DNA of 64,000 nucleotides from Sphingobacteriales bacterium (GTDB lineage Bacteria; Bacteroidota; Bacteroidia; Chitinophagales; LD1), in NCBI GenBank assembly GCA_018262795.1, contig JADFDM010000004.1, positions 123,155 through 187,154 of the forward strand. Direction: 5' to 3'. Of this stretch, positions 1 to 64,000 are shown piece after piece. The notes beneath the pieces were generated by a model. It was not told the origin of the DNA and did not search any database. It saw only the letters and a list, made by a program, of their open reading frames with translations. Within the stretch, counting starts at the first letter, position 1; every line of letters begins with the position of its first letter. Position numbers and translations under genes: made by a program.

Positions 1-1
1 T

Positions 2-3000
2 GGCCCCAAAGGAGCCACCGGAGCAAACGGCAATGATGGACTTAACGGAGCAACAGGCGCTACTGGCCCCAAAGGAGCTACCGGAGCCAATGGCAATGAT
101 GGTCTTAATGGAGCACCGGGTGCCACCGGCCTACCCGGCTCAACCGGTGCTGCTGGTGAGACAGGCCCACAAGGTCTTAATGGTAATACCGGAGCAACAG
201 GTGCCACTGGTAGCACAGGCGCTACAGGTGCTGATGGCGCGCTCAATGCGTGGTCCCTCACTGGTAACTCAGGCACCGTAGATGACACCAACTTTATTGG
301 CACTACCGATTTCGTGCCCCTAACTTTCAAGGTAAATAACATACAGGTCGGAAGAATCGAACCATACGGGCAAAATGTCTATTTTGGTGAAAATGCCGGT
401 GTGACTCTTTCAATAGGTACATCGAATGTAGCGATGGGAGGCTATGCGCTTACTTCCAGCGTTGCAGGAGATGGAAATGCCTCCATTGGCTTCAATTCAC
501 TTAGAGCAAATACCACTGGAGACTTCAACTCTGCCTTTGGTTACGCGGCTCTCTATCACAATGTATCTGGACAGCGCAACACAGCTATCGGACACTATGC
601 CCTTTATTCCAACATGACCGGCTCCAATAATGTCGCAATTGGTAATGGGGCCGATGTGTTGTTTGATAATCTGAACAACGCCACTGCCATAGGATATAAT
701 GCCATAGTGAGCACCAGCAACAGCATAGTACTGGGCGGCACCGGTATTGATACTATTAAGGTAGGGATAGGTCTTACCAATCCTTCTGCCACATTAGATG
801 TAGTGGGAACCCTTCAATATACTGACGGCAATCAAGCCGCAGGGAAAGTGTTGACTTCCGATGGAAGCGGCAATGCCACTTGGCAGATACCTACGGCTAT
901 TGGTGCTACCGGGCCTACAGGGCCTCAAGGTATAGCTGGGCCTAAAGGGGTAACTGGCAGTATAGGTCCTAACGGAGCCACAGGTGCTACCGGTCCGCAA
1001 GGCTTGCCCGGCTCTACCGGACAAACAGGCCCATCAGGGGCTAACGGAGCAACAGGGGCTACAGGTGCAACAGGGGCTGATGGTACAACTAATGGCTGGT
1101 CCCTCACCGGCAACTCCGGCACAGTGGACGGCACCAACTTTATAGGTACCACCGACAATATGCCTTTCAACATACGAGTAAATAATGAGAAGGCAGGGAA
1201 GATCGACCCTATTCTAAACAATACTTTTTATGGCTATCTAAGTGGCAATGCCGATACCTCTGGCACTAATAACACTGGCAATGGAATGCGAACTCTTTAT
1301 AAAAACACATCAGGTAGCTACAACACTGCAATTGGGGCGGTAGCGCTTTTTAATAATAGCACTGGAAGTAATAATACGGCCAATGGATTTCAGGCACTAT
1401 CGCATGGCACCTCAGGTTCATCTAATATAGCAATAGGAGCCTTTGCATTATTTAAAAATACGGATCGAAGTAACTTGGTAGCTGTGGGCGATTCTGCACT
1501 TTATAATAATGGTATGGGAGCATCCCATTATTATGATGCAATAGATAATACTGCTGTAGGTTCCAAAGCACTTTTTTCCAATACTACTGGAGGTGAAAAC
1601 ACCGCTAACGGTTTTGAAGCACTGAATAATAACATAACAGGCTTTGGAAATACTGCCAACGGAAGCTACACGCTTCATTCAAACACCACCGGAGGCAACA
1701 ACACCGCTAACGGCTATCTATCGCTTTATTTGAACACAACCGGGAATTACAATACCGCTAATGGATCTGTCGCACTTTATTCCAATGGTACGGGAAGTAG
1801 CAACTCAGCTTATGGAAATCAAGCACTTTATTTGAATGTATCTGGCGACAACAATACTGCCATTGGTGCTAATGCGCTCTTTTCAAATACATCTGGCAGC
1901 AATACCACTGCTATAGGAACCAATGCTATGCAATACGCCAATAACACTTATACCGCTTTTTTAAATGGTGATGTAGCTGTGGGGTATAACGCTCTGCGCG
2001 GCTCCACCGATGCCAGTACCAACACTGGTAACTGGAATACCGCGATCGGCTATCGAACGTTGCAGGTTAATACTTCCGGAGAAAACAATACTGCTACAGG
2101 GATGGGGGCTCTTTCTGCGAATAACAGTGGAAATGAAAATACCGCCAATGGAAGCGGAGCGCTTGCTTCCAATACCTACGGGATGAAGAATACTGCTATT
2201 GGTGCTTCTGCACTTGCTTTGAACGTCACAGGGCAGAATAACACTGCTACTGGTGATGACGCTCTACATTTTGCCACAGGAGATGGTAATACTGCCACTG
2301 GAGCCGGAGCGCTTGAAAACACCACTACAGGAGACAATAACACTGCCATTGGGATAGTCGCTCTTACATATAACAAAACAGGAAATGGCAATACCTCTGT
2401 TGGGTCTGGCGCACTCACTCTCATTACTAACATCTCCGGATCATATAATACGGCTGTTGGCCGTTATGCAGATCTTTCGACCGCTAATATTACCGATGCT
2501 ATGGCTTTAGGCTATAATGCTACCACCAATGCCACCAATAAAATAGTAATTGGTACTGTTGCCAACAACAACCTTACGGGAGGCTATGGCACTTGGCAAA
2601 ATTTATCAGATGGAAGATTTAAAGAGAATATCCGCGAAGATGTGCCGGGTCTGGCTTTTATTGAAAAGCTGCGTCCTGTTACTTATAACCTAAATGCTGA
2701 GAAAATAGATGAGTTCTTGGGCATAAAGCAACGCATGGATACCTGCAAAGATGCGGCAGAGAAGATGCGCTATGAGAAACGACTGCAAGAAGTGTCTGCC
2801 GAAACGGAAACAGGCTTCATAGCTCAGGAAGTGGAAAAAACCGCCCAGCAGATAGGTTATAGCTTCGATGGCGTTCACCATCCGGCAAGTGACAAGGATA
2901 ACTACACCATCGGCTACGCCTCGTTTGTAGTGCCTTTGGTAAAAGGAATGCAAGAGCAGCAGCAGATGATAGAACAACTGCAAAAGCAGAACGAAATGAT

Positions 3001-3055
3001 ATTGAAGCAGAACGCCCTCATGCAACAAGAAATTGATGCCTTAAAGAAGAAGTAA
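2..3055 (+). CDS. Collagen-like / YadA-head-like tail-fibre-type surface protein with S74 chaperone domain (5' end missing)
   Basis: The reading frame is open from the left window edge, so the GTG start at 314 in the ORF track is an artefact and about 1017 C-terminal residues are visible. Order of parts: Gly-X-Y collagen-like triplets (about 1-82), a linker with [11 protein letters not shown], YadA/Hia-head-like repeats of about 22 residues (GYxALYSNTTGSNNTA type), a linker with [11 protein letters not shown], a second collagen-like stretch (about 300-362), a second [11 protein letters not shown] linker, a long run of about 20 head repeats to about 853, then SDGRFKENI starting a peptidase S74 intramolecular chaperone domain and a terminal coiled coil. 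Such proteins trimerise as fibres and S74 domains self-cleave after folding (family knowledge). Likely a cell-surface or phage-tail-like fibre; the localisation signal lies outside the window. Confidence 0.85.
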
Positions 3056-3080
3056 GGTAGTGCTGCGAGCCGACAAATTA

Positions 3081-3121
3081 CCACAAAGCCATCCCATACG
3101 AGGTGGCTTTGTGGCGTTTTA
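3081..3121 (+). terminator. Terminator after the fibre gene
   Basis: Perfect 11-bp inverted repeat (CCACAAAGCCA / TGGCTTTGTGG) with a 12-nt loop, 26 bases after the stop codon and followed by CGTTTTA. The T-tract is short, so strength is uncertain. Confidence 0.6.
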
Positions 3122-3792
3122 GGGTAGAGGATGTTTCCTGCTGTCCTTCCTCTGAAGCCCGGCCTGAGCCGAGGGACTAAGGCTTCTCTCGTTTAGTGAG
3201 ATGCAGAGATGCTCATTAGTCAAGCATTCTTCTGCCAAACGAGAACAACAAAAGTCGGTTAGCACACGAACTTGCTGCTAATCCCCACGCTGTAATCTTG
3301 CGATGGGGGTGAAGCTGCTAAATTCCTGACTGCTGTGAAAAATAGTTGCTGCAGTTTGTGGCGGCAAGCTATATTCTTGGTTGAAAGTCCGTTTTGCTTG
3401 CCCCTTTGGCTGGGCTTCAAACTACGGGCAACGGGAAGATATGCTAATTGGAAAATGGGGCTTCTCCTCTTTTATCTAAAAGCAATGAACCACTAAGAAC
3501 ACTAAAGGCATTAAGAATACACGATGAACAGAAGAGAACCTCATAGCGGCCTTTGTGTTTTTCTCTTTGTGATCTTTGTGGTTAGAAAAGAGAGCATAAA
3601 TATTTGGAAAGAAGAGAGTGGAAATAGTGAAGAAGACTTTTTCTTTTTCAGCGAACAATAATAAACCTACCGGTAGCATAGGTTCGATATTTCAGAAGTA
3701 TCCAAGCCAATAACCAACAGCGATATGGAAGCCCCCAAACAGCCAATGTTATTTAAGCCATTACGCACGACTACTTCCTGCTCGCCACTTCC
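3122..3792. other. Gene-free stretch between convergent genes
   Basis: No convincing gene. The 67-aa minus ORF at 3476-3679 is made of the low-information sequence 'ctttgtg..ctttgtgg' and its complement, which is common between genes in environmental bacteria and gives NHKDHKE-type false proteins. The stretch also holds one copy of a dispersed repeat (listed separately). Genes on both sides point into it, so it probably holds only transcript ends. Confidence 0.6.
3325..3436 (-). repeat. Dispersed intergenic repeat, copy 1
   Basis: The reverse complement of this stretch aligns with 28249-28346: both read GTTGCCCGTAGTTTGAAGCC, then AAGCAAAACGGACTT, then AAGAATA, with scattered substitutions and small indels. 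Both copies lie between genes. No transposase or clear terminal repeats are visible. Confidence 0.7.
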
Positions 3793-4245
3793 TTACATAT
3801 AAATCACTTTAACGGATACTGTCTTGTTGCCGTTTACTTCAAAACTGGCCTTCGAAAAGTTTGGTCTGTTTGATAATCCAATGGTTTGAAAATTTGAAAA
3901 GCCAAGTCCTTCTATCGGCAAAATAAATCCTCTATCAATTTTACCGTTCATGTTTTCATCGTGTAAAATATTCACGGCATACTTCCCTGCCGGAATATCT
4001 GTAAACGTGAACGATGAAGTGCCGTTGCTGATGGTTCCCGTTGATATTTTGTAATACCTTTTATAATGCTCATCAGGTATTGTTCCGTCTTTGTGATACA
4101 AGGCATACTGAACCACTCCTTTTGAATTGCGCAGGCCTATTACTTCAATGGTTAGCGAATAGGTGGTCTTGTCATTTTGCGTGGTAAAAGAACTAAGTAA
4201 GAAAGCGGTGAAGAATAGGACGAATGTTTGTGCCGTTCTTTTCAT
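3793..4245 (-). CDS. DUF2141 domain secreted protein
   Basis: 150 aa with an N-terminal signal peptide (hydrophobic core FVLFFTAFLLSSF). The DUF2141 family signature is visible: a beta-rich domain with IPAGKYAVNILHDENMNGKID and IPIEG-like GLGFSNF near the C-terminus. Function of the family is unknown; members are periplasmic or outer-membrane proteins of Bacteroidota and Proteobacteria. Its ATG overlaps the stop of the RND pump gene (ATGA), and it is the last gene of the eight-gene efflux operon, so it is probably co-translated with the pump. No enzymatic motif is seen. Confidence 0.85.
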   Translation of the reverse strand: MKRTAQTFVLFFTAFLLSSFTTQNDKTTYSLTIEVIGLRNSKGVVQYALYHKDGTIPDEHYKRYYKISTGTISNGTSSFTFTDIPAGKYAVNILHDENMNGKIDRGFILPIEGLGFSNFQTIGLSNRPNFSKASFEVNGNKTVSVKVIYM

Positions 4246-7200
4246 TTGGGAGTTTCTGTTTTTCGGTTCGCAATTTTAGCTTTCAGAGTATCTACCAAAT
4301 AATAAACCATTGGCACTAATAAAACGGTAAGCATTAGAGAAGAAAGCAGTCCCCCGATGATGACCCACGCCAATCCATTTTTCCACTCGGCAGCGGTTCC
4401 TGTAGCCAGTGCAATAGGCAACATTCCTACCACCATCGAAAGGGTGGTCATCAAGATGGGGCGCATTCTTTCCTTTCCCGCTATCACTAAGGCTTCTTTA
4501 AAGTGTTTGCCTTCGGCTTTTAATTGGTTGGTGAAGTCCACTATCAAAATGGCATTTTTTACTACTAAGCCCATCAGCATAATTAAGCCCAGCAAGGCGA
4601 ACAGACTTAAATTGCTGTGCGATAAATTGAGTGCTAAAAATGCTCCGATGATGGCCACCGGAATGGAGAATAGAACTACAAACGGATACACGAAACTATC
4701 GTAAAGCGCCACCATGATTAAGTAGATCAGCAGGAATGAAATTATCAGTACCGACCCCAATGCTCCAAAGCTGTCGTTCTGCCTTTTGATATCGCTGCCC
4801 CAAGTCATTTCTATTCCGGTAGGTAGTGGATGGTGATTGAGATACGCTACCACATCATCCGCCAAAGTACCCGAAGGGCGGCCCAATGCATCGGCTGTAA
4901 GGGTGACTGCCGGCTGTCGGTCTTTTCTCTCTAACAGCGAGGGCGAATTGCCCGGTACTACGCTTGCAAATTGAGATACTTCGATGGGTAAACCCTTGGG
5001 GTTCACAATCGTGAGTTGCTGCACATCCTCCATATTTTTTCGGCTGAAATCATCCATCCAAATTCGCACGGGATATTCCGTTCCGCTTTGGGTAAGGGTG
5101 GCATTGTCATTGCCGGTAAAGGCAGTGCGCAGGTTCAGCCCCACATAAGCGGTGGTTAAGCCCAGCCGCTGCATCTTATCTTTATCCGGAATTATTTTGT
5201 ACTCCGGGCTACCTGTTTCTACTGACAGCCGCACATTGTCGGCTCCGGGCATTTTTTCAATAATCGCTTTTAATGTATTTCCACTTTCCATCACCTCATT
5301 TAAGTGGCTGCCGCTTAATGTGATTTCAATAGGCGCTGTGCGGGGTATTAAACCCAAGGCCACCATGGAGTAATTGATGCCCGCAAATTTCTGTTGTAAT
5401 TCTCCTCGAAGTTTTCGCATGAAATCTTCGGTAGAAAGATTTTTCAATTCTTTTTTAGGTTTTAATTGAATCGTGAATTCTGTTTTGTTGGCGGCACCTA
5501 CTCCCAGGCTGCCAATGCCCGTGCTGGGGCCTCCGATGTTGCTGAACACTGTGGCTACTTCGGGATGTTGGATAATGTAGGTTTCAATCTTTTTAGAAAT
5601 CAAATCGTTTTGCTGAATAGAGGTTGACTTGTCAAATTCTAAAGCCATTTTAAACCTTCCCTGATCACCGGTAGAGATTAATTCTTTGCCGATAATTCCC
5701 TGCTTCATCATTCCTAAAGTCATTATAAATAGCAGTAGCACTATTACCGTAAAAATTCTTTTATGACTCAATACCCATTCGAGCAAGCGACCATACCAAT
5801 TAGTAAAACTTTCTAATTGCCGTTCGAAGCCCAATAGAAAGCGATTGAAGACATTAGTAGGTTGCAAATCCTCTTTCTTGCCGATGCGCGAGGCTAACCA
5901 CGGGGTGAGGGTGAAGCCCACCAACAAACTGGTTAGGGTAGAGGTGATGACCACCACTGAAAATTGCTTGAGCATGTCGGCAACAAATACTTGTAAGAAC
6001 AGAATAGGCAGAAACACGACCACATCCACTAAGGTGATAGACAATGCCGCAAATCCAATTTCCATACGACCATCTAAGGCAGCCGCTCTTTTTTCTTTCC
6101 CGCTGTCTAAGTGCCTTTGAATGTTTTCTAACACCACCACCGCATCATCCACCAAAATTCCAATGATTAAGGACATGGCCAGCAAGGTCATTAAGTTGAG
6201 CGTGTACCCCAACAACCACATGGCGGCAAATGCGGTGACTAAGGAAGTGGGGATGGCAACAATTACAATGAGAGAGTTTCTGAAACTCCGCAGAAATAAT
6301 AGCATGACTAAGGAAACTAATATCACTGCCAGCATCAAATCAAACACTACCGAATCAACCGCTGCAATGGTATTATCTGTGCTGTCATCGGCTATAATGA
6401 ATTGAACCTCTGAAGCTGCGTTTTGCTGCTCAATAGATTTGAATTTTTCACGAACCAGTTTAGAAACATCCACCGCATTGGCATCGCCTTGTTTTTTCAA
6501 CAAAAGCCCGATACCGTTTTTGCCATTGTATCGGCTATAGGAACTTGTTTCCTTGATTCCATCTATCACCTCTGCCACATCCTTTACATAAACAGGGCTG
6601 CCGGGCATAGGCATGGCAATCTGAACATTTTTAATATCGTCTAAGTCGCTAAACTTCCCAATGAGGCGAACGGAGTTGCTCTCCTTTTCCGTTTGCACCT
6701 TACCGGCAGGTAAGTCTAAGCCGGAGCGGTTGATGGCTTCTACCACTTGATACAACGAAACCTTATAAAGTTTCAACTTATCCTGATTTACCCGCACTTG
6801 CACCTCTCTTTCTTCCCCTCCCAGAATGGTAATTTCTGCCACTCCTTTTATCTGCTGAATTTGCGGCAGATAATCATCTTTCATTTTCTGATAAAACTTT
6901 GTGGGCGATAAATTACTGGTGGCGCTGATGGACATCACCGGCAAGTCATTGGGGGAGACCTTGCTCATCACCGGACTTAAAATATCGGCCGGTAAATCTT
7001 TGCGGATGTTGTCAATGTAGCGTTGCGCATCCTGCATGGTTTTGTCCAAATTTGTTCCGTATTTCAGATTGGCGATAATGACAGAAGCATTCGGTAAGGA
7101 CTTTGTTACTAAATAATCTACCCCCTCTAAGTTGGATAAGGCATCTTCAATTTTTCGGGAAACGGAAGTCTCTACCTCGTTGGGTTCAGCTCCCGGATAC

Positions 7201-7349
7201 ACTGTTTTAATCACCACCACGGGTTGATTAAAATCGGGCATCAACTCGTAATTCAAATTGATATACCCGATTACTCCCAGTAGAGTAAATACGCTGAAAA
7301 GAACAATGATCAGCGATGGACGTTTTATGGATATTTCTGTGATATTCAT
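4242..7349 (-). CDS. RND efflux pump inner-membrane permease (HAE1/AcrB type)
   Basis: 1035 aa from the ATG at 7349. The ORF-track start (7370) is a TTG lying inside the upstream gene; the ATG 11 bp after that gene's stop gives the canonical N-terminus MNITEISIKRP. The family layout is complete: TM1, a large periplasmic porter domain, central TM cluster with the proton-relay pair GILVDDAVVVLEN (about D401/D402), a second porter domain, and GLVVKNAILIVDF with the relay lysine. Length is normal for the family. It exports drugs or other hydrophobic compounds by proton antiport as a tripartite complex with the adaptor and TolC protein encoded just upstream. All three parts are in one operon with a TetR regulator, so regulation by substrate is likely (inference). 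Confidence 0.95.
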   Translation of the reverse strand: MNITEISIKRPSLIIVLFSVFTLLGVIGYINLNYELMPDFNQPVVVIKTVYPGAEPNEVETSVSRKIEDALSNLEGVDYLVTKSLPNASVIIANLKYGTNLDKTMQDAQRYIDNIRKDLPADILSPVMSKVSPNDLPVMSISATSNLSPTKFYQKMKDDYLPQIQQIKGVAEITILGGEEREVQVRVNQDKLKLYKVSLYQVVEAINRSGLDLPAGKVQTEKESNSVRLIGKFSDLDDIKNVQIAMPMPGSPVYVKDVAEVIDGIKETSSYSRYNGKNGIGLLLKKQGDANAVDVSKLVREKFKSIEQQNAASEVQFIIADDSTDNTIAAVDSVVFDLMLAVILVSLVMLLFLRSFRNSLIVIVAIPTSLVTAFAAMWLLGYTLNLMTLLAMSLIIGILVDDAVVVLENIQRHLDSGKEKRAAALDGRMEIGFAALSITLVDVVVFLPILFLQVFVADMLKQFSVVVITSTLTSLLVGFTLTPWLASRIGKKEDLQPTNVFNRFLLGFERQLESFTNWYGRLLEWVLSHKRIFTVIVLLLFIMTLGMMKQGIIGKELISTGDQGRFKMALEFDKSTSIQQNDLISKKIETYIIQHPEVATVFSNIGGPSTGIGSLGVGAANKTEFTIQLKPKKELKNLSTEDFMRKLRGELQQKFAGINYSMVALGLIPRTAPIEITLSGSHLNEVMESGNTLKAIIEKMPGADNVRLSVETGSPEYKIIPDKDKMQRLGLTTAYVGLNLRTAFTGNDNATLTQSGTEYPVRIWMDDFSRKNMEDVQQLTIVNPKGLPIEVSQFASVVPGNSPSLLERKDRQPAVTLTADALGRPSGTLADDVVAYLNHHPLPTGIEMTWGSDIKRQNDSFGALGSVLIISFLLIYLIMVALYDSFVYPFVVLFSIPVAIIGAFLALNLSHSNLSLFALLGLIMLMGLVVKNAILIVDFTNQLKAEGKHFKEALVIAGKERMRPILMTTLSMVVGMLPIALATGTAAEWKNGLAWVIIGGLLSSLMLTVLLVPMVYYLVDTLKAKIANRKTETPK

Positions 7350-7359
7350 TGATAGCAAT

Positions 7360-8430
7360 TTATTTGGCAATTACGTTCGCACTGTCGAAGAGATTGATAA
7401 AGCCATTTGTTACAATTACATCTCCTGCTGTGAGCCCGGTTGACACGACAGCTTTGTTTTGTACTTTCTGAGAGATTACAATGTTGTGTAACACCGCTTT
7501 CCCATTTTTGATTACATATACTTGAGGCTGTTCGGCAGATTCAATGATGGCTGACGAAGGAATGATGATTCCCTTTTCGCGGCTCTCCGTTTTCAAGTTT
7601 ACTTGGCCAAACATTCCTGACTTGATTTTTAAATCAGGAGTATTACTCACTGAAAATTGCACCGGGAAACTGCTTCCCATATTGGCTTTGCTTCCGATCA
7701 TCGTAGCCTTTCCTTGTAATGAAATATCGGGATAGGCATCGGCTGTAACCGGGTAGTTTTGATGGAGATTAAACAGCCCTATTTGATTCTCCGAAACATG
7801 GATGGTGAATTTCAATTCCGTTACATCAGTGATTTGCAGCAAAGGCATTCCGGGGGCTGCAAAGGCTCCAAGTTCCGTGAGTTTAGCAGTGACTACTCCA
7901 TGAAACGGAGCCTTGATGGTTGACTTACTAATCTGTTCCTGTAAAGTAGCTTGCTGAATCTTTGCCGATTTCAAACCCAGTTCTGTTTTCTCTAATTGAA
8001 CCCCTTGAATCGCGTCTGCTTTTGCTAGTACGGTATAGCGATTTACATCAGCTTGCAGCCCTTGCATCTGCACTTCAACCGTTTGTAGTTGTAGTTTTAG
8101 TAAGGAGTTATCTAACTGTATTAGCGCTTCGCCTTTATTTACCACGCTTCCAACATCTACCAACACCTCATTTACTTTGCCTTGCACTTCCGCACTTATT
8201 TTGCTTTCCTTATTCGGTTCAAAAATTCCTGAATAGGAAGATTCGGCTATCACCTCCTCTAATTGCAAGGTGTCGGCCTGCACATAAAGCGCCTTCTCTT
8301 TATCGTAGTGATAAATTTTTTCTTCCGTTATTTTTTTATTGCTGATTAGGCGAAATACTACCATGGCAATTACCGCCAATGATAGGATCACGTACAAAGC
8401 CTTTTTTAAGAATGGTTTTTTTGTGTTCAT
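7360..8430 (-). CDS. RND periplasmic adaptor subunit (membrane fusion protein)
   Basis: 356 aa. An N-terminal membrane anchor (about 10-29) is followed by a biotinyl-lipoyl-like half (VQGKVNEVLVDVGSVVNKGEALIQLD), a coiled-coil hairpin (about 110-170), the second lipoyl half (STIKAPFHGVVTAKLTELGAFAAPG), a beta-barrel domain and a membrane-proximal domain. This is the HlyD/AcrA-type order. It bridges the inner-membrane pump and the outer-membrane channel. It lies 8 bp after the TolC-family gene and 11 bp before the pump gene. Substrate cannot be told from sequence. Confidence 0.93.
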   Translation of the reverse strand: MNTKKPFLKKALYVILSLAVIAMVVFRLISNKKITEEKIYHYDKEKALYVQADTLQLEEVIAESSYSGIFEPNKESKISAEVQGKVNEVLVDVGSVVNKGEALIQLDNSLLKLQLQTVEVQMQGLQADVNRYTVLAKADAIQGVQLEKTELGLKSAKIQQATLQEQISKSTIKAPFHGVVTAKLTELGAFAAPGMPLLQITDVTELKFTIHVSENQIGLFNLHQNYPVTADAYPDISLQGKATMIGSKANMGSSFPVQFSVSNTPDLKIKSGMFGQVNLKTESREKGIIIPSSAIIESAEQPQVYVIKNGKAVLHNIVISQKVQNKAVVSTGLTAGDVIVTNGFINLFDSANVIAK

Positions 8431-8438
8431 TGTAAGTC

Positions 8439-9773
8439 TTATTTAGCTGATGAAATATTCCCGGTTTGTTTTTTGAGTTCTAAGTCTGCTTTTAAATAGT
8501 CAATCACCGCATTTAAATAGGTTTGTTGTGCCTCTCGTAAAGCATTGTCTGCAAGCAACACCTCCGTTAGATTAGCTACTCCTTGTTGCTGTTGAAGAAC
8601 GGTTTGCTCGTAAATCGTTTGCGCCAACTTGATTTGTTCGATAGTTGTTTTTATAGATCGCTCAGTAACTACCCTTTGTAGCTTTGCATTTTCAACCTGC
8701 ACCTTGTTTTGCTCTGCCAGCAAATCGGCTTGCAATTCACCATTTTTCAGTTCAAGTTTTTTCTGATTTATTTTACGTTGTGTCACGGTGCCGTTAAACA
8801 GTGGATAGGAGAGTTTCATGCCGGCAAATCCAAATTGATGAAACTTGATAAAATCGTTTGGCTGTTTGTCATAACCAAAGCCGGTAGCACCATAGGTGCC
8901 AATAATGTGAAGCGATGGCAAAAACCTCGATCTATTCAAAGTGCTTAACTCACTTGACAATAATCGGTTTTTAGCTTTCATCAGACGAATATCTACGGAA
9001 GGTGAAACAGGATAGTCATCGGCATTTCGATATGTAATTGTTGGTTCTACTTGTATAATTTCTTCGAGCGGAACACCCATCGCTAACTTCAACCCATTTA
9101 ATACTTGCTCCAATTTGTTGCCGATGGTTTCGCTTTGTGCAGTTAGCTGCGCTACTTGCAATTTCACTTTGCTCACGTCTGTTTCCTTGGCGAGTAATTG
9201 CTCGTTGAGTAGTTGAACATTTTTTAAGAGCCGATCAGCATTTGTGAGATTGCTATCTATAAACACCAATTGGTGATTCAGTATCTGCGCATTGTAATAC
9301 AGATTCGATATTTCAAATTGGATTTGTTCATCTGATTTTTGGTATTGCAGGTCGCTTAATTCCGAAGCTATCTTCGTGCTTTTGATAGCCCCATATACCT
9401 GCGGATTATACAAGGGCATAGACAATTGCAGATTGGCGTTTATATTATGCGGCACTCCAAATTGCGCTTCTTTAAATTGTCCCTCTGGTGCCATTGGGTT
9501 GAAGGTGGATAAGGGCATATACTGATAAGGAAGTTCTATAAAGTACTTGTACTCGGCATTGCCCGTTAATTTTGGAATCAGATTGGCTTTGGCTTCTTTT
9601 TCCTTTTGCCTGCTGATTAACATTGTGTTTCTACCTATTTGCAAATTCTTATTTTGAACTATTGCTGTGTCAATACATTGTTGCAAAGTCCAAACTTGTG
9701 CTTGCAATGAATTCACGCCAGTGAATAGCAGGATTAAGACAAGGCTTCGTATGTAAGTGCTTACTAACTTCAT
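8439..9773 (-). CDS. TolC-family outer-membrane channel
   Basis: 444 aa with signal peptide (VLILLFTGVNSLQAQ). The duplicated OEP/TolC pattern is present: two long helical hairpins rich in Q, L, A and K flanking beta segments, starting with WTLQQCIDTAIVQNKNLQ, a typical Bacteroidota TolC start. Forms a trimeric channel for the RND complex. Third-last gene of the operon, 14 bp downstream of the heme-c lipoprotein gene. Confidence 0.92.
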   Translation of the reverse strand: MKLVSTYIRSLVLILLFTGVNSLQAQVWTLQQCIDTAIVQNKNLQIGRNTMLISRQKEKEAKANLIPKLTGNAEYKYFIELPYQYMPLSTFNPMAPEGQFKEAQFGVPHNINANLQLSMPLYNPQVYGAIKSTKIASELSDLQYQKSDEQIQFEISNLYYNAQILNHQLVFIDSNLTNADRLLKNVQLLNEQLLAKETDVSKVKLQVAQLTAQSETIGNKLEQVLNGLKLAMGVPLEEIIQVEPTITYRNADDYPVSPSVDIRLMKAKNRLLSSELSTLNRSRFLPSLHIIGTYGATGFGYDKQPNDFIKFHQFGFAGMKLSYPLFNGTVTQRKINQKKLELKNGELQADLLAEQNKVQVENAKLQRVVTERSIKTTIEQIKLAQTIYEQTVLQQQQGVANLTEVLLADNALREAQQTYLNAVIDYLKADLELKKQTGNISSAK

Positions 9774-9787
9774 GGGTCAAATTTTTT

Positions 9788-10417
9788 TTATTGCTTATTC
9801 ATATCCACTACAAATATCCCTCTGATTTCGTTTTCGGCATACCCAATTGCTTGGTCTGCCGGATATAATTGCTTTATTTTTTTTAGTGTAGCGGCATTAA
9901 TATCTATACCCGGTTTGCCGTGGCACTGCATACACATTTGGTTGGTGATAATGGGATAGTACCCCACCATTTTACCGGCTATTTCAGTAACTATCGGTGC
10001 TTTGTCTTTTCCATTTACTTTAGCTTCTTTCCATTTTTTGATGTATGCTAATTCAGCTTCGTTCGCTGTATTCACAGGGTTTCTTGGTTGGTCGCTCACT
10101 CGTTTTATGTGTGCGCCCAATGCCAGCGACATACTATCCGTAATAGCAATAGCCTTGGTGTTGCAAAATTCAACCGCTCCTGCTGATCCATTTTCTCCTA
10201 AAGCAGAAACTAAGTATTTTGCTAAACTCGCTTTGGTCTGCAATGCCAATTCTTTTCCCGTTTTCAAGTAATCCATCTCATTCATTGGATGGTCTTGAGG
10301 ATGGTCTGTTTTAATCGAAGTAGATTCTACTGTTTCCTTTGAATTTTCACTTGATATGTTATTGCAAGAAAAAATCAGTAGGCTAATCGCAAAGAGTGTT
10401 GTGATGGTTGCTTTCAT
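9788..10417 (-). CDS. DUF3365 (Tll0287-like) heme-c lipoprotein
   Basis: 209 aa. A lipobox-like signal (LLIFSC, Cys18) suggests anchoring in the membrane. The rest matches the DUF3365/Tll0287-like fold, a PAS-like sensor domain that binds one c-type heme, here through CMQCH (Cys162-His166). Family knowledge: such domains sit in redox or gas sensing proteins. Here the domain stands alone without kinase or cyclase output. The ATG overlaps the stop of the upstream membrane gene (ATGA). A redox role next to an efflux pump is an inference. Confidence 0.85.
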   Translation of the reverse strand: MKATITTLFAISLLIFSCNNISSENSKETVESTSIKTDHPQDHPMNEMDYLKTGKELALQTKASLAKYLVSALGENGSAGAVEFCNTKAIAITDSMSLALGAHIKRVSDQPRNPVNTANEAELAYIKKWKEAKVNGKDKAPIVTEIAGKMVGYYPIITNQMCMQCHGKPGIDINAATLKKIKQLYPADQAIGYAENEIRGIFVVDMNKQ

Positions 10418-10803
10418 TTTTTCTTTTTAGTGATTGTGAAATATGCGAGTAGGGTAAACAGTAGCGTTACTGAAGTTCTAAAAATCATAGCGCCAACAGT
10501 TTTAACTTCATAAATACCTCCAGACCGGATGTAATAGAGCAAGCCCCCAAAGGCTACTACTAATAGGAGGGTAGATGCTCCTAAAAGTGGGGTTGTCCAT
10601 TTTTTATTTTTGATGAACCCATACGCTGCGACCAAGTATAGAATGCTACAGATGAGGTTTGCCCAAACAATAAACGGCACATAATTCCCTTCCTTTGCCC
10701 GAATACCAAACAGGTCGAATACGATGGAAGTACTCAAGAATAAGGTAACTGCGCCAAATAAGACCAAAATGAATACTGCCAAGTAAAAGAAGTATTTTTT
10801 CAT
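10414..10803 (-). CDS. Four-helix membrane protein, unknown function
   Basis: 129 aa with four predicted transmembrane helices (about 5-27, 43-63, 73-93, 105-122) and a basic tail TITKKKK. No catalytic motif recognised. It starts in an ATGA overlap with the TetR gene and ends in an ATGA overlap with the DUF3365 gene, so its production is tied to both. It may be a small partner of the heme lipoprotein or pump, but this cannot be shown. Confidence 0.75.
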   Translation of the reverse strand: MKKYFFYLAVFILVLFGAVTLFLSTSIVFDLFGIRAKEGNYVPFIVWANLICSILYLVAAYGFIKNKKWTTPLLGASTLLLVVAFGGLLYYIRSGGIYEVKTVGAMIFRTSVTLLFTLLAYFTITKKKK

Positions 10804-11393
10804 TTTTCAATCATTTTCAAAAGTCCGTTTAATACAATCTTTCCATCGCTCGCCAGATTTGATTTGTTGCTGGAAAGTTTCCATTTCAAGACGACCATTC
10901 TCATACTTCCCATGATAATAGTAGTGATAGAATCTGCCCCTAAGACTTTACTGTACAAGCCTTCTTTTTGACCTCTTACTATAAGTTCATTGATATTGGT
11001 TTGCATTAATGCCATTACTGCGGCAACCTTATCGCTTAAATCTTTATTGAACTGAAATATACCTTCCGAAAAAATGACACTGACGATAGAAGGTTTGTTT
11101 ACAAAGGTGTTTAGTTGCGAGGTAAATATTTGTTTTAAAAGTTTGGAGGGGTGCTCTTCCTCATTCGTTATTATTTGACCAATCCGCTCATTCATTTCTA
11201 AAATGAAATAGGTCAAAAGCCCAAGCATAATTTCATTTTTACTTTTAAAGTGGCGGTACAATGCCGCCTCTGATAAATTCAAATCAGCCGACAAATTTTT
11301 AATTGTCAACTCCTGTATTCCGAACTTGTCAATGCGAATAGTTGCCGCTTCCATTATTTCTATTTGCCTTTCGGTAAACGCCTTATTTTTCAT
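10800..11393 (-). CDS. TetR/AcrR-family transcription regulator
   Basis: 197 aa. The N-terminal helix-turn-helix is clear (about 25-50, LTIKNLSADLNLSEAALYRHFKSKNEI), followed by an all-helical ligand-binding half, as usual for the family. It is the second gene of the efflux operon and overlaps the preceding gene by 11 bp. A 16-bp palindrome covers the predicted transcription start of this operon (separate entry), so it probably represses its own operon until an inducer binds; this is inference from layout. Confidence 0.92.
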   Translation of the reverse strand: MKNKAFTERQIEIMEAATIRIDKFGIQELTIKNLSADLNLSEAALYRHFKSKNEIMLGLLTYFILEMNERIGQIITNEEEHPSKLLKQIFTSQLNTFVNKPSIVSVIFSEGIFQFNKDLSDKVAAVMALMQTNINELIVRGQKEGLYSKVLGADSITTIIMGSMRMVVLKWKLSSNKSNLASDGKIVLNGLLKMIEK

Positions 11394-11796
11394 GTGTCAA
11401 TTTTAAGCTAATAAACGAAACTCCGAACCACACTACTGCAGCCGTCATGGCAACGGCTCCTATTAATACAAGTGCCGGAGGTACCCCTAAATATACTTCG
11501 GTTAAAATTCCTATGGGCATTAGCAAGCCTATTAAGGACAACCATGAGATAGCTTTCACATTTTTAAGTTGACCTCTGAAATGGAGTAAAAGATAGCCGA
11601 TCAAAATATTTAAAAAGGCAAATAAATTACCGTGAACGTGTGCTAATCTCACTTCAAAATGTTTGCCCAATGAATATGAGTTTACCCATTCTTCTTTTCC
11701 GGGAGCAAAGTCCCGAAGGTAAATTAAGAGAAAGCCATAAGCCATAAAAAAGCCCATTGTGAGGAACCCTATTGCTATGTTGTATTTACCGTTCAT
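11383..11796 (-). CDS. Four-helix membrane protein with conserved His, unknown function
   Basis: 137 aa with four predicted membrane helices; helix 2 contains RLAHVHGNLFAFLNI, with histidines placed as in small heme- or metal-binding membrane proteins. No family is firmly recognised. It is the first gene of the efflux operon. The ATG at 11796 lies about 30 bp after the predicted transcription start, giving a short leader. Confidence 0.75.
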   Translation of the reverse strand: MNGKYNIAIGFLTMGFFMAYGFLLIYLRDFAPGKEEWVNSYSLGKHFEVRLAHVHGNLFAFLNILIGYLLLHFRGQLKNVKAISWLSLIGLLMPIGILTEVYLGVPPALVLIGAVAMTAAVVWFGVSFISLKLTHEK

Positions 11797-11817
11797 TTTT
11801 TCTGTATTTACATGTAA

Positions 11818-11833
11818 GTAAGTATTCGCTTAC
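11818..11833. promoter_or_regulatory. Candidate TetR operator over the transcription start
   Basis: GTAAGTATTCGCTTAC: 5-bp arms GTAAG/CTTAC around 6 bases. It lies directly downstream of the -7 box, where a bound repressor would block initiation, and the TetR gene is in the controlled operon. A further GTAAG four bases to the left may extend the site. Confidence 0.55.
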
Positions 11834-11864
11834 AAAGATAATAGAAAATTTTACTTGCGCACAA
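11833..11864 (-). promoter_or_regulatory. Bacteroidota-type promoter of the efflux operon
   Basis: On the minus strand TTGTGC (-33 region, 11859-11864) is followed after 18 bases by TATCTTTG (-7 region, 11833-11840), matching the TTG / TAnnTTTG consensus for the Bacteroidota primary sigma factor. It points at the gene starting at 11796. Confidence 0.75.
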
Positions 11865-12100
11865 GTCTTTCACAAAAGAAATTTTACTTGCATTGAAAAA
11901 AACTCTTTTGAAGTAGAGAGTGAGTTTTGCTGGTGCCACCGAATCGAACACCACCGAGCTTCTAACCGTTAATGCAGAAATACCAATCCCGAAGAGTTCG
12001 GCTAAGAAAATAATAGGCCATTCGTCTGGCGTAGTATGATAGCCATCAACTTGCATTTTCTTAGCTGAATAGGTTTACTTTATTCAATCAAATTTTGTTT

Positions 12101-12715
12101 ATGAAATTGAAATACGCCATTAACTTACATAAAGGAAGCACTGCCTTTTTTGTATTGGGTCTAATGTTCTATTACAATAACTTTAGCACAGGAGCTTGGG
12201 TGTATCTGGCGCTTCATGGGAGCTACGGCTTTTTATGGCTACTCAAGGATCGGGTATTCCCCGATAAACAGTGGGAGGAAAAGGTATCGGTGGGCTATGC
12301 CTTATTTGCTTTTGTGGCTCTCGGGCTTTACTGGATAGCGCCTTGGCTGCTGATACACGATTATCGCGAACCACAGGGAGCAATCCTCGCTGCTGCCATT
12401 TCATTGAATATGTTTGGGGGAGTATTACACTTTGGAAGCGATGCTCAAAAATACTTTACGTTACAATATCGAAAAGGACTTATTACAGAAGGTTTCTTTG
12501 CCCGCTGCCGCAATACTAATTACTTAGGGGAGTTAATGATCTACTGTGGTTTTGCTCTGCTCACGCTCAGTTGGATGGGTTTCATTGGGATTGCTGTATT
12601 TTTCGCGGGAGCCTTTGTGCCTAACATGCTGAAGAAGGATAAAAGCATTTCTCGATATCCGGAGTTTGCTGCATATAAGGAGCGCTCAGGACTATTTTTT
12701 CCTAAGATGTGGTAA
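12101..12715 (+). CDS. ICMT / DUF1295-like membrane methyltransferase
   Basis: 204 aa from the ATG at 12101 (the TTG two codons earlier in the ORF track is not needed). About six membrane helices. The C-terminal part has the pattern of the isoprenylcysteine-carboxyl-methyltransferase / steroid 5-alpha-reductase C-terminal superfamily: GLITEGFFARCRNTNYLGE, then a final helix and KKDKSISRYPEFAAYKERSG. Family members methylate or reduce lipid-like substrates with SAM or NADPH bound at this C-terminal motif; the substrate here is unknown. It stands alone and is transcribed away from the efflux operon. Confidence 0.75.
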   Translation: MKLKYAINLHKGSTAFFVLGLMFYYNNFSTGAWVYLALHGSYGFLWLLKDRVFPDKQWEEKVSVGYALFAFVALGLYWIAPWLLIHDYREPQGAILAAAISLNMFGGVLHFGSDAQKYFTLQYRKGLITEGFFARCRNTNYLGELMIYCGFALLTLSWMGFIGIAVFFAGAFVPNMLKKDKSISRYPEFAAYKERSGLFFPKMW

Positions 12716-12808
12716 GGTATAAGGTGGCGTTAACGGAGATGCAAATATTCTCCTTAATGAATAGAACTGAATGAAATGCTTCCATACCCTGCTACATCAA
12801 CCATAGAA

Positions 12809-13780
12809 TTACCAGCCCAGCAGGTAAGCAAAGATGAGAGGTGCCACAATAGTAGCATCGCTTTCAACAATAAACTTAGGAGTATCTATCCCTAATTTTC
12901 CCCAAGTGATTTTTTCGTTGGGCACGGCACCTGAATACGAACCATAAGAAGTGGTAGAATCACTTATCTGACAGAAATAACTCCAAAAAGGCACATCGTG
13001 CCAGCCTAAATCCTGATACATCATTGGCACCACACATATTGGGAAGTCACCGGCTATGCCACCGCCAATCTGAAAAAAGCCGACCCCTTTACCCCCACTG
13101 TTGGCGCGATACCAATCGCTGAGCCACACCATATACTCAATACCCCCCTTAACTGTAGTAGGCTTCAATTCATTTTTAATACAGTAAGAGGCAAAGATGT
13201 TGCCCATCGTGCTGTCCTCCCATCCGGGGCAGATAATTGGAAGATTTTTTTCGGCAGCGGCCAGCATCCAACTGTGCTTGGGGTCTATTTCGTAATACTG
13301 TTCTAACACACCACTTCGCAACATTTTGTACATGTATTCATGCGGTAGATAGCGTTCGCCTTTGTCATCTGCTTCTTTCCATAGTTCAAAAATGTGTTTC
13401 TGCAATCTGCGAAACGCTTCTTCTTCAGGAATACAAGTATCGGTGACGCGATTAAAGCCGTGCTCTAGCAAATCCCATTCTTCTTTGGGGGAAAGATCGC
13501 GGTAATTAGGCACTCGTTTATAATGGCTGTGTGCCACTAAGTTCATCAAGTCTTCTTCCAGATTGGCTCCGGTGCAGGAGATAATTGCCACTTTATCGTG
13601 GCGTATCATTTCTGCTAACGAAATGCCCAGTTCAGCAGTGCTCATAGCACCGGCAAGGGTAATCATCATCTTGCCACCCTCCGCCAAATGAGTTTCGTAG
13701 CCCTTGGCCGCATCTACCAAAGCGGCTGAGTTAAAGTGTCGGTAATGATGCAAGATAAAATCGCGGATAGGAGAAGCCAT
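12809..13780 (-). CDS. Deoxyhypusine-synthase-family protein
   Basis: 323 aa, similar in length to deoxyhypusine synthases. Visible family features: LAGAMSTAELG and ISCTGANLEEDL (NAD-binding part), QIGGGIAGDFPICVVP, and near the end NEKITWGKLG, which corresponds to the active-site lysine loop (SWGKI) of eukaryotic and archaeal enzymes. Bacteria lack eIF5A, so bacterial members are thought to use another acceptor, for example making homospermidine from polyamines (family-level knowledge; substrate not shown here). Single gene, no polyamine genes nearby. Confidence 0.85.
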   Translation of the reverse strand: MASPIRDFILHHYRHFNSAALVDAAKGYETHLAEGGKMMITLAGAMSTAELGISLAEMIRHDKVAIISCTGANLEEDLMNLVAHSHYKRVPNYRDLSPKEEWDLLEHGFNRVTDTCIPEEEAFRRLQKHIFELWKEADDKGERYLPHEYMYKMLRSGVLEQYYEIDPKHSWMLAAAEKNLPIICPGWEDSTMGNIFASYCIKNELKPTTVKGGIEYMVWLSDWYRANSGGKGVGFFQIGGGIAGDFPICVVPMMYQDLGWHDVPFWSYFCQISDSTTSYGSYSGAVPNEKITWGKLGIDTPKFIVESDATIVAPLIFAYLLGW

Positions 13781-13846
13781 AATTTTAGTTTTTGAATGGA
13801 TGGCGAAGGAAAGAATTTTTCTGAAATGGAAGAAAGGTGCGAAGAC

Positions 13847-16552
13847 CTATTCCTCTTTCAACATTCTGAAAACGGAAACTCCTTTCTCTGTTTCTACACG
13901 CAGCAGGTATATGCCGGCAGGAAGTGAAGGCATTTGTCTAGTAATCTGATTCGCTTCCGGATTTATCTGGTGAATGGTGCGCCCTGCAATATCGGTCAGT
14001 GTTATTTGCTGCATTCTGTCTAAAGAACTTTGTACAGTCAGCGATGAAGTAAACGGATTGGGGTAGATGTGTATTCCGTCAACCGATAGGTGGCTCAATC
14101 CTGTAGTTGTAATAGCGATGGTGTCGAGAGATGATTGAGAACAGCCCGCACTATCTCGCAGTTGCAATTGCACTACATAGCTTCCATCGCTCGGGTAAGT
14201 GTGTGACGGACTGATGGATGTGGACGTGTCCCCATCACCAAAATTCCATTGATACTGAGCGGCTCCCTGCGCGGGATGGAAACTATATGTTAAGCTACTG
14301 TCGGTAGTCCATGTAAATGCAGCATCCGGTAGCGGCAGGTTATATACTATGGCACTGTCAGCCGCTTGGCATCCGTTGCTATCCGTTACCGTGAGGCTAT
14401 AAAGTCCCGTTTGCGAAACTTGTATTGTCTCCAATGTGTCACCTGTATTCCATTTATAAGTAACAAAACTGTCGCCCAATAACTGAATACTGTTGCCATC
14501 ACAGAAAGCGGTATCGTTACCCAGCGAAAATATCGGTAAAGGATAAAACTGAATGGTTATACTGTCGGCTCCCACACAGCCGAATTCATCGCTAACGGTT
14601 ACGTGGTAATTTCCGGTATGATTGACCTGAATGGCATTTTGTAGGTGGCCGGTACTCCATTGGTAATTGTCGAAAGCCCCCGGATACAGCACCACGGTAT
14701 TGCCTGAACAGAGAGCCGTATCAGCACCTATGTTTACGGATAGATTTAATATTGGGATGGCGTTGAACTGTGCATCTAACCAGGTTAACCTATCGCTGAT
14801 CCATCCCTTTAGTCGCTGTATTTCTTCTGCATACGTTTGTGGGAGAGGAGTGGGTTCCGGCCAAGTGCCTACGCCTAAAATGGGCCATTGCACAAAGTTG
14901 CGTTGTTGTGCTTCATCAATGGAAGCAACCGTGGAATCAATAAAAGCATATAGAGAATCTTTATGGAGGGAAGTCTGTCGCAAAGAGAACCAACGGCAAC
15001 GCACATGTTCGCGGAAGAGAGTATCCGTCATCATCCTTTCCCAATAGGCGGGAACGGCATCGCCCGCACAAACATAATCGTGATTGTAAGCCCACCCGGT
15101 GTCAAATTGTGCTTCGCAGTAATTGGCATTCATCCAAGCAATATCGTAATCCCATGCGGGGCCTGCCTTCAATTTCCCTCCTTTGCTTTGTTTATCCTTA
15201 TGGAAAAAAGTGCTGAGGCGATAGCCATCTACATTCTTGCTCAACTCATTCAGGAACATGTAATCCATGAAGGTTCGCTCGCCTGCAAATCTGCGGAAGC
15301 CGATAGTGAGGTTTTGGTAATCGGGGCCGAACAGCGCTGTTTCAAAACTATCCATGTACTGCTGTATGTAGTTCTTCTGTGCCGGTTGTATCTCTGTTTC
15401 ATTCGGATATTCATATTGCACGAATATATGATCGCTGCCTGTGGTGTTGGAAGGAGGATAGTTAGAGTAGAATCCATCGCCACCACTTCCGGTAAACTTG
15501 TCAATCTTCACAATATAGCCACCTGTTAGTTGATCCCCGGTAGTATCCCAAGCATTCAGTTTTGCGATGTCAACCCGATTGGGGTCGCGTTTTATTTTTT
15601 CCATCAGTGCATATACTCCCAGGTATTGATCGTTCAAGAATACTTCGCAGAACCTTGTTTTTGGCGCATAGTGGCCCATGTTGTTGAACAACTGATACGC
15701 GAGCACATTTCTCATTAGCGTTTTGTCGTAATAGTTGGCATTGAGTATCCAGTCGCTTTGCGCTGGAAGCCCCAGAAAGCCGGTGTCTATTTCATTATTA
15801 GCGCTGTCCCAAGTTTCAAAACCATAGGATTTTTTAGGAGCCGAGCCGGAAGAAGAACCTCTTCTTTCAATTCCTATGTTTCCCGAATAAGCGTACACGG
15901 AGTCGCTGAAATAATTTCTTACAGAAGGGCCGTTGTAAATCAGTTGAAAGTCGGAGGCGATTTTTGGCTCATCAGGAATGGATTGGCCGTGTGTATTTAT
16001 TTTTATGATCGGCAGATTGCTGGAAAAGGGAGGGGGAGAAACCGCAGGTGCGTTGCCGAAGCGAATACTCCATGAACTAAGGCTGCCCTGATAGGGGTAA
16101 TGATGATCGCGCACTTTCAAATACCAAGTGCCATTGCCGTTTTGCCCGTTGTTGAACCCTCCCAAATCGCCTTGTGGGTGAAAACTGCCATTGAAGGGGG
16201 CCGAGCCGGTGGCAATAGGAGTGGTGTAAGTATTTTTGAACCCCGTGTTGGTGAAATTATTTCCCGTGCCGCCTACTCCATTAAAAATCAGTACATCGGT
16301 TCCGTCAGGCGACACGAGGTGCACTTCTAAGTCGGCATCGTTGTTATGCGAAATGCTCAAGGTCAGTTTTTCAAAACCCCAAGCGGTATTCAAATTGGTT
16401 TGGTTTAGTCCGGTCACGGTGCATGAAAAGGAAGTCCAACTATTGTTATCGGGAATAGTGCCCGTGTTGCCGTTAAAAGTTTGGGTGGCTTGTCCCGAAA
16501 TAAATAGCGAGAACAACATACATCCAATAAGAAACGCAAAACTCTTTGGCAT
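13847..16552 (-). CDS. Secreted CotH-kinase-domain protein with P-domain, PKD and T9SS sorting signal
   Basis: 901 aa from ATG 16552; the TTG start at 16597 in the ORF track lies upstream of the predicted promoter. Signal peptide (SFAFLIGCMLFSLFISGQA). Then a proprotein-convertase P-like domain (about 25-165; LEVHLVSPDGT, W at SWSIRFG), a CotH kinase-like domain (about 185-600; KSYGFETWD, GVYALMEKI, and KAGPAWDYDIAW typical of the catalytic part), two Ig-like repeats each starting with GxDTAxCxGN, a PKD domain (WNFGDGDTS) and a C-terminal T9SS type A sorting domain (IHIYPNPFTS ... GIYLLRVET). CotH domains phosphorylate secreted proteins with atypical kinase chemistry. Predicted to be exported by type IX secretion to the cell surface. 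Confidence 0.9.
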   Translation of the reverse strand: MPKSFAFLIGCMLFSLFISGQATQTFNGNTGTIPDNNSWTSFSCTVTGLNQTNLNTAWGFEKLTLSISHNNDADLEVHLVSPDGTDVLIFNGVGGTGNNFTNTGFKNTYTTPIATGSAPFNGSFHPQGDLGGFNNGQNGNGTWYLKVRDHHYPYQGSLSSWSIRFGNAPAVSPPPFSSNLPIIKINTHGQSIPDEPKIASDFQLIYNGPSVRNYFSDSVYAYSGNIGIERRGSSSGSAPKKSYGFETWDSANNEIDTGFLGLPAQSDWILNANYYDKTLMRNVLAYQLFNNMGHYAPKTRFCEVFLNDQYLGVYALMEKIKRDPNRVDIAKLNAWDTTGDQLTGGYIVKIDKFTGSGGDGFYSNYPPSNTTGSDHIFVQYEYPNETEIQPAQKNYIQQYMDSFETALFGPDYQNLTIGFRRFAGERTFMDYMFLNELSKNVDGYRLSTFFHKDKQSKGGKLKAGPAWDYDIAWMNANYCEAQFDTGWAYNHDYVCAGDAVPAYWERMMTDTLFREHVRCRWFSLRQTSLHKDSLYAFIDSTVASIDEAQQRNFVQWPILGVGTWPEPTPLPQTYAEEIQRLKGWISDRLTWLDAQFNAIPILNLSVNIGADTALCSGNTVVLYPGAFDNYQWSTGHLQNAIQVNHTGNYHVTVSDEFGCVGADSITIQFYPLPIFSLGNDTAFCDGNSIQLLGDSFVTYKWNTGDTLETIQVSQTGLYSLTVTDSNGCQAADSAIVYNLPLPDAAFTWTTDSSLTYSFHPAQGAAQYQWNFGDGDTSTSISPSHTYPSDGSYVVQLQLRDSAGCSQSSLDTIAITTTGLSHLSVDGIHIYPNPFTSSLTVQSSLDRMQQITLTDIAGRTIHQINPEANQITRQMPSLPAGIYLLRVETEKGVSVFRMLKEE

Positions 16553-16562
16553 AAGCAGAAAC

Positions 16563-16592
16563 GAAATATAGTCTTTTTGCCACTTCCGCAAA
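16563..16592 (-). promoter_or_regulatory. Promoter of the CotH gene
   Basis: Minus strand TTTG (16589-16592), 18 bases, then TATATTTC (16563-16570), one mismatch from TAnnTTTG. The ATG at 16552 follows 10 bases later. It decides the start choice for this gene. Confidence 0.5.
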
Positions 16593-16666
16593 TACAAGTT
16601 TGGGGCGATAAATGAAGGGCTGAGAAAAATAGAAGAATAGGATATCTACTGTTACTGCCTACTCCA

Positions 16667-16694
16667 ATAAAAAAGCCCGTCCTTTCGGACAGGC
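16667..16694 (-). terminator. Rho-independent terminator of tRNA-Pro
   Basis: Minus strand GCCTGTCC-GAAA-GGACGGGC: an 8-bp stem with one G-T pair, closed by a GAAA tetraloop and followed by TTTTTTATT. It lies about 10 bases after the tRNA 3' end. Confidence 0.9.
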
Positions 16695-16704
16695 TATTCT
16701 TCTG

Positions 16705-16778
16705 TCTGGGTGAGAAGATTCGAACTTCCGACCCCTTGCACCCCATGCAAGTGCGCTACCAGGCTGCGCTACACCCAG
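16705..16778 (-). tRNA. tRNA-Pro (anticodon GGG)
   Basis: Full cloverleaf on the minus strand: acceptor CTGGGTG/CACCCAG with discriminator A, D-arm TAGCGCAGCCTGGTAGCGCA, anticodon stem CTTGC/GCAAG with loop ATGGGGT (GGG at 34-36), T-arm GGAAG-TTCGAAT-CTTCT. The 3' CCA is not encoded, as usual in Bacteroidota. It is followed by its own terminator. The two ORF-track entries across it (16414-16746, 16659-16871) are shadows. Confidence 0.97.
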
Positions 16779-16952
16779 AAAAAACGAAGAGAGCATCTCC
16801 GCATCTTCTGGTGGCTGCATGTGGGGTCTGATCCACCAAAACAGGGGCGCAAAGATATTAAAAGACCTCACTTGGAAAATAGATGACCAACTGATTTTAA
16901 TTCTTATTTCATTTAGGTAAAACGGTTCTTAAATTCCTCATATTGCAACTCT

Positions 16953-18038
16953 ATGAAGGGTTTATTTTTAGGTTTCTTTTTACTACTGGGCTTTAGTGGA
17001 ACGGCTCAGTTGCAACCGTACAACAAAGCTATGATATGGCGGGGTTTTACTCACAAGTGGACGTATAATCATCGCTGCAACCGTATTGGTGATTATGTGG
17101 TGTACAACGATGGGAAGCCGCAATCTGTACATGTCAGTGCAACGGGCTTAGGGCAGGACAGTACCTATTTTAAATCCTATTATACCTACATAGAGACCCC
17201 TGACGTGGCGTTCAAAGAAGGAAAGATAAGTGTGAAGATTGAGAATAAGGAAAAGCAACTCACCGAAGGTTCAGTATTGGTGAGTATCCCGGCCGATGAA
17301 TGGATGCGAGATAAAGGGAATTACGAAAGTCTTATTAATGGCTTCGATTTGCGGAGTGATGAAGCTGCTGATAAAATACAGTTGATGCGATTATCTATCG
17401 AAGATCCCAATTATTTGCCCAACACCAAAGAGTTGCAATTTACCGTGCACTTCAACTTAGTATTGGACTGCCAGTCGGTGGAGTGCCCTTCTTCTGATAA
17501 CAAAGTCAACTATACCTTGGATGTTTATTATTTGCTGATGGGGTTGGAAGAGTATAATACCAATTCCACCGAAAAGTTTTTTACCCGAAGCTATTCGTGG
17601 GATAAAAAAGCAGATGTGAATGAACGGCCGGAAGAAAAAATGATAGATGGTATCGCTATGCCTATTTTTAATTATGCAACGGTAGGCATAAAGGCTTTTA
17701 GTGTAGTGCTTAACAAAGCGCATTGGCTGTTGCAGTTCAACAATAGTTTTACGCCTATTAAATACGATCCTCAAACCGGAGATATGAAGTTGTCGGTAGA
17801 TTTGCTTTTTAAGGAATGGCAGGAAGGGATGAAGGGGAATCTTGTGATGCCCAAACAGTCGAAATTTGCTGAGAAACGCAAAGGCTGGGTGGTGATGGAT
17901 TCAGATGCGCTGTTGCTTCAGATGAAAGAAGCCGAAATAAATTACATGAAACGTCACGGGCGAATGTTCTGGAGAGGGTACAACAAAAAACCTGAACGGG
18001 ACGATGCCGTTAACGTTGCTGAAATAGCGTTGCATTAA
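16953..18038 (+). CDS. Secreted protein of unknown function
   Basis: 361 aa with a clear signal peptide (GLFLGFFLLLGFSGTAQ). No family recognised. The mature part is mixed alpha/beta with many aromatic residues, two cysteines close together (LDCQSVECPSS) that may form a disulfide, and a basic C-terminal third (MKRHGRMFWRGYNKKPERD). It ends 25 bp before the BatA-type gene and is probably co-transcribed with it and with the glycosyltransferase gene. Likely periplasmic or outer-membrane. Confidence 0.7.
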   Translation: MKGLFLGFFLLLGFSGTAQLQPYNKAMIWRGFTHKWTYNHRCNRIGDYVVYNDGKPQSVHVSATGLGQDSTYFKSYYTYIETPDVAFKEGKISVKIENKEKQLTEGSVLVSIPADEWMRDKGNYESLINGFDLRSDEAADKIQLMRLSIEDPNYLPNTKELQFTVHFNLVLDCQSVECPSSDNKVNYTLDVYYLLMGLEEYNTNSTEKFFTRSYSWDKKADVNERPEEKMIDGIAMPIFNYATVGIKAFSVVLNKAHWLLQFNNSFTPIKYDPQTGDMKLSVDLLFKEWQEGMKGNLVMPKQSKFAEKRKGWVVMDSDALLLQMKEAEINYMKRHGRMFWRGYNKKPERDDAVNVAEIALH

Positions 18039-18063
18039 AATACGAAAAGGATATTTTAGCCTC

Positions 18064-20088
18064 ATGCAATTTCTTCACCCTTCGTTTTTGTGGGCATTAT
18101 TAGCATTAGCTATCCCGCTCATTATCCACCTCTTCAATTTTCGAAGGTTTAAGACCATCTATTTTAGCAATGTAAAATTTCTGAAAGAGGTAAAGGAAGA
18201 AACCGCCTCGCGCAGCCGATTGAAACACTTGTTAGTATTAGCCGCCCGACTACTGGCATTGGCTTTTTTAGTTTTTGCCTTCGCCCAGCCTTTTATTCCC
18301 AGCAGCAAAGTACCGCTGAACTCCGGTAAAAAGTTTATCAGTATATACATTGATAATTCCTTTTCGATGAATGCGGTGAGTGGCGGAAAGAGCCTGTTAG
18401 ATAAGGCCAAGCAGGCGGCTGTGGAAATTGCAAAGAACTTTTCTGCCGATGATGAATTTCAATTACTCACCAATGATTTTGAAGGAAAGCATCAGCGCTT
18501 AGTGGGCAAAGAAAGTTTTATCAGCATGGTGGATGAAGTGGAAATATCTCCGGCTGTACGCGATTTGTCGGAGATTACGGTTCGCCAACGCGATGTTTTG
18601 TCGCGGGAAAACAGTAGCAATAAAGTGGCCTATCTTCTCAGCGATTTTCAGAAAAGTCTCGGCACTTTTCAAGTGGATACCGATATGAATTACTATCTCA
18701 TTCCGCTGGCGGCCGATGCGCAAGCGAATGTGTACATTGATACTTGTTGGTTTAGCGAACCCGTGCAGTTGCTAAATCAAACCTTGCATTTAGTGGTGAA
18801 AGTGAGCAATTCAGGAGAGAAGGATATTGAAAACAACCGATTAGTTTTTAAACTGAACGGGCAGACCAAAACCATGAGTGAGTTGAATATTGCTGCCGGT
18901 TCATTCGTGTATGATACGGTCACTTTCGTGACCAATCAATCCGGATGGAATAAGGCGGAACTTTCCATTTCTGATTACCCAATTACTTATGATGATAATT
19001 ATTACCTCGCTTTTAATGTGGTGCAAAAGGTGAAAGTGTTATCTATTGACGATAGCCGTCCCAATCGCTTTCTCGATGCGCTTTTCAAAGATCAAGCTGA
19101 ATTTGAATATACCTCTATAACAAGCGCGGCTTTTGAAGCAGATATGCTGGCGGGAAATCAACTGGTGGTTCTCGACAATCTTACAGCGATTTCTGCGGGA
19201 ATGGCTGCCGCTCTGAATGCCTATATCGCTGAAGGGGGAGCCGTAGTATTGTTCCCGGGCGAAAAATGCGAGATAGATAATTACAATCGTTTCTTGAATA
19301 ATCTTGGAGCTAACTCTATCACCGGTCTTAGTGAGCAGGAACAGGATTTAACGGGCATTAACTTGCAGCAGAATATTTTTAAAGACGTGTTTGAAAAGGT
19401 GCCGGAAAATATGAACCTGCCTCACGTGAAGAAATACTATACCTTATCTCGCTCCGCTACTTCATCTGAAGAAAGTATTCTCACTTTAAAGGACGGCAAT
19501 TCTTTCCTGAGTTTGTATCCTTTTCAAAAAGGTTCGCTGTACGTGTTTGCAGTGCCTTTGAGCAAAGACTTTAGCGAATTGCCCGTACATGCCATTTTCG
19601 TACCGCTTTTATACAAAATGGCCGTGCTCAATATTCACAGTGGGCGTATTGCTTATTTTATTGGCGATAAAACTCGCGTAGAGGTAGAAGCTGTGAAGAC
19701 TTCCGGAGAGCCGGTATATAAAGTGAAAGGGGATAATGTAGAGTTTATTCCGGAGCAGTTTGCTGTCGGCAATAAAATTCTATTGGGATTAAATGAACAA
19801 GTGCGCAAAGCCGGTTTTTATAAGGTGAGCCTTGAAAACACAGAGTTGAATGAAACGCTTGCGCTGAATTTCGACCGCAAGGAATCTGATCTCCGATTTT
19901 TCACTGCGGCTGAGCTGAAAGAAAAATATCCGCAAAAAAATGTAAGCGTAGTGAATGGCGCGAATGCCGAAGTAGCGACTGTGGTGAAGGAGTTAGATCG
20001 CGGCACTTCCCTCTGGAAATGGTGCATCGTCCTAACATTACTTTTCTTGGCATTGGAAGTGGCGCTCTTGCGTTTCTGGAAAGTATAA
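18064..20088 (+). CDS. BatA-domain / VWA-like membrane protein
   Basis: 674 aa. N-terminal BatA (aerotolerance regulator) domain: MQFLHPSFLWALLALAIPLIIHLFNFRRFKTI, with helices about 5-25 and 57-77. A VWA-like domain follows; DNSFSMNA carries the DxSxS metal-binding motif. The centre is beta-rich, and a last helix spans about 652-671 (WKWCIVLTLLFLALEVALL). Stand-alone BatA proteins of this size are common in Bacteroidota, usually described as N-terminal double-transmembrane proteins; precise role unknown, probably complex assembly at the inner membrane. Its stop codon touches the next ATG (TAAATG). Confidence 0.88.
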   Translation: MQFLHPSFLWALLALAIPLIIHLFNFRRFKTIYFSNVKFLKEVKEETASRSRLKHLLVLAARLLALAFLVFAFAQPFIPSSKVPLNSGKKFISIYIDNSFSMNAVSGGKSLLDKAKQAAVEIAKNFSADDEFQLLTNDFEGKHQRLVGKESFISMVDEVEISPAVRDLSEITVRQRDVLSRENSSNKVAYLLSDFQKSLGTFQVDTDMNYYLIPLAADAQANVYIDTCWFSEPVQLLNQTLHLVVKVSNSGEKDIENNRLVFKLNGQTKTMSELNIAAGSFVYDTVTFVTNQSGWNKAELSISDYPITYDDNYYLAFNVVQKVKVLSIDDSRPNRFLDALFKDQAEFEYTSITSAAFEADMLAGNQLVVLDNLTAISAGMAAALNAYIAEGGAVVLFPGEKCEIDNYNRFLNNLGANSITGLSEQEQDLTGINLQQNIFKDVFEKVPENMNLPHVKKYYTLSRSATSSEESILTLKDGNSFLSLYPFQKGSLYVFAVPLSKDFSELPVHAIFVPLLYKMAVLNIHSGRIAYFIGDKTRVEVEAVKTSGEPVYKVKGDNVEFIPEQFAVGNKILLGLNEQVRKAGFYKVSLENTELNETLALNFDRKESDLRFFTAAELKEKYPQKNVSVVNGANAEVATVVKELDRGTSLWKWCIVLTLLFLALEVALLRFWKV

Positions 20089-20979
20089 ATGCTTATGAAA
20101 GTTTCCGGTTTTACTATTGTTCGCAATGCAGTAAAATATGATTATCCGGTGGTGGAGTCTATTACTTCGGCTTTGCCGCTATGTGATGAGTTGATAGTAA
20201 GCGTAGGTAATTCTGAAGATGAAACCCTTTCGCTTATTCAATCTATTCCTTCTTCTAAAATTAAAATTGTGCTCTCGCAATGGGACGATCGTTTGCGCGA
20301 AGGTGGAAAGCTGTTAGCCGCAGAGACGAATAAAGCCAAACAGCAAATTTCTTCTGATGCCGATTGGTGTTTTTACTTACAGGCTGATGAGATTTTACAC
20401 GAACGAGATCAGAACAGTATTCGCCAGGCTATGGCACAGTATCTTGAAGATAAACGAGTAGAAGGGCTGCTTTTTAATTACCGTCATTTCTATGGTTCCT
20501 ATCAATATGTGGCGGATGCTTACAACTGGTATCGAAAAGAAATTCGCATCGTTCGCAACGATCCGCATATTTTTAGTTGGGGCGATGCACAGGGTTTCCG
20601 ATTTAAAGATGATTCCGGCAATGTGCGGAAATTAAGAGTGAAGTTAATAGACGCATCTATCTATCACTATGGCTGGGTGAAAGAACCACAAGCGCAGCAG
20701 CGCAAGCAGGAAAGCTTCCATAAAATGTGGCACGATGATGAATGGATGCAAAAAAATATTGCTAAGGCACAGGAGTTTGATTATAGCCGGATAGATTCAT
20801 TACAACACTTTACCGATTCCCATCCTGCTGTGATGAAAGACAGGATAACCCGTTTTCACTGGCAGTTTGAATTTGATACTACTAAAAGCAAAATGAAATG
20901 GAAGTACCGATTGCGGAGGTGGATGGAGAATAATATTGGATGGAATATGGGCGAATACCGCAATTATGAATTGATATAG
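20089..20979 (+). CDS. GT2-like glycosyltransferase
   Basis: 296 aa. N-terminal GT-A-like fold: VSGFTIVRNAVKYDYPV, then CDELIVSVGNSEDETL (nucleotide-sugar site) and WCFYLQADEILHE in place of the usual DxD loop. No membrane helices, so probably cytosolic. The ATG follows the preceding stop with no gap; a second ATG two codons later is possible. Donor and acceptor sugars cannot be predicted. Co-transcription with the BatA-type gene is likely but suggests no clear shared pathway. Confidence 0.8.
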   Translation: MLMKVSGFTIVRNAVKYDYPVVESITSALPLCDELIVSVGNSEDETLSLIQSIPSSKIKIVLSQWDDRLREGGKLLAAETNKAKQQISSDADWCFYLQADEILHERDQNSIRQAMAQYLEDKRVEGLLFNYRHFYGSYQYVADAYNWYRKEIRIVRNDPHIFSWGDAQGFRFKDDSGNVRKLRVKLIDASIYHYGWVKEPQAQQRKQESFHKMWHDDEWMQKNIAKAQEFDYSRIDSLQHFTDSHPAVMKDRITRFHWQFEFDTTKSKMKWKYRLRRWMENNIGWNMGEYRNYELI

Positions 20980-21044
20980 ATGATATAGACATTCACTTTC
21001 AACCATAAACTTTCGTTGTCGAAAATAAATTCCCACTCATCCTC

Positions 21045-21743
21045 TTAATGGAAAAACTTAATCACTTTTCGTTTCTGATCAGAAGTGCTGATTTCGCAGA
21101 GGTAAATACCACGAGGTAAGTAGCCCAACGGAATTTCATCGGTAATACCTGAATTGAACCACGCTAAACACTGGCCAAAAACATTGTAAATTCTTACTTG
21201 TTGAACCTTTGTTTCGGGAGGTAAGTGTTGCAGCATTATTTTCTGAGGAGTTATTAAATATCCAAATGTTGCTTCCTCGTATTGTGGTACTGTATTGGGG
21301 CCTATCACATCCAACAGTATCAAAATAGAGTCGGCAATGGGTCGCGATGAAATAGGCCACACTACCACCACATCCGGCCCCGGCATAAAATACGGATCAT
21401 CTACATGAATACTAAATACAGCCGGCACCGTTTCTCCCGGATTCAGGAAAATCTGTGTACCGCTATAGGGCGGGCGATTAAATACATGGTCGGCATTCGT
21501 CAATACCTGCTGACTGTTGCGGAGGCCAAAGTCGAGTGTACCGGCAAAGGGAATGGTATCATCGTTATAAAGAAAACTGTTGATGGTGATGGTATATCCC
21601 AAGTCCACCTTGCCCGAATCGCTTTGAAGGGTATAGTTGAGTAGCGTCAGCGCCAGCCCGTTGCCGGCAGCAAACTTTGGCAATAGAATAGCAACATGAA
21701 TAACCGCAGCGATAATAAGAGAGAGTAAATGTTTTTTGCTCAT
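21045..21743 (-). CDS. Small secreted protein with T9SS sorting domain
   Basis: 232 aa. N-terminal signal (LLSLIIAAVIHVAILLPKFAAG), a single beta-sandwich-like domain of about 130 residues resembling a CARDB/DUF11-like adhesive module (VDLGYTITINSFLYNDDT ... GETVPAVFSIHV), then a type A T9SS C-terminal domain (VRIYNVFGQ ... GIYLCEISTSDQKRKVIKFF). No enzyme motif. Likely exported and attached to the cell surface. Transcribed divergently from the helical-repeat gene at 21830. Confidence 0.8.
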   Translation of the reverse strand: MSKKHLLSLIIAAVIHVAILLPKFAAGNGLALTLLNYTLQSDSGKVDLGYTITINSFLYNDDTIPFAGTLDFGLRNSQQVLTNADHVFNRPPYSGTQIFLNPGETVPAVFSIHVDDPYFMPGPDVVVVWPISSRPIADSILILLDVIGPNTVPQYEEATFGYLITPQKIMLQHLPPETKVQQVRIYNVFGQCLAWFNSGITDEIPLGYLPRGIYLCEISTSDQKRKVIKFFH

Positions 21744-21774
21744 GCTTTATTTGACTGTGAAGCTATAAACTTCG

Positions 21775-21802
21775 TTGCAACTCATCGGATATTTTATCTT
21801 TG
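21775..21802 (+). promoter_or_regulatory. Promoter of the helical-repeat gene at 21830
   Basis: TTG at 21775-21777 and TATCTTTG at 21795-21802 (17 bases between). The -7 box is a perfect TAnnTTTG; the spacing is a little short. It overlaps the ORF-track TTG start at 21800, which therefore cannot be the real start. Confidence 0.6.
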
Positions 21803-21829
21803 TTTCTTACCTGTTCAAAAATCAATAGC

Positions 21830-23311
21830 ATGGATATATTGAATCGAGCAATAGCAGTGCTGAATAAAGAAGAAATCAGGCACTTTAAACTTTGGCTCAA
21901 CAGCACTAATGCTTCGAAGGAGCGGAAAGATATTCAACTGTTTGATTACATCCGCAAGGCCGGTGAGCACTATGATGAGAACTCCATTTTTGAAAAGCTA
22001 TATGACGGTGCCGATAAGAATTCTTTCTACCGATTAAAAAATCGTTTGCAGGAAGACATCGGCTACAATCTCGCATTACTCCATTTCGGCAAGCATCATG
22101 CAAATGACCTCTACCTCTGCCTCAGTCTATACCATATCTTTCTGAGCCGCAATCAACCTCAATTAGCTTTGTATTATCTCAAAAAAGCCGAGCGAAGAGC
22201 AGCGTGCAACGAGAACTTTGAGATGTTAGATATGATCTACGCCAATTTTGTACGGCTATCGGCTGACTTACCCGAAATTAATCCCGAAAAATTCATTCAA
22301 CTCCGAAAGCAAAATGCCGAAAAGCTAAATCAGATACGCGAAGCCGATCAGGTGTTGGCTACCGTGACCTATCGTCTAAAACTTTCGCAAAACTTCGGGA
22401 AGCGCGATGTGAGTTTGTTGAAAATGTTAGATAACACCATTAAGGAGTTTGCCAATGACGATTCTATGAAACGCAGCAAAAGTTTTCAAACAAGAGTGTT
22501 TCGCGCAGTGAGTCAGGTGCTGATTCAGAACCACAACTTCATAGAATTGGAGAAGTATATGCTGAACGCCTACAAACGATTTGTGAGTGAAAAGTGGTTT
22601 GATAAAGAGAATCACGAAGTGCGTTTGCAGATGTTGGTGTACATGGTGAATGCGCTTTTCAAAAATCGAAAGTTCCGCGAGAGCCTTGATTATGCCGAAA
22701 CGCTGGGAGAGGAGTTGAGTGCGTTCAACAATCTGCTGTACGATAAGTATCTTTTTTTCTATTACAATGCCTTAGTGATTAATTACGCCCAGTTGGATAT
22801 TAAGCGCGGGCTAAAAGCGTTGGATGAATTAGAGAAGGAGATGAAGGGAAAGAAAAACAGCTACTACGAGTTCTTTATCTACTTAAACAAAGCCACTCTC
22901 TTATTCTTTCAGCGGAAAACGAATGAAGCTATTCGTAACCTTAGTAAGCTAAACGGAAATGACTATTACAAAAAAGCCGACCCTTCTTTCAAGTTGAAAA
23001 TTTCAGTGGCCGAGTGCATGATGCAGTTTGAATCAGGAGATAGTGAAACCACTGAAAAACGGGTTGAACAGGTAAAAAAAGAGTTTAGTTATTTGCTTTC
23101 TCAGCCGGACTATAAACGAGAGCGTTTTGTGCTTCAATTGTTAGTGAAGATGAATAACGGGAATGTTGATGCCAATAAAAAGCTCTCCGCAGAAATTAGA
23201 AAATTTGTGGGAACTCCCGTAAAGTCATCGGTCGAAGATGGAGAAGTGCTGCGGTACCGAGCTTGGCTGGCACCCAAAGTAGGAATCGAATCAGAAGATT
23301 TGGGCGGGTAA
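21830..23311 (+). CDS. TPR-like helical repeat protein, unknown function
   Basis: 493 aa from ATG 21830, chosen because the TTG in the ORF track lies inside the -7 promoter box. The protein is almost entirely amphipathic helices of the TPR/SEL1-like kind (for example QPQLALYYLKKAERRAACNENFEM and KTNEAIRNLSKLNGNDYYKKAD). No signal peptide, so probably cytosolic, and no catalytic residues seen. It probably acts as a binding scaffold. Monocistronic, transcribed divergently from the T9SS cargo gene. Confidence 0.75.
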   Translation: MDILNRAIAVLNKEEIRHFKLWLNSTNASKERKDIQLFDYIRKAGEHYDENSIFEKLYDGADKNSFYRLKNRLQEDIGYNLALLHFGKHHANDLYLCLSLYHIFLSRNQPQLALYYLKKAERRAACNENFEMLDMIYANFVRLSADLPEINPEKFIQLRKQNAEKLNQIREADQVLATVTYRLKLSQNFGKRDVSLLKMLDNTIKEFANDDSMKRSKSFQTRVFRAVSQVLIQNHNFIELEKYMLNAYKRFVSEKWFDKENHEVRLQMLVYMVNALFKNRKFRESLDYAETLGEELSAFNNLLYDKYLFFYYNALVINYAQLDIKRGLKALDELEKEMKGKKNSYYEFFIYLNKATLLFFQRKTNEAIRNLSKLNGNDYYKKADPSFKLKISVAECMMQFESGDSETTEKRVEQVKKEFSYLLSQPDYKRERFVLQLLVKMNNGNVDANKKLSAEIRKFVGTPVKSSVEDGEVLRYRAWLAPKVGIESEDLGG

Positions 23312-23416
23312 GAAATTAGCAAGATAATCTAACGAATGCTGCAACGGTGACGTATGTTTGGTATGTCAATGAATCAAAAATCTATGGAAACAATTACTTC
23401 ATTAAAATCTCAAACC

Positions 23417-26400
23417 ATGAAAACCTATTCAAAATTTCTATTGCTGGTGTTGGTCTGTTGTTCGGTCGCCTACACACAAGCGCAAGTCCTTTGCGGGGTA
23501 TCTGCTCAGGGGAGCTACTATATCAACCCCAATCACGTTTATCAGTTTGTGGACTCTTCGTATTATGTTCAAGGTTGGCAGTCCACTTCTACTGCTTGGA
23601 GCTTTGGTGATGGAACCACTTCGAGCCAGCAGAATCCTTCTCATGTATATAGTAGCCCCGGCACTTACACGGTGTGTTTATATAAAACAGCCCAACTATC
23701 CGGGAGCAGCACGTTTTGCACTGACACTACTTGCTTTACGGTAAATAATTGTCAGGGCATGGTAGTCGCTACTTACAACTTTTCTATTCATGGCGATACG
23801 GTCACATTTACCGGAAGTGCTTCGGGCAACTACCCGCCATTTAATTATAGCTGGAGTTTTGGCGATGGCTCACCGAATGTAACAGGTGCTTCTCCGGTGC
23901 ATGTGTTCCCGGGGCAAGGGAATTATTATGTATGTATGTACGCGACCGATGCGAACGGATGCTCCGCTCATTATTGTCAGAACATTAATCTCATTAATAC
24001 CGCTTGCTTTGGAATTGTGCCTCAGTTTACTGCCCAAACAACCGTTGGTGCAATTGCATTGAACAGTACTTCTACCGGCACTCATACCAGTACCCAATAC
24101 CAGTGGTTCATGGATGGTGCACCCATTTCCAACATCAATCCCAATACTACTTTCACCTATGGCAACATACCTCCGGGACCTCACCAGTTCTGTTTGAAAT
24201 TATTTGCCGCCAATGCTAACCCACCTGTTTTTTGTTCCGACACTTGTGCTACTATTATTATTCCCGGAAATACTACTTGTGGTGTAGCCGGACTGAATTA
24301 TTATACCACCAATTCCGGAAGCATACATGCTTACAGTACTTCCACCGGAGTTGATTCTAACAGTATCTACACTTGGTATATATGGGATGCCAACGGAACT
24401 CTTGTGCAAACTCAATCAGGGCATAATAACTATTTAGCTTCTCAGAATCTCGCTAACGGTACCTACCAAGTTTGTCTGTATTTGTACGCTGCTAATCAGA
24501 CTTTTTGCGATTCGGCTTGCTTGAATGCAGTAGTGAATACTTGTCATATTACACCGGCTTGGACTTATGCGGTGCATAGTAATGACACCGTGATATTTGA
24601 ACTGGCAGATACCAATACTACAGCTAATCATTATTTGTCGTTCGGAGATGGAACCAGCGGCAGCGGCATTCACCAAACTCATGTTTACGCTAATCAAGGC
24701 ACTTATACCGTTTGCTCATATGTGTATATCCCCAACACCAATTGTGTTGATTCGTTTTGTCAGACTATTACAGTGGGCAATAGCAACCCTTGCAACATCA
24801 ATGCAGGCTTTCAGTTTACTCTCACCGGCAGCACGGTGGCCTTCTCCGGCAACTCTAATCCCACCGGCACTGTTTACCATTGGAGTTTTGGAGATAACAC
24901 GGATACTTCCTCTACCTCACATTATATGACCCATCACTACCCGGCCGATTCTGTGTTGCATATTTATCATGCTTGCTTGATAGTAAGTATTTCCGGTACT
25001 ATTTGTGCCGATACCTTCTGCCAGTATGTAACGGTGCCGGCAAGTATCGTGAATACCGGCTGTCATGCGCAGTTTGCATGGAATGCTAATCCTTCTAATT
25101 ACCTAACTATCAATTTTTCCAATCAATCTAATACGGCTAACACTAACGCCACCTATCTATGGAATTTTGGGGATGGCACTACAGGCAACAATTTTGACCC
25201 GCATCATACCTATGCATCGCCCGGTGTGTATGGAGTATGCCTTACGGTGGCTACTTCTTTGGGCTGTACCAGCACCTACTGCGATAGTATTGTGGTGGGG
25301 CCTAATACGGGTGGTGGATGCCAAGCTAATTTCAACTGGATTTACTCTACCAATGCCAATTCAAACGGAGGGATTGTGTTTAATAATCTTTCTACCGGTG
25401 GCAGCGGCAGTGTGGTTTCTTGGTTATGGTCTTTTGGCGATGGCGATAGCTCTACGGCTTATTCTCCTACCCATCAGTATGCTTCCAGCGGCTTCTATCA
25501 TGTGTGCCTTACCATGACTACTGCCAACGGCTGCACCAGCACTTTCTGCGATTCCGTTCACGTGGGGCAAAATTCAGGAATTTGTACTGCCGAGTTTGCT
25601 TGGCATCCGGTGAGTTCAACTTGCGGAACTGCGCAGTTTACCAATACTTCTACCGGCAATTACACCGGAGCTTATTGGAGTTTTGGAGATGGTTCTTCCT
25701 CACAACTTCTAAATCCGAGTCATCACTATACTTCCCCCGGCTCTTATACGGTGGTCCTCACCATCTTTGGCGGAACTTGCCAAATGTCATACACGCATGT
25801 AATCACCATTGCGCCTTGTAGCAACGTGAACGATACTATTTGTGGCATTGTGTTCAACGATTATAACAACAATGGAATTTTAGATGGAAATGAAACCGTG
25901 ATTGCGGGCGCTCAGGTGCATATCGGAAACCATGTGGTGACTTCAGATTCAAATGGTCATTACGTTTTCATTACCACAGCAGGCAATTACAATGTGCATG
26001 TGAGCGGTCAGTCAGGATGTATTGCTACAGTTCCGCTTACGCCTAACAGCAATGCAAATCAGAATGGTGGCAGCTATTACATTCAGGGCGCTAACGGTGG
26101 CACCTTCTGCGGTTACAACTTCGGGTTTAACTGCAATGTGGTGCATGTGTGCGGAGTAGTGTATTACGATGCGAATGGAAATGGAGTGCAAGACTCGACT
26201 GAATCGGGCATCCCGAATGTGCATGTGATGATTACCGGTTCCAATGGAGCACCTCCTCACAACGCTTACACCAATGCCAATGGCGAATACTGCATGACGC
26301 TGCTGACTGATCTTTACACCGTAACCATAGCGGCCAATAATTACCAAACCTGCACAGTAGCACCTTCCAATATTCCGGTGGCGGCTACTACTCCGGGTAC

Positions 26401-27523
26401 TTATTACACCGGTAATGATTTTGGAATTGTTTGTCCTCCGGGTAACTGCAACTTATCCATCCATGTAACGCCACATACCACGGTAACTGCCGGTTACCCT
26501 GCTTGGTATAGTATTCAGGTTTGTAATGTGGGTACTTCCGTCAGTGCAGGAACAGTAAATATGTTCTATCCAAGCACACTTACCTTTAATACGGCTTCAC
26601 CGGTGCAGAGTACTATCAATGCTTCTACCCATACCGTGACTTGGAATATGAATAGCCTGCTACCGGGACAGTGCGCTTACTACTGGGTTACCTTTAATGC
26701 CGACCCTACTACAGCCGTAGGCACCCCGGCCTTTACTTTAGTGAACGTGATTCCCGATGCGAACTGTAACGACATTGATTTTGTAAACAATGTAGATACG
26801 ATTCATCAGGCCTACACCGCCAGTTGGGACCCGAACAACAAGTTGGCCTATGTCACTAACTATGACGATCCGCAATATCAGGTGGTGTCATCTATCGAGC
26901 CGAATCAGCGCATCGAGTATGTGATCAACTTCCAAAACGAAGGCAATGCCCCTGCGGTGAATGTGGTGGTGAATGATATGATTTCGGCCGACCTCGACAT
27001 GAGTAGCTTTGAAATGCTGGGCAGCAGCCATCCTTGTATGGTCACTACCAATGGCAACGAAGTGAATTTCAAGTTCTCTGACATCCTGTTGCCTTTTGCC
27101 ACTGCTGACGAGCCGGGAAGTCATGGCTTTGTGCGCTTTGCCATTAACTCCGTCAACGGATTAGCTGCCGGTCATGTAATTTCAGATGATGCTGCTATTT
27201 ACTTCGATTACAACAGTCCGGTGATAACCAACGATGCTGCGGTGATACTCTTAGAACCAAGCGGTGTGGACAATGTAGTGGTGAATACTACCGTAATCAT
27301 TGCTCCGAACCCGATGAGCCAGTATGCGGTGATTAAACTCGATAGCAAAACCGATGGATTCCGGTTTAGAGTAACGGATATGACGGGTAGAATAGTTGCC
27401 GAGAAAACAGCCGAAAGCAATTCCTTGCAGTTTGACCGAAACAGCTTAGCCTCCGGAGTATATCTGTATCAAGTGATTCAAAACAATAAGCCGGTAGCTC
27501 AGGGCAAGCTGGTGATTGAATAA
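23417..27523 (+). CDS. Large PKD-repeat surface protein with T9SS sorting domain
   Basis: 1368 aa when started at ATG 23417, which puts a normal signal peptide (MKTYSKFLLLVLVCCSVAYTQAQ) at the N-terminus; upstream in-frame ATGs at 23354 and later would add 21 polar residues. Order: two PKD domains (W-S-F-G-D-G type), two degenerate Ig-like units without FGDG, five more PKD domains, two SdrD B-like calcium-binding repeats (FNDYNNNGILDGNE, YYDANGNGVQDSTE), a DUF11/DUF7619-like module (WDPNNKLAYVTNYD), and a C-terminal type A T9SS domain (IIAPNPMSQ ... GVYLYQVI). Cysteine pairs recur in each repeat. Likely a surface adhesin or matrix protein. Confidence 0.9.
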   Translation: MKTYSKFLLLVLVCCSVAYTQAQVLCGVSAQGSYYINPNHVYQFVDSSYYVQGWQSTSTAWSFGDGTTSSQQNPSHVYSSPGTYTVCLYKTAQLSGSSTFCTDTTCFTVNNCQGMVVATYNFSIHGDTVTFTGSASGNYPPFNYSWSFGDGSPNVTGASPVHVFPGQGNYYVCMYATDANGCSAHYCQNINLINTACFGIVPQFTAQTTVGAIALNSTSTGTHTSTQYQWFMDGAPISNINPNTTFTYGNIPPGPHQFCLKLFAANANPPVFCSDTCATIIIPGNTTCGVAGLNYYTTNSGSIHAYSTSTGVDSNSIYTWYIWDANGTLVQTQSGHNNYLASQNLANGTYQVCLYLYAANQTFCDSACLNAVVNTCHITPAWTYAVHSNDTVIFELADTNTTANHYLSFGDGTSGSGIHQTHVYANQGTYTVCSYVYIPNTNCVDSFCQTITVGNSNPCNINAGFQFTLTGSTVAFSGNSNPTGTVYHWSFGDNTDTSSTSHYMTHHYPADSVLHIYHACLIVSISGTICADTFCQYVTVPASIVNTGCHAQFAWNANPSNYLTINFSNQSNTANTNATYLWNFGDGTTGNNFDPHHTYASPGVYGVCLTVATSLGCTSTYCDSIVVGPNTGGGCQANFNWIYSTNANSNGGIVFNNLSTGGSGSVVSWLWSFGDGDSSTAYSPTHQYASSGFYHVCLTMTTANGCTSTFCDSVHVGQNSGICTAEFAWHPVSSTCGTAQFTNTSTGNYTGAYWSFGDGSSSQLLNPSHHYTSPGSYTVVLTIFGGTCQMSYTHVITIAPCSNVNDTICGIVFNDYNNNGILDGNETVIAGAQVHIGNHVVTSDSNGHYVFITTAGNYNVHVSGQSGCIATVPLTPNSNANQNGGSYYIQGANGGTFCGYNFGFNCNVVHVCGVVYYDANGNGVQDSTESGIPNVHVMITGSNGAPPHNAYTNANGEYCMTLLTDLYTVTIAANNYQTCTVAPSNIPVAATTPGTYYTGNDFGIVCPPGNCNLSIHVTPHTTVTAGYPAWYSIQVCNVGTSVSAGTVNMFYPSTLTFNTASPVQSTINASTHTVTWNMNSLLPGQCAYYWVTFNADPTTAVGTPAFTLVNVIPDANCNDIDFVNNVDTIHQAYTASWDPNNKLAYVTNYDDPQYQVVSSIEPNQRIEYVINFQNEGNAPAVNVVVNDMISADLDMSSFEMLGSSHPCMVTTNGNEVNFKFSDILLPFATADEPGSHGFVRFAINSVNGLAAGHVISDDAAIYFDYNSPVITNDAAVILLEPSGVDNVVVNTTVIIAPNPMSQYAVIKLDSKTDGFRFRVTDMTGRIVAEKTAESNSLQFDRNSLASGVYLYQVIQNNKPVAQGKLVIE

Positions 27524-27547
27524 GTTTTTCCTTTAGCGTGTGTCTTT

Positions 27548-27580
27548 AACAGTCCCGTCATTTGGCGGGACTGTTTTTTT
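27548..27580 (+). terminator. Terminator of the PKD protein gene
   Basis: Perfect 10-bp stem AACAGTCCCG / CGGGACTGTT with an 8-nt loop, followed by a run of seven Ts, 25 bases after the stop codon. Confidence 0.92.
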
Positions 27581-27590
27581 AGATGGATAT

Positions 27591-27659
27591 TGGAAAGTCC
27601 TCTTCGAGGATTTGGATCGTTCAAGGCCGTTGTTGGGTGTTATCGCCAACCACTTTCCA
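27591..27659. other. Possible three-way-junction RNA or DNA structure
   Basis: TGGAAAG (27591-27597) pairs with CTTTCCA (27653-27659) and encloses two small hairpins, TCCTC-TTC-GAGGA and GTTGG-nine bases-CCAAC. It lies just after the terminator and has no coding explanation. No known RNA family is recognised. Confidence 0.25.
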
Positions 27660-27689
27660 GTAGGCAGTTGTGCTTTGCCATCGGATACT

Positions 27690-27890
27690 TCAATCAATTG
27701 AAATTAATACCGCTACTTTTTTAAAATCCTTTAAATCCGGATAATCTTTCTGAAGATTCTCTGATACCACTGTGCCAAATGTCAGAATCTTATTGCCTGC
27801 CTCCGTCAAGTCATTGTCTTCGTGGTGATACATGGGTAGCCACAGTTTTTTCTCGGCAGGATTTAAAAAAGCGGTACAGGCATAATGCAC
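27690..27890 (-). CDS. Small ORF, doubtful gene
   Basis: 66 codons from a GTG. The composition is protein-like (KKLWLPMYHHEDNDLTEAGN, then DFKKVAVLIS), but there is no recognised family, no promoter seen and a stop just upstream in frame. It follows another doubtful ORF (27909-28211) in a different frame. The two may be remnants of older genes in a decaying region. Confidence 0.3.
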   Translation of the reverse strand: MHYACTAFLNPAEKKLWLPMYHHEDNDLTEAGNKILTFGTVVSENLQKDYPDLKDFKKVAVLISID

Positions 27891-27908
27891 TACCGAATAA
27901 AAAATAAT

Positions 27909-28211
27909 CTAATGCTTTTCGTTCCTCTGCACCTCGGGTAAGTTGTCAATTTGAATCCGCTTATTTAAACGTTGAAAATCATCAGCGGTAAAATAATTTA
28001 TGGATTTAATAAAGTCGTGCACACCCGATTCGAGATACTGCAACAGACATTCGAAAGTTACAAAAGCCAAGCTCGAATAAGCATTATGTTTGCCGTGGTT
28101 GTTGAGGATAAAACTATTTTGTCCCTCACTGAATATTTGATACGAATTTATACAGCATTTGCAATTTATGGAATGATTGCCCGCACACAATACCCTTTGA
28201 AATTGTGCCAT
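27909..28211 (-). CDS. Small ORF, doubtful gene
   Basis: 100 codons from an ATG. The N-terminal CAGNHSINCKCC hints at a small cysteine-rich metal-binding protein and the rest could be two helices (FTADDFQRLNKRI), but no family is recognised. An 81-aa ORF overlaps it on the other strand. The dispersed repeat starts about 40 bases upstream, so no promoter is evident. Confidence 0.3.
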   Translation of the reverse strand: MAQFQRVLCAGNHSINCKCCINSYQIFSEGQNSFILNNHGKHNAYSSLAFVTFECLLQYLESGVHDFIKSINYFTADDFQRLNKRIQIDNLPEVQRNEKH

Positions 28212-28248
28212 AGATAAACGCAGATTCTCGCAGATAAAACAAATGCTC

Positions 28249-28346
28249 CTTGTTGCCCGTAGTTTGAAGCCCCGTCAAGAGGGAAGCAAAACGGACTTCC
28301 AATCAAGAATACAGTTTGTCGCTATAAACTGGAATAATAATCTCGA
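28249..28346 (+). repeat. Dispersed intergenic repeat, copy 2
   Basis: Inverted relative to the copy at 3325-3436 and diverged from it. Shared blocks: GTTGCCCGTAGTTTGAAGCC, AAGCAAAACGGACTT and AAGAATA, then a weaker match over about 30 bases. Preceded by the low-complexity text CGCAGATTCTCGCAGAT. The rest of 28212-28607 shows no gene. Confidence 0.7.
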
Positions 28347-28568
28347 TATTCTATTCTTCCCTGAGGCCATTGGAAAAGCATCCAACTGCATTCTATTCTC
28401 TCAGAAGGTATAAGGGATTGAAATTCATGAGGCTGTATTCTTTGTGTCTTTGCGCGTTGGTGTGTAGAAATTCAACCGAAAATCTCGACCGATAAAAGGA
28501 GTATCTCGAAGCAATTAATACTCGTTCATTGCCCATCGAATTTAGCGCAGAACCGTTTCGCTAAAGGC

Positions 28569-28576
28569 TATCTTTG
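28569..28576 (+). promoter_or_regulatory. -7 promoter box of the DUF2007 gene
   Basis: TATCTTTG, a perfect TAnnTTTG, 31 bases before the GTG start at 28608. No good TTG is seen at the -33 distance. Confidence 0.5.
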
Positions 28577-28607
28577 CATTCTGCAATAGATAAATAAAAA
28601 CTAAACA

Positions 28608-29021
28608 GTGGATCGCAATACCGATAAATTCATAACGGTTTTAACCTTTACCTACTCCCACGAGCTGGCAGTAGTTCGCGGGCGGCTTGAATCGGAGGGC
28701 ATAGTATGCAATGCTCAAGACGAGGTGACGGCACAAGTAAACCCATTGTATTCTAATGCCATCGGAGGTATCAAACTTCAAGTAAAAGAAAGCGACCTCG
28801 AAAGAGCGGTGGAGATATTAAAGGAAAGCGGCTACCTCCACGAAGGCGATCTTCAACCACCCCTATTTATCACCGGCTTGGTGAAATACATCGCTCAATT
28901 TCCTTTGCTAAAAAACCTGCGACTTGAAATCCGCTTACCGCTAATCGTTGCATTGGCGGTGCTTCTTGTGGCGGGCATTATCTACTTCGTTTCTTATGTC
29001 GCTATTTGTTTTCTTTCGTAA
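28608..29021 (+). CDS. DUF2007-domain membrane-anchored protein
   Basis: 137 aa from a GTG start, supported by the TATCTTTG box 31 bases upstream. The N-terminal 75 residues fit DUF2007 (putative signal-transducing, ferredoxin-like fold): FTYSHELAVVRGRLESEGI, AIGGIKLQVKESDLERAVEIL. One C-terminal membrane helix (about 111-133, LIVALAVLLVAGIIYFVSYVA). Exact role of the family is unknown. Monocistronic. Confidence 0.85.
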   Translation: MDRNTDKFITVLTFTYSHELAVVRGRLESEGIVCNAQDEVTAQVNPLYSNAIGGIKLQVKESDLERAVEILKESGYLHEGDLQPPLFITGLVKYIAQFPLLKNLRLEIRLPLIVALAVLLVAGIIYFVSYVAICFLS

Positions 29022-29129
29022 CAAGTGGACAATAAAACGAAACAAGGAAGAAAGTTTAGCAGCACTTTTTTTATCGTAAAGTGGCACCCCCACCGACTCT
29101 GGAATAATCTTTTCGTGAGATGTCTTCCC

Positions 29130-30788
29130 TTAAAATGAATATTTGCCACCCACTACGCCATTAATGCCGTAAGAAGGATAGTTATACCAACGCTGGTAGC
29201 GCTGATGGGCAATGTTGTTCAGATTGCCAAAGAAGGAGAGGTGCTTGTTCATAATGTATTCGAGACTCAGATTCAAATCGCCCGTGCCTTTTATCTCTGC
29301 CTCGCGACCGCCCGAAAGTTTGGCGTAAGAATTAGTGAAGCCGTAGAGGTCTATCCCTGCTTTAATTTTATTCTTCCAGATATATTGTGCACGGAAAGTC
29401 ACTTGCAGATTCGGCTCTTGCCAAGCGCGCAATTCCTTATTCATCTGATAGAAGTTGTAATCACCCAACACAGAAAGTCGCAACCATTCCTTCGCATTAT
29501 AACCCGCCTCAAAATGCACATTAAATATCTTCACTTTGGTGTCGTAAATAACGATGAACCTGCGCATATCCAAGGTATCGCTTACAAACAGTGGCATTTG
29601 ATTGATATGGTTTACATGGAAGGCCACATTGTAAGAGAAATTAGAAACGGTTCCTTTTAAGCCCGCCCCGAAATCACCTATCTGCGAGTTCTTAATGTTT
29701 ACCGAGTTTAGGATAAAGTTGTTGGTTTGCGCAAAGGTGTTCAGCGAGTTTTTATCGTACCGAAGATGGTAAGTGAGGTAAGCAATTAACGAGTGCTGAT
29801 AAAGTCGTTTTTCAATAACGGCATCAGCTATCAGAAACACCTTCTTGCCATCCACCGCAAAGCCAATTTTACCAAGTGCTTCCCAGTCGTCATTATCAAA
29901 GCCATAGCCTAAGTCGAACCGGAAGAGATGGCGTTGCAACACCAGCGAATCATGTTTTAAACGCGAAATGTCAAAATCGAAATCGGCTAATGCCTCATGA
30001 TATTGTTTGAAAACTTTACTAAAGATGCTGTGCCCGCCAATAAACCACTCATTGGCTTTGCCGTATGTTTCTTGGAGGTAATTAAACTGAACCGACTGGC
30101 GGAAGTTGATGTCGTATTTGTTCTTTTTCGCATTGCCGATATACACCAACGCATCGTAATTGCGGAATACCTGCCGCACTTGTTTAGGCGTAAAAGAAGT
30201 ATCGGTAAACATCGTGTCAATGCTGTAGAAGTGAGTGCGGTAATTGCGGAAGGTAAAGGCTGCTCCGGTCTCTATTGTTTTAGGGAAATAGCGCAGATAC
30301 GCCCCCGCCTCATCATCCACAAAGCGCTGGTTTTTTACTTTAAATCCGCGTGACGAAAGGTGATTATAAAATATTCCGAACTTCAGATTCTTGGTTCTAT
30401 TGTCGTTGTAAGTCAACTCCGCCAAAGGAGTTAACTGACTGCCAAAGCCTAACTTGATAAAGGAGGTATTGTATTTCTCAATCTTCTCTTTGCTTAGAGC
30501 AATAGGGCGAAGTGGATTGGGTTCAAAACTAAAGTCCTTGTAATCACGGGCGGGAACACTGTAACTGAAAGTCGGTTTCTTTTCTTCTACTTCAGGGATG
30601 TTTGGCTGGATATTGATTTTCTGTGCATCCTGAATTTTAGCTTCGTACTCTCGCACCACAATTACTTCTTCATTGCCCACTCCACTGCCGGGTCCTTGAC
30701 CCATAGCCGGAAGCACTCCTGCCATCAACATTCCGGTGAAGAAAACAGCAGTGAAGCCGGAGCAATATTTCTTTTCGCGCTGCATCAT
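29130..30788 (-). CDS. TonB-receptor-like outer-membrane beta-barrel protein
   Basis: 552 aa with signal peptide (FTAVFFTGMLMAGVLPAMGQG). A proline-rich periplasmic segment (INIQPNIPEVEEKKP) leads into about 450 residues of alternating beta strands typical of a TonB-dependent-receptor barrel, ending with an aromatic residue (VVGGKYSF) as outer-membrane proteins do. There is no plug domain and no TonB box, so it is not a complete transporter. The start codon overlaps the stop of the large TPR gene (ATGA), suggesting the two make one complex: a periplasmic TPR scaffold with an outer-membrane barrel. Confidence 0.8.
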   Translation of the reverse strand: MMQREKKYCSGFTAVFFTGMLMAGVLPAMGQGPGSGVGNEEVIVVREYEAKIQDAQKINIQPNIPEVEEKKPTFSYSVPARDYKDFSFEPNPLRPIALSKEKIEKYNTSFIKLGFGSQLTPLAELTYNDNRTKNLKFGIFYNHLSSRGFKVKNQRFVDDEAGAYLRYFPKTIETGAAFTFRNYRTHFYSIDTMFTDTSFTPKQVRQVFRNYDALVYIGNAKKNKYDINFRQSVQFNYLQETYGKANEWFIGGHSIFSKVFKQYHEALADFDFDISRLKHDSLVLQRHLFRFDLGYGFDNDDWEALGKIGFAVDGKKVFLIADAVIEKRLYQHSLIAYLTYHLRYDKNSLNTFAQTNNFILNSVNIKNSQIGDFGAGLKGTVSNFSYNVAFHVNHINQMPLFVSDTLDMRRFIVIYDTKVKIFNVHFEAGYNAKEWLRLSVLGDYNFYQMNKELRAWQEPNLQVTFRAQYIWKNKIKAGIDLYGFTNSYAKLSGGREAEIKGTGDLNLSLEYIMNKHLSFFGNLNNIAHQRYQRWYNYPSYGINGVVGGKYSF

Positions 30789-33700
30789 CTGTTATTGATT
30801 AACGAATCACTTTCCATAATCAAGCTATCTTGCACAGCCGGAACTTCTTGTATAATCTTCGTGCGATTCAGTTCTTCCGTTCTTAGTTTCTCTAACTTTT
30901 CCTTCGCTTCATTCAACAAAGTTTGGTCACCGGCATAATTATTTACAATACTTTCCAACGTGGCCTTTGCTTGGAAGGAATTATTCTGCGCAGAATAATT
31001 GTCGGCTATCAGAATGAAAGTTTTTACCACCCAGTATTCGTAGCTGGCATATTTTGTTTTTAGTTTAAAGCAGGTATCCATCGAGGCCTTATACTGCTGT
31101 TGCTCGTTTAGGATTTTTGCCACCATGTATTTGGCTTCTACACATCGCTCGCTCACCGGATATTCGGCTACGCGGTTAAAGGCCGCTTCTGAAAACTCTT
31201 TGTTCCCCAAGTTGTAGTAGGCTTTTCCTTTTTCATAGTAGGCCTCTTGTATATCGGCCTCCTTCGCCACTCCCGAGTTAATCAGTTGATCAGCAAACTC
31301 TACCGTCTTTTCATAATTCTTCAATTGAACCACAGTGTGAAACATACCGGTTAATGCAGTGTAAGTATTAGCTTGCGAAGAGGAGGCTACATACAGCATC
31401 CGGTAATAGTCCAGTGCCTTGTTGTAGTCTTTCACTTCGTAGAATGCAATGCCCGAAGCTTTGAGTAATGCCTTCTCGTAATACTTGTTGAATTTGTTTT
31501 CGGTGAGTGGCGCAAGGTCGGCTAAGGCTGCGACAAAGTCTTTGGATTTAATGTGGCATTCATAGTTTTTCCAGAGTGCATCATTCGTAAAATAACCGTT
31601 GGGGAATTTGCTGATATAACTGCTGAAAAGCGCAATGGATTTAGCACAGTCCCCTGCTTTATAAGCATTGTCGGCACTTTGGTAAGTCAGTGAATCTTGC
31701 TCGGAGGAACTGATAGTAATGTGGGCACCGTTCTTTAAAAAGTCAAAGTAATCATCTGCACGTCCCAGTTCTACATAAATTTCTTTGAGTGCATCCAACG
31801 CTTCTTTTTCCTCTCCGGTTTTTGGAAACCTCCTCACCACATCCTTGTAGTCTTCTATAGCAGCTTCTTTCTTTCCGTTGTTGTAATCTATCACGGCTAT
31901 TTTAAGATAGCACTTAGGCAGGAAGGCACTGGATGGAAACTTACTGATGACGTTTTGATAGGCATTGCGCGCTGCCTGAAACTGACCATTCGCTAAGTTG
32001 GTTTCGCCTATTTCGTAATAAGCGCGATCTACAAAGTTAGAGCCGGGGAACTTGGTGATGAGCGCATTCATAGCGCTGATTTTTTCATCGTCCATATTCT
32101 GCAAGCCGTAAATAACTCCCTTCTGAAACTGTGCATAATCCATTCCGTTCCACTGATGATCTACAATGGTAGAATAGGCAGTAATGGCTTTTGAATAATC
32201 TTTGGAAACAAAAGCGCAATCGCCATAGCGCATATACAGGTCGGGCAATAAAGATTGCTTTCCTTTCACATCTACCGTTGTTTCCGATTCATTGGCGGCA
32301 TAGCCGAAATAAATTTCGGCATCGCGATAATTCTTTTGTTTGAAGTAGCAGTAGGCTAAGTTGTACGAAGAGCGGAGTTTAGAAGCCTCGCCCTTTTTTT
32401 CTAAGGCGGGATTGGTCATCTGGTTAAACTTCAGATACTGCGTTGCTGCTGCGGTATAATTTTCTTGGCGGTAAAGAATCTCGGCTTTGAGATAAGTAGC
32501 CAGCGCCTGAATGTCGAGATTGAAAGGATTACTCAAACTTTTTTCGCACAGCGTTAAGGCTTCCTCCGATTTGTTATCGTTATACAATTCAATCGCGCGG
32601 AAGTAGGTCACCTTCTGATAAGCCTCCTTAATCATGGCGCTGCTCATTTTCATCTTCTCCATCATTTGGTAAGCGCGCTCGTAATTGCGGGTTTGCACCA
32701 AAGCAGTCGCCAACATTTCGTTCACATCCTCATAATAAGTGCCGGTTGGATATTTTTCGAGATAGCTTTCAAAACTCTGAATGGCATCGCTGCTGTAACC
32801 TAACTCAAAAGAAAGTTTGCCGTAGTTATACAATGAATTTTGCTGAATAGTAGCATCGAATCCCATTCCTGATGCACTCTGAAAAGCAGAGCGGGCTTTG
32901 TCCTTTTGAGAAGTTTTTAAATAACAATCGCCCAGTGCGTAAGTCGCGTTTTGTCCGAGCGTATCATCCAGTAAGTTCAGTTGTTGAAAATTGGCAATGG
33001 CTTTATCATAAGTGCCTGTTTGATATTGACAGTAGGCCAACTGATAAATATTCTCCTTTTGCACCTTGCTGTTCTTACCGATGTATTCTGCTAACAGTGG
33101 AAGCGCTTTGGCGTATTCGCTTTGCTGAAAGTACACTTGCCCTAACAGAAATTTCATTTCCGGTTTGTAAAGCACATCGCTCTTGTCTAAATTCTTTTTG
33201 AGGTAGGGTGCCAGCTTTGCATAATCCTTTTTGAAGTAGTATATCTGCGCTATGTAGTAAGGAATCACACTGGAATACATCTTTGAATCCTCTATCTCTG
33301 TAAAGGCCTTTAGCGCTTCATTGTATTCCTTGTTATAAAAGCAGATAAAGGCGTAGTAGTAATTAGAAGGATAGTAGTATTTATCCTTCACCTCTTTAAT
33401 GGCGGCAAAGAGAGGTTTGGCTTCGGTAAACTTTTTACGGGTAAAGTAGGAGTACCCCAACTGAAACTTGTAGTCGTAAATCTGTTCGTTGTTTAGGTCG
33501 GCTATTTTCACTTTGGTGAAGTAGTCAATGGCTTCGGTGTATTGTTTGTTGCTGTAATAATAGCGTCCGAGATAGAAATAAAGCGCTCTTCTTTTATCTG
33601 TTTCGTGATGGTTCTTCAGGTAAGCGAGCAATAGTTTCTCCGCGTCTTTATCGTTCGTTTCTACAGCGCAAACCGCTATGTAGTATTCCAGATTCTGCAT

Positions 33701-33910
33701 CAGCACTTCATTGCCATGCGAAGTGACGAGTTGCCGCTGCTGATAAATCTCCTCAAACTTTTCACGAGCAGCTAAGTAGTTCTTCTCATCGAACAACTCT
33801 ACCCCTTTTTTATACGCCTGTTCTTTATCCAAATACACTTGTGACTGCTGGCCGGCAGCCACCGTATAGGAGAGGAGGAAAAGAAATAGCGCAAGAGGGT
33901 GTTTGAGCAT
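30785..33910 (-). CDS. Large periplasmic tetratricopeptide-repeat protein
   Basis: 1041 aa from ATG 33910. The ORF-track start at 34066 lies upstream of the promoter box at 33940-33947, and starting at 33910 gives a good signal peptide (MLKHPLALFLFLLSYTVAAGQ). The rest is a nearly unbroken array of 20 or more TPR units (for example YFLGRYYYSNKQYTEAIDYFTK, NPALEKKG, AYYEIGETNLANGQFQAARN). Proteins of this size and layout are common in Bacteroidota, usually next to an outer-membrane barrel gene as here. Probable assembly scaffold in the periplasm; the specific client is unknown. Confidence 0.85.
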   Translation of the reverse strand: MLKHPLALFLFLLSYTVAAGQQSQVYLDKEQAYKKGVELFDEKNYLAAREKFEEIYQQRQLVTSHGNEVLMQNLEYYIAVCAVETNDKDAEKLLLAYLKNHHETDKRRALYFYLGRYYYSNKQYTEAIDYFTKVKIADLNNEQIYDYKFQLGYSYFTRKKFTEAKPLFAAIKEVKDKYYYPSNYYYAFICFYNKEYNEALKAFTEIEDSKMYSSVIPYYIAQIYYFKKDYAKLAPYLKKNLDKSDVLYKPEMKFLLGQVYFQQSEYAKALPLLAEYIGKNSKVQKENIYQLAYCQYQTGTYDKAIANFQQLNLLDDTLGQNATYALGDCYLKTSQKDKARSAFQSASGMGFDATIQQNSLYNYGKLSFELGYSSDAIQSFESYLEKYPTGTYYEDVNEMLATALVQTRNYERAYQMMEKMKMSSAMIKEAYQKVTYFRAIELYNDNKSEEALTLCEKSLSNPFNLDIQALATYLKAEILYRQENYTAAATQYLKFNQMTNPALEKKGEASKLRSSYNLAYCYFKQKNYRDAEIYFGYAANESETTVDVKGKQSLLPDLYMRYGDCAFVSKDYSKAITAYSTIVDHQWNGMDYAQFQKGVIYGLQNMDDEKISAMNALITKFPGSNFVDRAYYEIGETNLANGQFQAARNAYQNVISKFPSSAFLPKCYLKIAVIDYNNGKKEAAIEDYKDVVRRFPKTGEEKEALDALKEIYVELGRADDYFDFLKNGAHITISSSEQDSLTYQSADNAYKAGDCAKSIALFSSYISKFPNGYFTNDALWKNYECHIKSKDFVAALADLAPLTENKFNKYYEKALLKASGIAFYEVKDYNKALDYYRMLYVASSSQANTYTALTGMFHTVVQLKNYEKTVEFADQLINSGVAKEADIQEAYYEKGKAYYNLGNKEFSEAAFNRVAEYPVSERCVEAKYMVAKILNEQQQYKASMDTCFKLKTKYASYEYWVVKTFILIADNYSAQNNSFQAKATLESIVNNYAGDQTLLNEAKEKLEKLRTEELNRTKIIQEVPAVQDSLIMESDSLINNR

Positions 33911-33939
33911 CCGCTGAAACGGTTTATACATTAACGATA

Positions 33940-33947
33940 CAAAGTTA
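33940..33947 (-). promoter_or_regulatory. -7 promoter box of the TPR/barrel operon
   Basis: Minus strand TAACTTTG (TAnnTTTG), 29 bases before ATG 33910. Transcription would start near 33932, which rules out the longer ORF-track start and makes the ATG at 33931 nearly leaderless. Confidence 0.55.
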
Positions 33948-34182
33948 TTTTTTAGTGCAGGGGGAGGTTGAAATGAAGCTATACCGATTTCCACAGTGGC
34001 GGCAGCTTGTCCAATGAAAAAAGCAGTAAAAATCAAGAGTGCCGAAGGTGGACGTGAAGTAATCAACTCACTGCTTGCAGGATGTTGTGAAATGCTAAGT
34101 TCAGGGGAGGGGGCTTGCTTCCCTCTCTCAAGTTGCTCCGATAAGAGGACACGCAGTTTTAAAAAGAGAGGTAAGTACTCAG

Positions 34183-35982
34183 TTAATTCAAGTCCTTATA
34201 CATCTGTTCTACATGTGAGGCATAGCGCTCGTAAATGATTTTGCGTTTTACTTTCATGGTGGGAGTTAGCTCTCCGCCTTCGACTGTCCATTCAGTGCTT
34301 AGCAATACAAACTTTTTAATCTGCTCCCACTTCCCGAAATCTTTATTGTAACGTTCTATTTCTTGATTGATAAGTGCTTTTATTTTATCGTTGTTCACTA
34401 TCTGCTCCTTATTTTCTGCCGGCAGGCCTTTTTCTTTAGCCCATTCCTTTAGGTTCATGAAAGAAGGTACAATTAATGCGCTGATAAATTTTTTATCATC
34501 GCCTCCCACTACCATAATTTGCTCTATGTAGTTGCTCTCTTTCATTTTGTTCTCAATCGCTTGAGGTGCTATGTATTTACCCCCGGCTGTTTTGAAGAGT
34601 TCTTTCTTGCGATCGGTAATCTTTAGGAACTTATGTCCAAAACTTTCCACCCAGATACCAATATCCCCGGTGTGAAACCATCCATCTTTATCAATTACTT
34701 CAGCCGTTAAGTCGGGACGATTGTAATAGCCTTTCATAATGTTTAAACCGCGAACAATTATTTCTCCGTCTTCCGCAAGTTTCACTTCTACTCCGGGAAT
34801 GGGAATACCCACCGTGCCAATGCAGCGTTCTTTTTCATCCATGCGATTAGCACATAATACCGGAGAGGTTTCGGTGAGGCCATAACCTTCTAACACATTG
34901 ACCCCCGCAGCGGAAAATAGCTTTATCAAACGCGGCTGCATGGCCGCAGCACCGGTCACTATAAACTCTATTTGCCCTCCCAACGCCTCCATCCATTTAC
35001 TGAAAACTAATTTGCGGGCAATGCTCAACTGAAAATCGTACCAAGCGCCATTGCCGCCACCGAGTTGGTAGCGCGATCCCAAGTCAATACTCCAGAAGAA
35101 AAGTTTTCGCTTTAAGCCGGTGAGTTCATTTCCTTTTGCCATTATTTTTTCATACACCTTTTCGAGTAAGCGAGGAACGGTAGTAAAACAATAAGGCTGC
35201 ACCTCCTTTAGGTTCTCTCCAATAGATTCTAAATTTTCTGCGTAGTGAATATGAATGCCGAAAGCCAAATAGGTGAAGAATACCATGCGCTCGAAACTAT
35301 GACACAGCGGCAGAAAACTGAGGGCCTTCTTGTCCTCTGCAAAAGGCGTTACTGCCTGCACTCCTTTAATGTTGCTCACAATATTCAGGTGCGTGAGCAT
35401 TACTCCTTTCGGATTGCCGGTAGTGCCCGAGGTATAGATAATAGTTGCCAAATCATTTTCAGTTACGGCCTCTTTTCGTTTTTGAATTTCAGGAAGGTTC
35501 ACCTGTTCAGCAGTGGGAAGTGAGTCCCAAAGGTTGGGAGTGCCGGCTACTTTATCAAATACATACACTCCTTTCAGCCCGGCAATTTTACCCATTAAAG
35601 GATGCACTTTTTTCAGTATTTCTTCATCGCCTACGAAAGCATACTTTATATCGGCATCGGTAAAAATAAATTCATAATCTTTTTGGGCGATGGTAGGATA
35701 CATCGGCACATTGACTAAGCCTATTTGCTGCGAACCGAAATCCAGCAAATTCCATTCGGGGCGGTTAGTAGCGATAATGGCAATTTTATCATCCTTTTGA
35801 AGTCCGAGATTCATCAGTAACTGACTGACTCGATTCGATAGCTCTTGCGTTTCTTTAAATGAATAGTTTTTCCATTTCTTGACCCCATCGGCAGAGTGTT
35901 CTTTGGCTGCTAAAAAGGGTCTGTTGGGTCGGTCACTGACCTGCTTTTCTAAAAAATCGAAAAGACGTTTGATTTCCATCAT
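34183..35982 (-). CDS. Long-chain fatty-acid-CoA ligase (AMP-forming)
   Basis: 599 aa. The adenylate-forming signature TIIYTSGTTGNPKGVMLTH is at about 180-198, followed by GYGLTETSPV, DGWFHTGDIG and the hinge/lysine region LKITDRKKELFKTAGGKYIAP. Length and the sequence after the hinge fit the FAA1/FadD15-type class that activates long-chain fatty acids with ATP and CoA in the cytosol. It ends the leftward run after the isochorismatase-family gene (18-bp gap), so the two are probably co-transcribed. A 2-hydroxyacyl-CoA-lyase-like gene lies 1.5 kb upstream on the same strand. Confidence 0.92.
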   Translation of the reverse strand: MMEIKRLFDFLEKQVSDRPNRPFLAAKEHSADGVKKWKNYSFKETQELSNRVSQLLMNLGLQKDDKIAIIATNRPEWNLLDFGSQQIGLVNVPMYPTIAQKDYEFIFTDADIKYAFVGDEEILKKVHPLMGKIAGLKGVYVFDKVAGTPNLWDSLPTAEQVNLPEIQKRKEAVTENDLATIIYTSGTTGNPKGVMLTHLNIVSNIKGVQAVTPFAEDKKALSFLPLCHSFERMVFFTYLAFGIHIHYAENLESIGENLKEVQPYCFTTVPRLLEKVYEKIMAKGNELTGLKRKLFFWSIDLGSRYQLGGGNGAWYDFQLSIARKLVFSKWMEALGGQIEFIVTGAAAMQPRLIKLFSAAGVNVLEGYGLTETSPVLCANRMDEKERCIGTVGIPIPGVEVKLAEDGEIIVRGLNIMKGYYNRPDLTAEVIDKDGWFHTGDIGIWVESFGHKFLKITDRKKELFKTAGGKYIAPQAIENKMKESNYIEQIMVVGGDDKKFISALIVPSFMNLKEWAKEKGLPAENKEQIVNNDKIKALINQEIERYNKDFGKWEQIKKFVLLSTEWTVEGGELTPTMKVKRKIIYERYASHVEQMYKDLN

Positions 35983-36000
35983 CGGTATTCGGTTTAAAGT

Positions 36001-36549
36001 TTATTTAATGAGCTTGCTAATAGCTTTAAATTCATCGGTGCCGGCTTCGTCCAGCAACATAAACAGAATCATTTCGGTGGAAGTGATAAAGGCTCCTGCT
36101 TGGCGCATACGCTCTAAGGCTATTTGTTTGTTTTCAGAGGTGCGAGATGAAACAGCATCGGCTACTACGTGTACATTGTATCCTTCTTTGAGTGCATCTA
36201 AAGTAGTTTTGAGCACACAGATGTGGCTTTCTACTCCGCACACGATAATATCTTTAATGTTTGTCAGTTTCAACTGATCATCTACCGGTTGGCTACGCAT
36301 ACAACTGAAACACATTTTTTCGATGATGTTAGGGCTTTCGGGTAGCTGCACTTCTTTGCAGGTATTGCCCAGCCCTTTTGGATATTGCTCTGTGATAATC
36401 GTTTCAAGCCCTAATATTTCTGCACCGCGCAATAGTTTATTCACGTTTGCAAAGAGTTTATTGCTTTCAAAAATTACAGGGATCAGTCTTTCCTGTACAT
36501 CCACTACCAGCAAGGCAGTGTGTTCGCGTTTGATTATTCCGAGATTCAT
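36001..36549 (-). CDS. Isochorismatase-family cysteine hydrolase (YcaC-like)
   Basis: 182 aa. The catalytic triad of the family is visible: Asp in LLVVDVQERL, Lys in NIIEKMCFSC, and the nucleophilic Cys in IIVCGVESHICVLKT, including the nonproline-cis-type VESH step. Family members hydrolyse small amides or imidates (isochorismatase, nicotinamidase, YcaC); this one is closest in pattern to the YcaC/hydrolase subgroup of unknown substrate. Cytosolic, no signal peptide. Followed closely by the acyl-CoA ligase gene. Confidence 0.88.
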   Translation of the reverse strand: MNLGIIKREHTALLVVDVQERLIPVIFESNKLFANVNKLLRGAEILGLETIITEQYPKGLGNTCKEVQLPESPNIIEKMCFSCMRSQPVDDQLKLTNIKDIIVCGVESHICVLKTTLDALKEGYNVHVVADAVSSRTSENKQIALERMRQAGAFITSTEMILFMLLDEAGTDEFKAISKLIK

Positions 36550-36594
36550 GGTTTATTGATTTTATGGTAAATAGTTAAGAGATTGAATGATAGG

Positions 36595-36939
36595 TCAAAC
36601 AGGATTGCTTTTTAAAAACCGAAACAGATTATCCATAATCATGTTGTAAGTTGAAAGGCTCACTTGCCCAATGGTGCCCTCAATAATACGTTCATCTATG
36701 GTAAATATAAATGCGGTTCTAATAATTGCCGGATGTATTAGTCCCGTTAAAACAAAATCAGGATGGCTTTGGTTGAGTAAAATATCCAATTCTTTTTGCG
36801 CAAGAGGCAAACTTCCTGAAACAGTGTAGCGCAGCCAATCATTAAGAGGAGGAGCTTTTTTTAGCAACAAAGCCGGACGGGAACGCCCCCGACCACTCGA
36901 TTCGAGGAGGGAAACTTTCACTATTTGCCCTTCTTTCAT
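36595..36939 (-). CDS. MazF/PemK-like toxin
   Basis: 114 aa with the PemK/MazF fold pattern: KEGQIVKVSLL start, RPALLLKKAP, HPDFVLTGLIHPAIIRTAFIFTI and EGTIGQVSLSTYN. In MazF proteins the early basic residues and the threonine/serine of the central strand form the endoribonuclease site. The ATG overlaps the stop of the upstream gene (ATGA), the usual antitoxin-toxin coupling. Unlike classical MazE, the upstream partner carries a membrane helix. Confidence 0.8.
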   Translation of the reverse strand: MKEGQIVKVSLLESSGRGRSRPALLLKKAPPLNDWLRYTVSGSLPLAQKELDILLNQSHPDFVLTGLIHPAIIRTAFIFTIDERIIEGTIGQVSLSTYNMIMDNLFRFLKSNPV

Positions 36940-37370
36940 GGCTTATAAGAAGGATTAGGTTCTTTTACTATGACATCTGAGTAATCCGGCTCCTCACTAC
37001 TATGTGCCTTCGATAAACCGATTGCAGTCATTCTGTTCCAAAACCCCCGTTCTTCATTGGGCTTTGTTTCAACTACTATCTTGATGCCGTATTCCTGTTC
37101 CACTTCTTTTTCAATTTCCTCAATAGTCACTATTTGTTTAAACAGGTTATTGAGGATGCTCTCCCCATTGTCTTTTCGCTTTTTCTTTTGTTGATAAAAG
37201 ATAACCAATGCCACTGCGATTACTACCACTATAAGTAAAGTCAGATCTTCGTTTCCTTCTTGTGTTGTTACCTTAATGGTATCTCCAAACTGTAAATCGT
37301 GTTTGTGAAAAAGTGGAATCACATCCCCCGGAACATGATAATTAGCAATATTCAAATCAATCGTTCTCAT
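36936..37370 (-). CDS. Membrane-spanning partner in the antitoxin position
   Basis: 144 aa. An N-terminal segment of about 45 residues (NIANYHVPGDVIPLFHKHD), one strong membrane helix (about 44-62, LTLLIVVVIAVALVIFYQ), a basic stretch (KKKRKD), then an acidic helix (TIEEIEKEVEQEYGIK) and a tail EEPDYSDVIVKEPNPSYKP. The acidic/proline tail resembles toxin-binding tails of small Bacteroidota antitoxins. The gene is translationally coupled to the MazF-like gene. Candidate membrane-tethered antitoxin; no known family assigned. Confidence 0.6.
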   Translation of the reverse strand: MRTIDLNIANYHVPGDVIPLFHKHDLQFGDTIKVTTQEGNEDLTLLIVVVIAVALVIFYQQKKKRKDNGESILNNLFKQIVTIEEIEKEVEQEYGIKIVVETKPNEERGFWNRMTAIGLSKAHSSEEPDYSDVIVKEPNPSYKP

Positions 37371-37434
37371 ACTAAAGAAGTTAGCTAATATTTAAGAATG
37401 ACACGGAGTGGTAATGTAGGTTAGAACTTAATAA

Positions 37435-39165
37435 TTACATAGAAATAGACCCTTTGCGGAAGTCTGTTTTTCCCGTGATGGCATTGATGATATAGGGAGT
37501 TCCGTTTCGGCTCATTGTTTTTGCTTCTACCACGGCTGCTTTAAAACCGTCTAAGGAATCTACCCGAACTCCTTCCCCGCCAAATGCACGCGCTATCATT
37601 TGGTAATCGCTGTATGCCAGATTCATGGCGCAATCACTATTTAAAATCTCTACCTGATCGCGAGCTATCTGACTCCAGCAGGCATCGTTGCCTATCACCG
37701 AAATAACCGGAAGGTTGAAGCGCTTGAAGGTGTCGTATTCCATTAAGCTGTAGCCGGCACTGCCGTCACCGTATATAATCCATATATCCTTTTCGGGGAA
37801 AATCAATTTGGCTCCGATGGCAAAACCGGCTCCTACTCCCAGCGTACCGAAAACTCCGGGGTCTAACCAACCGAGTGGGCCTCTTGGTTTCAAGGTGTAG
37901 GCAGAGGTAGCTACAAAATCTCCTCCGTCTGCGATTAAGATGGTGTTATCCTCTAATTGCGGTTCTAATTCGCGAAAGAGTTTAATAGGATTAATGCCGA
38001 GGTTGACCGGAGCATTTGCTTGTTCGTCAATATTTACTTCGCGTTTGGCATCGCGAGCTTTTAATATTTCTATCCACGAAGCATAATTGCTCTGTATTTT
38101 TTTACTCAGATCAATCAGAAAATCTTGTGGATCGGCCAAGATGGGAAGGGAAGGAGTTTTGTTTTTGTTTAAATCCTCCTTGCTGCGATTGATGGAGATA
38201 AAAGTGCGATGACCAATGTGATTACCATAATCTAAACGGAAGTCGTTCGGCACTCCGGCCAAAATAATCAGGTCGGCTTCCTTAATTGCATCTTTGCGGT
38301 GATGGCGCATTTGCAAAGTGCTTTCGCGCCCCAATAGGCCTCTTCCCATTCCACTCAAATAAACGGGAATGCCGAGCTTGGTTACCGCCTCAGCCAACTG
38401 CTCTGCCTTCTGCGGATTCATCATGGCACCACTGCCAATCAGCATCAGTGGTTTGTTGGCTGCTTTTATGCGCGCTGCTGCTTTCTCTATTTGTGAGGGC
38501 GAGTGATGTGGATATGGAGGGGTTTGAATAGCGGCACCAAAATCCACCGAATCCTTTCCGGCAAACAGATTTTTTGCGTGGTTATTGATATACCATTGCA
38601 ACATTCTTTCCTGAAAATTCTTAGGCGGGGTTTCTTTGCTTTTGGCACCGTACCAACTGCGCACTAATTCTTCCCCGTAAAGCGTATCAACGGGGCACTC
38701 CACATACACTGGTCCCGGTACTCCTTCCTGTGCAATCAAAAAGGCTCTTTCTAACATTGGCACAAATTCTTTCACCTTGCTGATGCTTACGCTCCATTTG
38801 CACACGGCACGCATGATGCTCATCTGGTCAATATCTTGCAAACTGCCTCTCCCTTTCAAAATTGTGGCAGCGCCTCCGCCCAATAAGATAAGTGGTGATT
38901 GCGCTAAGGCAGCATTTTTTACAGCCGTAATAGTATTGGTAAGCCCCGGCCCGGCTGTGACTACTGCCACTCCGGGTATTCCTGTTAATCGCGAAACCGA
39001 ATCGGCTGCAAAAACGGCATTCACTTCATGCCTTGTATCAATTACTCGTATTCCTATGTTTTGTGCAGCTACAAAAATGGGTGAGGTGTGACCTCCGCAT
39101 AGAGTGAACAAATGCTTTACTCCGTGTTTCTGCAACACCTTTGCTATAATTTCTCCTCCGTTCAT
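37435..39165 (-). CDS. ThDP-dependent lyase of the ILVBL/HACL2 type
   Basis: 576 aa. Three-domain ThDP enzyme: N-terminal PYR domain with the catalytic glutamate (DTRHEVNAVFAADS), a central domain, and a C-terminal PP domain with the ThDP motif GDGSAGYSLMEYDTFKRFNLPVISVIGNDACW. Signatures recalled from animal ILVBL (HACL2) fit closely: GGHTSPIFVAAQ, PRGPLGWLDPGVFGTLGVGAGF and TGKTDFRKGSISM at the C-terminus, closer than to acetolactate synthase. HACL2 cleaves 2-hydroxyacyl-CoA in alpha-oxidation (known for the animal enzyme); the same reaction is inferred here. No regulatory subunit gene is adjacent, also against acetolactate synthase. Confidence 0.82.
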   Translation of the reverse strand: MNGGEIIAKVLQKHGVKHLFTLCGGHTSPIFVAAQNIGIRVIDTRHEVNAVFAADSVSRLTGIPGVAVVTAGPGLTNTITAVKNAALAQSPLILLGGGAATILKGRGSLQDIDQMSIMRAVCKWSVSISKVKEFVPMLERAFLIAQEGVPGPVYVECPVDTLYGEELVRSWYGAKSKETPPKNFQERMLQWYINNHAKNLFAGKDSVDFGAAIQTPPYPHHSPSQIEKAAARIKAANKPLMLIGSGAMMNPQKAEQLAEAVTKLGIPVYLSGMGRGLLGRESTLQMRHHRKDAIKEADLIILAGVPNDFRLDYGNHIGHRTFISINRSKEDLNKNKTPSLPILADPQDFLIDLSKKIQSNYASWIEILKARDAKREVNIDEQANAPVNLGINPIKLFRELEPQLEDNTILIADGGDFVATSAYTLKPRGPLGWLDPGVFGTLGVGAGFAIGAKLIFPEKDIWIIYGDGSAGYSLMEYDTFKRFNLPVISVIGNDACWSQIARDQVEILNSDCAMNLAYSDYQMIARAFGGEGVRVDSLDGFKAAVVEAKTMSRNGTPYIINAITGKTDFRKGSISM

Positions 39166-39278
39166 TGATTTTTTGTATTTGTGTGAGAATGGAGTTGTGA
39201 AGATAGGAAGGGGATATGATTTTCAAAGTTTTTACAGTTCTCGCTATAGAAATTAGAATGTTTTATTCTTTTCGTAGA

Positions 39279-40085
39279 ATGATAAAGCATCGTTTACTTT
39301 CTGCTTTCGCCTGCTTGTTAGTGGGCCTGTTTGCTTATCCGCAAACGATTCCTATTGCGCACGGTCATGCCCACAATGACTACATTCATAAACGCCCTTT
39401 ATTTGAAGCGGTAGAGAATGGGTTTACCAGCATTGAGATAGATGTGTATCTGCATCATGACCAATTAGTCGTATCGCATGTTGCTCTGGCACTAAACCGG
39501 AAAAAGACGATAGAAGAACTATACTTAAACCCGATTAAAAAAATAATTGAACAGAATGGAGGTTGGGTGTATAAAGGAATCTCTCAGCCGGTCATTTTTA
39601 TGATTGATTTTAAAACTGATGGCACCGCTACTTATACTAAGTTGAAGGAAATATTGGCGAAGTACCAGGATATGATCACCGTGTATCAAGGCGACTCAGT
39701 GGTGCAGCAGAGGGCTATTAATATTCTTATTTCGGGAGGCAGCCCCATTGCTGCTCTCCTGAAAGAAGATAAAGCATTGGCAACTGTAGATGCCGGGATT
39801 GGCGCTATAGCTAATAGTGAGGTGCGAAAAGTGGCCACTCGTTTCAGCGGTTCGTGGGGAGGCTATTTTATGTGGAGAGGTATCGGTAAAATGCCCCACC
39901 GACAAAAAGAGAAATTAGACTCTCTCGTGGCTGCAGTGCATGCTTACCATAAGGATATTCGCTTTTGGGCTATTCCCGACAAACCAAAGGTGTGGCAGTT
40001 ATTATTGCAAGCAGGGGTGGACTGGATTAATACCAACAAACTGGGGGCTTTCCATCGCTTCCAATTGACTTCTGCTAAAAACTGA
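39279..40085 (+). CDS. AIM6/PI-PLC-like phosphodiesterase, secreted
   Basis: 268 aa from ATG 39279, chosen because it gives the signal peptide MIKHRLLSAFACLLVGLFAYPQ; ATG 39258 and the ORF-track start 39216 are alternatives. The mature protein starts with HGHAHNDYIHKRPL, the N-terminal motif of the PI-PLC/GDPD TIM-barrel superfamily (AIM6-like), followed by IEIDVYLHHDQLVVSH with metal-binding acidic residues and His, and ends with RFWAIPDKPKVWQLLLQAGVDWINTN. Likely hydrolyses phosphodiester head groups outside the cytoplasm. Confidence 0.85.
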   Translation: MIKHRLLSAFACLLVGLFAYPQTIPIAHGHAHNDYIHKRPLFEAVENGFTSIEIDVYLHHDQLVVSHVALALNRKKTIEELYLNPIKKIIEQNGGWVYKGISQPVIFMIDFKTDGTATYTKLKEILAKYQDMITVYQGDSVVQQRAINILISGGSPIAALLKEDKALATVDAGIGAIANSEVRKVATRFSGSWGGYFMWRGIGKMPHRQKEKLDSLVAAVHAYHKDIRFWAIPDKPKVWQLLLQAGVDWINTNKLGAFHRFQLTSAKN

Positions 40086-40108
40086 GGATGCTCCGAAAAT
40101 AACAAAAA

Positions 40109-40123
40109 CCTTGCTGGGCAAGG
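40109..40123 (+). terminator. Weak hairpin after the phosphodiesterase gene
   Basis: CCTTGC-TGG-GCAAGG, a perfect 6-bp stem, 23 bases after the stop. The T-run (ATTTTTTG) comes only about 12 bases later, so it is a weak candidate. The rest of the gap to 40313 shows nothing. Confidence 0.35.
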
Positions 40124-40313
40124 CGTTCAATACATTTTTTGCGGACTGTGCAGATACAAGACGAAGTCAGGGAATTTAACGGAGCTATACAAAGCATTGT
40201 GTGAAAATTGCACCGGAGACAGGTTATGGGCTTCAATTTTTTCAGGAATACCCTATGGCATAAAAAATGGCGACACTGCTTGCTCTTGCGAGGATGGGTG
40301 GGGATAAATGGTA

Positions 40314-41175
40314 TTAAGTTGAGGGAGGTATTATTTTAAGATGTGCTTCGGTGTGTTCTGAAAAGGCATTGCTTTGTTCGAGGTAGTGTTGCATTTCGTC
40401 CATGTCAGAGTGATGAATGTTTCCGCTGAACTCAAGTGCCCGTTGAAGCATACGGATATAGGAAGCTGTGTCGGATTGTCGGGTGAGTTTTTTTAAAGCA
40501 CCCATGTAATCATCGCGGTAAACAGTAGGGATGATGATTTTTGATTCACCGGCTTTTACCAACTCAGCATTCATCATTACCCGTGCTACACGCCCGTTAC
40601 CAGCTAAGAAAGGATGCACTTCACTAACTACAAACATGATAAAGACGGCTTTGGAAACGGGATGCGGCAATGCCTGATAGAAATCAAAACTTTTAACTAA
40701 GGTGCATTTGACAAGATTAAAATCTACGAATGCTGTTTGCCCTGCAAAATTGTTTTCGTCTTTGAACTGCCCCGGAGTTTTATAGAGCCTTGCAGCCAAT
40801 AGGATTTTGTGACGATAGGAAAGCAGGTTCAATAATTCAGCGGGAGTAGCGGGAGTTACTGCATTTCCTGTTTATTGGAAACAAGGTGGTATATGCCCAG
40901 CACATCGGGCTATCGTTTTTGCGAGCCGGAAGAGGCTTATTCGTTTTGATAATTTGTTTTGCCTCCTCTATGTCAAAGACAGTTCCTTCAATATAGTTGG
41001 AGAAGTAACTTTCGGAGAAAGCGAAATTGCGATAGGATTTTGCTGAACTATTTTTATCGGGCCGAGTTTTAAATTCCATTTTCTGCAACTCGCCCTGTTT
41101 GGTGTAGTTCTTAATGAAATCAAACACTTTGTAGTATTCGCTATCCTCCGCTTTGGTTTTGTTGTCTAAGAGCAT
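40314..41175 (-). pseudogene. Fic-family protein, broken by two frameshifts
   Basis: Read from ATG 41175 the frame gives an N-terminal Fic part (NFAFSESYFSNYIEGTVFDIEEA), then breaks after ARKNDSP. The next frame continues the expected sequence (DVLGIYHLVSNKQEM) for about 16 codons before a stop, and the third frame carries on from VTPATPAELLNLLSYRHKIL to the end at 40314. Two single-base losses about 50 bases apart explain this. The catalytic loop reads HPFLAGNGRVAR; the acidic residue of HPFx(D/E)GNGR that binds Mg is Ala. Fic enzymes transfer AMP to proteins; this copy should be inactive. It lies beside the island border. Confidence 0.85.
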
Positions 41176-41392
41176 CCGGGTTGTGCAATAAGAAATGGGT
41201 AATGAAAATTAAGGGGAAAATAGAAAACAAATTATGTGAATTCCGAAATTGGAAAGAGAAAAAATAGACATACTATTCTCTTCCGTTACCTCGCTTATTA
41301 ATGGTTTGAATTTTTTCCGTGCTTTAAAATTCAATTTAGGTAACTGAATAGGTATCTTTTTTGATGAAAAAAGTTGCTGAAATTTGTTGACC

Positions 41393-41436
41393 AAAAAAGC
41401 AAAACCCCCGTAAAACATAGTGTTTACAAGGGTTTG
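41393..41436 (-). terminator. Terminator left of the island border
   Basis: Minus strand AAACCCTTGTAAAC - ACTAT - GTTTTACGGGGGTTT forms an imperfect stem followed by TTTTGCTTTTTT. It points leftward and has no gene upstream except the tRNA-Asp 3' fragment 22 bases away, as expected for the original terminator of a tRNA-Asp gene split by the island. Confidence 0.6.
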
Positions 41437-41457
41437 TTACTTTTTGAATTGATGTGG

Positions 41458-41470
41458 GCGGACCGGACGG
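41458..41470 (-). other. Candidate attachment site: tRNA-Asp 3' end fragment
   Basis: Minus strand CCGTCCGGTCCGC fits the T-arm 3' half, acceptor strand and discriminator of bacterial tRNA-Asp(GTC). The rest of the tRNA is absent, and an integrase gene starts 236 bases to the right. In this orientation the intact tRNA-Asp should lie at the other (right) end of the island, outside the window. Confidence 0.5.
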
Positions 41471-41705
41471 AGCCCTCCAAAAGTTTCCCGGTATTAGGAG
41501 CTCTTAAATGGTTTTTAGTTTCCCTAAGTAACTCTGTCATTAGGGTAAATGAAAAAATATTAAACATTACAAAGAACCTCTATAAAGTAAACGACTCCCT
41601 GACCGACTCTCCTTCTGCAAGCGAAAAACATCAATTATTCCCGCCAATGTTTCTCAAAATAATCGTTTGCACAATTATAGCTATAACGCTTTTAAATTTA
41701 AAAGT

Positions 41706-43046
41706 ATGGCGCTAAATATAAATTTCAATTTGAAAAATGGAAAACTTGCTAATGAAAGACCTATTAACCTTATAGCAAGATGGAATAACAGAAAACTGGT
41801 TTACTCTACACAAGAAAAAATTTTATCAAAACATTTCGAAACGGAGAAAGGAAAAAGGTATTTCCAAAGAGCAAACTCATCCTTAGCAGGCTTTTCTGAA
41901 TTGAACGCAAGATTGGATTACATTGAATCAACTGCTAATACTGTTTACAGAAAATTTTTAAACGACCAACATCGAATTCCCGAACCAGAAGAGTTTAAGA
42001 AACGTTTGGACGTTGTTTTAAGAAACGGGCAGGAAGAAGAGAAGAAGAACATGATGGAGTTCATCAAGTTTTTTATTGAGAATGCAGAAAAGAAAATAAA
42101 CAGAGATACTGGAAAAAAACTTGCCGTAGAAACTTTAAGGAAGTATAGGAACACTTTAAAACGACTTGAAGAGTTTTCCTCTCTCTATCGTGTAAAAGTA
42201 GATTTTGAAACTATTGACTTGAATTTTTACAATAAGTGGATAGAATACTTAACTATAGATCTACAGCTTTGCAATAATACTATAGGAGGATATACAAAGA
42301 CGCTGAAAGTATTTCTAAATGAAGCTACCGACCTCGGACTAAACACCAACCTAACTTTCAGAAATAAAAGGTTCAAAGTGCTTACTGAAAAAGTTCACAA
42401 AATCTATCTGAACGAAAATGAGCTTATTGAAATTTACAACCTCGACTTATCCGAAGATAAGAGATTGGGGCGGGTAAGAGATTTGTTTCTCGTTGGATGC
42501 TGGACAGGATTTCGCTTTGGTGACCTTGTGAACATTGCACCTGAGAATATAATCGGAAATAAAATCTCTATTAAAACCCAAAAGACGGGAGAGGTTGTAG
42601 TAATACCCCTTCATTGGATGGTTAAAAATATAATGAAATGCTATACAGACTATCCCAATTCGCTTCCTCCGGCAATCTCTAATACCAAAATGAACAAATA
42701 CCTGAAAGAAATTGCTTCTCAGGTTCCTTGTTTGCAAGATAAAGTGCAGTCAAATATTACAAAAGGAGGGAAACTACATACTGAAACAAGGTGTAAGTGG
42801 GAATACGTTACAGTCCATACAGCGAGAAGAAGTTTCGCAACAAATCTTTATCTCGAAGGAATTAGTTCGTTAACCATAATGAAATTGAGTTCCTGGAAAT
42901 CGGAAAAGGTGTTTTTATCTTACTTGAAAGCATCTGCCGAAGACAATGCCAATCTTTTACAAAAGCACTGGTCAGAAAAAGAAAAAGCCGGAGGCGTCTT
43001 GGAACAACAAAACTTATCTCCACATCAACCGCAGCTAACAAGATAA
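41706..43046 (+). CDS. Tyrosine recombinase / site-specific integrase
   Basis: 446 aa from ATG 41706 (the TTG start in the ORF track is 13 codons upstream). Arm-binding N-terminal domain (about 1-80), SAM-like core-binding domain (about 110-210) and catalytic domain. Active-site residues seen: Arg in TGFRFGD (about 270), Lys in KTQKTGE, HTARR (His 371, Arg 374), Trp in place of the second His (SSWKSEK, 397) and the nucleophile Tyr in FLSYLK (406). This is the Bacteroidota conjugative/mobilisable-element integrase class. Sits right beside the proposed attachment site, so it is probably the enzyme that inserted the island. Followed after 3 bases by the DnaA-like gene. Confidence 0.95.
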   Translation: MALNINFNLKNGKLANERPINLIARWNNRKLVYSTQEKILSKHFETEKGKRYFQRANSSLAGFSELNARLDYIESTANTVYRKFLNDQHRIPEPEEFKKRLDVVLRNGQEEEKKNMMEFIKFFIENAEKKINRDTGKKLAVETLRKYRNTLKRLEEFSSLYRVKVDFETIDLNFYNKWIEYLTIDLQLCNNTIGGYTKTLKVFLNEATDLGLNTNLTFRNKRFKVLTEKVHKIYLNENELIEIYNLDLSEDKRLGRVRDLFLVGCWTGFRFGDLVNIAPENIIGNKISIKTQKTGEVVVIPLHWMVKNIMKCYTDYPNSLPPAISNTKMNKYLKEIASQVPCLQDKVQSNITKGGKLHTETRCKWEYVTVHTARRSFATNLYLEGISSLTIMKLSSWKSEKVFLSYLKASAEDNANLLQKHWSEKEKAGGVLEQQNLSPHQPQLTR

Positions 43047-43049
43047 CAA

Positions 43050-43805
43050 ATGAGAAATTCGAAATTGCATTTGATAGGAACCTTCGACACTTACGAAACT
43101 GATGATATACCAAACGCAAAATCTGAATTGCTTCAACTTTTAAATAAACTAGATAAATGGACTTGTGATATTGTTATAGTTCAAAGCGAAGCCGGTAATG
43201 GTTCTACGCATCTACTCCATGCAGCGCTAGTAGAAATTGAAAAGCAAGGAAGACACGCTACGTTTACATACTCCCAGCGACTTTTACAAGCACAAGAATT
43301 TTACTGCACAGAAAAAGGAAGGTTTGTCTATGACGCACGAATACAAGTAAAGACGGAATTTTTTCTGATAGATGGTTGCCACTATTGCGAATCGAAGCCG
43401 GTTTATTACAACTACTTTGTTGGACTTTTAAGGTCTTCAATTAAGCGAGGTGTAAAAATTATTCTTTCAGCAAGGACAGGAAGTTTTATGCAGTTGATTC
43501 AAGATTTTCCGAACTATCATGTTGTTACTTCTGAATTTCCTACTGCTCTACCTCTCTATAATATCATACACATATTGTTCACTTCACACCAGGAATACTG
43601 GAAAGATTTTCTACTAACAGAAGAAACGCAAGTAAGAGCAGTTTGCGCGTTTGCAAATCAATCTTACAATTCGGTGAGACTTTTAGAAACTATGGTATTA
43701 ACGTTTCTCGCAAGTCTCTACCTTGGGAAAATAAAATTGCAAAACGATAACATAGAACCTGTGATTAAAGAATATGTAAACACATTTATTATCAAATATG
43801 GTTAA
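43050..43805 (+). CDS. DnaA/IstB-like AAA+ protein with altered P-loop
   Basis: 251 aa. The segment EAGNGSTHLLHAAL lines up with the DnaA Walker A (GxGxGKTHLLHA), but the lysine is Ser52. Walker B (FFLIDGCHY, about 104-112) has only one acidic residue in place of the usual LLIDD. Later segments (RGVKIILSAR, arginine at sensor-like position) fit a DnaA/Hda/IstB-type fold. ATP hydrolysis looks unlikely; it may bind DNA or regulate replication of the element. Translationally linked to the integrase gene (3-bp gap) and overlapping the next gene by 8 bp. Confidence 0.6.
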   Translation: MRNSKLHLIGTFDTYETDDIPNAKSELLQLLNKLDKWTCDIVIVQSEAGNGSTHLLHAALVEIEKQGRHATFTYSQRLLQAQEFYCTEKGRFVYDARIQVKTEFFLIDGCHYCESKPVYYNYFVGLLRSSIKRGVKIILSARTGSFMQLIQDFPNYHVVTSEFPTALPLYNIIHILFTSHQEYWKDFLLTEETQVRAVCAFANQSYNSVRLLETMVLTFLASLYLGKIKLQNDNIEPVIKEYVNTFIIKYG

Positions 43806-44100
43806 GCAAGTTATACTGACTATTCCTATTCAGGAATTTGAAACGATCATCCGCGACTGCGTTCGGAGTGAACTAAAAAATAACAAAGGTGAACCTCCAA
43901 AAGCCGAAACAGATTTCATACGTGCAAAGGAAGCGGCAGCAATGCTGAAAATCTCCAGACCAACATTGGCTAAATTCACCCGCAACTCGCTCCTGAAAGT
44001 TTACAGAATCGGTCGTACTATTCGCTACAAAAAGGACGAAATAGAAAAAGCTGTTGAGCCAATCCGTGTTATAAAACATTCAAGACTCCAGGTTGGCTAA
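43798..44100 (+). CDS. Excisionase-like helix-turn-helix DNA-binding protein (first copy)
   Basis: 100 aa. C-terminal half is an HTH_17/MerR-type winged helix (TDFIRAKEAAAMLKISRPTLAKFTRNS, then VYRIGRTIRYKKDEIEKA). Such small proteins act as excisionases or regulators in Bacteroidota mobile elements. It overlaps the DnaA-like gene and its stop directly precedes the SymE-like gene. A paralogue lies at 46873-47172. Confidence 0.85.
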   Translation: MVKQVILTIPIQEFETIIRDCVRSELKNNKGEPPKAETDFIRAKEAAAMLKISRPTLAKFTRNSLLKVYRIGRTIRYKKDEIEKAVEPIRVIKHSRLQVG

Positions 44101-44298
44101 ATGGCTATGGAGAACTCAAAAAGCAACCGCAGATTAAAAGTTTATCCTAAATACAGGTTAGGTAATTCCAAGACGGTAATGGTGCCAGAGATACGATTAT
44201 GCGGTAAGTGGCTTCGAGAATTAGGGTTTCAATCCGGGCATACAATCAATATAGAAACAGAAGAAAGAAAGATTACGATTACGATATGTAGCTATTGA
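44101..44298 (+). CDS. SymE-like small protein
   Basis: 65 aa, starting immediately after the preceding stop (TAAATG). VPEIRLCGKWLRELGFQSGHTINIETEERKI matches the SymE toxin pattern (LxGxWLxxxGFxxG, AbrB-like fold). E. coli SymE is an SOS-induced type I toxin held down by the antisense RNA SymR; here it is the fourth gene of an operon and no antisense promoter was recognised. It could be a toxin that stabilises the island, or a DNA/RNA-binding regulator. Confidence 0.75.
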   Translation: MAMENSKSNRRLKVYPKYRLGNSKTVMVPEIRLCGKWLRELGFQSGHTINIETEERKITITICSY

Positions 44299-44710
44299 TA
44301 ATTATGAAGAAAAAACCAAAAACGAACAAAAGGCTTTTACTTTTACATCAAATGAAATGCGTATAGAAACATAAAAGAGTTATCATAAAGAGATAGCGTA
44401 GCTTACTGATTCTTGTCTTGAAAACAACCAAATTTATAATGTGCAAGGAACAGTTTGAATACGCACCCTTTGGGGTGTGGCTTCATTCTTTGTTCGTGCA
44501 CAAGGGGCTTGGTTGTCCTTCAAGACCGAATGTAAGTCTGAGGTTCACGCCCCTCTTGTTTTATAGCAAACCCGCCATTGAAACTCTGGCAACATTAGAA
44601 TGTATGTCGAACAATAAAAGAGAGTTCATCAAGAAAAGTCGTCCGCCTAATCGTTTTCAAAAAACTTAGAAGCAGCCAAAAAATTTTATTCAAATCAAAA
44701 AAATTAAAAC
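44299..44710. other. Gene-free stretch with RNA-like secondary structure
   Basis: Holds a hairpin CACCC-TTT-GGGGTG (44464-44477) and a longer stem ACAAGGGGC / GCCCCTCTTGT (44500-44508 with 44549-44559, one bulge) around a 40-nt loop, in locally GC-rich sequence unlike its AT-rich flanks. The 83-aa ORF (44418-44669) spans it but has no family resemblance. Possibly a structured leader or small RNA. Confidence 0.35.
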
Positions 44711-45730
44711 ATGAAAAAAATCACAGTAATACTTCTTTGCATTTTATCCATCACCTTAAATGCACAAAGACAGTTAGAGATAATTACGAAAAACACGATG
44801 GATGGACAAAAATCTGGGATGGTAGACAAAGTTACGAGAGATACAATTTTAAAAGTTGTTTACGATAAAATCAATACTTACTCAGAAGGGTTTCTTGACG
44901 TTCAACAAAACAATAAGTGGGGAATAGTTGATGCTGGCGGTAAGACTATTTTACCTTGCAATTACAATTACATCCAAAACGTTCATGATGGAAGATTGTT
45001 CGCGGCTCTCACAGATAAATTTGCCCTATTCGATAACACCGGCAAAAAACTTACTGATTACATTTTTGATTACGCCTCCTTTTTCTCAAACGGAGTTGCG
45101 CTGGTTCAAATGAATGGGAATCCTTCAATTGGAGCTATAAACAAAGCCGGAACTTTGATTATCCCATGTAAGTTTAGTAAGAACGATCCGATAAAGAACG
45201 GGATAGTGACTTTATACACGGATAAATGGGAAACTTTTAAAACTTATAATGTTGTTCAGTTTGGAAAAGTAATTGATCAGGTTAATGTAGGAACTACCCT
45301 CAACATTCCAATCATATTCAACAATAAAGGGAAGGTGATTTATAAAAGTGTTCGTGATGAATCGGTACACATAACTGATGCCTCAATAATTGTCACAACT
45401 AAAACGTTGGGATGGAATGAACACATCAGTCAAATGATAGATAGCTCCGGAAAGATACTAATCCCATATGAAGACAATAAGTATTTAGAGGTTGATGACT
45501 ATTGGATTCAGGTTCATAGCAAAACTGGCGTAGGTCTTATTGGATTAGATGGAAAAGAAATTTTGAAGTGTAAGTTCGGAAGTATTATCAAAGCGGGAAT
45601 GAATTACAGCGACAGAGAACTATTGGAAAAAAATTGGTATGAGGTGCATTTCAGAGATGGAAACGATTTCTTTTACATTGATACAAACGGAAAATGTGTG
45701 GAGTATAAAGATGTTAAGTGCCCAGAATAA
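44711..45730 (+). CDS. Secreted WG-repeat protein
   Basis: 339 aa with a signal peptide (ITVILLCILSITLNAQ). Carries WG beta-repeats (NNKWGIVDAGGKTILPCNYNYI, TDKFALFDNTGKKL, GVGLIGLDGKEILKCKF), partly degenerate in the middle. WG repeats are beta-propeller-like modules common in Bacteroidota and Firmicutes secreted proteins and in some toxin or immunity loci; function unknown. It is cargo of the island, with its own AT-rich upstream region and a strong hairpin about 200 bases downstream. Confidence 0.85.
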   Translation: MKKITVILLCILSITLNAQRQLEIITKNTMDGQKSGMVDKVTRDTILKVVYDKINTYSEGFLDVQQNNKWGIVDAGGKTILPCNYNYIQNVHDGRLFAALTDKFALFDNTGKKLTDYIFDYASFFSNGVALVQMNGNPSIGAINKAGTLIIPCKFSKNDPIKNGIVTLYTDKWETFKTYNVVQFGKVIDQVNVGTTLNIPIIFNNKGKVIYKSVRDESVHITDASIIVTTKTLGWNEHISQMIDSSGKILIPYEDNKYLEVDDYWIQVHSKTGVGLIGLDGKEILKCKFGSIIKAGMNYSDRELLEKNWYEVHFRDGNDFFYIDTNGKCVEYKDVKCPE

Positions 45731-46556
45731 GACATAACAAACAACATTATTTCGTCAAAATCAAAAACATGAAAATCATACTGCAGAAGCAAATGGAATG
45801 TAGAACGGTATCTAACGTGTTTCAAGTCAGATATGGGGTAAGTAAAAAAATAAAAACTTGACTATCAAAATTTAAAAATTCCAAATGTCGTTGTTTAAGA
45901 ACTTCAACTTGAAAACCTACAATGAAATATTATACAAATGAGCCAATGGCTCATTTGTATTTATAAGTCAAGTTGCCAATGCTATCTGTAGTAAGTTGTA
46001 ACTGTTTCCTTTAATATCTCACTGCCAGCTAGCATTTTATTTGTTTTTCTTATTCTGCTTCATTAAATCTTTGCTCTCAATCCTCTTTCATTTACAGCCA
46101 TACTGACCGCACTGACTTGTTGGCTGTTTTTGTTTGATAGAGGCATTTGAGTGGCTGTGTCCGTTGGGCGGAGCCCGCTAACACTTCTTGAATATGCTGA
46201 CAATTTAGCAGAAGGTATTGATGCTTAATTTTGGTCGAAATTTTTTTTCCCATTAAGAACCTCGCGCTATAAAGTGCAGCACACGGTCGCCATCCGAAAC
46301 GCCCCCCCCTTGGGGTTGCCGTTGGCCTTTGGCACTGGCTTCTTAATTGATGTATAGCTGCCTATATGAAAAGGCAGTTACATCAAAGCTCAAATCTCGA
46401 AATTATCCTTCCTGGGTTGAATTTCGATTTTGAAATTCATAAGAAAAAGCCTCCGTAGTTTTTTAATCCTTCTCATAATCATCAGCAGGCTGGTAAAAGA
46501 TAGCTGAGCTAAAAAGTTTATGAGCGTTTTTATTACTAACAAAAAATAAAATCAAA
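45731..46556. other. Gene-free stretch with hairpins and a GC-rich block
   Basis: Contains the strong palindrome listed separately and, from about 46130 to 46340, a GC-rich block (GCGGAGCCCGC hairpin, GCCGTTGGCCTTTGGC, run of Cs at 46307) in otherwise AT-rich DNA. No ORF of note and no known RNA family recognised. A structured RNA or old insertion remnant is possible. Confidence 0.4.
45932..45960. terminator. Strong 14-bp palindrome, probable bidirectional terminator
   Basis: ATACAAATGAGCCA - A - TGGCTCATTTGTAT: a perfect 14-bp stem with a one-base centre, followed by TTTAT-type AT-rich sequence. Flanked by CAACTTGA (45905) and TCAAGTTG (45968), which can extend the structure. It lies 200 bases after the WG-repeat gene. 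Confidence 0.6.
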
Positions 46557-46850
46557 ATGAAAAAGAAAGATTACTACCCGGATTTATACTGTATGGACTG
46601 CGGCAAGAAGATAGGCAAGAAACGAACCGGTCAACTCCACAACGTAACAATGTTTCGTGACAAGATGGTGAAAGCAACCGGACATCTAAACCTAATCATC
46701 TGCGACAAGTGCGGAGAAAAAATGTTTTCTGCATTATCAAAGACACCTTTTAACAGGAAGTATGGTATATGGCTCTCGACACCTCATCCCGATAAAAAAC
46801 AAGAACGTTGGGATACTGTATTTGAGATAAGTAGAGGTCACAGTGCTTAA
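46557..46850 (+). CDS. Small zinc-ribbon-like protein
   Basis: 97 aa. Two CxxC knuckles (YCMDCGKK about 12-15 and ICDKCGEK about 49-52) form a zinc-ribbon-like unit; the C-terminal part is basic/aromatic with no known domain. Such proteins are frequent in mobile elements as DNA- or RNA-binding factors. First gene of the second rightward block (46557-49749), 22 bp before the HTH gene. Confidence 0.7.
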   Translation: MKKKDYYPDLYCMDCGKKIGKKRTGQLHNVTMFRDKMVKATGHLNLIICDKCGEKMFSALSKTPFNRKYGIWLSTPHPDKKQERWDTVFEISRGHSA

Positions 46851-46872
46851 TTTTTAAATAAGCAAAATTCTC

Positions 46873-47172
46873 ATGCCTCAACATCAGGTATCACAGATTT
46901 ACTCCGAAAAGGAGTTGAGAGAAATCTTTAGGGAGGAACTCCGAAACGGGTTAAACATTTATTTCGGCAACCTTCCTAAAGATACTTCGGATTTTATCGG
47001 GACTAAGGACGCCCAAAAAATATTAGGCATCAGTAGTCCTACAATGACGAAGTATGTGCGTATGGGTTTTTTGAAACGGTATAGGATTGGGCACACTTAC
47101 CGATATAAAAGGGATGAGGTAATCAAATGCTTACAGTCAATGCCGTCCGTGAAACATTCAAGAAATAATTAA
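46873..47172 (+). CDS. Excisionase-like helix-turn-helix protein (second copy)
   Basis: 99 aa, paralogue of the protein at 43798-44100: same layout and shared motifs (SDFIGTKDAQKILGISSPTMTKYVRMG, then YRIGHTYRYKRDEV, and a VKHSR tail matching IKHSR). Likely DNA-binding control of excision or of the replication genes that follow 24 bp downstream. Confidence 0.85.
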   Translation: MPQHQVSQIYSEKELREIFREELRNGLNIYFGNLPKDTSDFIGTKDAQKILGISSPTMTKYVRMGFLKRYRIGHTYRYKRDEVIKCLQSMPSVKHSRNN

Positions 47173-47196
47173 ACAAACTTTTAAAAATTAAACTTT

Positions 47197-48672
47197 ATGA
47201 ACAACGAAATAGAAAACGTAAAATTTACTGAAATTTTTGCGCCCGAAATTGATTTTGAAGAAGAAGAGGGTACTGGGAGAATTCAACCAGAAAAAATGGT
47301 TGAGCATGTGAATGAACAGATAGAGTACACTCGAGCGGAAATAATGACCACCGAAAACGAGTTTCCGCTAAATGTACTCCCATTACCGCTTCAGGCAATA
47401 GTAAAAGATACGCATGAAAATCTTGGTTTCCCCGTAGATTTTATCGCAGGGGGAATTCTGTTTGCTGCATCTGGTGCTATTGGCAATACCTATGGGGTCG
47501 AAGTGAAGCGGGATTACGTTGAGAGTGCTTCCATTTTTATTGTTCTTGTTGGTCCGGTAGGCTCGAATAAAAGCCATCCGATGAAATATGGCATTAAACC
47601 CATAAGCGATGAAGACCAAATATCTTACTCTCAATACGAAAATGATAAGGAAACTCATAAACGCAATATGGAATTGTCAAAAAAGGAACGAGAGGAGGAA
47701 GGAATTCAAGATCCAAAACAACCTATTTGGAAGCAACATATTGTCTCCGATGCGACATTAGAAGCATTATTTGAAATACATCATCATAACAGACGTGGCG
47801 TGATTTATTACGTGGATGAAATAATTGGATTGTTTAAAAATTTCAATCGCTATAACAAAGGTAGTGACCAAGAAACTTTTTTAAGTCTCTTCAATAACAA
47901 CCCAATAAACATTTCTCGTAAATCTTCTGATCCAATTTTTCTTACAAAGACTTTTATATCCATAGGCGGAACCATACAAAATGGTGTATTAGTCCAATTG
48001 GCTAAAAATAATCGCCTCGAAAATGGATTAATAAGTAGAATACTTTTTGTAAAACCTAATGGAGTAAAAAAAATGCCTTGGAGTAAATCCAGTCCAAAGG
48101 AGCAAACCTATGAAAGTTACAAAGCGATAATTTTGAGGCTACTGAGTTTACCATGTAGGTATGATGAAACATTAACCCCAACTCCCCGAATACTTCGGTT
48201 TACACCCGAAGCCAAAGAAAGTCTTTATTCATGGCAACGGGATAACGCTACAAAGGTTAATACAGCAGAGACAGAAACCATAGCTGGGATATTTAGTAAG
48301 TTAGACATCTATGTTTCTAGGCTCGCTTTAATATTACACTTATTGACATGGTCTAGCGGGGAAGATAATGGTCAGCCCATTGACCAAATCGGAGTTACAG
48401 CAACCGAGGGTGCTATCAAGTTAGTTGAATATTTTCGAGAGTGTGCTTTACAAGTCAACTCAATTATTTCCAACGATAATCCTCTTGATAAGCTTACGGT
48501 TGACAAGCGACAACTTTATGAGGCATTACCAACAAAATTTACGACCGGTGAAGGTCTTGTAATAGCAATTCAGCTAGGAATCCCCGAAGACACTTATCAA
48601 AAGTGGTTAAAACGTGAGGTAGGAAATCTCTTCAAAAAACCTAAAAAAGGGGAGTATGAAAAAATTGTTTAA
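47197..48672 (+). CDS. DUF3987 primase/helicase-like protein
   Basis: 491 aa. N-terminal acidic leader, then the DUF3987 (YfjI-like) core: NVLPLPLQAIVKDTHENLGFPVDFIAGG, a P-loop GPVGSNKSHP (Asn in place of the usual Gly before Lys), and Walker B VIYYVDEIIGLF. Such proteins occur in phages and integrative elements together with a Toprim or primase partner and are thought to take part in element replication. The Toprim-like gene follows 81 bp downstream. Tail ends KKPKKGEYEKIV. Confidence 0.88.
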   Translation: MNNEIENVKFTEIFAPEIDFEEEEGTGRIQPEKMVEHVNEQIEYTRAEIMTTENEFPLNVLPLPLQAIVKDTHENLGFPVDFIAGGILFAASGAIGNTYGVEVKRDYVESASIFIVLVGPVGSNKSHPMKYGIKPISDEDQISYSQYENDKETHKRNMELSKKEREEEGIQDPKQPIWKQHIVSDATLEALFEIHHHNRRGVIYYVDEIIGLFKNFNRYNKGSDQETFLSLFNNNPINISRKSSDPIFLTKTFISIGGTIQNGVLVQLAKNNRLENGLISRILFVKPNGVKKMPWSKSSPKEQTYESYKAIILRLLSLPCRYDETLTPTPRILRFTPEAKESLYSWQRDNATKVNTAETETIAGIFSKLDIYVSRLALILHLLTWSSGEDNGQPIDQIGVTATEGAIKLVEYFRECALQVNSIISNDNPLDKLTVDKRQLYEALPTKFTTGEGLVIAIQLGIPEDTYQKWLKREVGNLFKKPKKGEYEKIV

Positions 48673-48687
48673 CCCATTATCAATTAC

Positions 48688-48729
48688 GGCAATTAGGGCA
48701 GTTAACGCTTCCTTATTGCCGCAATTGCC
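48688..48729. repeat. Cluster of GGCAATTA-like boxes between the replication genes
   Basis: Two direct copies (GGCAATTA 48688, GGCAGTTA 48697) and two inverted copies (TTATTGCC 48713, CAATTGCC 48722) within 42 bases. They can form a hairpin or serve as iteron-like protein sites. Sits between the DUF3987 and Toprim-like genes. Confidence 0.45.
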
Positions 48730-48753
48730 ATAACTGACAGCTAAAAATTAACT

Positions 48754-49749
48754 ATGAATGAACATCGCTACACACTAGAGTCCTATATACGCAAAGCAAT
48801 CCGGATTCGCTGCACCATATGTCAAGATAGTAGAAAGACCTTTACGCGCTATGTTGACACTGAGACCGGAGAATACTTGGCGGACCATGTTGGCAAATGC
48901 AGTCGGGAAATTAAGTGTGGTCATCACTACCCACCCATCGAGTTTTTTAAGGAACCTAGAGTAATACCTGTTGACGAAGCAAACCTTTTTGGAAGACCTT
49001 CTAAAAAGGTCTCTATTAACGAACATCCGGAAACTAAATCGTCTATTGATAGTTCAATATTTCAGGGAAGTCTGAAACATTATGAATTAAACAAACTGGT
49101 CAAATTTTTAGAAACCCGTTTTGGCAAGTCGGTAGTTAAAAATTTGGTTGAAAAATATTACATAGGTTCTTCAAAGCATTGGAATGGAGCTACGGTATTC
49201 TGGCTGGTGGATGGAGATAATCAAATACGAAGCGGTAAAGTAATGCTATATGATCCGACCACTGGCAAAAGGGTAAAAAAGCCACGTAATAAAATCAATT
49301 GGGTGCACTCGGTTTTGGATCTAAAAGGCTTTAAAGTGGAACAATGCTTATTTGGTGAACATTTGCTTAACGGTAATTCCAAGCCAATTGGAATTGTTGA
49401 GAGCGAGAAAACAGCGCTTATTGCAAGCGTTTATTTACCTCAGTTGACCTGGTTAGCAACCGGAGGTCTCTCAAATCTAAATGAGCGTGTTTGCAAACCA
49501 CTCACCGGACGCAACGTTTGCTTATTTCCGGATGTCCAAGGATTTCAGAAGTGGAGCGATAAGGCAAAAAAACTTTCAGGAATTACAAATTTTAAAGTCT
49601 CCGATCTGTTAGAAAAAAATGCTTCTGAACAAGAACGCGAGCAAGGATTAGATTTAGCCGATTATTTACTCAGATTTGATTACAGAGATTTTTTAAAACT
49701 TCAGAATCTGGAAATTGAACAACCGGTGACTGCCAGTATTGCCTTGTAA
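48754..49749 (+). CDS. DUF6371/Toprim-like replication protein
   Basis: 331 aa. N-terminal zinc-binding region (IRCTICQDS, then KCSREIKCGHHYPP) as in Bacteroidota PG0870/DUF6371 proteins, a middle domain, and a Toprim-like core with IGIVESEKTALIAS (catalytic Glu) and VCLFPDVQGFQKW (DxQ, a weakened DxD). Toprim proteins make primers or handle strand exchange. With the DUF3987 protein it probably forms a replication module of the island. Last gene of the rightward half; it ends facing the radical SAM gene. Confidence 0.82.
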   Translation: MNEHRYTLESYIRKAIRIRCTICQDSRKTFTRYVDTETGEYLADHVGKCSREIKCGHHYPPIEFFKEPRVIPVDEANLFGRPSKKVSINEHPETKSSIDSSIFQGSLKHYELNKLVKFLETRFGKSVVKNLVEKYYIGSSKHWNGATVFWLVDGDNQIRSGKVMLYDPTTGKRVKKPRNKINWVHSVLDLKGFKVEQCLFGEHLLNGNSKPIGIVESEKTALIASVYLPQLTWLATGGLSNLNERVCKPLTGRNVCLFPDVQGFQKWSDKAKKLSGITNFKVSDLLEKNASEQEREQGLDLADYLLRFDYRDFLKLQNLEIEQPVTASIAL

Positions 49750-49867
49750 TTCCAAGTGATACCCAACCGAATTCTGTACCGACACCTCCACATCATGTAA
49801 TTCTGAGATTTATTGTCCCCCATAAATTTTCGGGTTAAGGTTCGAGTCCAAGTTGGGTTGTGACTAT
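49750..49867. other. Convergent junction with tRNA-like sequence
   Basis: Short gap between the two opposing modules. ACCCAAC (49761-49767) can pair with GTTGGGT (49852-49858), and GGTTCGAGTCC just before the right arm is a T-arm consensus. The T-stem does not pair well and no anticodon arm is evident, so it is not called a tRNA. It may be a tRNA fragment left by another integration event. Confidence 0.3.
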
Positions 49868-51124
49868 TTAATGACTGAAATCATTATAAGTATCGAAGTA
49901 ATCACTATAACTTGTATCATCATAATCAGAGTATTCATATTCTGATTCCGATAAATTACTTTTAGAGTCAATCGCCTCCATCAATTGTTTTAACTCAGTA
50001 TGTTTTTCCTTAAAATAATTGTATTTCATTTTGGTTGGCAAGCATTCAACATTAGCATTTGATTTTGATCTAACGATAAATGCTTGGCAGCCGAAATTGC
50101 AAATTTTAGAAGCAGAACACCCTCCACAATCAAACCAACTTGTCGGAACAAGATTTTGAAACCTATCTACCGAACTTGTAAAATTTTCTTCTTGAATATT
50201 TTCTTGAATATGTCCAAGAAAATATTGTTTGTCATTCCAGTTAAAACGGCCACAAGGCAGTATTTCTCCCTCATGACTAATTCCTAAAACTCTTTTACCT
50301 GCACCGCAAATTTTACTACCACACAATTCACTTCCATGATGTGCTTGCGCGGAGTCATCCCTAAAGTATTTTTTAATCTCCCTAACTAGGTTTTGCTCAA
50401 CTACCCGACTTGCTTTCGTTTCAATTAGATAGTCAATTATGGTCTTATGGGCTTCAAATACCATTTCGGGATTCATATCTTTTAGCCGTTGTCCATTCCC
50501 AACAGAATATACGGTATTTGCTTTGAAGGCTTTCACTTTTAACTCATGTTCTAGCCAGTGAAGAATTTGGTTAAAGTAGTTAAAGTTGGACTGGTTTATA
50601 GTCAAGAGAACACTAGGATTAAGTCCCATTTCTTTAGCCTTAATAAATGTTCTATTTGCCTTTTCAGCATTCTCGCGCAATGAGGATTTTATTGAAGATG
50701 GCCCATCCAAACTTGCACATAAATGAATGCCTAAGTCGTTGAATAATGCTAGTTTCTTTTCAGATATATTGACAAAATTCGATTGCAACCCAAAAACCGC
50801 CTTTTTGCCGTAATAGGATGCCCTCTCATTAGCGAACGAGACAGCATTTTTATACCAATCCATCTCCAATATAGTTGGTTCCCCTCCGTGAAAAATAAAC
50901 TGTACTCTTTTACTTAATGTTGAGCATAATGTTTTTTCTACGATCTGTTCAAATATTGTCTTATCCATTCGTCCGCCGTGTTTCGAAATGTTCTCATAAC
51001 AATAAGAGCAGTCAATGTTGCATACGTTCGTTACTTTAATAATAAGAGCTGAAACATTAATAAACCTGAAATCATTAGCCTCTCTTGTAACTTCTCGGAA
51101 ATTTTTAATTGTTGTCATGTTCAT
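49868..51124 (-). CDS. Radical SAM/SPASM peptide-maturase-like enzyme with aromatic-x-Asp tail
   Basis: 418 aa from ATG 51124 (the ORF-track TTG at 51142 overlaps the upstream gene). Radical SAM cluster CNIDCSYC (Cys 35, 39, 42), FIFHGGEPT, then a SPASM domain with cysteines in CGAGKRVLG, ILPCGRF and FDCGGCSASKICNFGC. This layout is typical of RiPP maturases that crosslink side chains of a peptide. The last 24 residues (395-418) consist of triplets YSD, YDD, YSD, YFD, YND and FSH, joined to the enzyme by a short Ser/Glu linker. No precursor peptide gene is seen nearby. It lies 5 bp after the putAbiC-like gene and ends the operon. Confidence 0.88.
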   Translation of the reverse strand: MNMTTIKNFREVTREANDFRFINVSALIIKVTNVCNIDCSYCYENISKHGGRMDKTIFEQIVEKTLCSTLSKRVQFIFHGGEPTILEMDWYKNAVSFANERASYYGKKAVFGLQSNFVNISEKKLALFNDLGIHLCASLDGPSSIKSSLRENAEKANRTFIKAKEMGLNPSVLLTINQSNFNYFNQILHWLEHELKVKAFKANTVYSVGNGQRLKDMNPEMVFEAHKTIIDYLIETKASRVVEQNLVREIKKYFRDDSAQAHHGSELCGSKICGAGKRVLGISHEGEILPCGRFNWNDKQYFLGHIQENIQEENFTSSVDRFQNLVPTSWFDCGGCSASKICNFGCQAFIVRSKSNANVECLPTKMKYNYFKEKHTELKQLMEAIDSKSNLSESEYEYSDYDDTSYSDYFDTYNDFSH

Positions 51125-51129
51125 GAATT

Positions 51130-51864
51130 TTAATTTTCCCAAAAGGGACTATTAGGCACAATGGTATTTTCGATATTCAAAATTTTAAATGCAATGGTCG
51201 TTTGGACGCTATTATCCAAAAGAGGAGACTCTTCTACTTTATCCTTAAGCAATTTGTATCTACTTTCTATTTCGTTGATTTTTTTTATTGCATTTATCTG
51301 GTCTTCGATTTTTAGTTTATAGAAATGGATAAATTTTATTCTAAGGAAATTTTTAAATGATTTTTCGTCTGATTTAAACAAATAAATCTGTCGAGAGGCA
51401 AAGTCAAGAGTTTCTAAAACGTAACAAATATCCTTTTGAAATAATCTTCCTTCATTTAGTAAGGTGTTATTGAGATTCATCTTTGTTGCAACGAAGGCAT
51501 CTATAGCTTTATATCCACTGGCTCCGTTAAAATTCAGTTTTTCAACATCATTTATTACCTTTTCGATTAACCCTTCTATCTGCTCATAAAGCTTTAAAAC
51601 GTTATTTCTCTCTATATCTTTTTGCAAATAACCATTTGCTTTAATTTGTTCTTTAAAAGAATAAAACACCAAAATAGCCCCAAGCAGATTTACAAAAGGC
51701 GCTGTAATACCTCCTATAGTATCACCTATCTCTCCCTTTCCAGAGAAATCGCACCATTCCCATAATGCGGGTCTGGTCAGAACAAACGGGCCAACAAACG
51801 TCAGCAAAAGTCCTACAACAAGTAGTAAGTTAGGGCTGAGTATATATTCTCTTTTATTTCCCAT
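51130..51864 (-). CDS. putAbiC-like two-TM membrane protein
   Basis: 244 aa. Two N-terminal membrane helices (about 9-30 and 52-70) with GEIGDTIGGITAPFVNLLGAILVFYSFKEQ between and in the second, the signature seen in putative phage abortive infection (PF16872-type) proteins. The remaining 170 residues are cytosolic helices, likely coiled-coil. Such two-TM proteins act as membrane-damaging effectors or sensors in several defence loci (family knowledge). Gap of 37 bp to the DUF499 gene upstream and 5 bp to the radical SAM gene downstream, so it shares the operon. Confidence 0.72.
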   Translation of the reverse strand: MGNKREYILSPNLLLVVGLLLTFVGPFVLTRPALWEWCDFSGKGEIGDTIGGITAPFVNLLGAILVFYSFKEQIKANGYLQKDIERNNVLKLYEQIEGLIEKVINDVEKLNFNGASGYKAIDAFVATKMNLNNTLLNEGRLFQKDICYVLETLDFASRQIYLFKSDEKSFKNFLRIKFIHFYKLKIEDQINAIKKINEIESRYKLLKDKVEESPLLDNSVQTTIAFKILNIENTIVPNSPFWEN

Positions 51865-51901
51865 CTGTTTTGATTGGATTTGAATATTGTGTCAACTGAA
51901 A

Positions 51902-54670
51902 TTATGTTTCTTCCTCAAAGTTCAACCCTAACTGTTTAGCCGACTCTTTTGCCACTTTATACTCCTGACTCGATTCAGTAATTGGTTTTGATGCTGTCGA
52001 TTTCCCTTTGATACGGATTTCAATTTCTATGTTGTTTTGTGAAAGAGGCATGATGAAACCCGAAAACAAATTCGTGTATTGCTCTAAAGGAACCTTGCCA
52101 GAGATGGTAATTGATTTGATTTTTTTCGCTGAATTGTTGTCATCCTTTGTATCCGTTGTCGTATTGTTCCCAGAATCATTCCAAGTTGCAGGAGGAGTGT
52201 CAATATCCGGTGTATCATTTCCTGCTGTTGAAGTTTGTTGTGGCTGCGGTTTTAAGCTTTTATCAATAAGCCAATAAGTAGTGTCGTTTATATCGAAGAA
52301 GGAAACACTTTCCTGTAAGAAGTATTTTGTAAAGTTTTTACCATCACCGGTTGCAATGCAGTACTCTCCGTTGAAACAATACTTCAAAATACTTTTCTCA
52401 ACTGCCTCCGTTCCTGTTATCATCGGCTTATCATCAAAGCGAATGAATGCTTCGTAAATGTCGTTTGCGCGAATGGGTTGTTCAACTGTTGGAAAAAGAT
52501 TGTTGCTTTTCAAAGTCCCCAATCCTACTGATTCCAGGAGCCATTCTTCTTCTTTAAGTGCAGCAATAATGTTGTTGTTGATTTGGCTTTCTAAGTTGTC
52601 TTTGAATTGTTTAATCACTAGCTTCTCCATTCCGTTTTTTACAGAATACTTTAGTATGATTGAGTAAGCGGAAACCAATGAAATATCTGCTTGCTTATTG
52701 TGGTCGTCTATTTTTCTTCTGATTTCCTCTTTCTGCTCTTTCTCTAACTGCGAATTGTATTCGGAACTGATTTTCTGACAAGCCAAATAATTTCTCAAAT
52801 CATCCTGCAATTTGCCGAAACCATTTTCAGAACAACCGAGAAACAACATGGTGTTGCGATAAATTCTTTCGCTGTTACCTTTTTTGGTTGCTAATTTTTC
52901 AATCAGGTTTTTTGTGCTACCGGATATTTCATTGGGATTGGCTAAGTATTTAGGACTTAGAATTACAAGTGTAGGTCTCTTTTGTTCCGGTATATCTTCC
53001 GATGGATTCACGAGTGTATTAAACAATTGAACCAATCTTGTTTTCTCTGAAATTCGTTTTAGAATTTCCGCAATGATGTCGTTTGATTTAATGTCGCCCT
53101 TGCCCTGATTGATTAAGATGTTGATGTTTGGAGTAGTATCAAACCAAAATCTTTTTTGTCCTGTGGAGTTATAATACAAATAATGTGCATTGGTCTGCAT
53201 CCTGTCAAGAGCACCGTTTATGTCGTTATGGTTGAAACCTTCGGGTTTTACCATGCAGAGTTTTATTTCATCTATACCCACCCCCTTGTTTTGACCCTTT
53301 GAACCGAAGGTTCCCATAAGGATTGTTGCTGCTGCTCCTTGTGAGATGTTGTGGGCACCAAGACCTTTTACTTCATTATCAATTTTGAAAGCATTAGATG
53401 AAGTGCCCGAAATATCTGCATTAATAACAGCATCCCAACTCGGACCATTTAAGATAGTAATTTGACTTGTGAGTGATTCAAGATTTGAAAGAGTTACATC
53501 GGATGTATGAATTAGGAACTGGCTACCGGTTAGAGATGTTTGCCTTTTCCATAGATCAGAAATTATAGACGCTAAAATTCTAAGCACCCCTCTTGTCCGT
53601 TGAAAATACGGATTGCTTGCCCAACGTAAGCGGAACATATCAATCAATTCAGGATGGAAAGGGTATGATTTTTTTAATCGTTCCTTGTAATCAGTTTTTA
53701 ATGCATAAGCTGGAATCTCGGTAAGCATTGACTGATACATGATAGCATAGGCACTAATTACCTTCTCTATTTCCCTTTCATCTCCCAAATCTTCAAACAA
53801 CCTTCTACGCACTACTTCAAAAATTTCATCATCCTCTACAGGCTTCATATTTGCACCTACTCTTGTAATTCTGTTTTCAAGTGCTGTAAGAATTTGAGAG
53901 GAAACCGGTGAAGCAGCCAATTCCTGAGCACTTGCCGGAAGAGTTGCAATCAATACGCATTGGTCTGTTTCGGAAACTGCTTCGGTGAGTTCCTGCATGA
54001 AACTGACCGTTTGGTCGCTGAGGTTTGACGCTTCTACTTTTACTGCCGATGCACTTACACAGTAATCAGCCAACTCGTCAATGAGTATTAAAGCTGGTTT
54101 GCATTTCTCTAATACTTTTTTGAAAAGCCCTTTGGGCGCAATTCGTTTTTCATCGTTTACCCTAATGATTTCATAGGCTTCTTTCCCTCCTAACTGGTAA
54201 GCTAATTCCCCCCATATAGTTTGAATAGTAATGCCATTTACTTTTCTGCCTTGGGCAGGATCGTTGGTAGTGTTAGTGAAAACGGCAATGTGTGCGGTAT
54301 CAAATTTAGGCGCACCGGTGAACGCAATTAATTCTTTTGTGTTTTCGCTTTTAGTTGCTGTTTTGCCCCACTTCGCCAAATGATAAAGTGATATTAAGGT
54401 GTGTGTTTTACCACCACCAAAACCAGTTTGTAAAGAAATTACCCTATTGTCTGCATCTTGCCCTCCGTTTAAGCCATGAACTACTCTTTTGGCAATATTT
54501 TTTAGGGCAGCGGTAAAAAATGTTTTCTGAAAAAACATTTCGGGGCTAGTGTAAATTTCTCTCCCCTTACCGGATGCAACTTCAGCAAGGTTGGCGGCAA
54601 AAACCGATTCATCCAAGTGTCCATCCTGAATATCTTTGTGGGGCTTTACGTTTTTAAACCAGGGTTTCAT
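51902..54670 (-). CDS. DUF499 anti-phage-associated ATPase
   Basis: 922 aa. P-loop TGFGGGKTH (82-90) and Walker B PALILIDELADY (192-203) belong to the DUF499 family of AAA+-like ATPases that occur with DUF1156 methyltransferases and large helicases in defence islands. The C-terminal part has an acidic/Gln-Thr-rich linker (about 790-840) and a small end domain (ITISGKVPLEQYTNLFSGF). The start codon overlaps the previous gene's stop by one base (TAATG), so translation is coupled. Presumed cytosolic partner of the helicase and methyltransferase below. Confidence 0.9.
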   Translation of the reverse strand: MKPWFKNVKPHKDIQDGHLDESVFAANLAEVASGKGREIYTSPEMFFQKTFFTAALKNIAKRVVHGLNGGQDADNRVISLQTGFGGGKTHTLISLYHLAKWGKTATKSENTKELIAFTGAPKFDTAHIAVFTNTTNDPAQGRKVNGITIQTIWGELAYQLGGKEAYEIIRVNDEKRIAPKGLFKKVLEKCKPALILIDELADYCVSASAVKVEASNLSDQTVSFMQELTEAVSETDQCVLIATLPASAQELAASPVSSQILTALENRITRVGANMKPVEDDEIFEVVRRRLFEDLGDEREIEKVISAYAIMYQSMLTEIPAYALKTDYKERLKKSYPFHPELIDMFRLRWASNPYFQRTRGVLRILASIISDLWKRQTSLTGSQFLIHTSDVTLSNLESLTSQITILNGPSWDAVINADISGTSSNAFKIDNEVKGLGAHNISQGAAATILMGTFGSKGQNKGVGIDEIKLCMVKPEGFNHNDINGALDRMQTNAHYLYYNSTGQKRFWFDTTPNINILINQGKGDIKSNDIIAEILKRISEKTRLVQLFNTLVNPSEDIPEQKRPTLVILSPKYLANPNEISGSTKNLIEKLATKKGNSERIYRNTMLFLGCSENGFGKLQDDLRNYLACQKISSEYNSQLEKEQKEEIRRKIDDHNKQADISLVSAYSIILKYSVKNGMEKLVIKQFKDNLESQINNNIIAALKEEEWLLESVGLGTLKSNNLFPTVEQPIRANDIYEAFIRFDDKPMITGTEAVEKSILKYCFNGEYCIATGDGKNFTKYFLQESVSFFDINDTTYWLIDKSLKPQPQQTSTAGNDTPDIDTPPATWNDSGNNTTTDTKDDNNSAKKIKSITISGKVPLEQYTNLFSGFIMPLSQNNIEIEIRIKGKSTASKPITESSQEYKVAKESAKQLGLNFEEET

Positions 54671-55617
54671 TAGTTAAATTTTTTAGTTGGAAGATGCCCA
54701 CCAATGTAACCTACAATGTATCTGTTGTTCTCTGGTAGCGGCATCGGATATAGGTAAATTCTTACATCTCCAAGTTTAGAGTGAAGAGAAAAAGTTCTTC
54801 GTACTTGATCGGGACATGTAAAAGTGCGTTCGTCACCATACATTGACATTGTAGTTTCTCCATCATTACTTACATCGCCAGGAATAGAACCAATTTCAGC
54901 TTCACCCCGATTCACTAAATTTAAATGCTGGTTTAATTGCATTAAATACCTCATGGCTTTTTTAAAGCTTGGGTTATTAACTGAGCCGAATAATTGAACT
55001 TGTTCGTTTACTTCATTAGCAAAATCCAACCATTGAAATACCATCGCGCGATTTGCCCAAAATGCATTAAAATCCTCTAACTCCTTTGCCGCAGTAGCTT
55101 GCTTTCTTCCAAATTCCTCTTGTATCCAATTCGAGTATTCTAACTCTTCTTCATTCTTCACACAGTGTTTAACTGTTACCTCTTCAATTACAACATCTGA
55201 ATCAGCATCCGGTAAATACTCTCTTGTAAGTCTATACTCGTTTTCTATCCAAACGCTGTTAGTTGAAAAACTTACAGAAACCAAATCATTCTCAAATGCA
55301 TAACCAAATCCTACTACATCTGTGTTAGCATGTTTAAAGTAAGGGTTATCTGCAATTAAAGGTTGCTGAGCTATATACCCCAAATATCTTTGACGAGTTG
55401 GATTTTCAAGAGTTTGAAGCCAATCCTTAATACAAAAAAATTGGTCGGATATAGAATTAGTGTTTATGTCGGTTGACGACCTGATTCTTACCGGAGCAAT
55501 TTTCAATTCAGTAATTGAATCAATCAACTGAAAAAAACTTTCAAACACACTTACCGCATGCCCCTTTGATGCAGCACGTTCGTAAAAACTTAATTCATTG
55601 AAGCCAACTTCTATCAT
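54670..55617 (-). CDS. Unknown protein between DUF3696 ATPase and DUF499 ATPase
   Basis: 315 aa from ATG 55617; the ORF-track start at 55677 overlaps the ATPase gene by 55 bp and adds 20 unlikely residues. No family recognised. Mixed alpha/beta, acidic, with a helical centre (QEEFGRKQATAAKELEDFNAFWANRA) and a beta-rich end (DVRIYLYPMPLPENNRYIVGYIGGHLPTKKF). 5 bp after the DUF3696 gene, one-base overlap with DUF499. Its location suggests a partner of the DUF3696 ATPase, for example the effector or nuclease part, but no catalytic motif can be named. Confidence 0.75.
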   Translation of the reverse strand: MIEVGFNELSFYERAASKGHAVSVFESFFQLIDSITELKIAPVRIRSSTDINTNSISDQFFCIKDWLQTLENPTRQRYLGYIAQQPLIADNPYFKHANTDVVGFGYAFENDLVSVSFSTNSVWIENEYRLTREYLPDADSDVVIEEVTVKHCVKNEEELEYSNWIQEEFGRKQATAAKELEDFNAFWANRAMVFQWLDFANEVNEQVQLFGSVNNPSFKKAMRYLMQLNQHLNLVNRGEAEIGSIPGDVSNDGETTMSMYGDERTFTCPDQVRRTFSLHSKLGDVRIYLYPMPLPENNRYIVGYIGGHLPTKKFN

Positions 55618-55622
55618 CGTTA

Positions 55623-56759
55623 TTATAATAGTTCCATCATTGAATATTCCCAAGAATCGAAGAAGTCTTTTGGCCAATTTTCAATTTTCCCTTTATTAGT
55701 AATCACAGGATATTCGATTACATGCTTTTGTTTGTCGTCTTCGGGTTTTGTTTTAAAAAATAATAGCCTAACTTGTTCAGGAGTAATTAGCTCTCGTTTT
55801 GCGGCAATTCTTACTCCGTTTAAAATATGGTCTGAATGAGTTTCAACTATAATTTGGACACCATTGGCTGCAGCTCTTGCTAATAATATTCCTAATTCGA
55901 CCTGGCCTTTCGGATGGATATGAGCTTCGGGGTTTTCCAACAACAATATTGTTCCAGGCTCAGATGCCAATACTGCAAGAATTAGAGGAAAAACGTAGGT
56001 CAATCCAAACCCAACGTTGTTTGCTCGATATGCTCCCGGATTATCCTTAGATACCAAAAATTCAAACTGAAGAGTAATGGTTCCCGCTTCGGGTTGGTCT
56101 TTGATTCGAGCTTGCGCCCCAGGTCTTATAACACTCAACCATTGGTTTACTTGAGAATAAAGAGATGGGTTAGGATCTGCCTCATTCCCATTTGCATCCC
56201 GATTTGTATATTTTAAATTTTCAATCGGAATCTTCTTTTCACGATATACGCTAAAGTAGTTGGCGGCAAATTCACCACGAACACCTAGTTGATTCTGATG
56301 CATTACTTTAGTGGAGGACGTTTCGTAATAAGGACGTGGGCCAATTCGCTCAGCACTTAAATAGTGAAAGTTGCTAGTAAACAATGGGACTTTACTTAAG
56401 TCCGTGCCCATATTAGTATTGGCAATTTCAATGAGTGAATCGAGATTATCATCTGCCCTCCATACCCAGCCTAATGTAACACCTGGATTGTACGTAAACG
56501 TTATACCTATTTCCTTCTTCTTAAAATAGCGATACAATATATCGTTACTATTACCAATTTGTGTGTAATCACCATTTAAGCCTAATCTATGATTCAGGTG
56601 AAGAAGGCCATTCTCAAAATTTTGCCTCAACAATAACAGCGACTGAATTACCGAGGATTTACCCATGCCATTAAGACCGGTAAGTAGATTCAGGTTTGAT
56701 AAATGAATGGGTTCATCTTCAAAGCATTTGAAGTTTTGAAGTCGCAACGTTTTAATCAT
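55623..56759 (-). CDS. AAA ATPase with DUF3696 (SMC/ABC-like, defence type)
   Basis: 378 aa. ABC/RecF-like ATPase: Walker A GLNGMGKSS (28-36) after IKTLRLQNFKCFEDE, signature and Walker B GTILLLENPEAHIHPKGQ (about 268-285), His switch VETHSDH, and a C-terminal DUF3696 tail (GKIENWPKDFFDSWEYSM). Related to OLD/Gabija-A and other DNA-end or phage sensing ATPases, but without the Toprim nuclease domain. Overlaps the DUF262 gene by 8 bp. Probably works with DUF262 and the next protein as a sub-module in the cassette. Confidence 0.9.
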   Translation of the reverse strand: MIKTLRLQNFKCFEDEPIHLSNLNLLTGLNGMGKSSVIQSLLLLRQNFENGLLHLNHRLGLNGDYTQIGNSNDILYRYFKKKEIGITFTYNPGVTLGWVWRADDNLDSLIEIANTNMGTDLSKVPLFTSNFHYLSAERIGPRPYYETSSTKVMHQNQLGVRGEFAANYFSVYREKKIPIENLKYTNRDANGNEADPNPSLYSQVNQWLSVIRPGAQARIKDQPEAGTITLQFEFLVSKDNPGAYRANNVGFGLTYVFPLILAVLASEPGTILLLENPEAHIHPKGQVELGILLARAAANGVQIIVETHSDHILNGVRIAAKRELITPEQVRLLFFKTKPEDDKQKHVIEYPVITNKGKIENWPKDFFDSWEYSMMELL

Positions 56760-57894
56760 TGATAATTTCTTTTAAGAGATTCCTGATTTTATCGTGTCTT
56801 CTATTCACAGAAAGTGTGTCGCCCGTGCCGGAGGAGATAGAACGCAAAAAATCCGCATCTTTATTTGATAAATACATTAAACCTTGGTCAATTCGCCTCG
56901 CGTTGGCTATTAATTTCTTATGGTCGTTTTCACTTATAAGAGCTAAAGCAACGGAAATGCACTCAAATAAAGCTTTATTCACAGGCCTTCTTCTCTCTCC
57001 ATCCTCGTATTTTTTTCTAAAAGCGTATTTGCCAAAAACCTGATTAGCCGTAACCATGGCCCTTTTAAATCGAGTTTTAATATCAGCGATTTCAGCAGGA
57101 GTTTTAGAATTTACTTTAGCCATCCCCCTATTCAGAAAAGAATCAAGGTCTGGCTCATAATTTTCCTTATCAAGATAAAAAGAAAGGAACCGAGTTGTGT
57201 AATCACGGTCTTCCATGCGATCACTCGGAACATAACCTCCCATAGCTGTTATAAACTCCGGCATACGTGCTAGCTCTGCCACCAATTTTGCAGGTTCACC
57301 TTGGTTTAATGCGTGGCGAATTTCTTGAGGGGTAAGAACAAGACCACCTGTATTAATGCGTTTGAAAATATTGAATTTAGCCTCATAAGGAGTCCCCGGA
57401 TTAATAATATAAGCCGTCACATGGGTTTCTTCGACTCTTGATTTAAGATACTCAGGAAAATCATCCCATCCGAAGCCCTCGTAGTTTTTCAAGTATTCCA
57501 AACCCACTAACTTGAAATTCTTTTCAATAATAAAATTCTTCAAGGTGCTAACTCTTTGCAGTCCATCTACAATTAACCAAATATCCTCTGTTGCATCAAA
57601 ATAAAAAGCAGGCAATGGGATTCGAACAAGTAAAGATTCTATCAAACGACTTTGGGCAACTATGCTCCACAAATTTGCCTTACGCTGAAATTCCGTATCC
57701 ATTTTGATCCGCATGGGATCGCTTTGCAATCTTTTAATAATTGATTGAATAGTTAACGGTTGTGGTCTAATGTCAATTTTGGTTGGATCAAATGGATGTT
57801 TAATAGATGTTTCGCCAGTCTTTTCCGTTTCCGCGAAAGGAACTTGGTCTAAAGCTTCATCGTCCGCTTTCCGTAAATTTTCTATCTCTCCCAT
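56752..57894 (-). CDS. DUF262 (ParB/Srx-like) protein
   Basis: 380 aa. DUF262 signature FQRKANLW (69-76) and VDGLQRVSTL (109-118; usually DGQQR), plus INTGGLVLTPQEIRHAL. DUF262 domains bind or hydrolyse nucleotides and occur in GmrSD-type restriction of modified phage DNA; the DUF1524 HNH nuclease half of GmrSD is absent here, so nuclease activity would need a partner. Start overlaps the DUF1156 stop by one base (TAATG). Confidence 0.9.
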   Translation of the reverse strand: MGEIENLRKADDEALDQVPFAETEKTGETSIKHPFDPTKIDIRPQPLTIQSIIKRLQSDPMRIKMDTEFQRKANLWSIVAQSRLIESLLVRIPLPAFYFDATEDIWLIVDGLQRVSTLKNFIIEKNFKLVGLEYLKNYEGFGWDDFPEYLKSRVEETHVTAYIINPGTPYEAKFNIFKRINTGGLVLTPQEIRHALNQGEPAKLVAELARMPEFITAMGGYVPSDRMEDRDYTTRFLSFYLDKENYEPDLDSFLNRGMAKVNSKTPAEIADIKTRFKRAMVTANQVFGKYAFRKKYEDGERRRPVNKALFECISVALALISENDHKKLIANARRIDQGLMYLSNKDADFLRSISSGTGDTLSVNRRHDKIRNLLKEIIND

Positions 57895-60800
57895 TACTCA
57901 AACATTTTAATTTGTTCAACCTGCGCTCCTTGCACGGTTTTGCTTTCACGAATTAAACTTTCTTTATTGGTGAGCAAACCTAATGCTTGTTTTTGGTCTT
58001 CGCTGCCTGCGGGTAATACCTCGCAAAGTGAAGTGACTACTCTCCAAAAACTGTTCTCCGGTTGTGCTGCTTCTTTTGCAATGTAATGCAAAAGTGCATT
58101 ACGATTGGTGCCTTTGTAAAGTGACATAGCTTTATGCACTGTATCTATTAAAAAATTGTTTGCCCGCTCACCCAAGTTTTTATTGGCAGCAATACGTTCT
58201 TCAAAAGTTGCAAGGGTTTGTTTGTTGCCATTTTTAGTAAGAATGTGTTCAGTAAAAAGTTCCGACACATTGATGCTTAAACCTACTCTTGAAAACTTCG
58301 CTGCATCATCAAAATCACTTTCTGCAAAACTGTAAAGCTGTAACCAACCAATATAAAACTTAGTGAAATCATCTCCATCAAAACCCTTAAGCAAGGCATT
58401 GAAAGCACTCTCTCTTGCCATTTCTAAAAGTTCTGCGACAGTTACTTCACTACCATCTGCTTTTTCTACCTTTTCATATTTACCAAACTCACTTACTGCC
58501 TGACCAAAACAAGCCGTTAATAAATCTGCACCACGAAAACCTAATTTGTATAATTCATCAACTTCCTTTTCAACCGTTTTTTCTATCGCTTTTTTCACCT
58601 CTTTAAATTCCCCCAAACCTGTTTTTATGGATGGGGTGCAAGTAACTGTAACTGAAGAGGAGAGAAATGCTTTGTTGGTTTTTAATGCTACTGTTTGTTC
58701 TGTGTCAATAGCCCAACTACCCGTGATGTTCATATTACCACCTAAAATTGAATTACAAAGTGTTGTCCACGCCTCGGTGCTTTGATGGGCAAACATAATG
58801 CTCACTATATCTTTCGTTTGCTTTTCTATCAGTGAGAGAATCTCTAACAATTTATTTTCAAAATGTTTCACTGCTTGTTTCTTGTCACCGTCAAAGTGAG
58901 ATTTGATTGCGGTGCATTCATCCGATTTCGGAGTCAAGGGGGTTGAAAAATTGTAAGTATAAATATGCCCTATACTTCTCTTTAACCAAACGTAATAAAA
59001 GTCCGAAAGGTCGGCATAAGCAATAGCATCATAGTATGGAGGGTCTGTTACAACTGCATCAATTTCCTTATTCGAAAATTGTTGGTGAGTGCCGCTCGAA
59101 GTATTGACGCAGTTTGAATAATTAAAATGCTGACCTTCACTTTCTACAAGATTTACTATTGGTTCTATTTGACCAAAAGCACTACCGGACAAAGTGCTGA
59201 AGGGATTCATTTCAGGATAATCGAAAACCATCGGGATAGATTTATTACCGAAAGGATGTTCTACTGTCTCTTGCAGCACATGCCAAACACTGATGCTCGT
59301 ATATCTTGTAATTATTCTATCAATAAATATTGAGATATAGGTCTGTAAACATTTAGAATAATCTGGCTCAAAAAATGATGACCGTTCTTTGAATAGTTTT
59401 AGCTGATTCTCAATAAAACTATTTATGATAGCCGCTTGACGATCATTAAATAAATCACCGTATTTTTTTATACCCCACAACGGAACTTTGACATTTTGAG
59501 AGTCATTTGTAGGCATTAACTCTTGAGGTCTTTCAGTTTGAATAGCAGTTACGGTTAAGTCTTCAGTCGGGCTTTCATAAGACCTATCACCTTTTTTATT
59601 CTCATAAATTATCGCAAGCAATTTTTCTTTGATGCCTTCCGAATTAAATTGACGCTTAATTTCCTCAACTTTTGTAATACTTCCACAACAAGGACACTTC
59701 AAATTACCTTCCTTATTCCAACCTAACTCTTCACAAACACCACGCTTTACTTTAAAGGAAATTTTCTTTCCGGAAATTGATGGCTCTAAGTAATACCAAT
59801 CAATTGATGAATAATTTCTCCTTTTTGAGATGTAAAATTGTCTTAGTAAAGGAACTTCAGCTTTGCATGTTGGGTTAGAACAAGTGCCCAACCTTGCCCA
59901 ATAATAAATCAGCGGAATAGAGCCATCTTTTTTGCTTGGATATAAATACCCAAATTTCTCCTTTGTCTGCTCAATTAAATGTTTTGAAAAGAAATCAATG
60001 TCAAAAGAAAGGCGGTTGGGAATTCTTACTCCACTAAGATTGCCATTCTCATACACAAAATTTTCCGCCTCTAATTTGTTCCATTCGGCTTTGCCATAAA
60101 GTTTCATGAATTCGGCAATGCTGTAAGTTATCGGTTTGCCAAACTTCTGCGGAAATTCTAAACTCCCCTTTTGTATAATATGTGCAACGGGGTTAATATC
60201 ATTTCCAAAACTTCTACAACCTAATCGTGCTGCTTCTAAAGGTATAGCGCCACCACCGGCAAAAGGATCAAATACCTTAGGCATTTTGTTTAGGAATGCC
60301 TCAATAGCTTTATTTAAATTGACTGTTGCCTGCTGAGTATTACCAGAGCATAAATGACGGTCCGTAATAGAATAGAGTTCTTGTTCGGCTTTTTTTATTG
60401 CCTGATAGTGAATATCAAAATCTCTCAGCAAATCTGTCGCAGAAAGATTGCTGTTGTCATTACTGTTGTGCGAAACCCAAATCAGTTTTCTTGCCTTACC
60501 AAGTATTCGTTCATCGTCCTTTTTCTCCCATTTTATTAAACTGTAATCGCTAATAAGTTTTGCTGTTGGCGTTGCCTTACCTGCTTTTTCGTTTGTAGAA
60601 TACTCTATAGAAAATTTACCAATGAACATCATTAACCGGTTGCGAAGGTTATCTTCCATTTTGTCAATGGCAGCGGTATAAGGAATATCATCATAGGGTT
60701 TATAAGCATTTGCATTTATGCCTTGTTCGTTCAGTGGTTTTTTTGCACTACCTAATAAAATTTCAACTGCATCGCGAAACTGTTGCGGACAGTTTTCATC

Positions 60801-60980
60801 TAAAGGGTCGGGAACTAAACTTGCAAAAACAACAGCACGGCAAACTGGCAATGGCCGTCTTGCCCACCAAAGGTGCAGTGTAGAAATATGCCCGTGACGA
60901 ATGGATTTGTCACGCACACTTTCAGCCGATATTTCTTTTATCGGCATAGCTACTTCAATTAGTTTTTTTGCTTTGGTCAT
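57894..60980 (-). CDS. DUF1156 anti-phage-associated DNA methyltransferase
   Basis: 1028 aa from ATG 60980, which overlaps the helicase stop as ATGA; ATG 60998 six codons upstream is possible. N-terminal DUF1156 domain (KKLIEVAMPIKEIS, GHISTLHLWWARRPLP), methyltransferase motif I FDPFAGGGAIPLEAARLG, CxxxxC and CPCC zinc pairs in the middle, and catalytic motif IV VVTDPPYYDAIAYADLSDFYY, that is an N4-cytosine or N6-adenine methylase. Family members are the modification part of helicase/DUF499 phage-defence cassettes. The target sequence is unknown. Confidence 0.92.
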   Translation of the reverse strand: MTKAKKLIEVAMPIKEISAESVRDKSIRHGHISTLHLWWARRPLPVCRAVVFASLVPDPLDENCPQQFRDAVEILLGSAKKPLNEQGINANAYKPYDDIPYTAAIDKMEDNLRNRLMMFIGKFSIEYSTNEKAGKATPTAKLISDYSLIKWEKKDDERILGKARKLIWVSHNSNDNSNLSATDLLRDFDIHYQAIKKAEQELYSITDRHLCSGNTQQATVNLNKAIEAFLNKMPKVFDPFAGGGAIPLEAARLGCRSFGNDINPVAHIIQKGSLEFPQKFGKPITYSIAEFMKLYGKAEWNKLEAENFVYENGNLSGVRIPNRLSFDIDFFSKHLIEQTKEKFGYLYPSKKDGSIPLIYYWARLGTCSNPTCKAEVPLLRQFYISKRRNYSSIDWYYLEPSISGKKISFKVKRGVCEELGWNKEGNLKCPCCGSITKVEEIKRQFNSEGIKEKLLAIIYENKKGDRSYESPTEDLTVTAIQTERPQELMPTNDSQNVKVPLWGIKKYGDLFNDRQAAIINSFIENQLKLFKERSSFFEPDYSKCLQTYISIFIDRIITRYTSISVWHVLQETVEHPFGNKSIPMVFDYPEMNPFSTLSGSAFGQIEPIVNLVESEGQHFNYSNCVNTSSGTHQQFSNKEIDAVVTDPPYYDAIAYADLSDFYYVWLKRSIGHIYTYNFSTPLTPKSDECTAIKSHFDGDKKQAVKHFENKLLEILSLIEKQTKDIVSIMFAHQSTEAWTTLCNSILGGNMNITGSWAIDTEQTVALKTNKAFLSSSVTVTCTPSIKTGLGEFKEVKKAIEKTVEKEVDELYKLGFRGADLLTACFGQAVSEFGKYEKVEKADGSEVTVAELLEMARESAFNALLKGFDGDDFTKFYIGWLQLYSFAESDFDDAAKFSRVGLSINVSELFTEHILTKNGNKQTLATFEERIAANKNLGERANNFLIDTVHKAMSLYKGTNRNALLHYIAKEAAQPENSFWRVVTSLCEVLPAGSEDQKQALGLLTNKESLIRESKTVQGAQVEQIKMFE

Positions 60981-63900
60981 TTCACTTTCTGTTTCCATTC
61001 TGCCATCGGCAAAAAGTATTGCACTCCTTTTGTCTTCAACTCAAATTTTAATGCCTTAGCAGGGTTTTGTATGCGGTGCAGTTCGGGTTTGCTTTTGCAG
61101 TTCATTACAATATACAACCAAGCGGCATCGCCTAACTGTGCCAGGCGGTTCATTTCGTTTTCACTGAGCATTACACTGCCGTCACCGGCACTTCTGCCCT
61201 TTACTTCAATGTAGCGTTTCATTTCTTCGGGGCTAATGCTGCGAATATCGTAGCCCTCATTGTATTTGCTTCTGTCTTCGGGTTTCCAACCTGCACTTGT
61301 TTCATAATCCATTGCTTCTTTCATAGCAATTGCTTCGGCTTCATCATCGCGGCTCATGCCGTAGTGCCCGTTGTATTCTACCTCCGTAAGCGGCACTACA
61401 TAGGCACAGCCCAGCACTTCGGGTGCTTTAGGATTTAGTTGTGCCATTAGTTCTAAACTTTCTAAACGGGTTTGTTTTTTGCTGATGAGTTCGTTAATGC
61501 GTTCCTGTTTTTTCAAACTCTTTTCCTGCATCCGTGCATCGCCCAATAAAACTTTGCCTTGCATTTCCTGAATTTGCACCTGCAAATCCATTATCACCTG
61601 AGTGAAAGCGGATTCCAAATACTTTTTCCGGTCGGCAGAATCTTTCAGCACATGGGTTTTGGTATCTTCAAATTGTTGCTGTGTAATATTTTCAAAACTC
61701 CACTCCACTATTTCTGCGGTGCTGATTACCGGAGGCGGTTGAATAGGCGAAGCAAAATCGGCAGGAGCATGTAGGTCAATAAATTTAGCCGGTGAAGTGA
61801 GATGGAACGCTCTGTCTTTTGTTTGGTAAACCATTACCAAACGTTCATCGGCAATGCTGTCGTCTTTTTTGCTTGCACGGCTATCTACAATCTGGCTCTT
61901 TACAAAAAAAGCGAAGTAATCTTCTTTGTCATCGGGCGAAATAAGCACCGTGCCTTTGAGCATGTCTTCGCGATACAGATTGCGAACCACTTTTATTAAA
62001 CTGTCGAAAACCGGATTGCCCGGATTGATGTAATGCACTTTGCCTAAATCGCCTACGCTTTGGTAGTCTAAAAAAACCTGCTTATCAAAACAAAACTGAA
62101 TAGAGCGAATGGCATCGAAGTGAATTTTGTAATTGTCTTTAAGTTCGGCAATTACTGCATCAGGCATTTTATCAATTCGGAAAATGGAAGGTCTTAACTC
62201 GGTAAAAACGCCCCCTAAATTGGTAAATGCTTTCTCGAAAAATAAACGGATGTAGATGGGCTGCAAACGTTTTTCATCGGAGTTCTCTTTGAGCGTTCTT
62301 GCATCTTTGTAATCAACGGTGCTGTGGGCTAACTTATCTTTCTGCTCTTTTATTTTCTCTTTGAATTTCAATTTCAGCACTTCATCATCCTGTGCCAAGA
62401 ACCGGTTTAGGTCGGTTTCTTTTCCATTGAAAACGGAATCAATAATATCATCCAAGCCCACGCCTTCTAACACATCCTGAATTACATCATACACGCGGTC
62501 GTCACCCATACCTTCGCGAATGATGTCGAGTTTAGTCAATAAGCGTTCTAATACTTTCCCTTCTTTGGTGTTACCGGCTACCATGTTGAACACTAACACA
62601 TCCTTCTTTTGTCCATAGCGATGAATACGCCCCATTCGCTGCTCTAAGCGATTTGGATTCCAAGGGATGTCCCAATTGATGAGCAAACGGCAAAACTGCA
62701 AGTTGATACCCTCACCGGCTGCATCGGTAGCAATGAGAATTTGAGTATCGGGTTTCGCAAATGCCCACTGTGCTTCTCTACGTTCGTCCACTAATTTGCC
62801 TCCGTGAATGGTGGCTACTTTGTAGCCGCCACTTTTAGTTAGGCGTTCTTCTAGGTAAAGCAGCGTGTCTTTGTGTTCGGTGAAGATGACGAGCTTTTCT
62901 CCGTTTTCTAAAACGCCATTTGATTTGAGTAACTCCTGTAATTCCTGAAACTTTTTTTCTTCCTGCTTACGGTTGTAAAGTGTTTGAGCCATCTCAAACA
63001 ACTTCTTTACCTCACCGGCTTCCTGTTGTATCTCCTGCAAACTTTTTGCAGTAGTAAAAAGTTTGAATTTTCTAGGGTCAGAAAGAATATTTTCTAAGGC
63101 ATCTCTTTCATCATCTTCTAACTCTTCATATTCTTCGATGTTATCTACATCAAAGCCGTCTAATTTATGACGCTGGCTCCAAAGATTCGGATTCTTGTTT
63201 ACTTCATCTACAATGCCCTGCAATGCTTTCCATCTTCTCTCCAATGTATTTTTGATAGCAAAGATTGAACTCACCAATCTCCGTTGCATTACCGTCAATG
63301 CCAGTGAAACGTGAATATTTTTAGTTTCTGATGCTTCGTCCTTTTTCTTTGTAAGGTAACGCGTTACTGCATCATACAGTTCTTTTTCTTCAGGTGAAAG
63401 CTGGTAGGCAACTGTTTTGGTAAACCGGTTTTTGAAAAGCGGTTTGCCTTGCCAATCTTTCATGTCTTCCTTTAACCTGCGAATGAAAAATTTATTGATG
63501 CCGTTGTGCTCCAATTCTTTGATTCGAGCGGAGGCAATTTCATCGGTAGCAAAAATGTCTTCATCCAATAACTGTAATAATTTTTTGAAAGTGTCTGTTC
63601 TGCCTCTGTGTGGTGTGGCTGTGAGCAACAAAAGATGCTCACACTGTTGGGCTAAAACCTGAGCCGCTTTGTAACGTTGGGATAGATACTGTTTGCTTCC
63701 GTAATCGTAAGCAGAAAGTTTGTGGCACTCATCAAACACAATTAAGTCCCAATGCGAGTTACTCGCTACATTCAACACATCTTCGCGTGAAATGAAATCA
63801 ATGGATGTAACAATGCGGGGTGCTGTATGAAATACATTCGGGTCGGAGGAAAACAAACTGCGATTTACTAATGTGAAAGGGATATTGAATTTTACTCCCA

Positions 63901-64000
63901 TTTCATCTTCCTGCCACTGCTTGGTTAATCCTCCGGGAGTTATAATTAAAATTCTTTCTACCAAACCACGCATGATTAACTCCTTAATGAGCAAACCGGT
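60977..64000 (-). CDS. SNF2/RapA-like helicase with DUF3883 domain (N-terminus outside window)
   Basis: The frame is open to the right edge; the TTG at 63994 in the ORF track is not a start, since the preceding in-window codons (Thr-Gly-Leu) continue the usual ...[12 protein letters not shown] segment after Walker A. About 1007 residues seen: helicase motifs Ia to VI ([55 protein letters not shown]), a long helical middle, and a C-terminal DUF3883 domain ([22 protein letters not shown]), a nuclease-like fold found in DISARM-type and related defence helicases. First gene in view of the cassette. Confidence 0.92.
   Translation of the reverse strand, partial: [1007 protein letters not shown]

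Follow-up and report, generated by a model that had tools for sequence, protein, structure and literature searches.

Genomic islands in tRNA genes are textbook material, and the fate of the tRNA terminator at such sites is rarely considered. Among the closest described systems, the mobilizable element NBU1 and its relatives in Bacteroidota target tRNA-Leu, tRNA-Ser and tRNA-Pro (PMC5704250). At ICEKp1, ICEclc and ICEEc1, which likewise occupy tRNA genes, the terminator of the tRNA ends up, after insertion, at the far side of the element (PMC13023037). In Riemerella anatipestifer, a 10K island with an IntN1-like integrase lies at tRNA-Arg, and both its excision and its integration have been shown experimentally (PMC6764341).

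The locus analysed here was found in a window of 64,000 nucleotides (C14:123155-187154) from a 3.48-Mb genome in 19 contigs. It resembles the NBU1-like elements in its tyrosine integrase, its use of a tRNA 3' end, its Bacteroidota host and a short direct repeat that restores the tRNA. NBU1 and NBU2 encode a MobP relaxase, whereas no relaxase or conjugation genes were found among the island ORFs scanned with Pfam. As in ICEKp1, ICEclc and ICEEc1, the tRNA terminator is displaced to the far end; in those elements, however, int lies beside the intact tRNA, is co-directional with it and is read from the tRNA promoter, whereas here int lies at the opposite end by the tRNA fragment and the island has its own predicted terminator behind the tRNA. 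The Riemerella island, a flavobacterial island, is similar in having its integrase at a tRNA. In our reading, the printed 53-bp repeat of the Riemerella island appears to include a terminator-like hairpin, so that both ends would carry the same terminator, whereas the present island has a 13-bp repeat and two differing terminators.

Border core, intact tRNA-Asp and flanking chromosome

The original prediction held that a minus-strand piece at this border fits the 3' end of tRNA-Asp and that an island's right border would hold the intact gene, again on the minus strand. Positions 41458-41470 read CCGTCCGGTCCGC on the minus strand, an exact match to the last 13 nt of tRNA-Asp(GTC). This core, GCGGACCGGACGG, is present in exactly two copies in the 3.48-Mb genome, both on C14, in the same orientation and 28,360 bp apart; about 0.02 chance copies per genome were estimated from base composition, the reversed control pattern of the 13-mer had no copy in the genome, and no third copy of the core was found there. 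A complete minus-strand tRNA-Asp(GTC) at C14:192972-193046, 5.8 kb past the right end of the window, has the second copy as its 3' end. ARAGORN found no tRNA-Asp in the window, and a search of the genome for further close tRNA-Asp copies found none. The direct repeat measures exactly 13 bp; beyond it, the two ends show no similarity that could be aligned. The predicted gene thus exists 28.36 kb to the right and shares the core, agreeing with the prediction in isotype, strand, side and range (about 100 kb).

With high confidence, 41458-41470 is regarded as the left edge (attL core) of a 28,360-bp, putatively mobile defence island that its own tyrosine recombinase placed in the 3' end of the only tRNA-Asp gene detected. 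The features at this border are as follows.

41402..41435, minus strand: stranded terminator hairpin, assigned to the element-borne class by hairpin and T-run, z of -5.2 and profile score of 28.1, no other window site exceeding 23
41458..41470, minus strand: attL core, displaced tRNA-Asp(GTC) fragment, exact repeat of the intact tRNA-Asp 3' end
41592..41609, plus strand: pair of sites CGACTCCCTGACCGACTC with 12-bp period, predicted to be the left arm-type pair; in this genome the motif is confined to the ends of the island
41667..43046, plus strand: tyrosine recombinase (integrase), identified by Pfam, PHROGs and alignment; the start may be the ATG at 41706

In the proposed mechanism, the integrase would recombine its own attP with the 13 bp that end tRNA-Asp, and the 5' part of the tRNA would be joined to the identical core of the element. 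The tRNA-Asp gene would stay whole because this core is identical to the displaced end. The former tRNA terminator would move with the displaced fragment to the far (attL) end, and the right end of the element would supply a replacement hairpin, at C14:192926-192958, beginning 13 nt from the tRNA 3' end. Arm-type sites for the integrase would be found at a distance of 55 nt from the core at the tRNA end and of 117 nt at the int end, and the hairpin at 41402-41435 would have served an earlier member of the family as its replacement terminator.

The epimerase and/or the sigma-54 regulator upstream of tRNA-Asp also adjoin tRNA-Asp in G001, G003, G009, G011 and G017, congeners only about 64–77 % identical in the epimerase. 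Because the same right-hand neighbours recur in congeners, tRNA-Asp can be taken as part of the right-hand chromosome. Island-free relatives without a tRNA-Asp at this position would have counted against the original prediction; six genomes of the genus, including the present one, keep the gene beside the same right-hand genes. The gene is also seen without the island in congeners, for example in G003, where it adjoins the same sigma-54 regulator. The left-flank genes (TPP enzyme and GDPD) are kept together in G008, G001 and G016, away from tRNA-Asp. For this reason, no joined empty site with the island's own left flank abutting tRNA-Asp was seen in the genomes examined, the left-flank DNA and GDPD having been searched for in congeners.

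Two further observations concern these flanks. Left of the border, a Fic-family gene (window 40314-41175) is divided by a frameshift that splits 40837-41175 from 40314-40832, and an older insertion possibly left this broken gene behind. About three 107-bp tandem repeats, 98 % alike, immediately precede the intact tRNA-Asp on its upstream side (L006:9135-9465, equal to C14:193034-193364), and each of them holds the first ~42 nt of the tRNA in degenerate form. A degenerate 5' copy is also present upstream of tRNA-Asp in G307 (L132), and G011 has a second near-complete tandem copy of the gene.

The hairpin beyond the tRNA-Asp fragment

The hairpin at 41435-41402 has 13 pairs and a T-rich tail, points leftward and is separated from the core by 22 bases (41436-41457). 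Its minus-strand fold was calculated at -20.1 kcal/mol (z = -5.2), with none of 200 shuffles as good, which bears out the leftward terminator proposed 22 bases past the fragment. It was likewise correct that this terminator has no gene to serve, as no nearby gene on the island side reads into it and the Fic pseudogene on the left reads leftward, away from it.

A DNA match in G027, a similar terminator behind tRNA-Glu, led to an element-borne terminator class. To this locus (L011) also belong paired GTCCCC repeats behind the tRNA-Glu, and it is likely an element of the same layout. The training set of a terminator profile consisted of 15 element-borne hairpins and excluded the sequences of the window itself. 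The hairpin at 41402 scores 28.1 on this profile and is the top site of the window, the only other site above 16 being its own reverse strand, whereas seven congener tRNA-Asp terminators score -14 to +5.6. Among 30 tRNA loci retrieved from the same genome, tRNA-Asp alone has an element-type hairpin behind it.

The original prediction had described the hairpin as the orphaned terminator of tRNA-Asp. Its orphaning from tRNA-Asp is upheld, but a native host origin is probably wrong given the element-borne type. The difference in score makes a relic of an earlier element the more likely origin, and on its sequence type 41402-41435 is quite probably a replacement terminator left by an element that occupied this tRNA earlier. 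With the terminator of an earlier element stranded at the border, tRNA-Asp would probably be a site of repeated insertion.

The main alternative is that the stranded hairpin is the native host tRNA-Asp terminator and that the present island is the first element at the site. This would match most attL sites of the family, which carry host-type-looking terminators at variable distance (the score does not exceed 2.2 for 30 of 34 attL terminators). High scores are confined to the remaining four, those of L163, L195, L182 and the window. It would also match a tRNA-Asp fragment in G014, the terminator of which is demonstrably the one directly behind tRNA-Asp in G004 (37 of 37 nt identical), and the position of the window's own hairpin, which begins about 21–22 nt from the core rather than at the usual 10–15 nt of the element type. 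A native terminator is nevertheless unlikely, as the score lies inside the element class and outside the range of the congener tRNA-Asp terminators, and a single one of the 30 tRNA loci has such a hairpin. At L195, an arm-type pair lies directly behind the stranded terminator, as expected for an older neighbouring element; at the corresponding place behind the 41402 hairpin, no arm pair was found in the window. Because the window shows neither this arm pair nor a third core, we infer the earlier element from the type of the hairpin.

Gene content of the island

The integrase matches Pfam Phage_integrase and the PHROG integrase group, has SAM-like and catalytic domains, keeps the conserved R, HxxR and Y residues and lies 209 bp from the core. 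In this protein (41667-43046), the sequence SSWKSEK is found, with W replacing the H of the TGHKSEK found in most relatives. Behind the integrase gene come genes for an ATPase-like protein, two HTH_17 proteins, a WG-repeat protein, a DUF3987 protein and a DUF6371 protein, and then a row of minus-strand genes matching defence profiles.

43798..44100, plus strand: HTH_17 protein, excisionase-like, from domain search, with homologues in most related elements
46873..47172, plus strand: second HTH_17 protein, from domain search
47197..48672, plus strand: DUF3987 helicase-like protein, from domain search
48754..49749, plus strand: DUF6371 protein with zinc ribbon, primase-like, with a homologue in the 6.1-kb element of G307
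51902..54670, minus strand: HmaC-like AAA+ ATPase (DUF499), PADLOC-DB profile
54670..55677, minus strand: NsnC-like, PADLOC-DB profile
55623..56759, minus strand: NsnB-like AAA ATPase, PADLOC-DB profile
56752..57894, minus strand: NsnA-like (GmrSD_N), PADLOC-DB profile
57894..60998, minus strand: HmaB-like DNA methylase (DUF1156), PADLOC-DB profile
60977..64000, continuing past the window to C14:187556, minus strand: HmaA-like helicase, PADLOC-DB profile

Beyond the HmaA-like gene, the order of the island continues with MkoA- and MkoB-like genes and then tRNA-Asp. The PADLOC-DB models gave strong matches for HmaA/B/C, NsnA/B/C and MkoA and a weaker match for MkoB, and the island cargo is predicted to be mainly phage defence. 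This would tie defence cargo in Bacteroidota to one definable carrier. In comparison with the Hma, Nsn and Mokosh systems, the NsnABC-like genes, as predicted from profiles, are interposed here between HmaB and HmaC in one overlapping row (window 51902-64000, L006:1-3657), and the arrangement may represent either nested systems or one larger system. The G+C content changes from ~0.43 left of the border to 0.35–0.41 inside the island. The combination of int, a small HTH regulator and primase-like genes is as found in phage satellites (PICI-like); packaging and capsid-interference genes had no match among ten island ORFs scanned with PHROGs.

The island could instead be a composite, in which an integrase/primase unit was joined by a separately gained defence block and the inner junction was lost. 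The related bounded elements are 2.3–11.3 kb in size, as limited by the fetched flanks, and none has Hma or Mokosh homologues, as would fit a smaller unit with later cargo. Against this, the genome has no third core copy and no third arm pair of the island's own motif, and a composite origin is considered improbable relative to a single element bounded by the two cores.

The attP layout in relatives and tRNA-Asp in congeners

A profile scan of contigs with integrase alignment gave 80 Bacteroidota loci, or 81 with the present one, in which tRNA fragments were sought with a small library of tRNA 3' 13-mers from the loci themselves. At 40 of the 81 loci, the 1 kb upstream of int holds an exact tRNA 3' fragment on the strand opposite to int, compared with 5 of 1325 random 1-kb regions. 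Within 60 nt of the fragment, 36 of these 40 loci have an outward terminator (random positions, 182 of 1325, 14 %). At 27 loci, the far end carries an intact minus-strand tRNA of the same isotype, 2.3–28.4 kb away, these distances being bounded by 10-kb flanks except for the window's own island. Some loci without an exact fragment have tRNA-like sequence, judged without formal scoring, at the position predicted by the layout, and at L199, L213 and L222 int adjoins an intact tRNA instead. The relatives are mostly draft genomes or MAGs, and G010 has an N gap inside the tRNA. The island belongs to a large family of tRNA-targeting Bacteroidota elements.

Individual members display the same anatomy. 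In G010 (integrase 60 % identical) and in G307, from another family (40 %), a tRNA-Asp fragment and a terminator lie ~200–235 bp from int, and the G307 element, 6.1 kb in size, ends at an intact tRNA-Asp. The integrases of G006 and G011 (65 % identical) adjoin a tRNA-Met fragment with a terminator. At the level of nucleotide identity, the G014 and G004 comparison shows terminator displacement directly, though the G014 fragment adjoins a different integrase. This C3 fragment of G014 was also considered as the mate of an attR on C57, a pairing that was dropped because the different integrase adjoining it is oppositely oriented.

Across the elements, attP has a common order of core, element-borne hairpin centred ~29 nt from the tRNA and a pair of repeats with 12-bp period at ~55 nt, with a matching repeat pair ~117 nt inside the other end, towards int. 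Of 20 elements with a detected tRNA-side hairpin, 17 have its centre at 28.5–30.5 nt or close to this, whereas the attL hairpin centres scatter from 13 to 39. The common hairpin shape is AAACCCTTGTAAA-loop-TTTACAAGGGTTT. When 16 hairpins were aligned without gaps, a set including the window's own attL hairpin, 95 % of cells paired; this pairing is expected because members were picked by hairpin position, and the compensatory changes are the informative part. Both sides had changed in 32 cells, covering 10 of the 13 pairs, with none of 500 shuffles reaching this and slid controls far lower.

The tRNA-side arm pair lies 55 nt from the core (IQR 53–56), and the int-side pair 117 nt from it (IQR 115–119). 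Scores of at least 8 of 9 were obtained for 26 of 27 elements on the tRNA side and 24 of 27 on the int side, compared with 2–3 % of shuffles, and the position of the window's own left arm pair agrees with 25 of the 27 elements. The motif varies by element, with left and right arms agreeing at 17.9 of 20 positions within an element and 14.4 (sd 1.4) between elements. In the 3.48-Mb genome, the paired motif of the present island is found only at the two island ends, which is no independent test because the motif was read off these ends. Once overall relatedness was allowed for, the motif did not significantly track the N-terminus of the integrase (partial Mantel r 0.15, p 0.054). The paired 12-bp-period repeats are probably arm-type binding sites of the integrase; in the present island, these would be 41592-41609 and C14:192897-192914.

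As the relatives show, islands of this family bring along a predicted replacement terminator for a tRNA that insertion has parted from its former terminator. A role of the hairpin in recombination, through protein binding or DNA structure and not in termination, would explain the nearly fixed spacing to the core and arm sites and is compatible with a fold that covaries. This role is rather doubtful, however, given the terminator-like G+C-rich stem base followed by a T-run and the few members that have another hairpin build, or none detected, at this position. Coincidence of an unrelated 13-mer match with an unrelated hairpin, conceivable for as short a match as 13 nt, is refuted by a core with exactly two genome copies, one ending the predicted tRNA on the predicted strand, and by the recurrence of the arrangement in dozens of relatives.

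Returning to the replacement terminator, it is fairly probable that integrases of one broad family in Bacteroidota, with elements at Asp, Met, Phe, Arg, Gln, Leu, Thr and Pro tRNAs, share a common attP with a covarying, position-fixed replacement terminator and element-specific arm pairs, and that repeated occupation strands old terminators as a record. A large integrase family appears to solve the loss of the terminator by means of a replacement fixed in attP. An attP with built-in replacement terminator and paired arm sites is a more interesting result than the island itself. With the shared layout, element borders could be called from sequence without an empty-site strain, and stranded terminators may reveal the earlier use of a site. 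In the open literature searched, no description of an element-borne replacement terminator was found, whereas terminator displacement was (PMC13023037).

The tRNA-Asp gene abuts other apparent element ends in G006:C226, G010:C169, G009:C191, G001:C24 and G017:C19. These ends have other repeat motifs, GTGCATGT or GTGTAAAACA, mostly with a 12-bp period. This suggests that tRNA-Asp is a shared insertion hot spot in the congeners. In G015 (L095) and G011 (L096), a small gene resembling a GIY-YIG nuclease, identified by eye, directly follows tRNA-Asp; the tRNA 3' end and/or the terminator is duplicated close by, and the whole is a possible mini-element at this tRNA.
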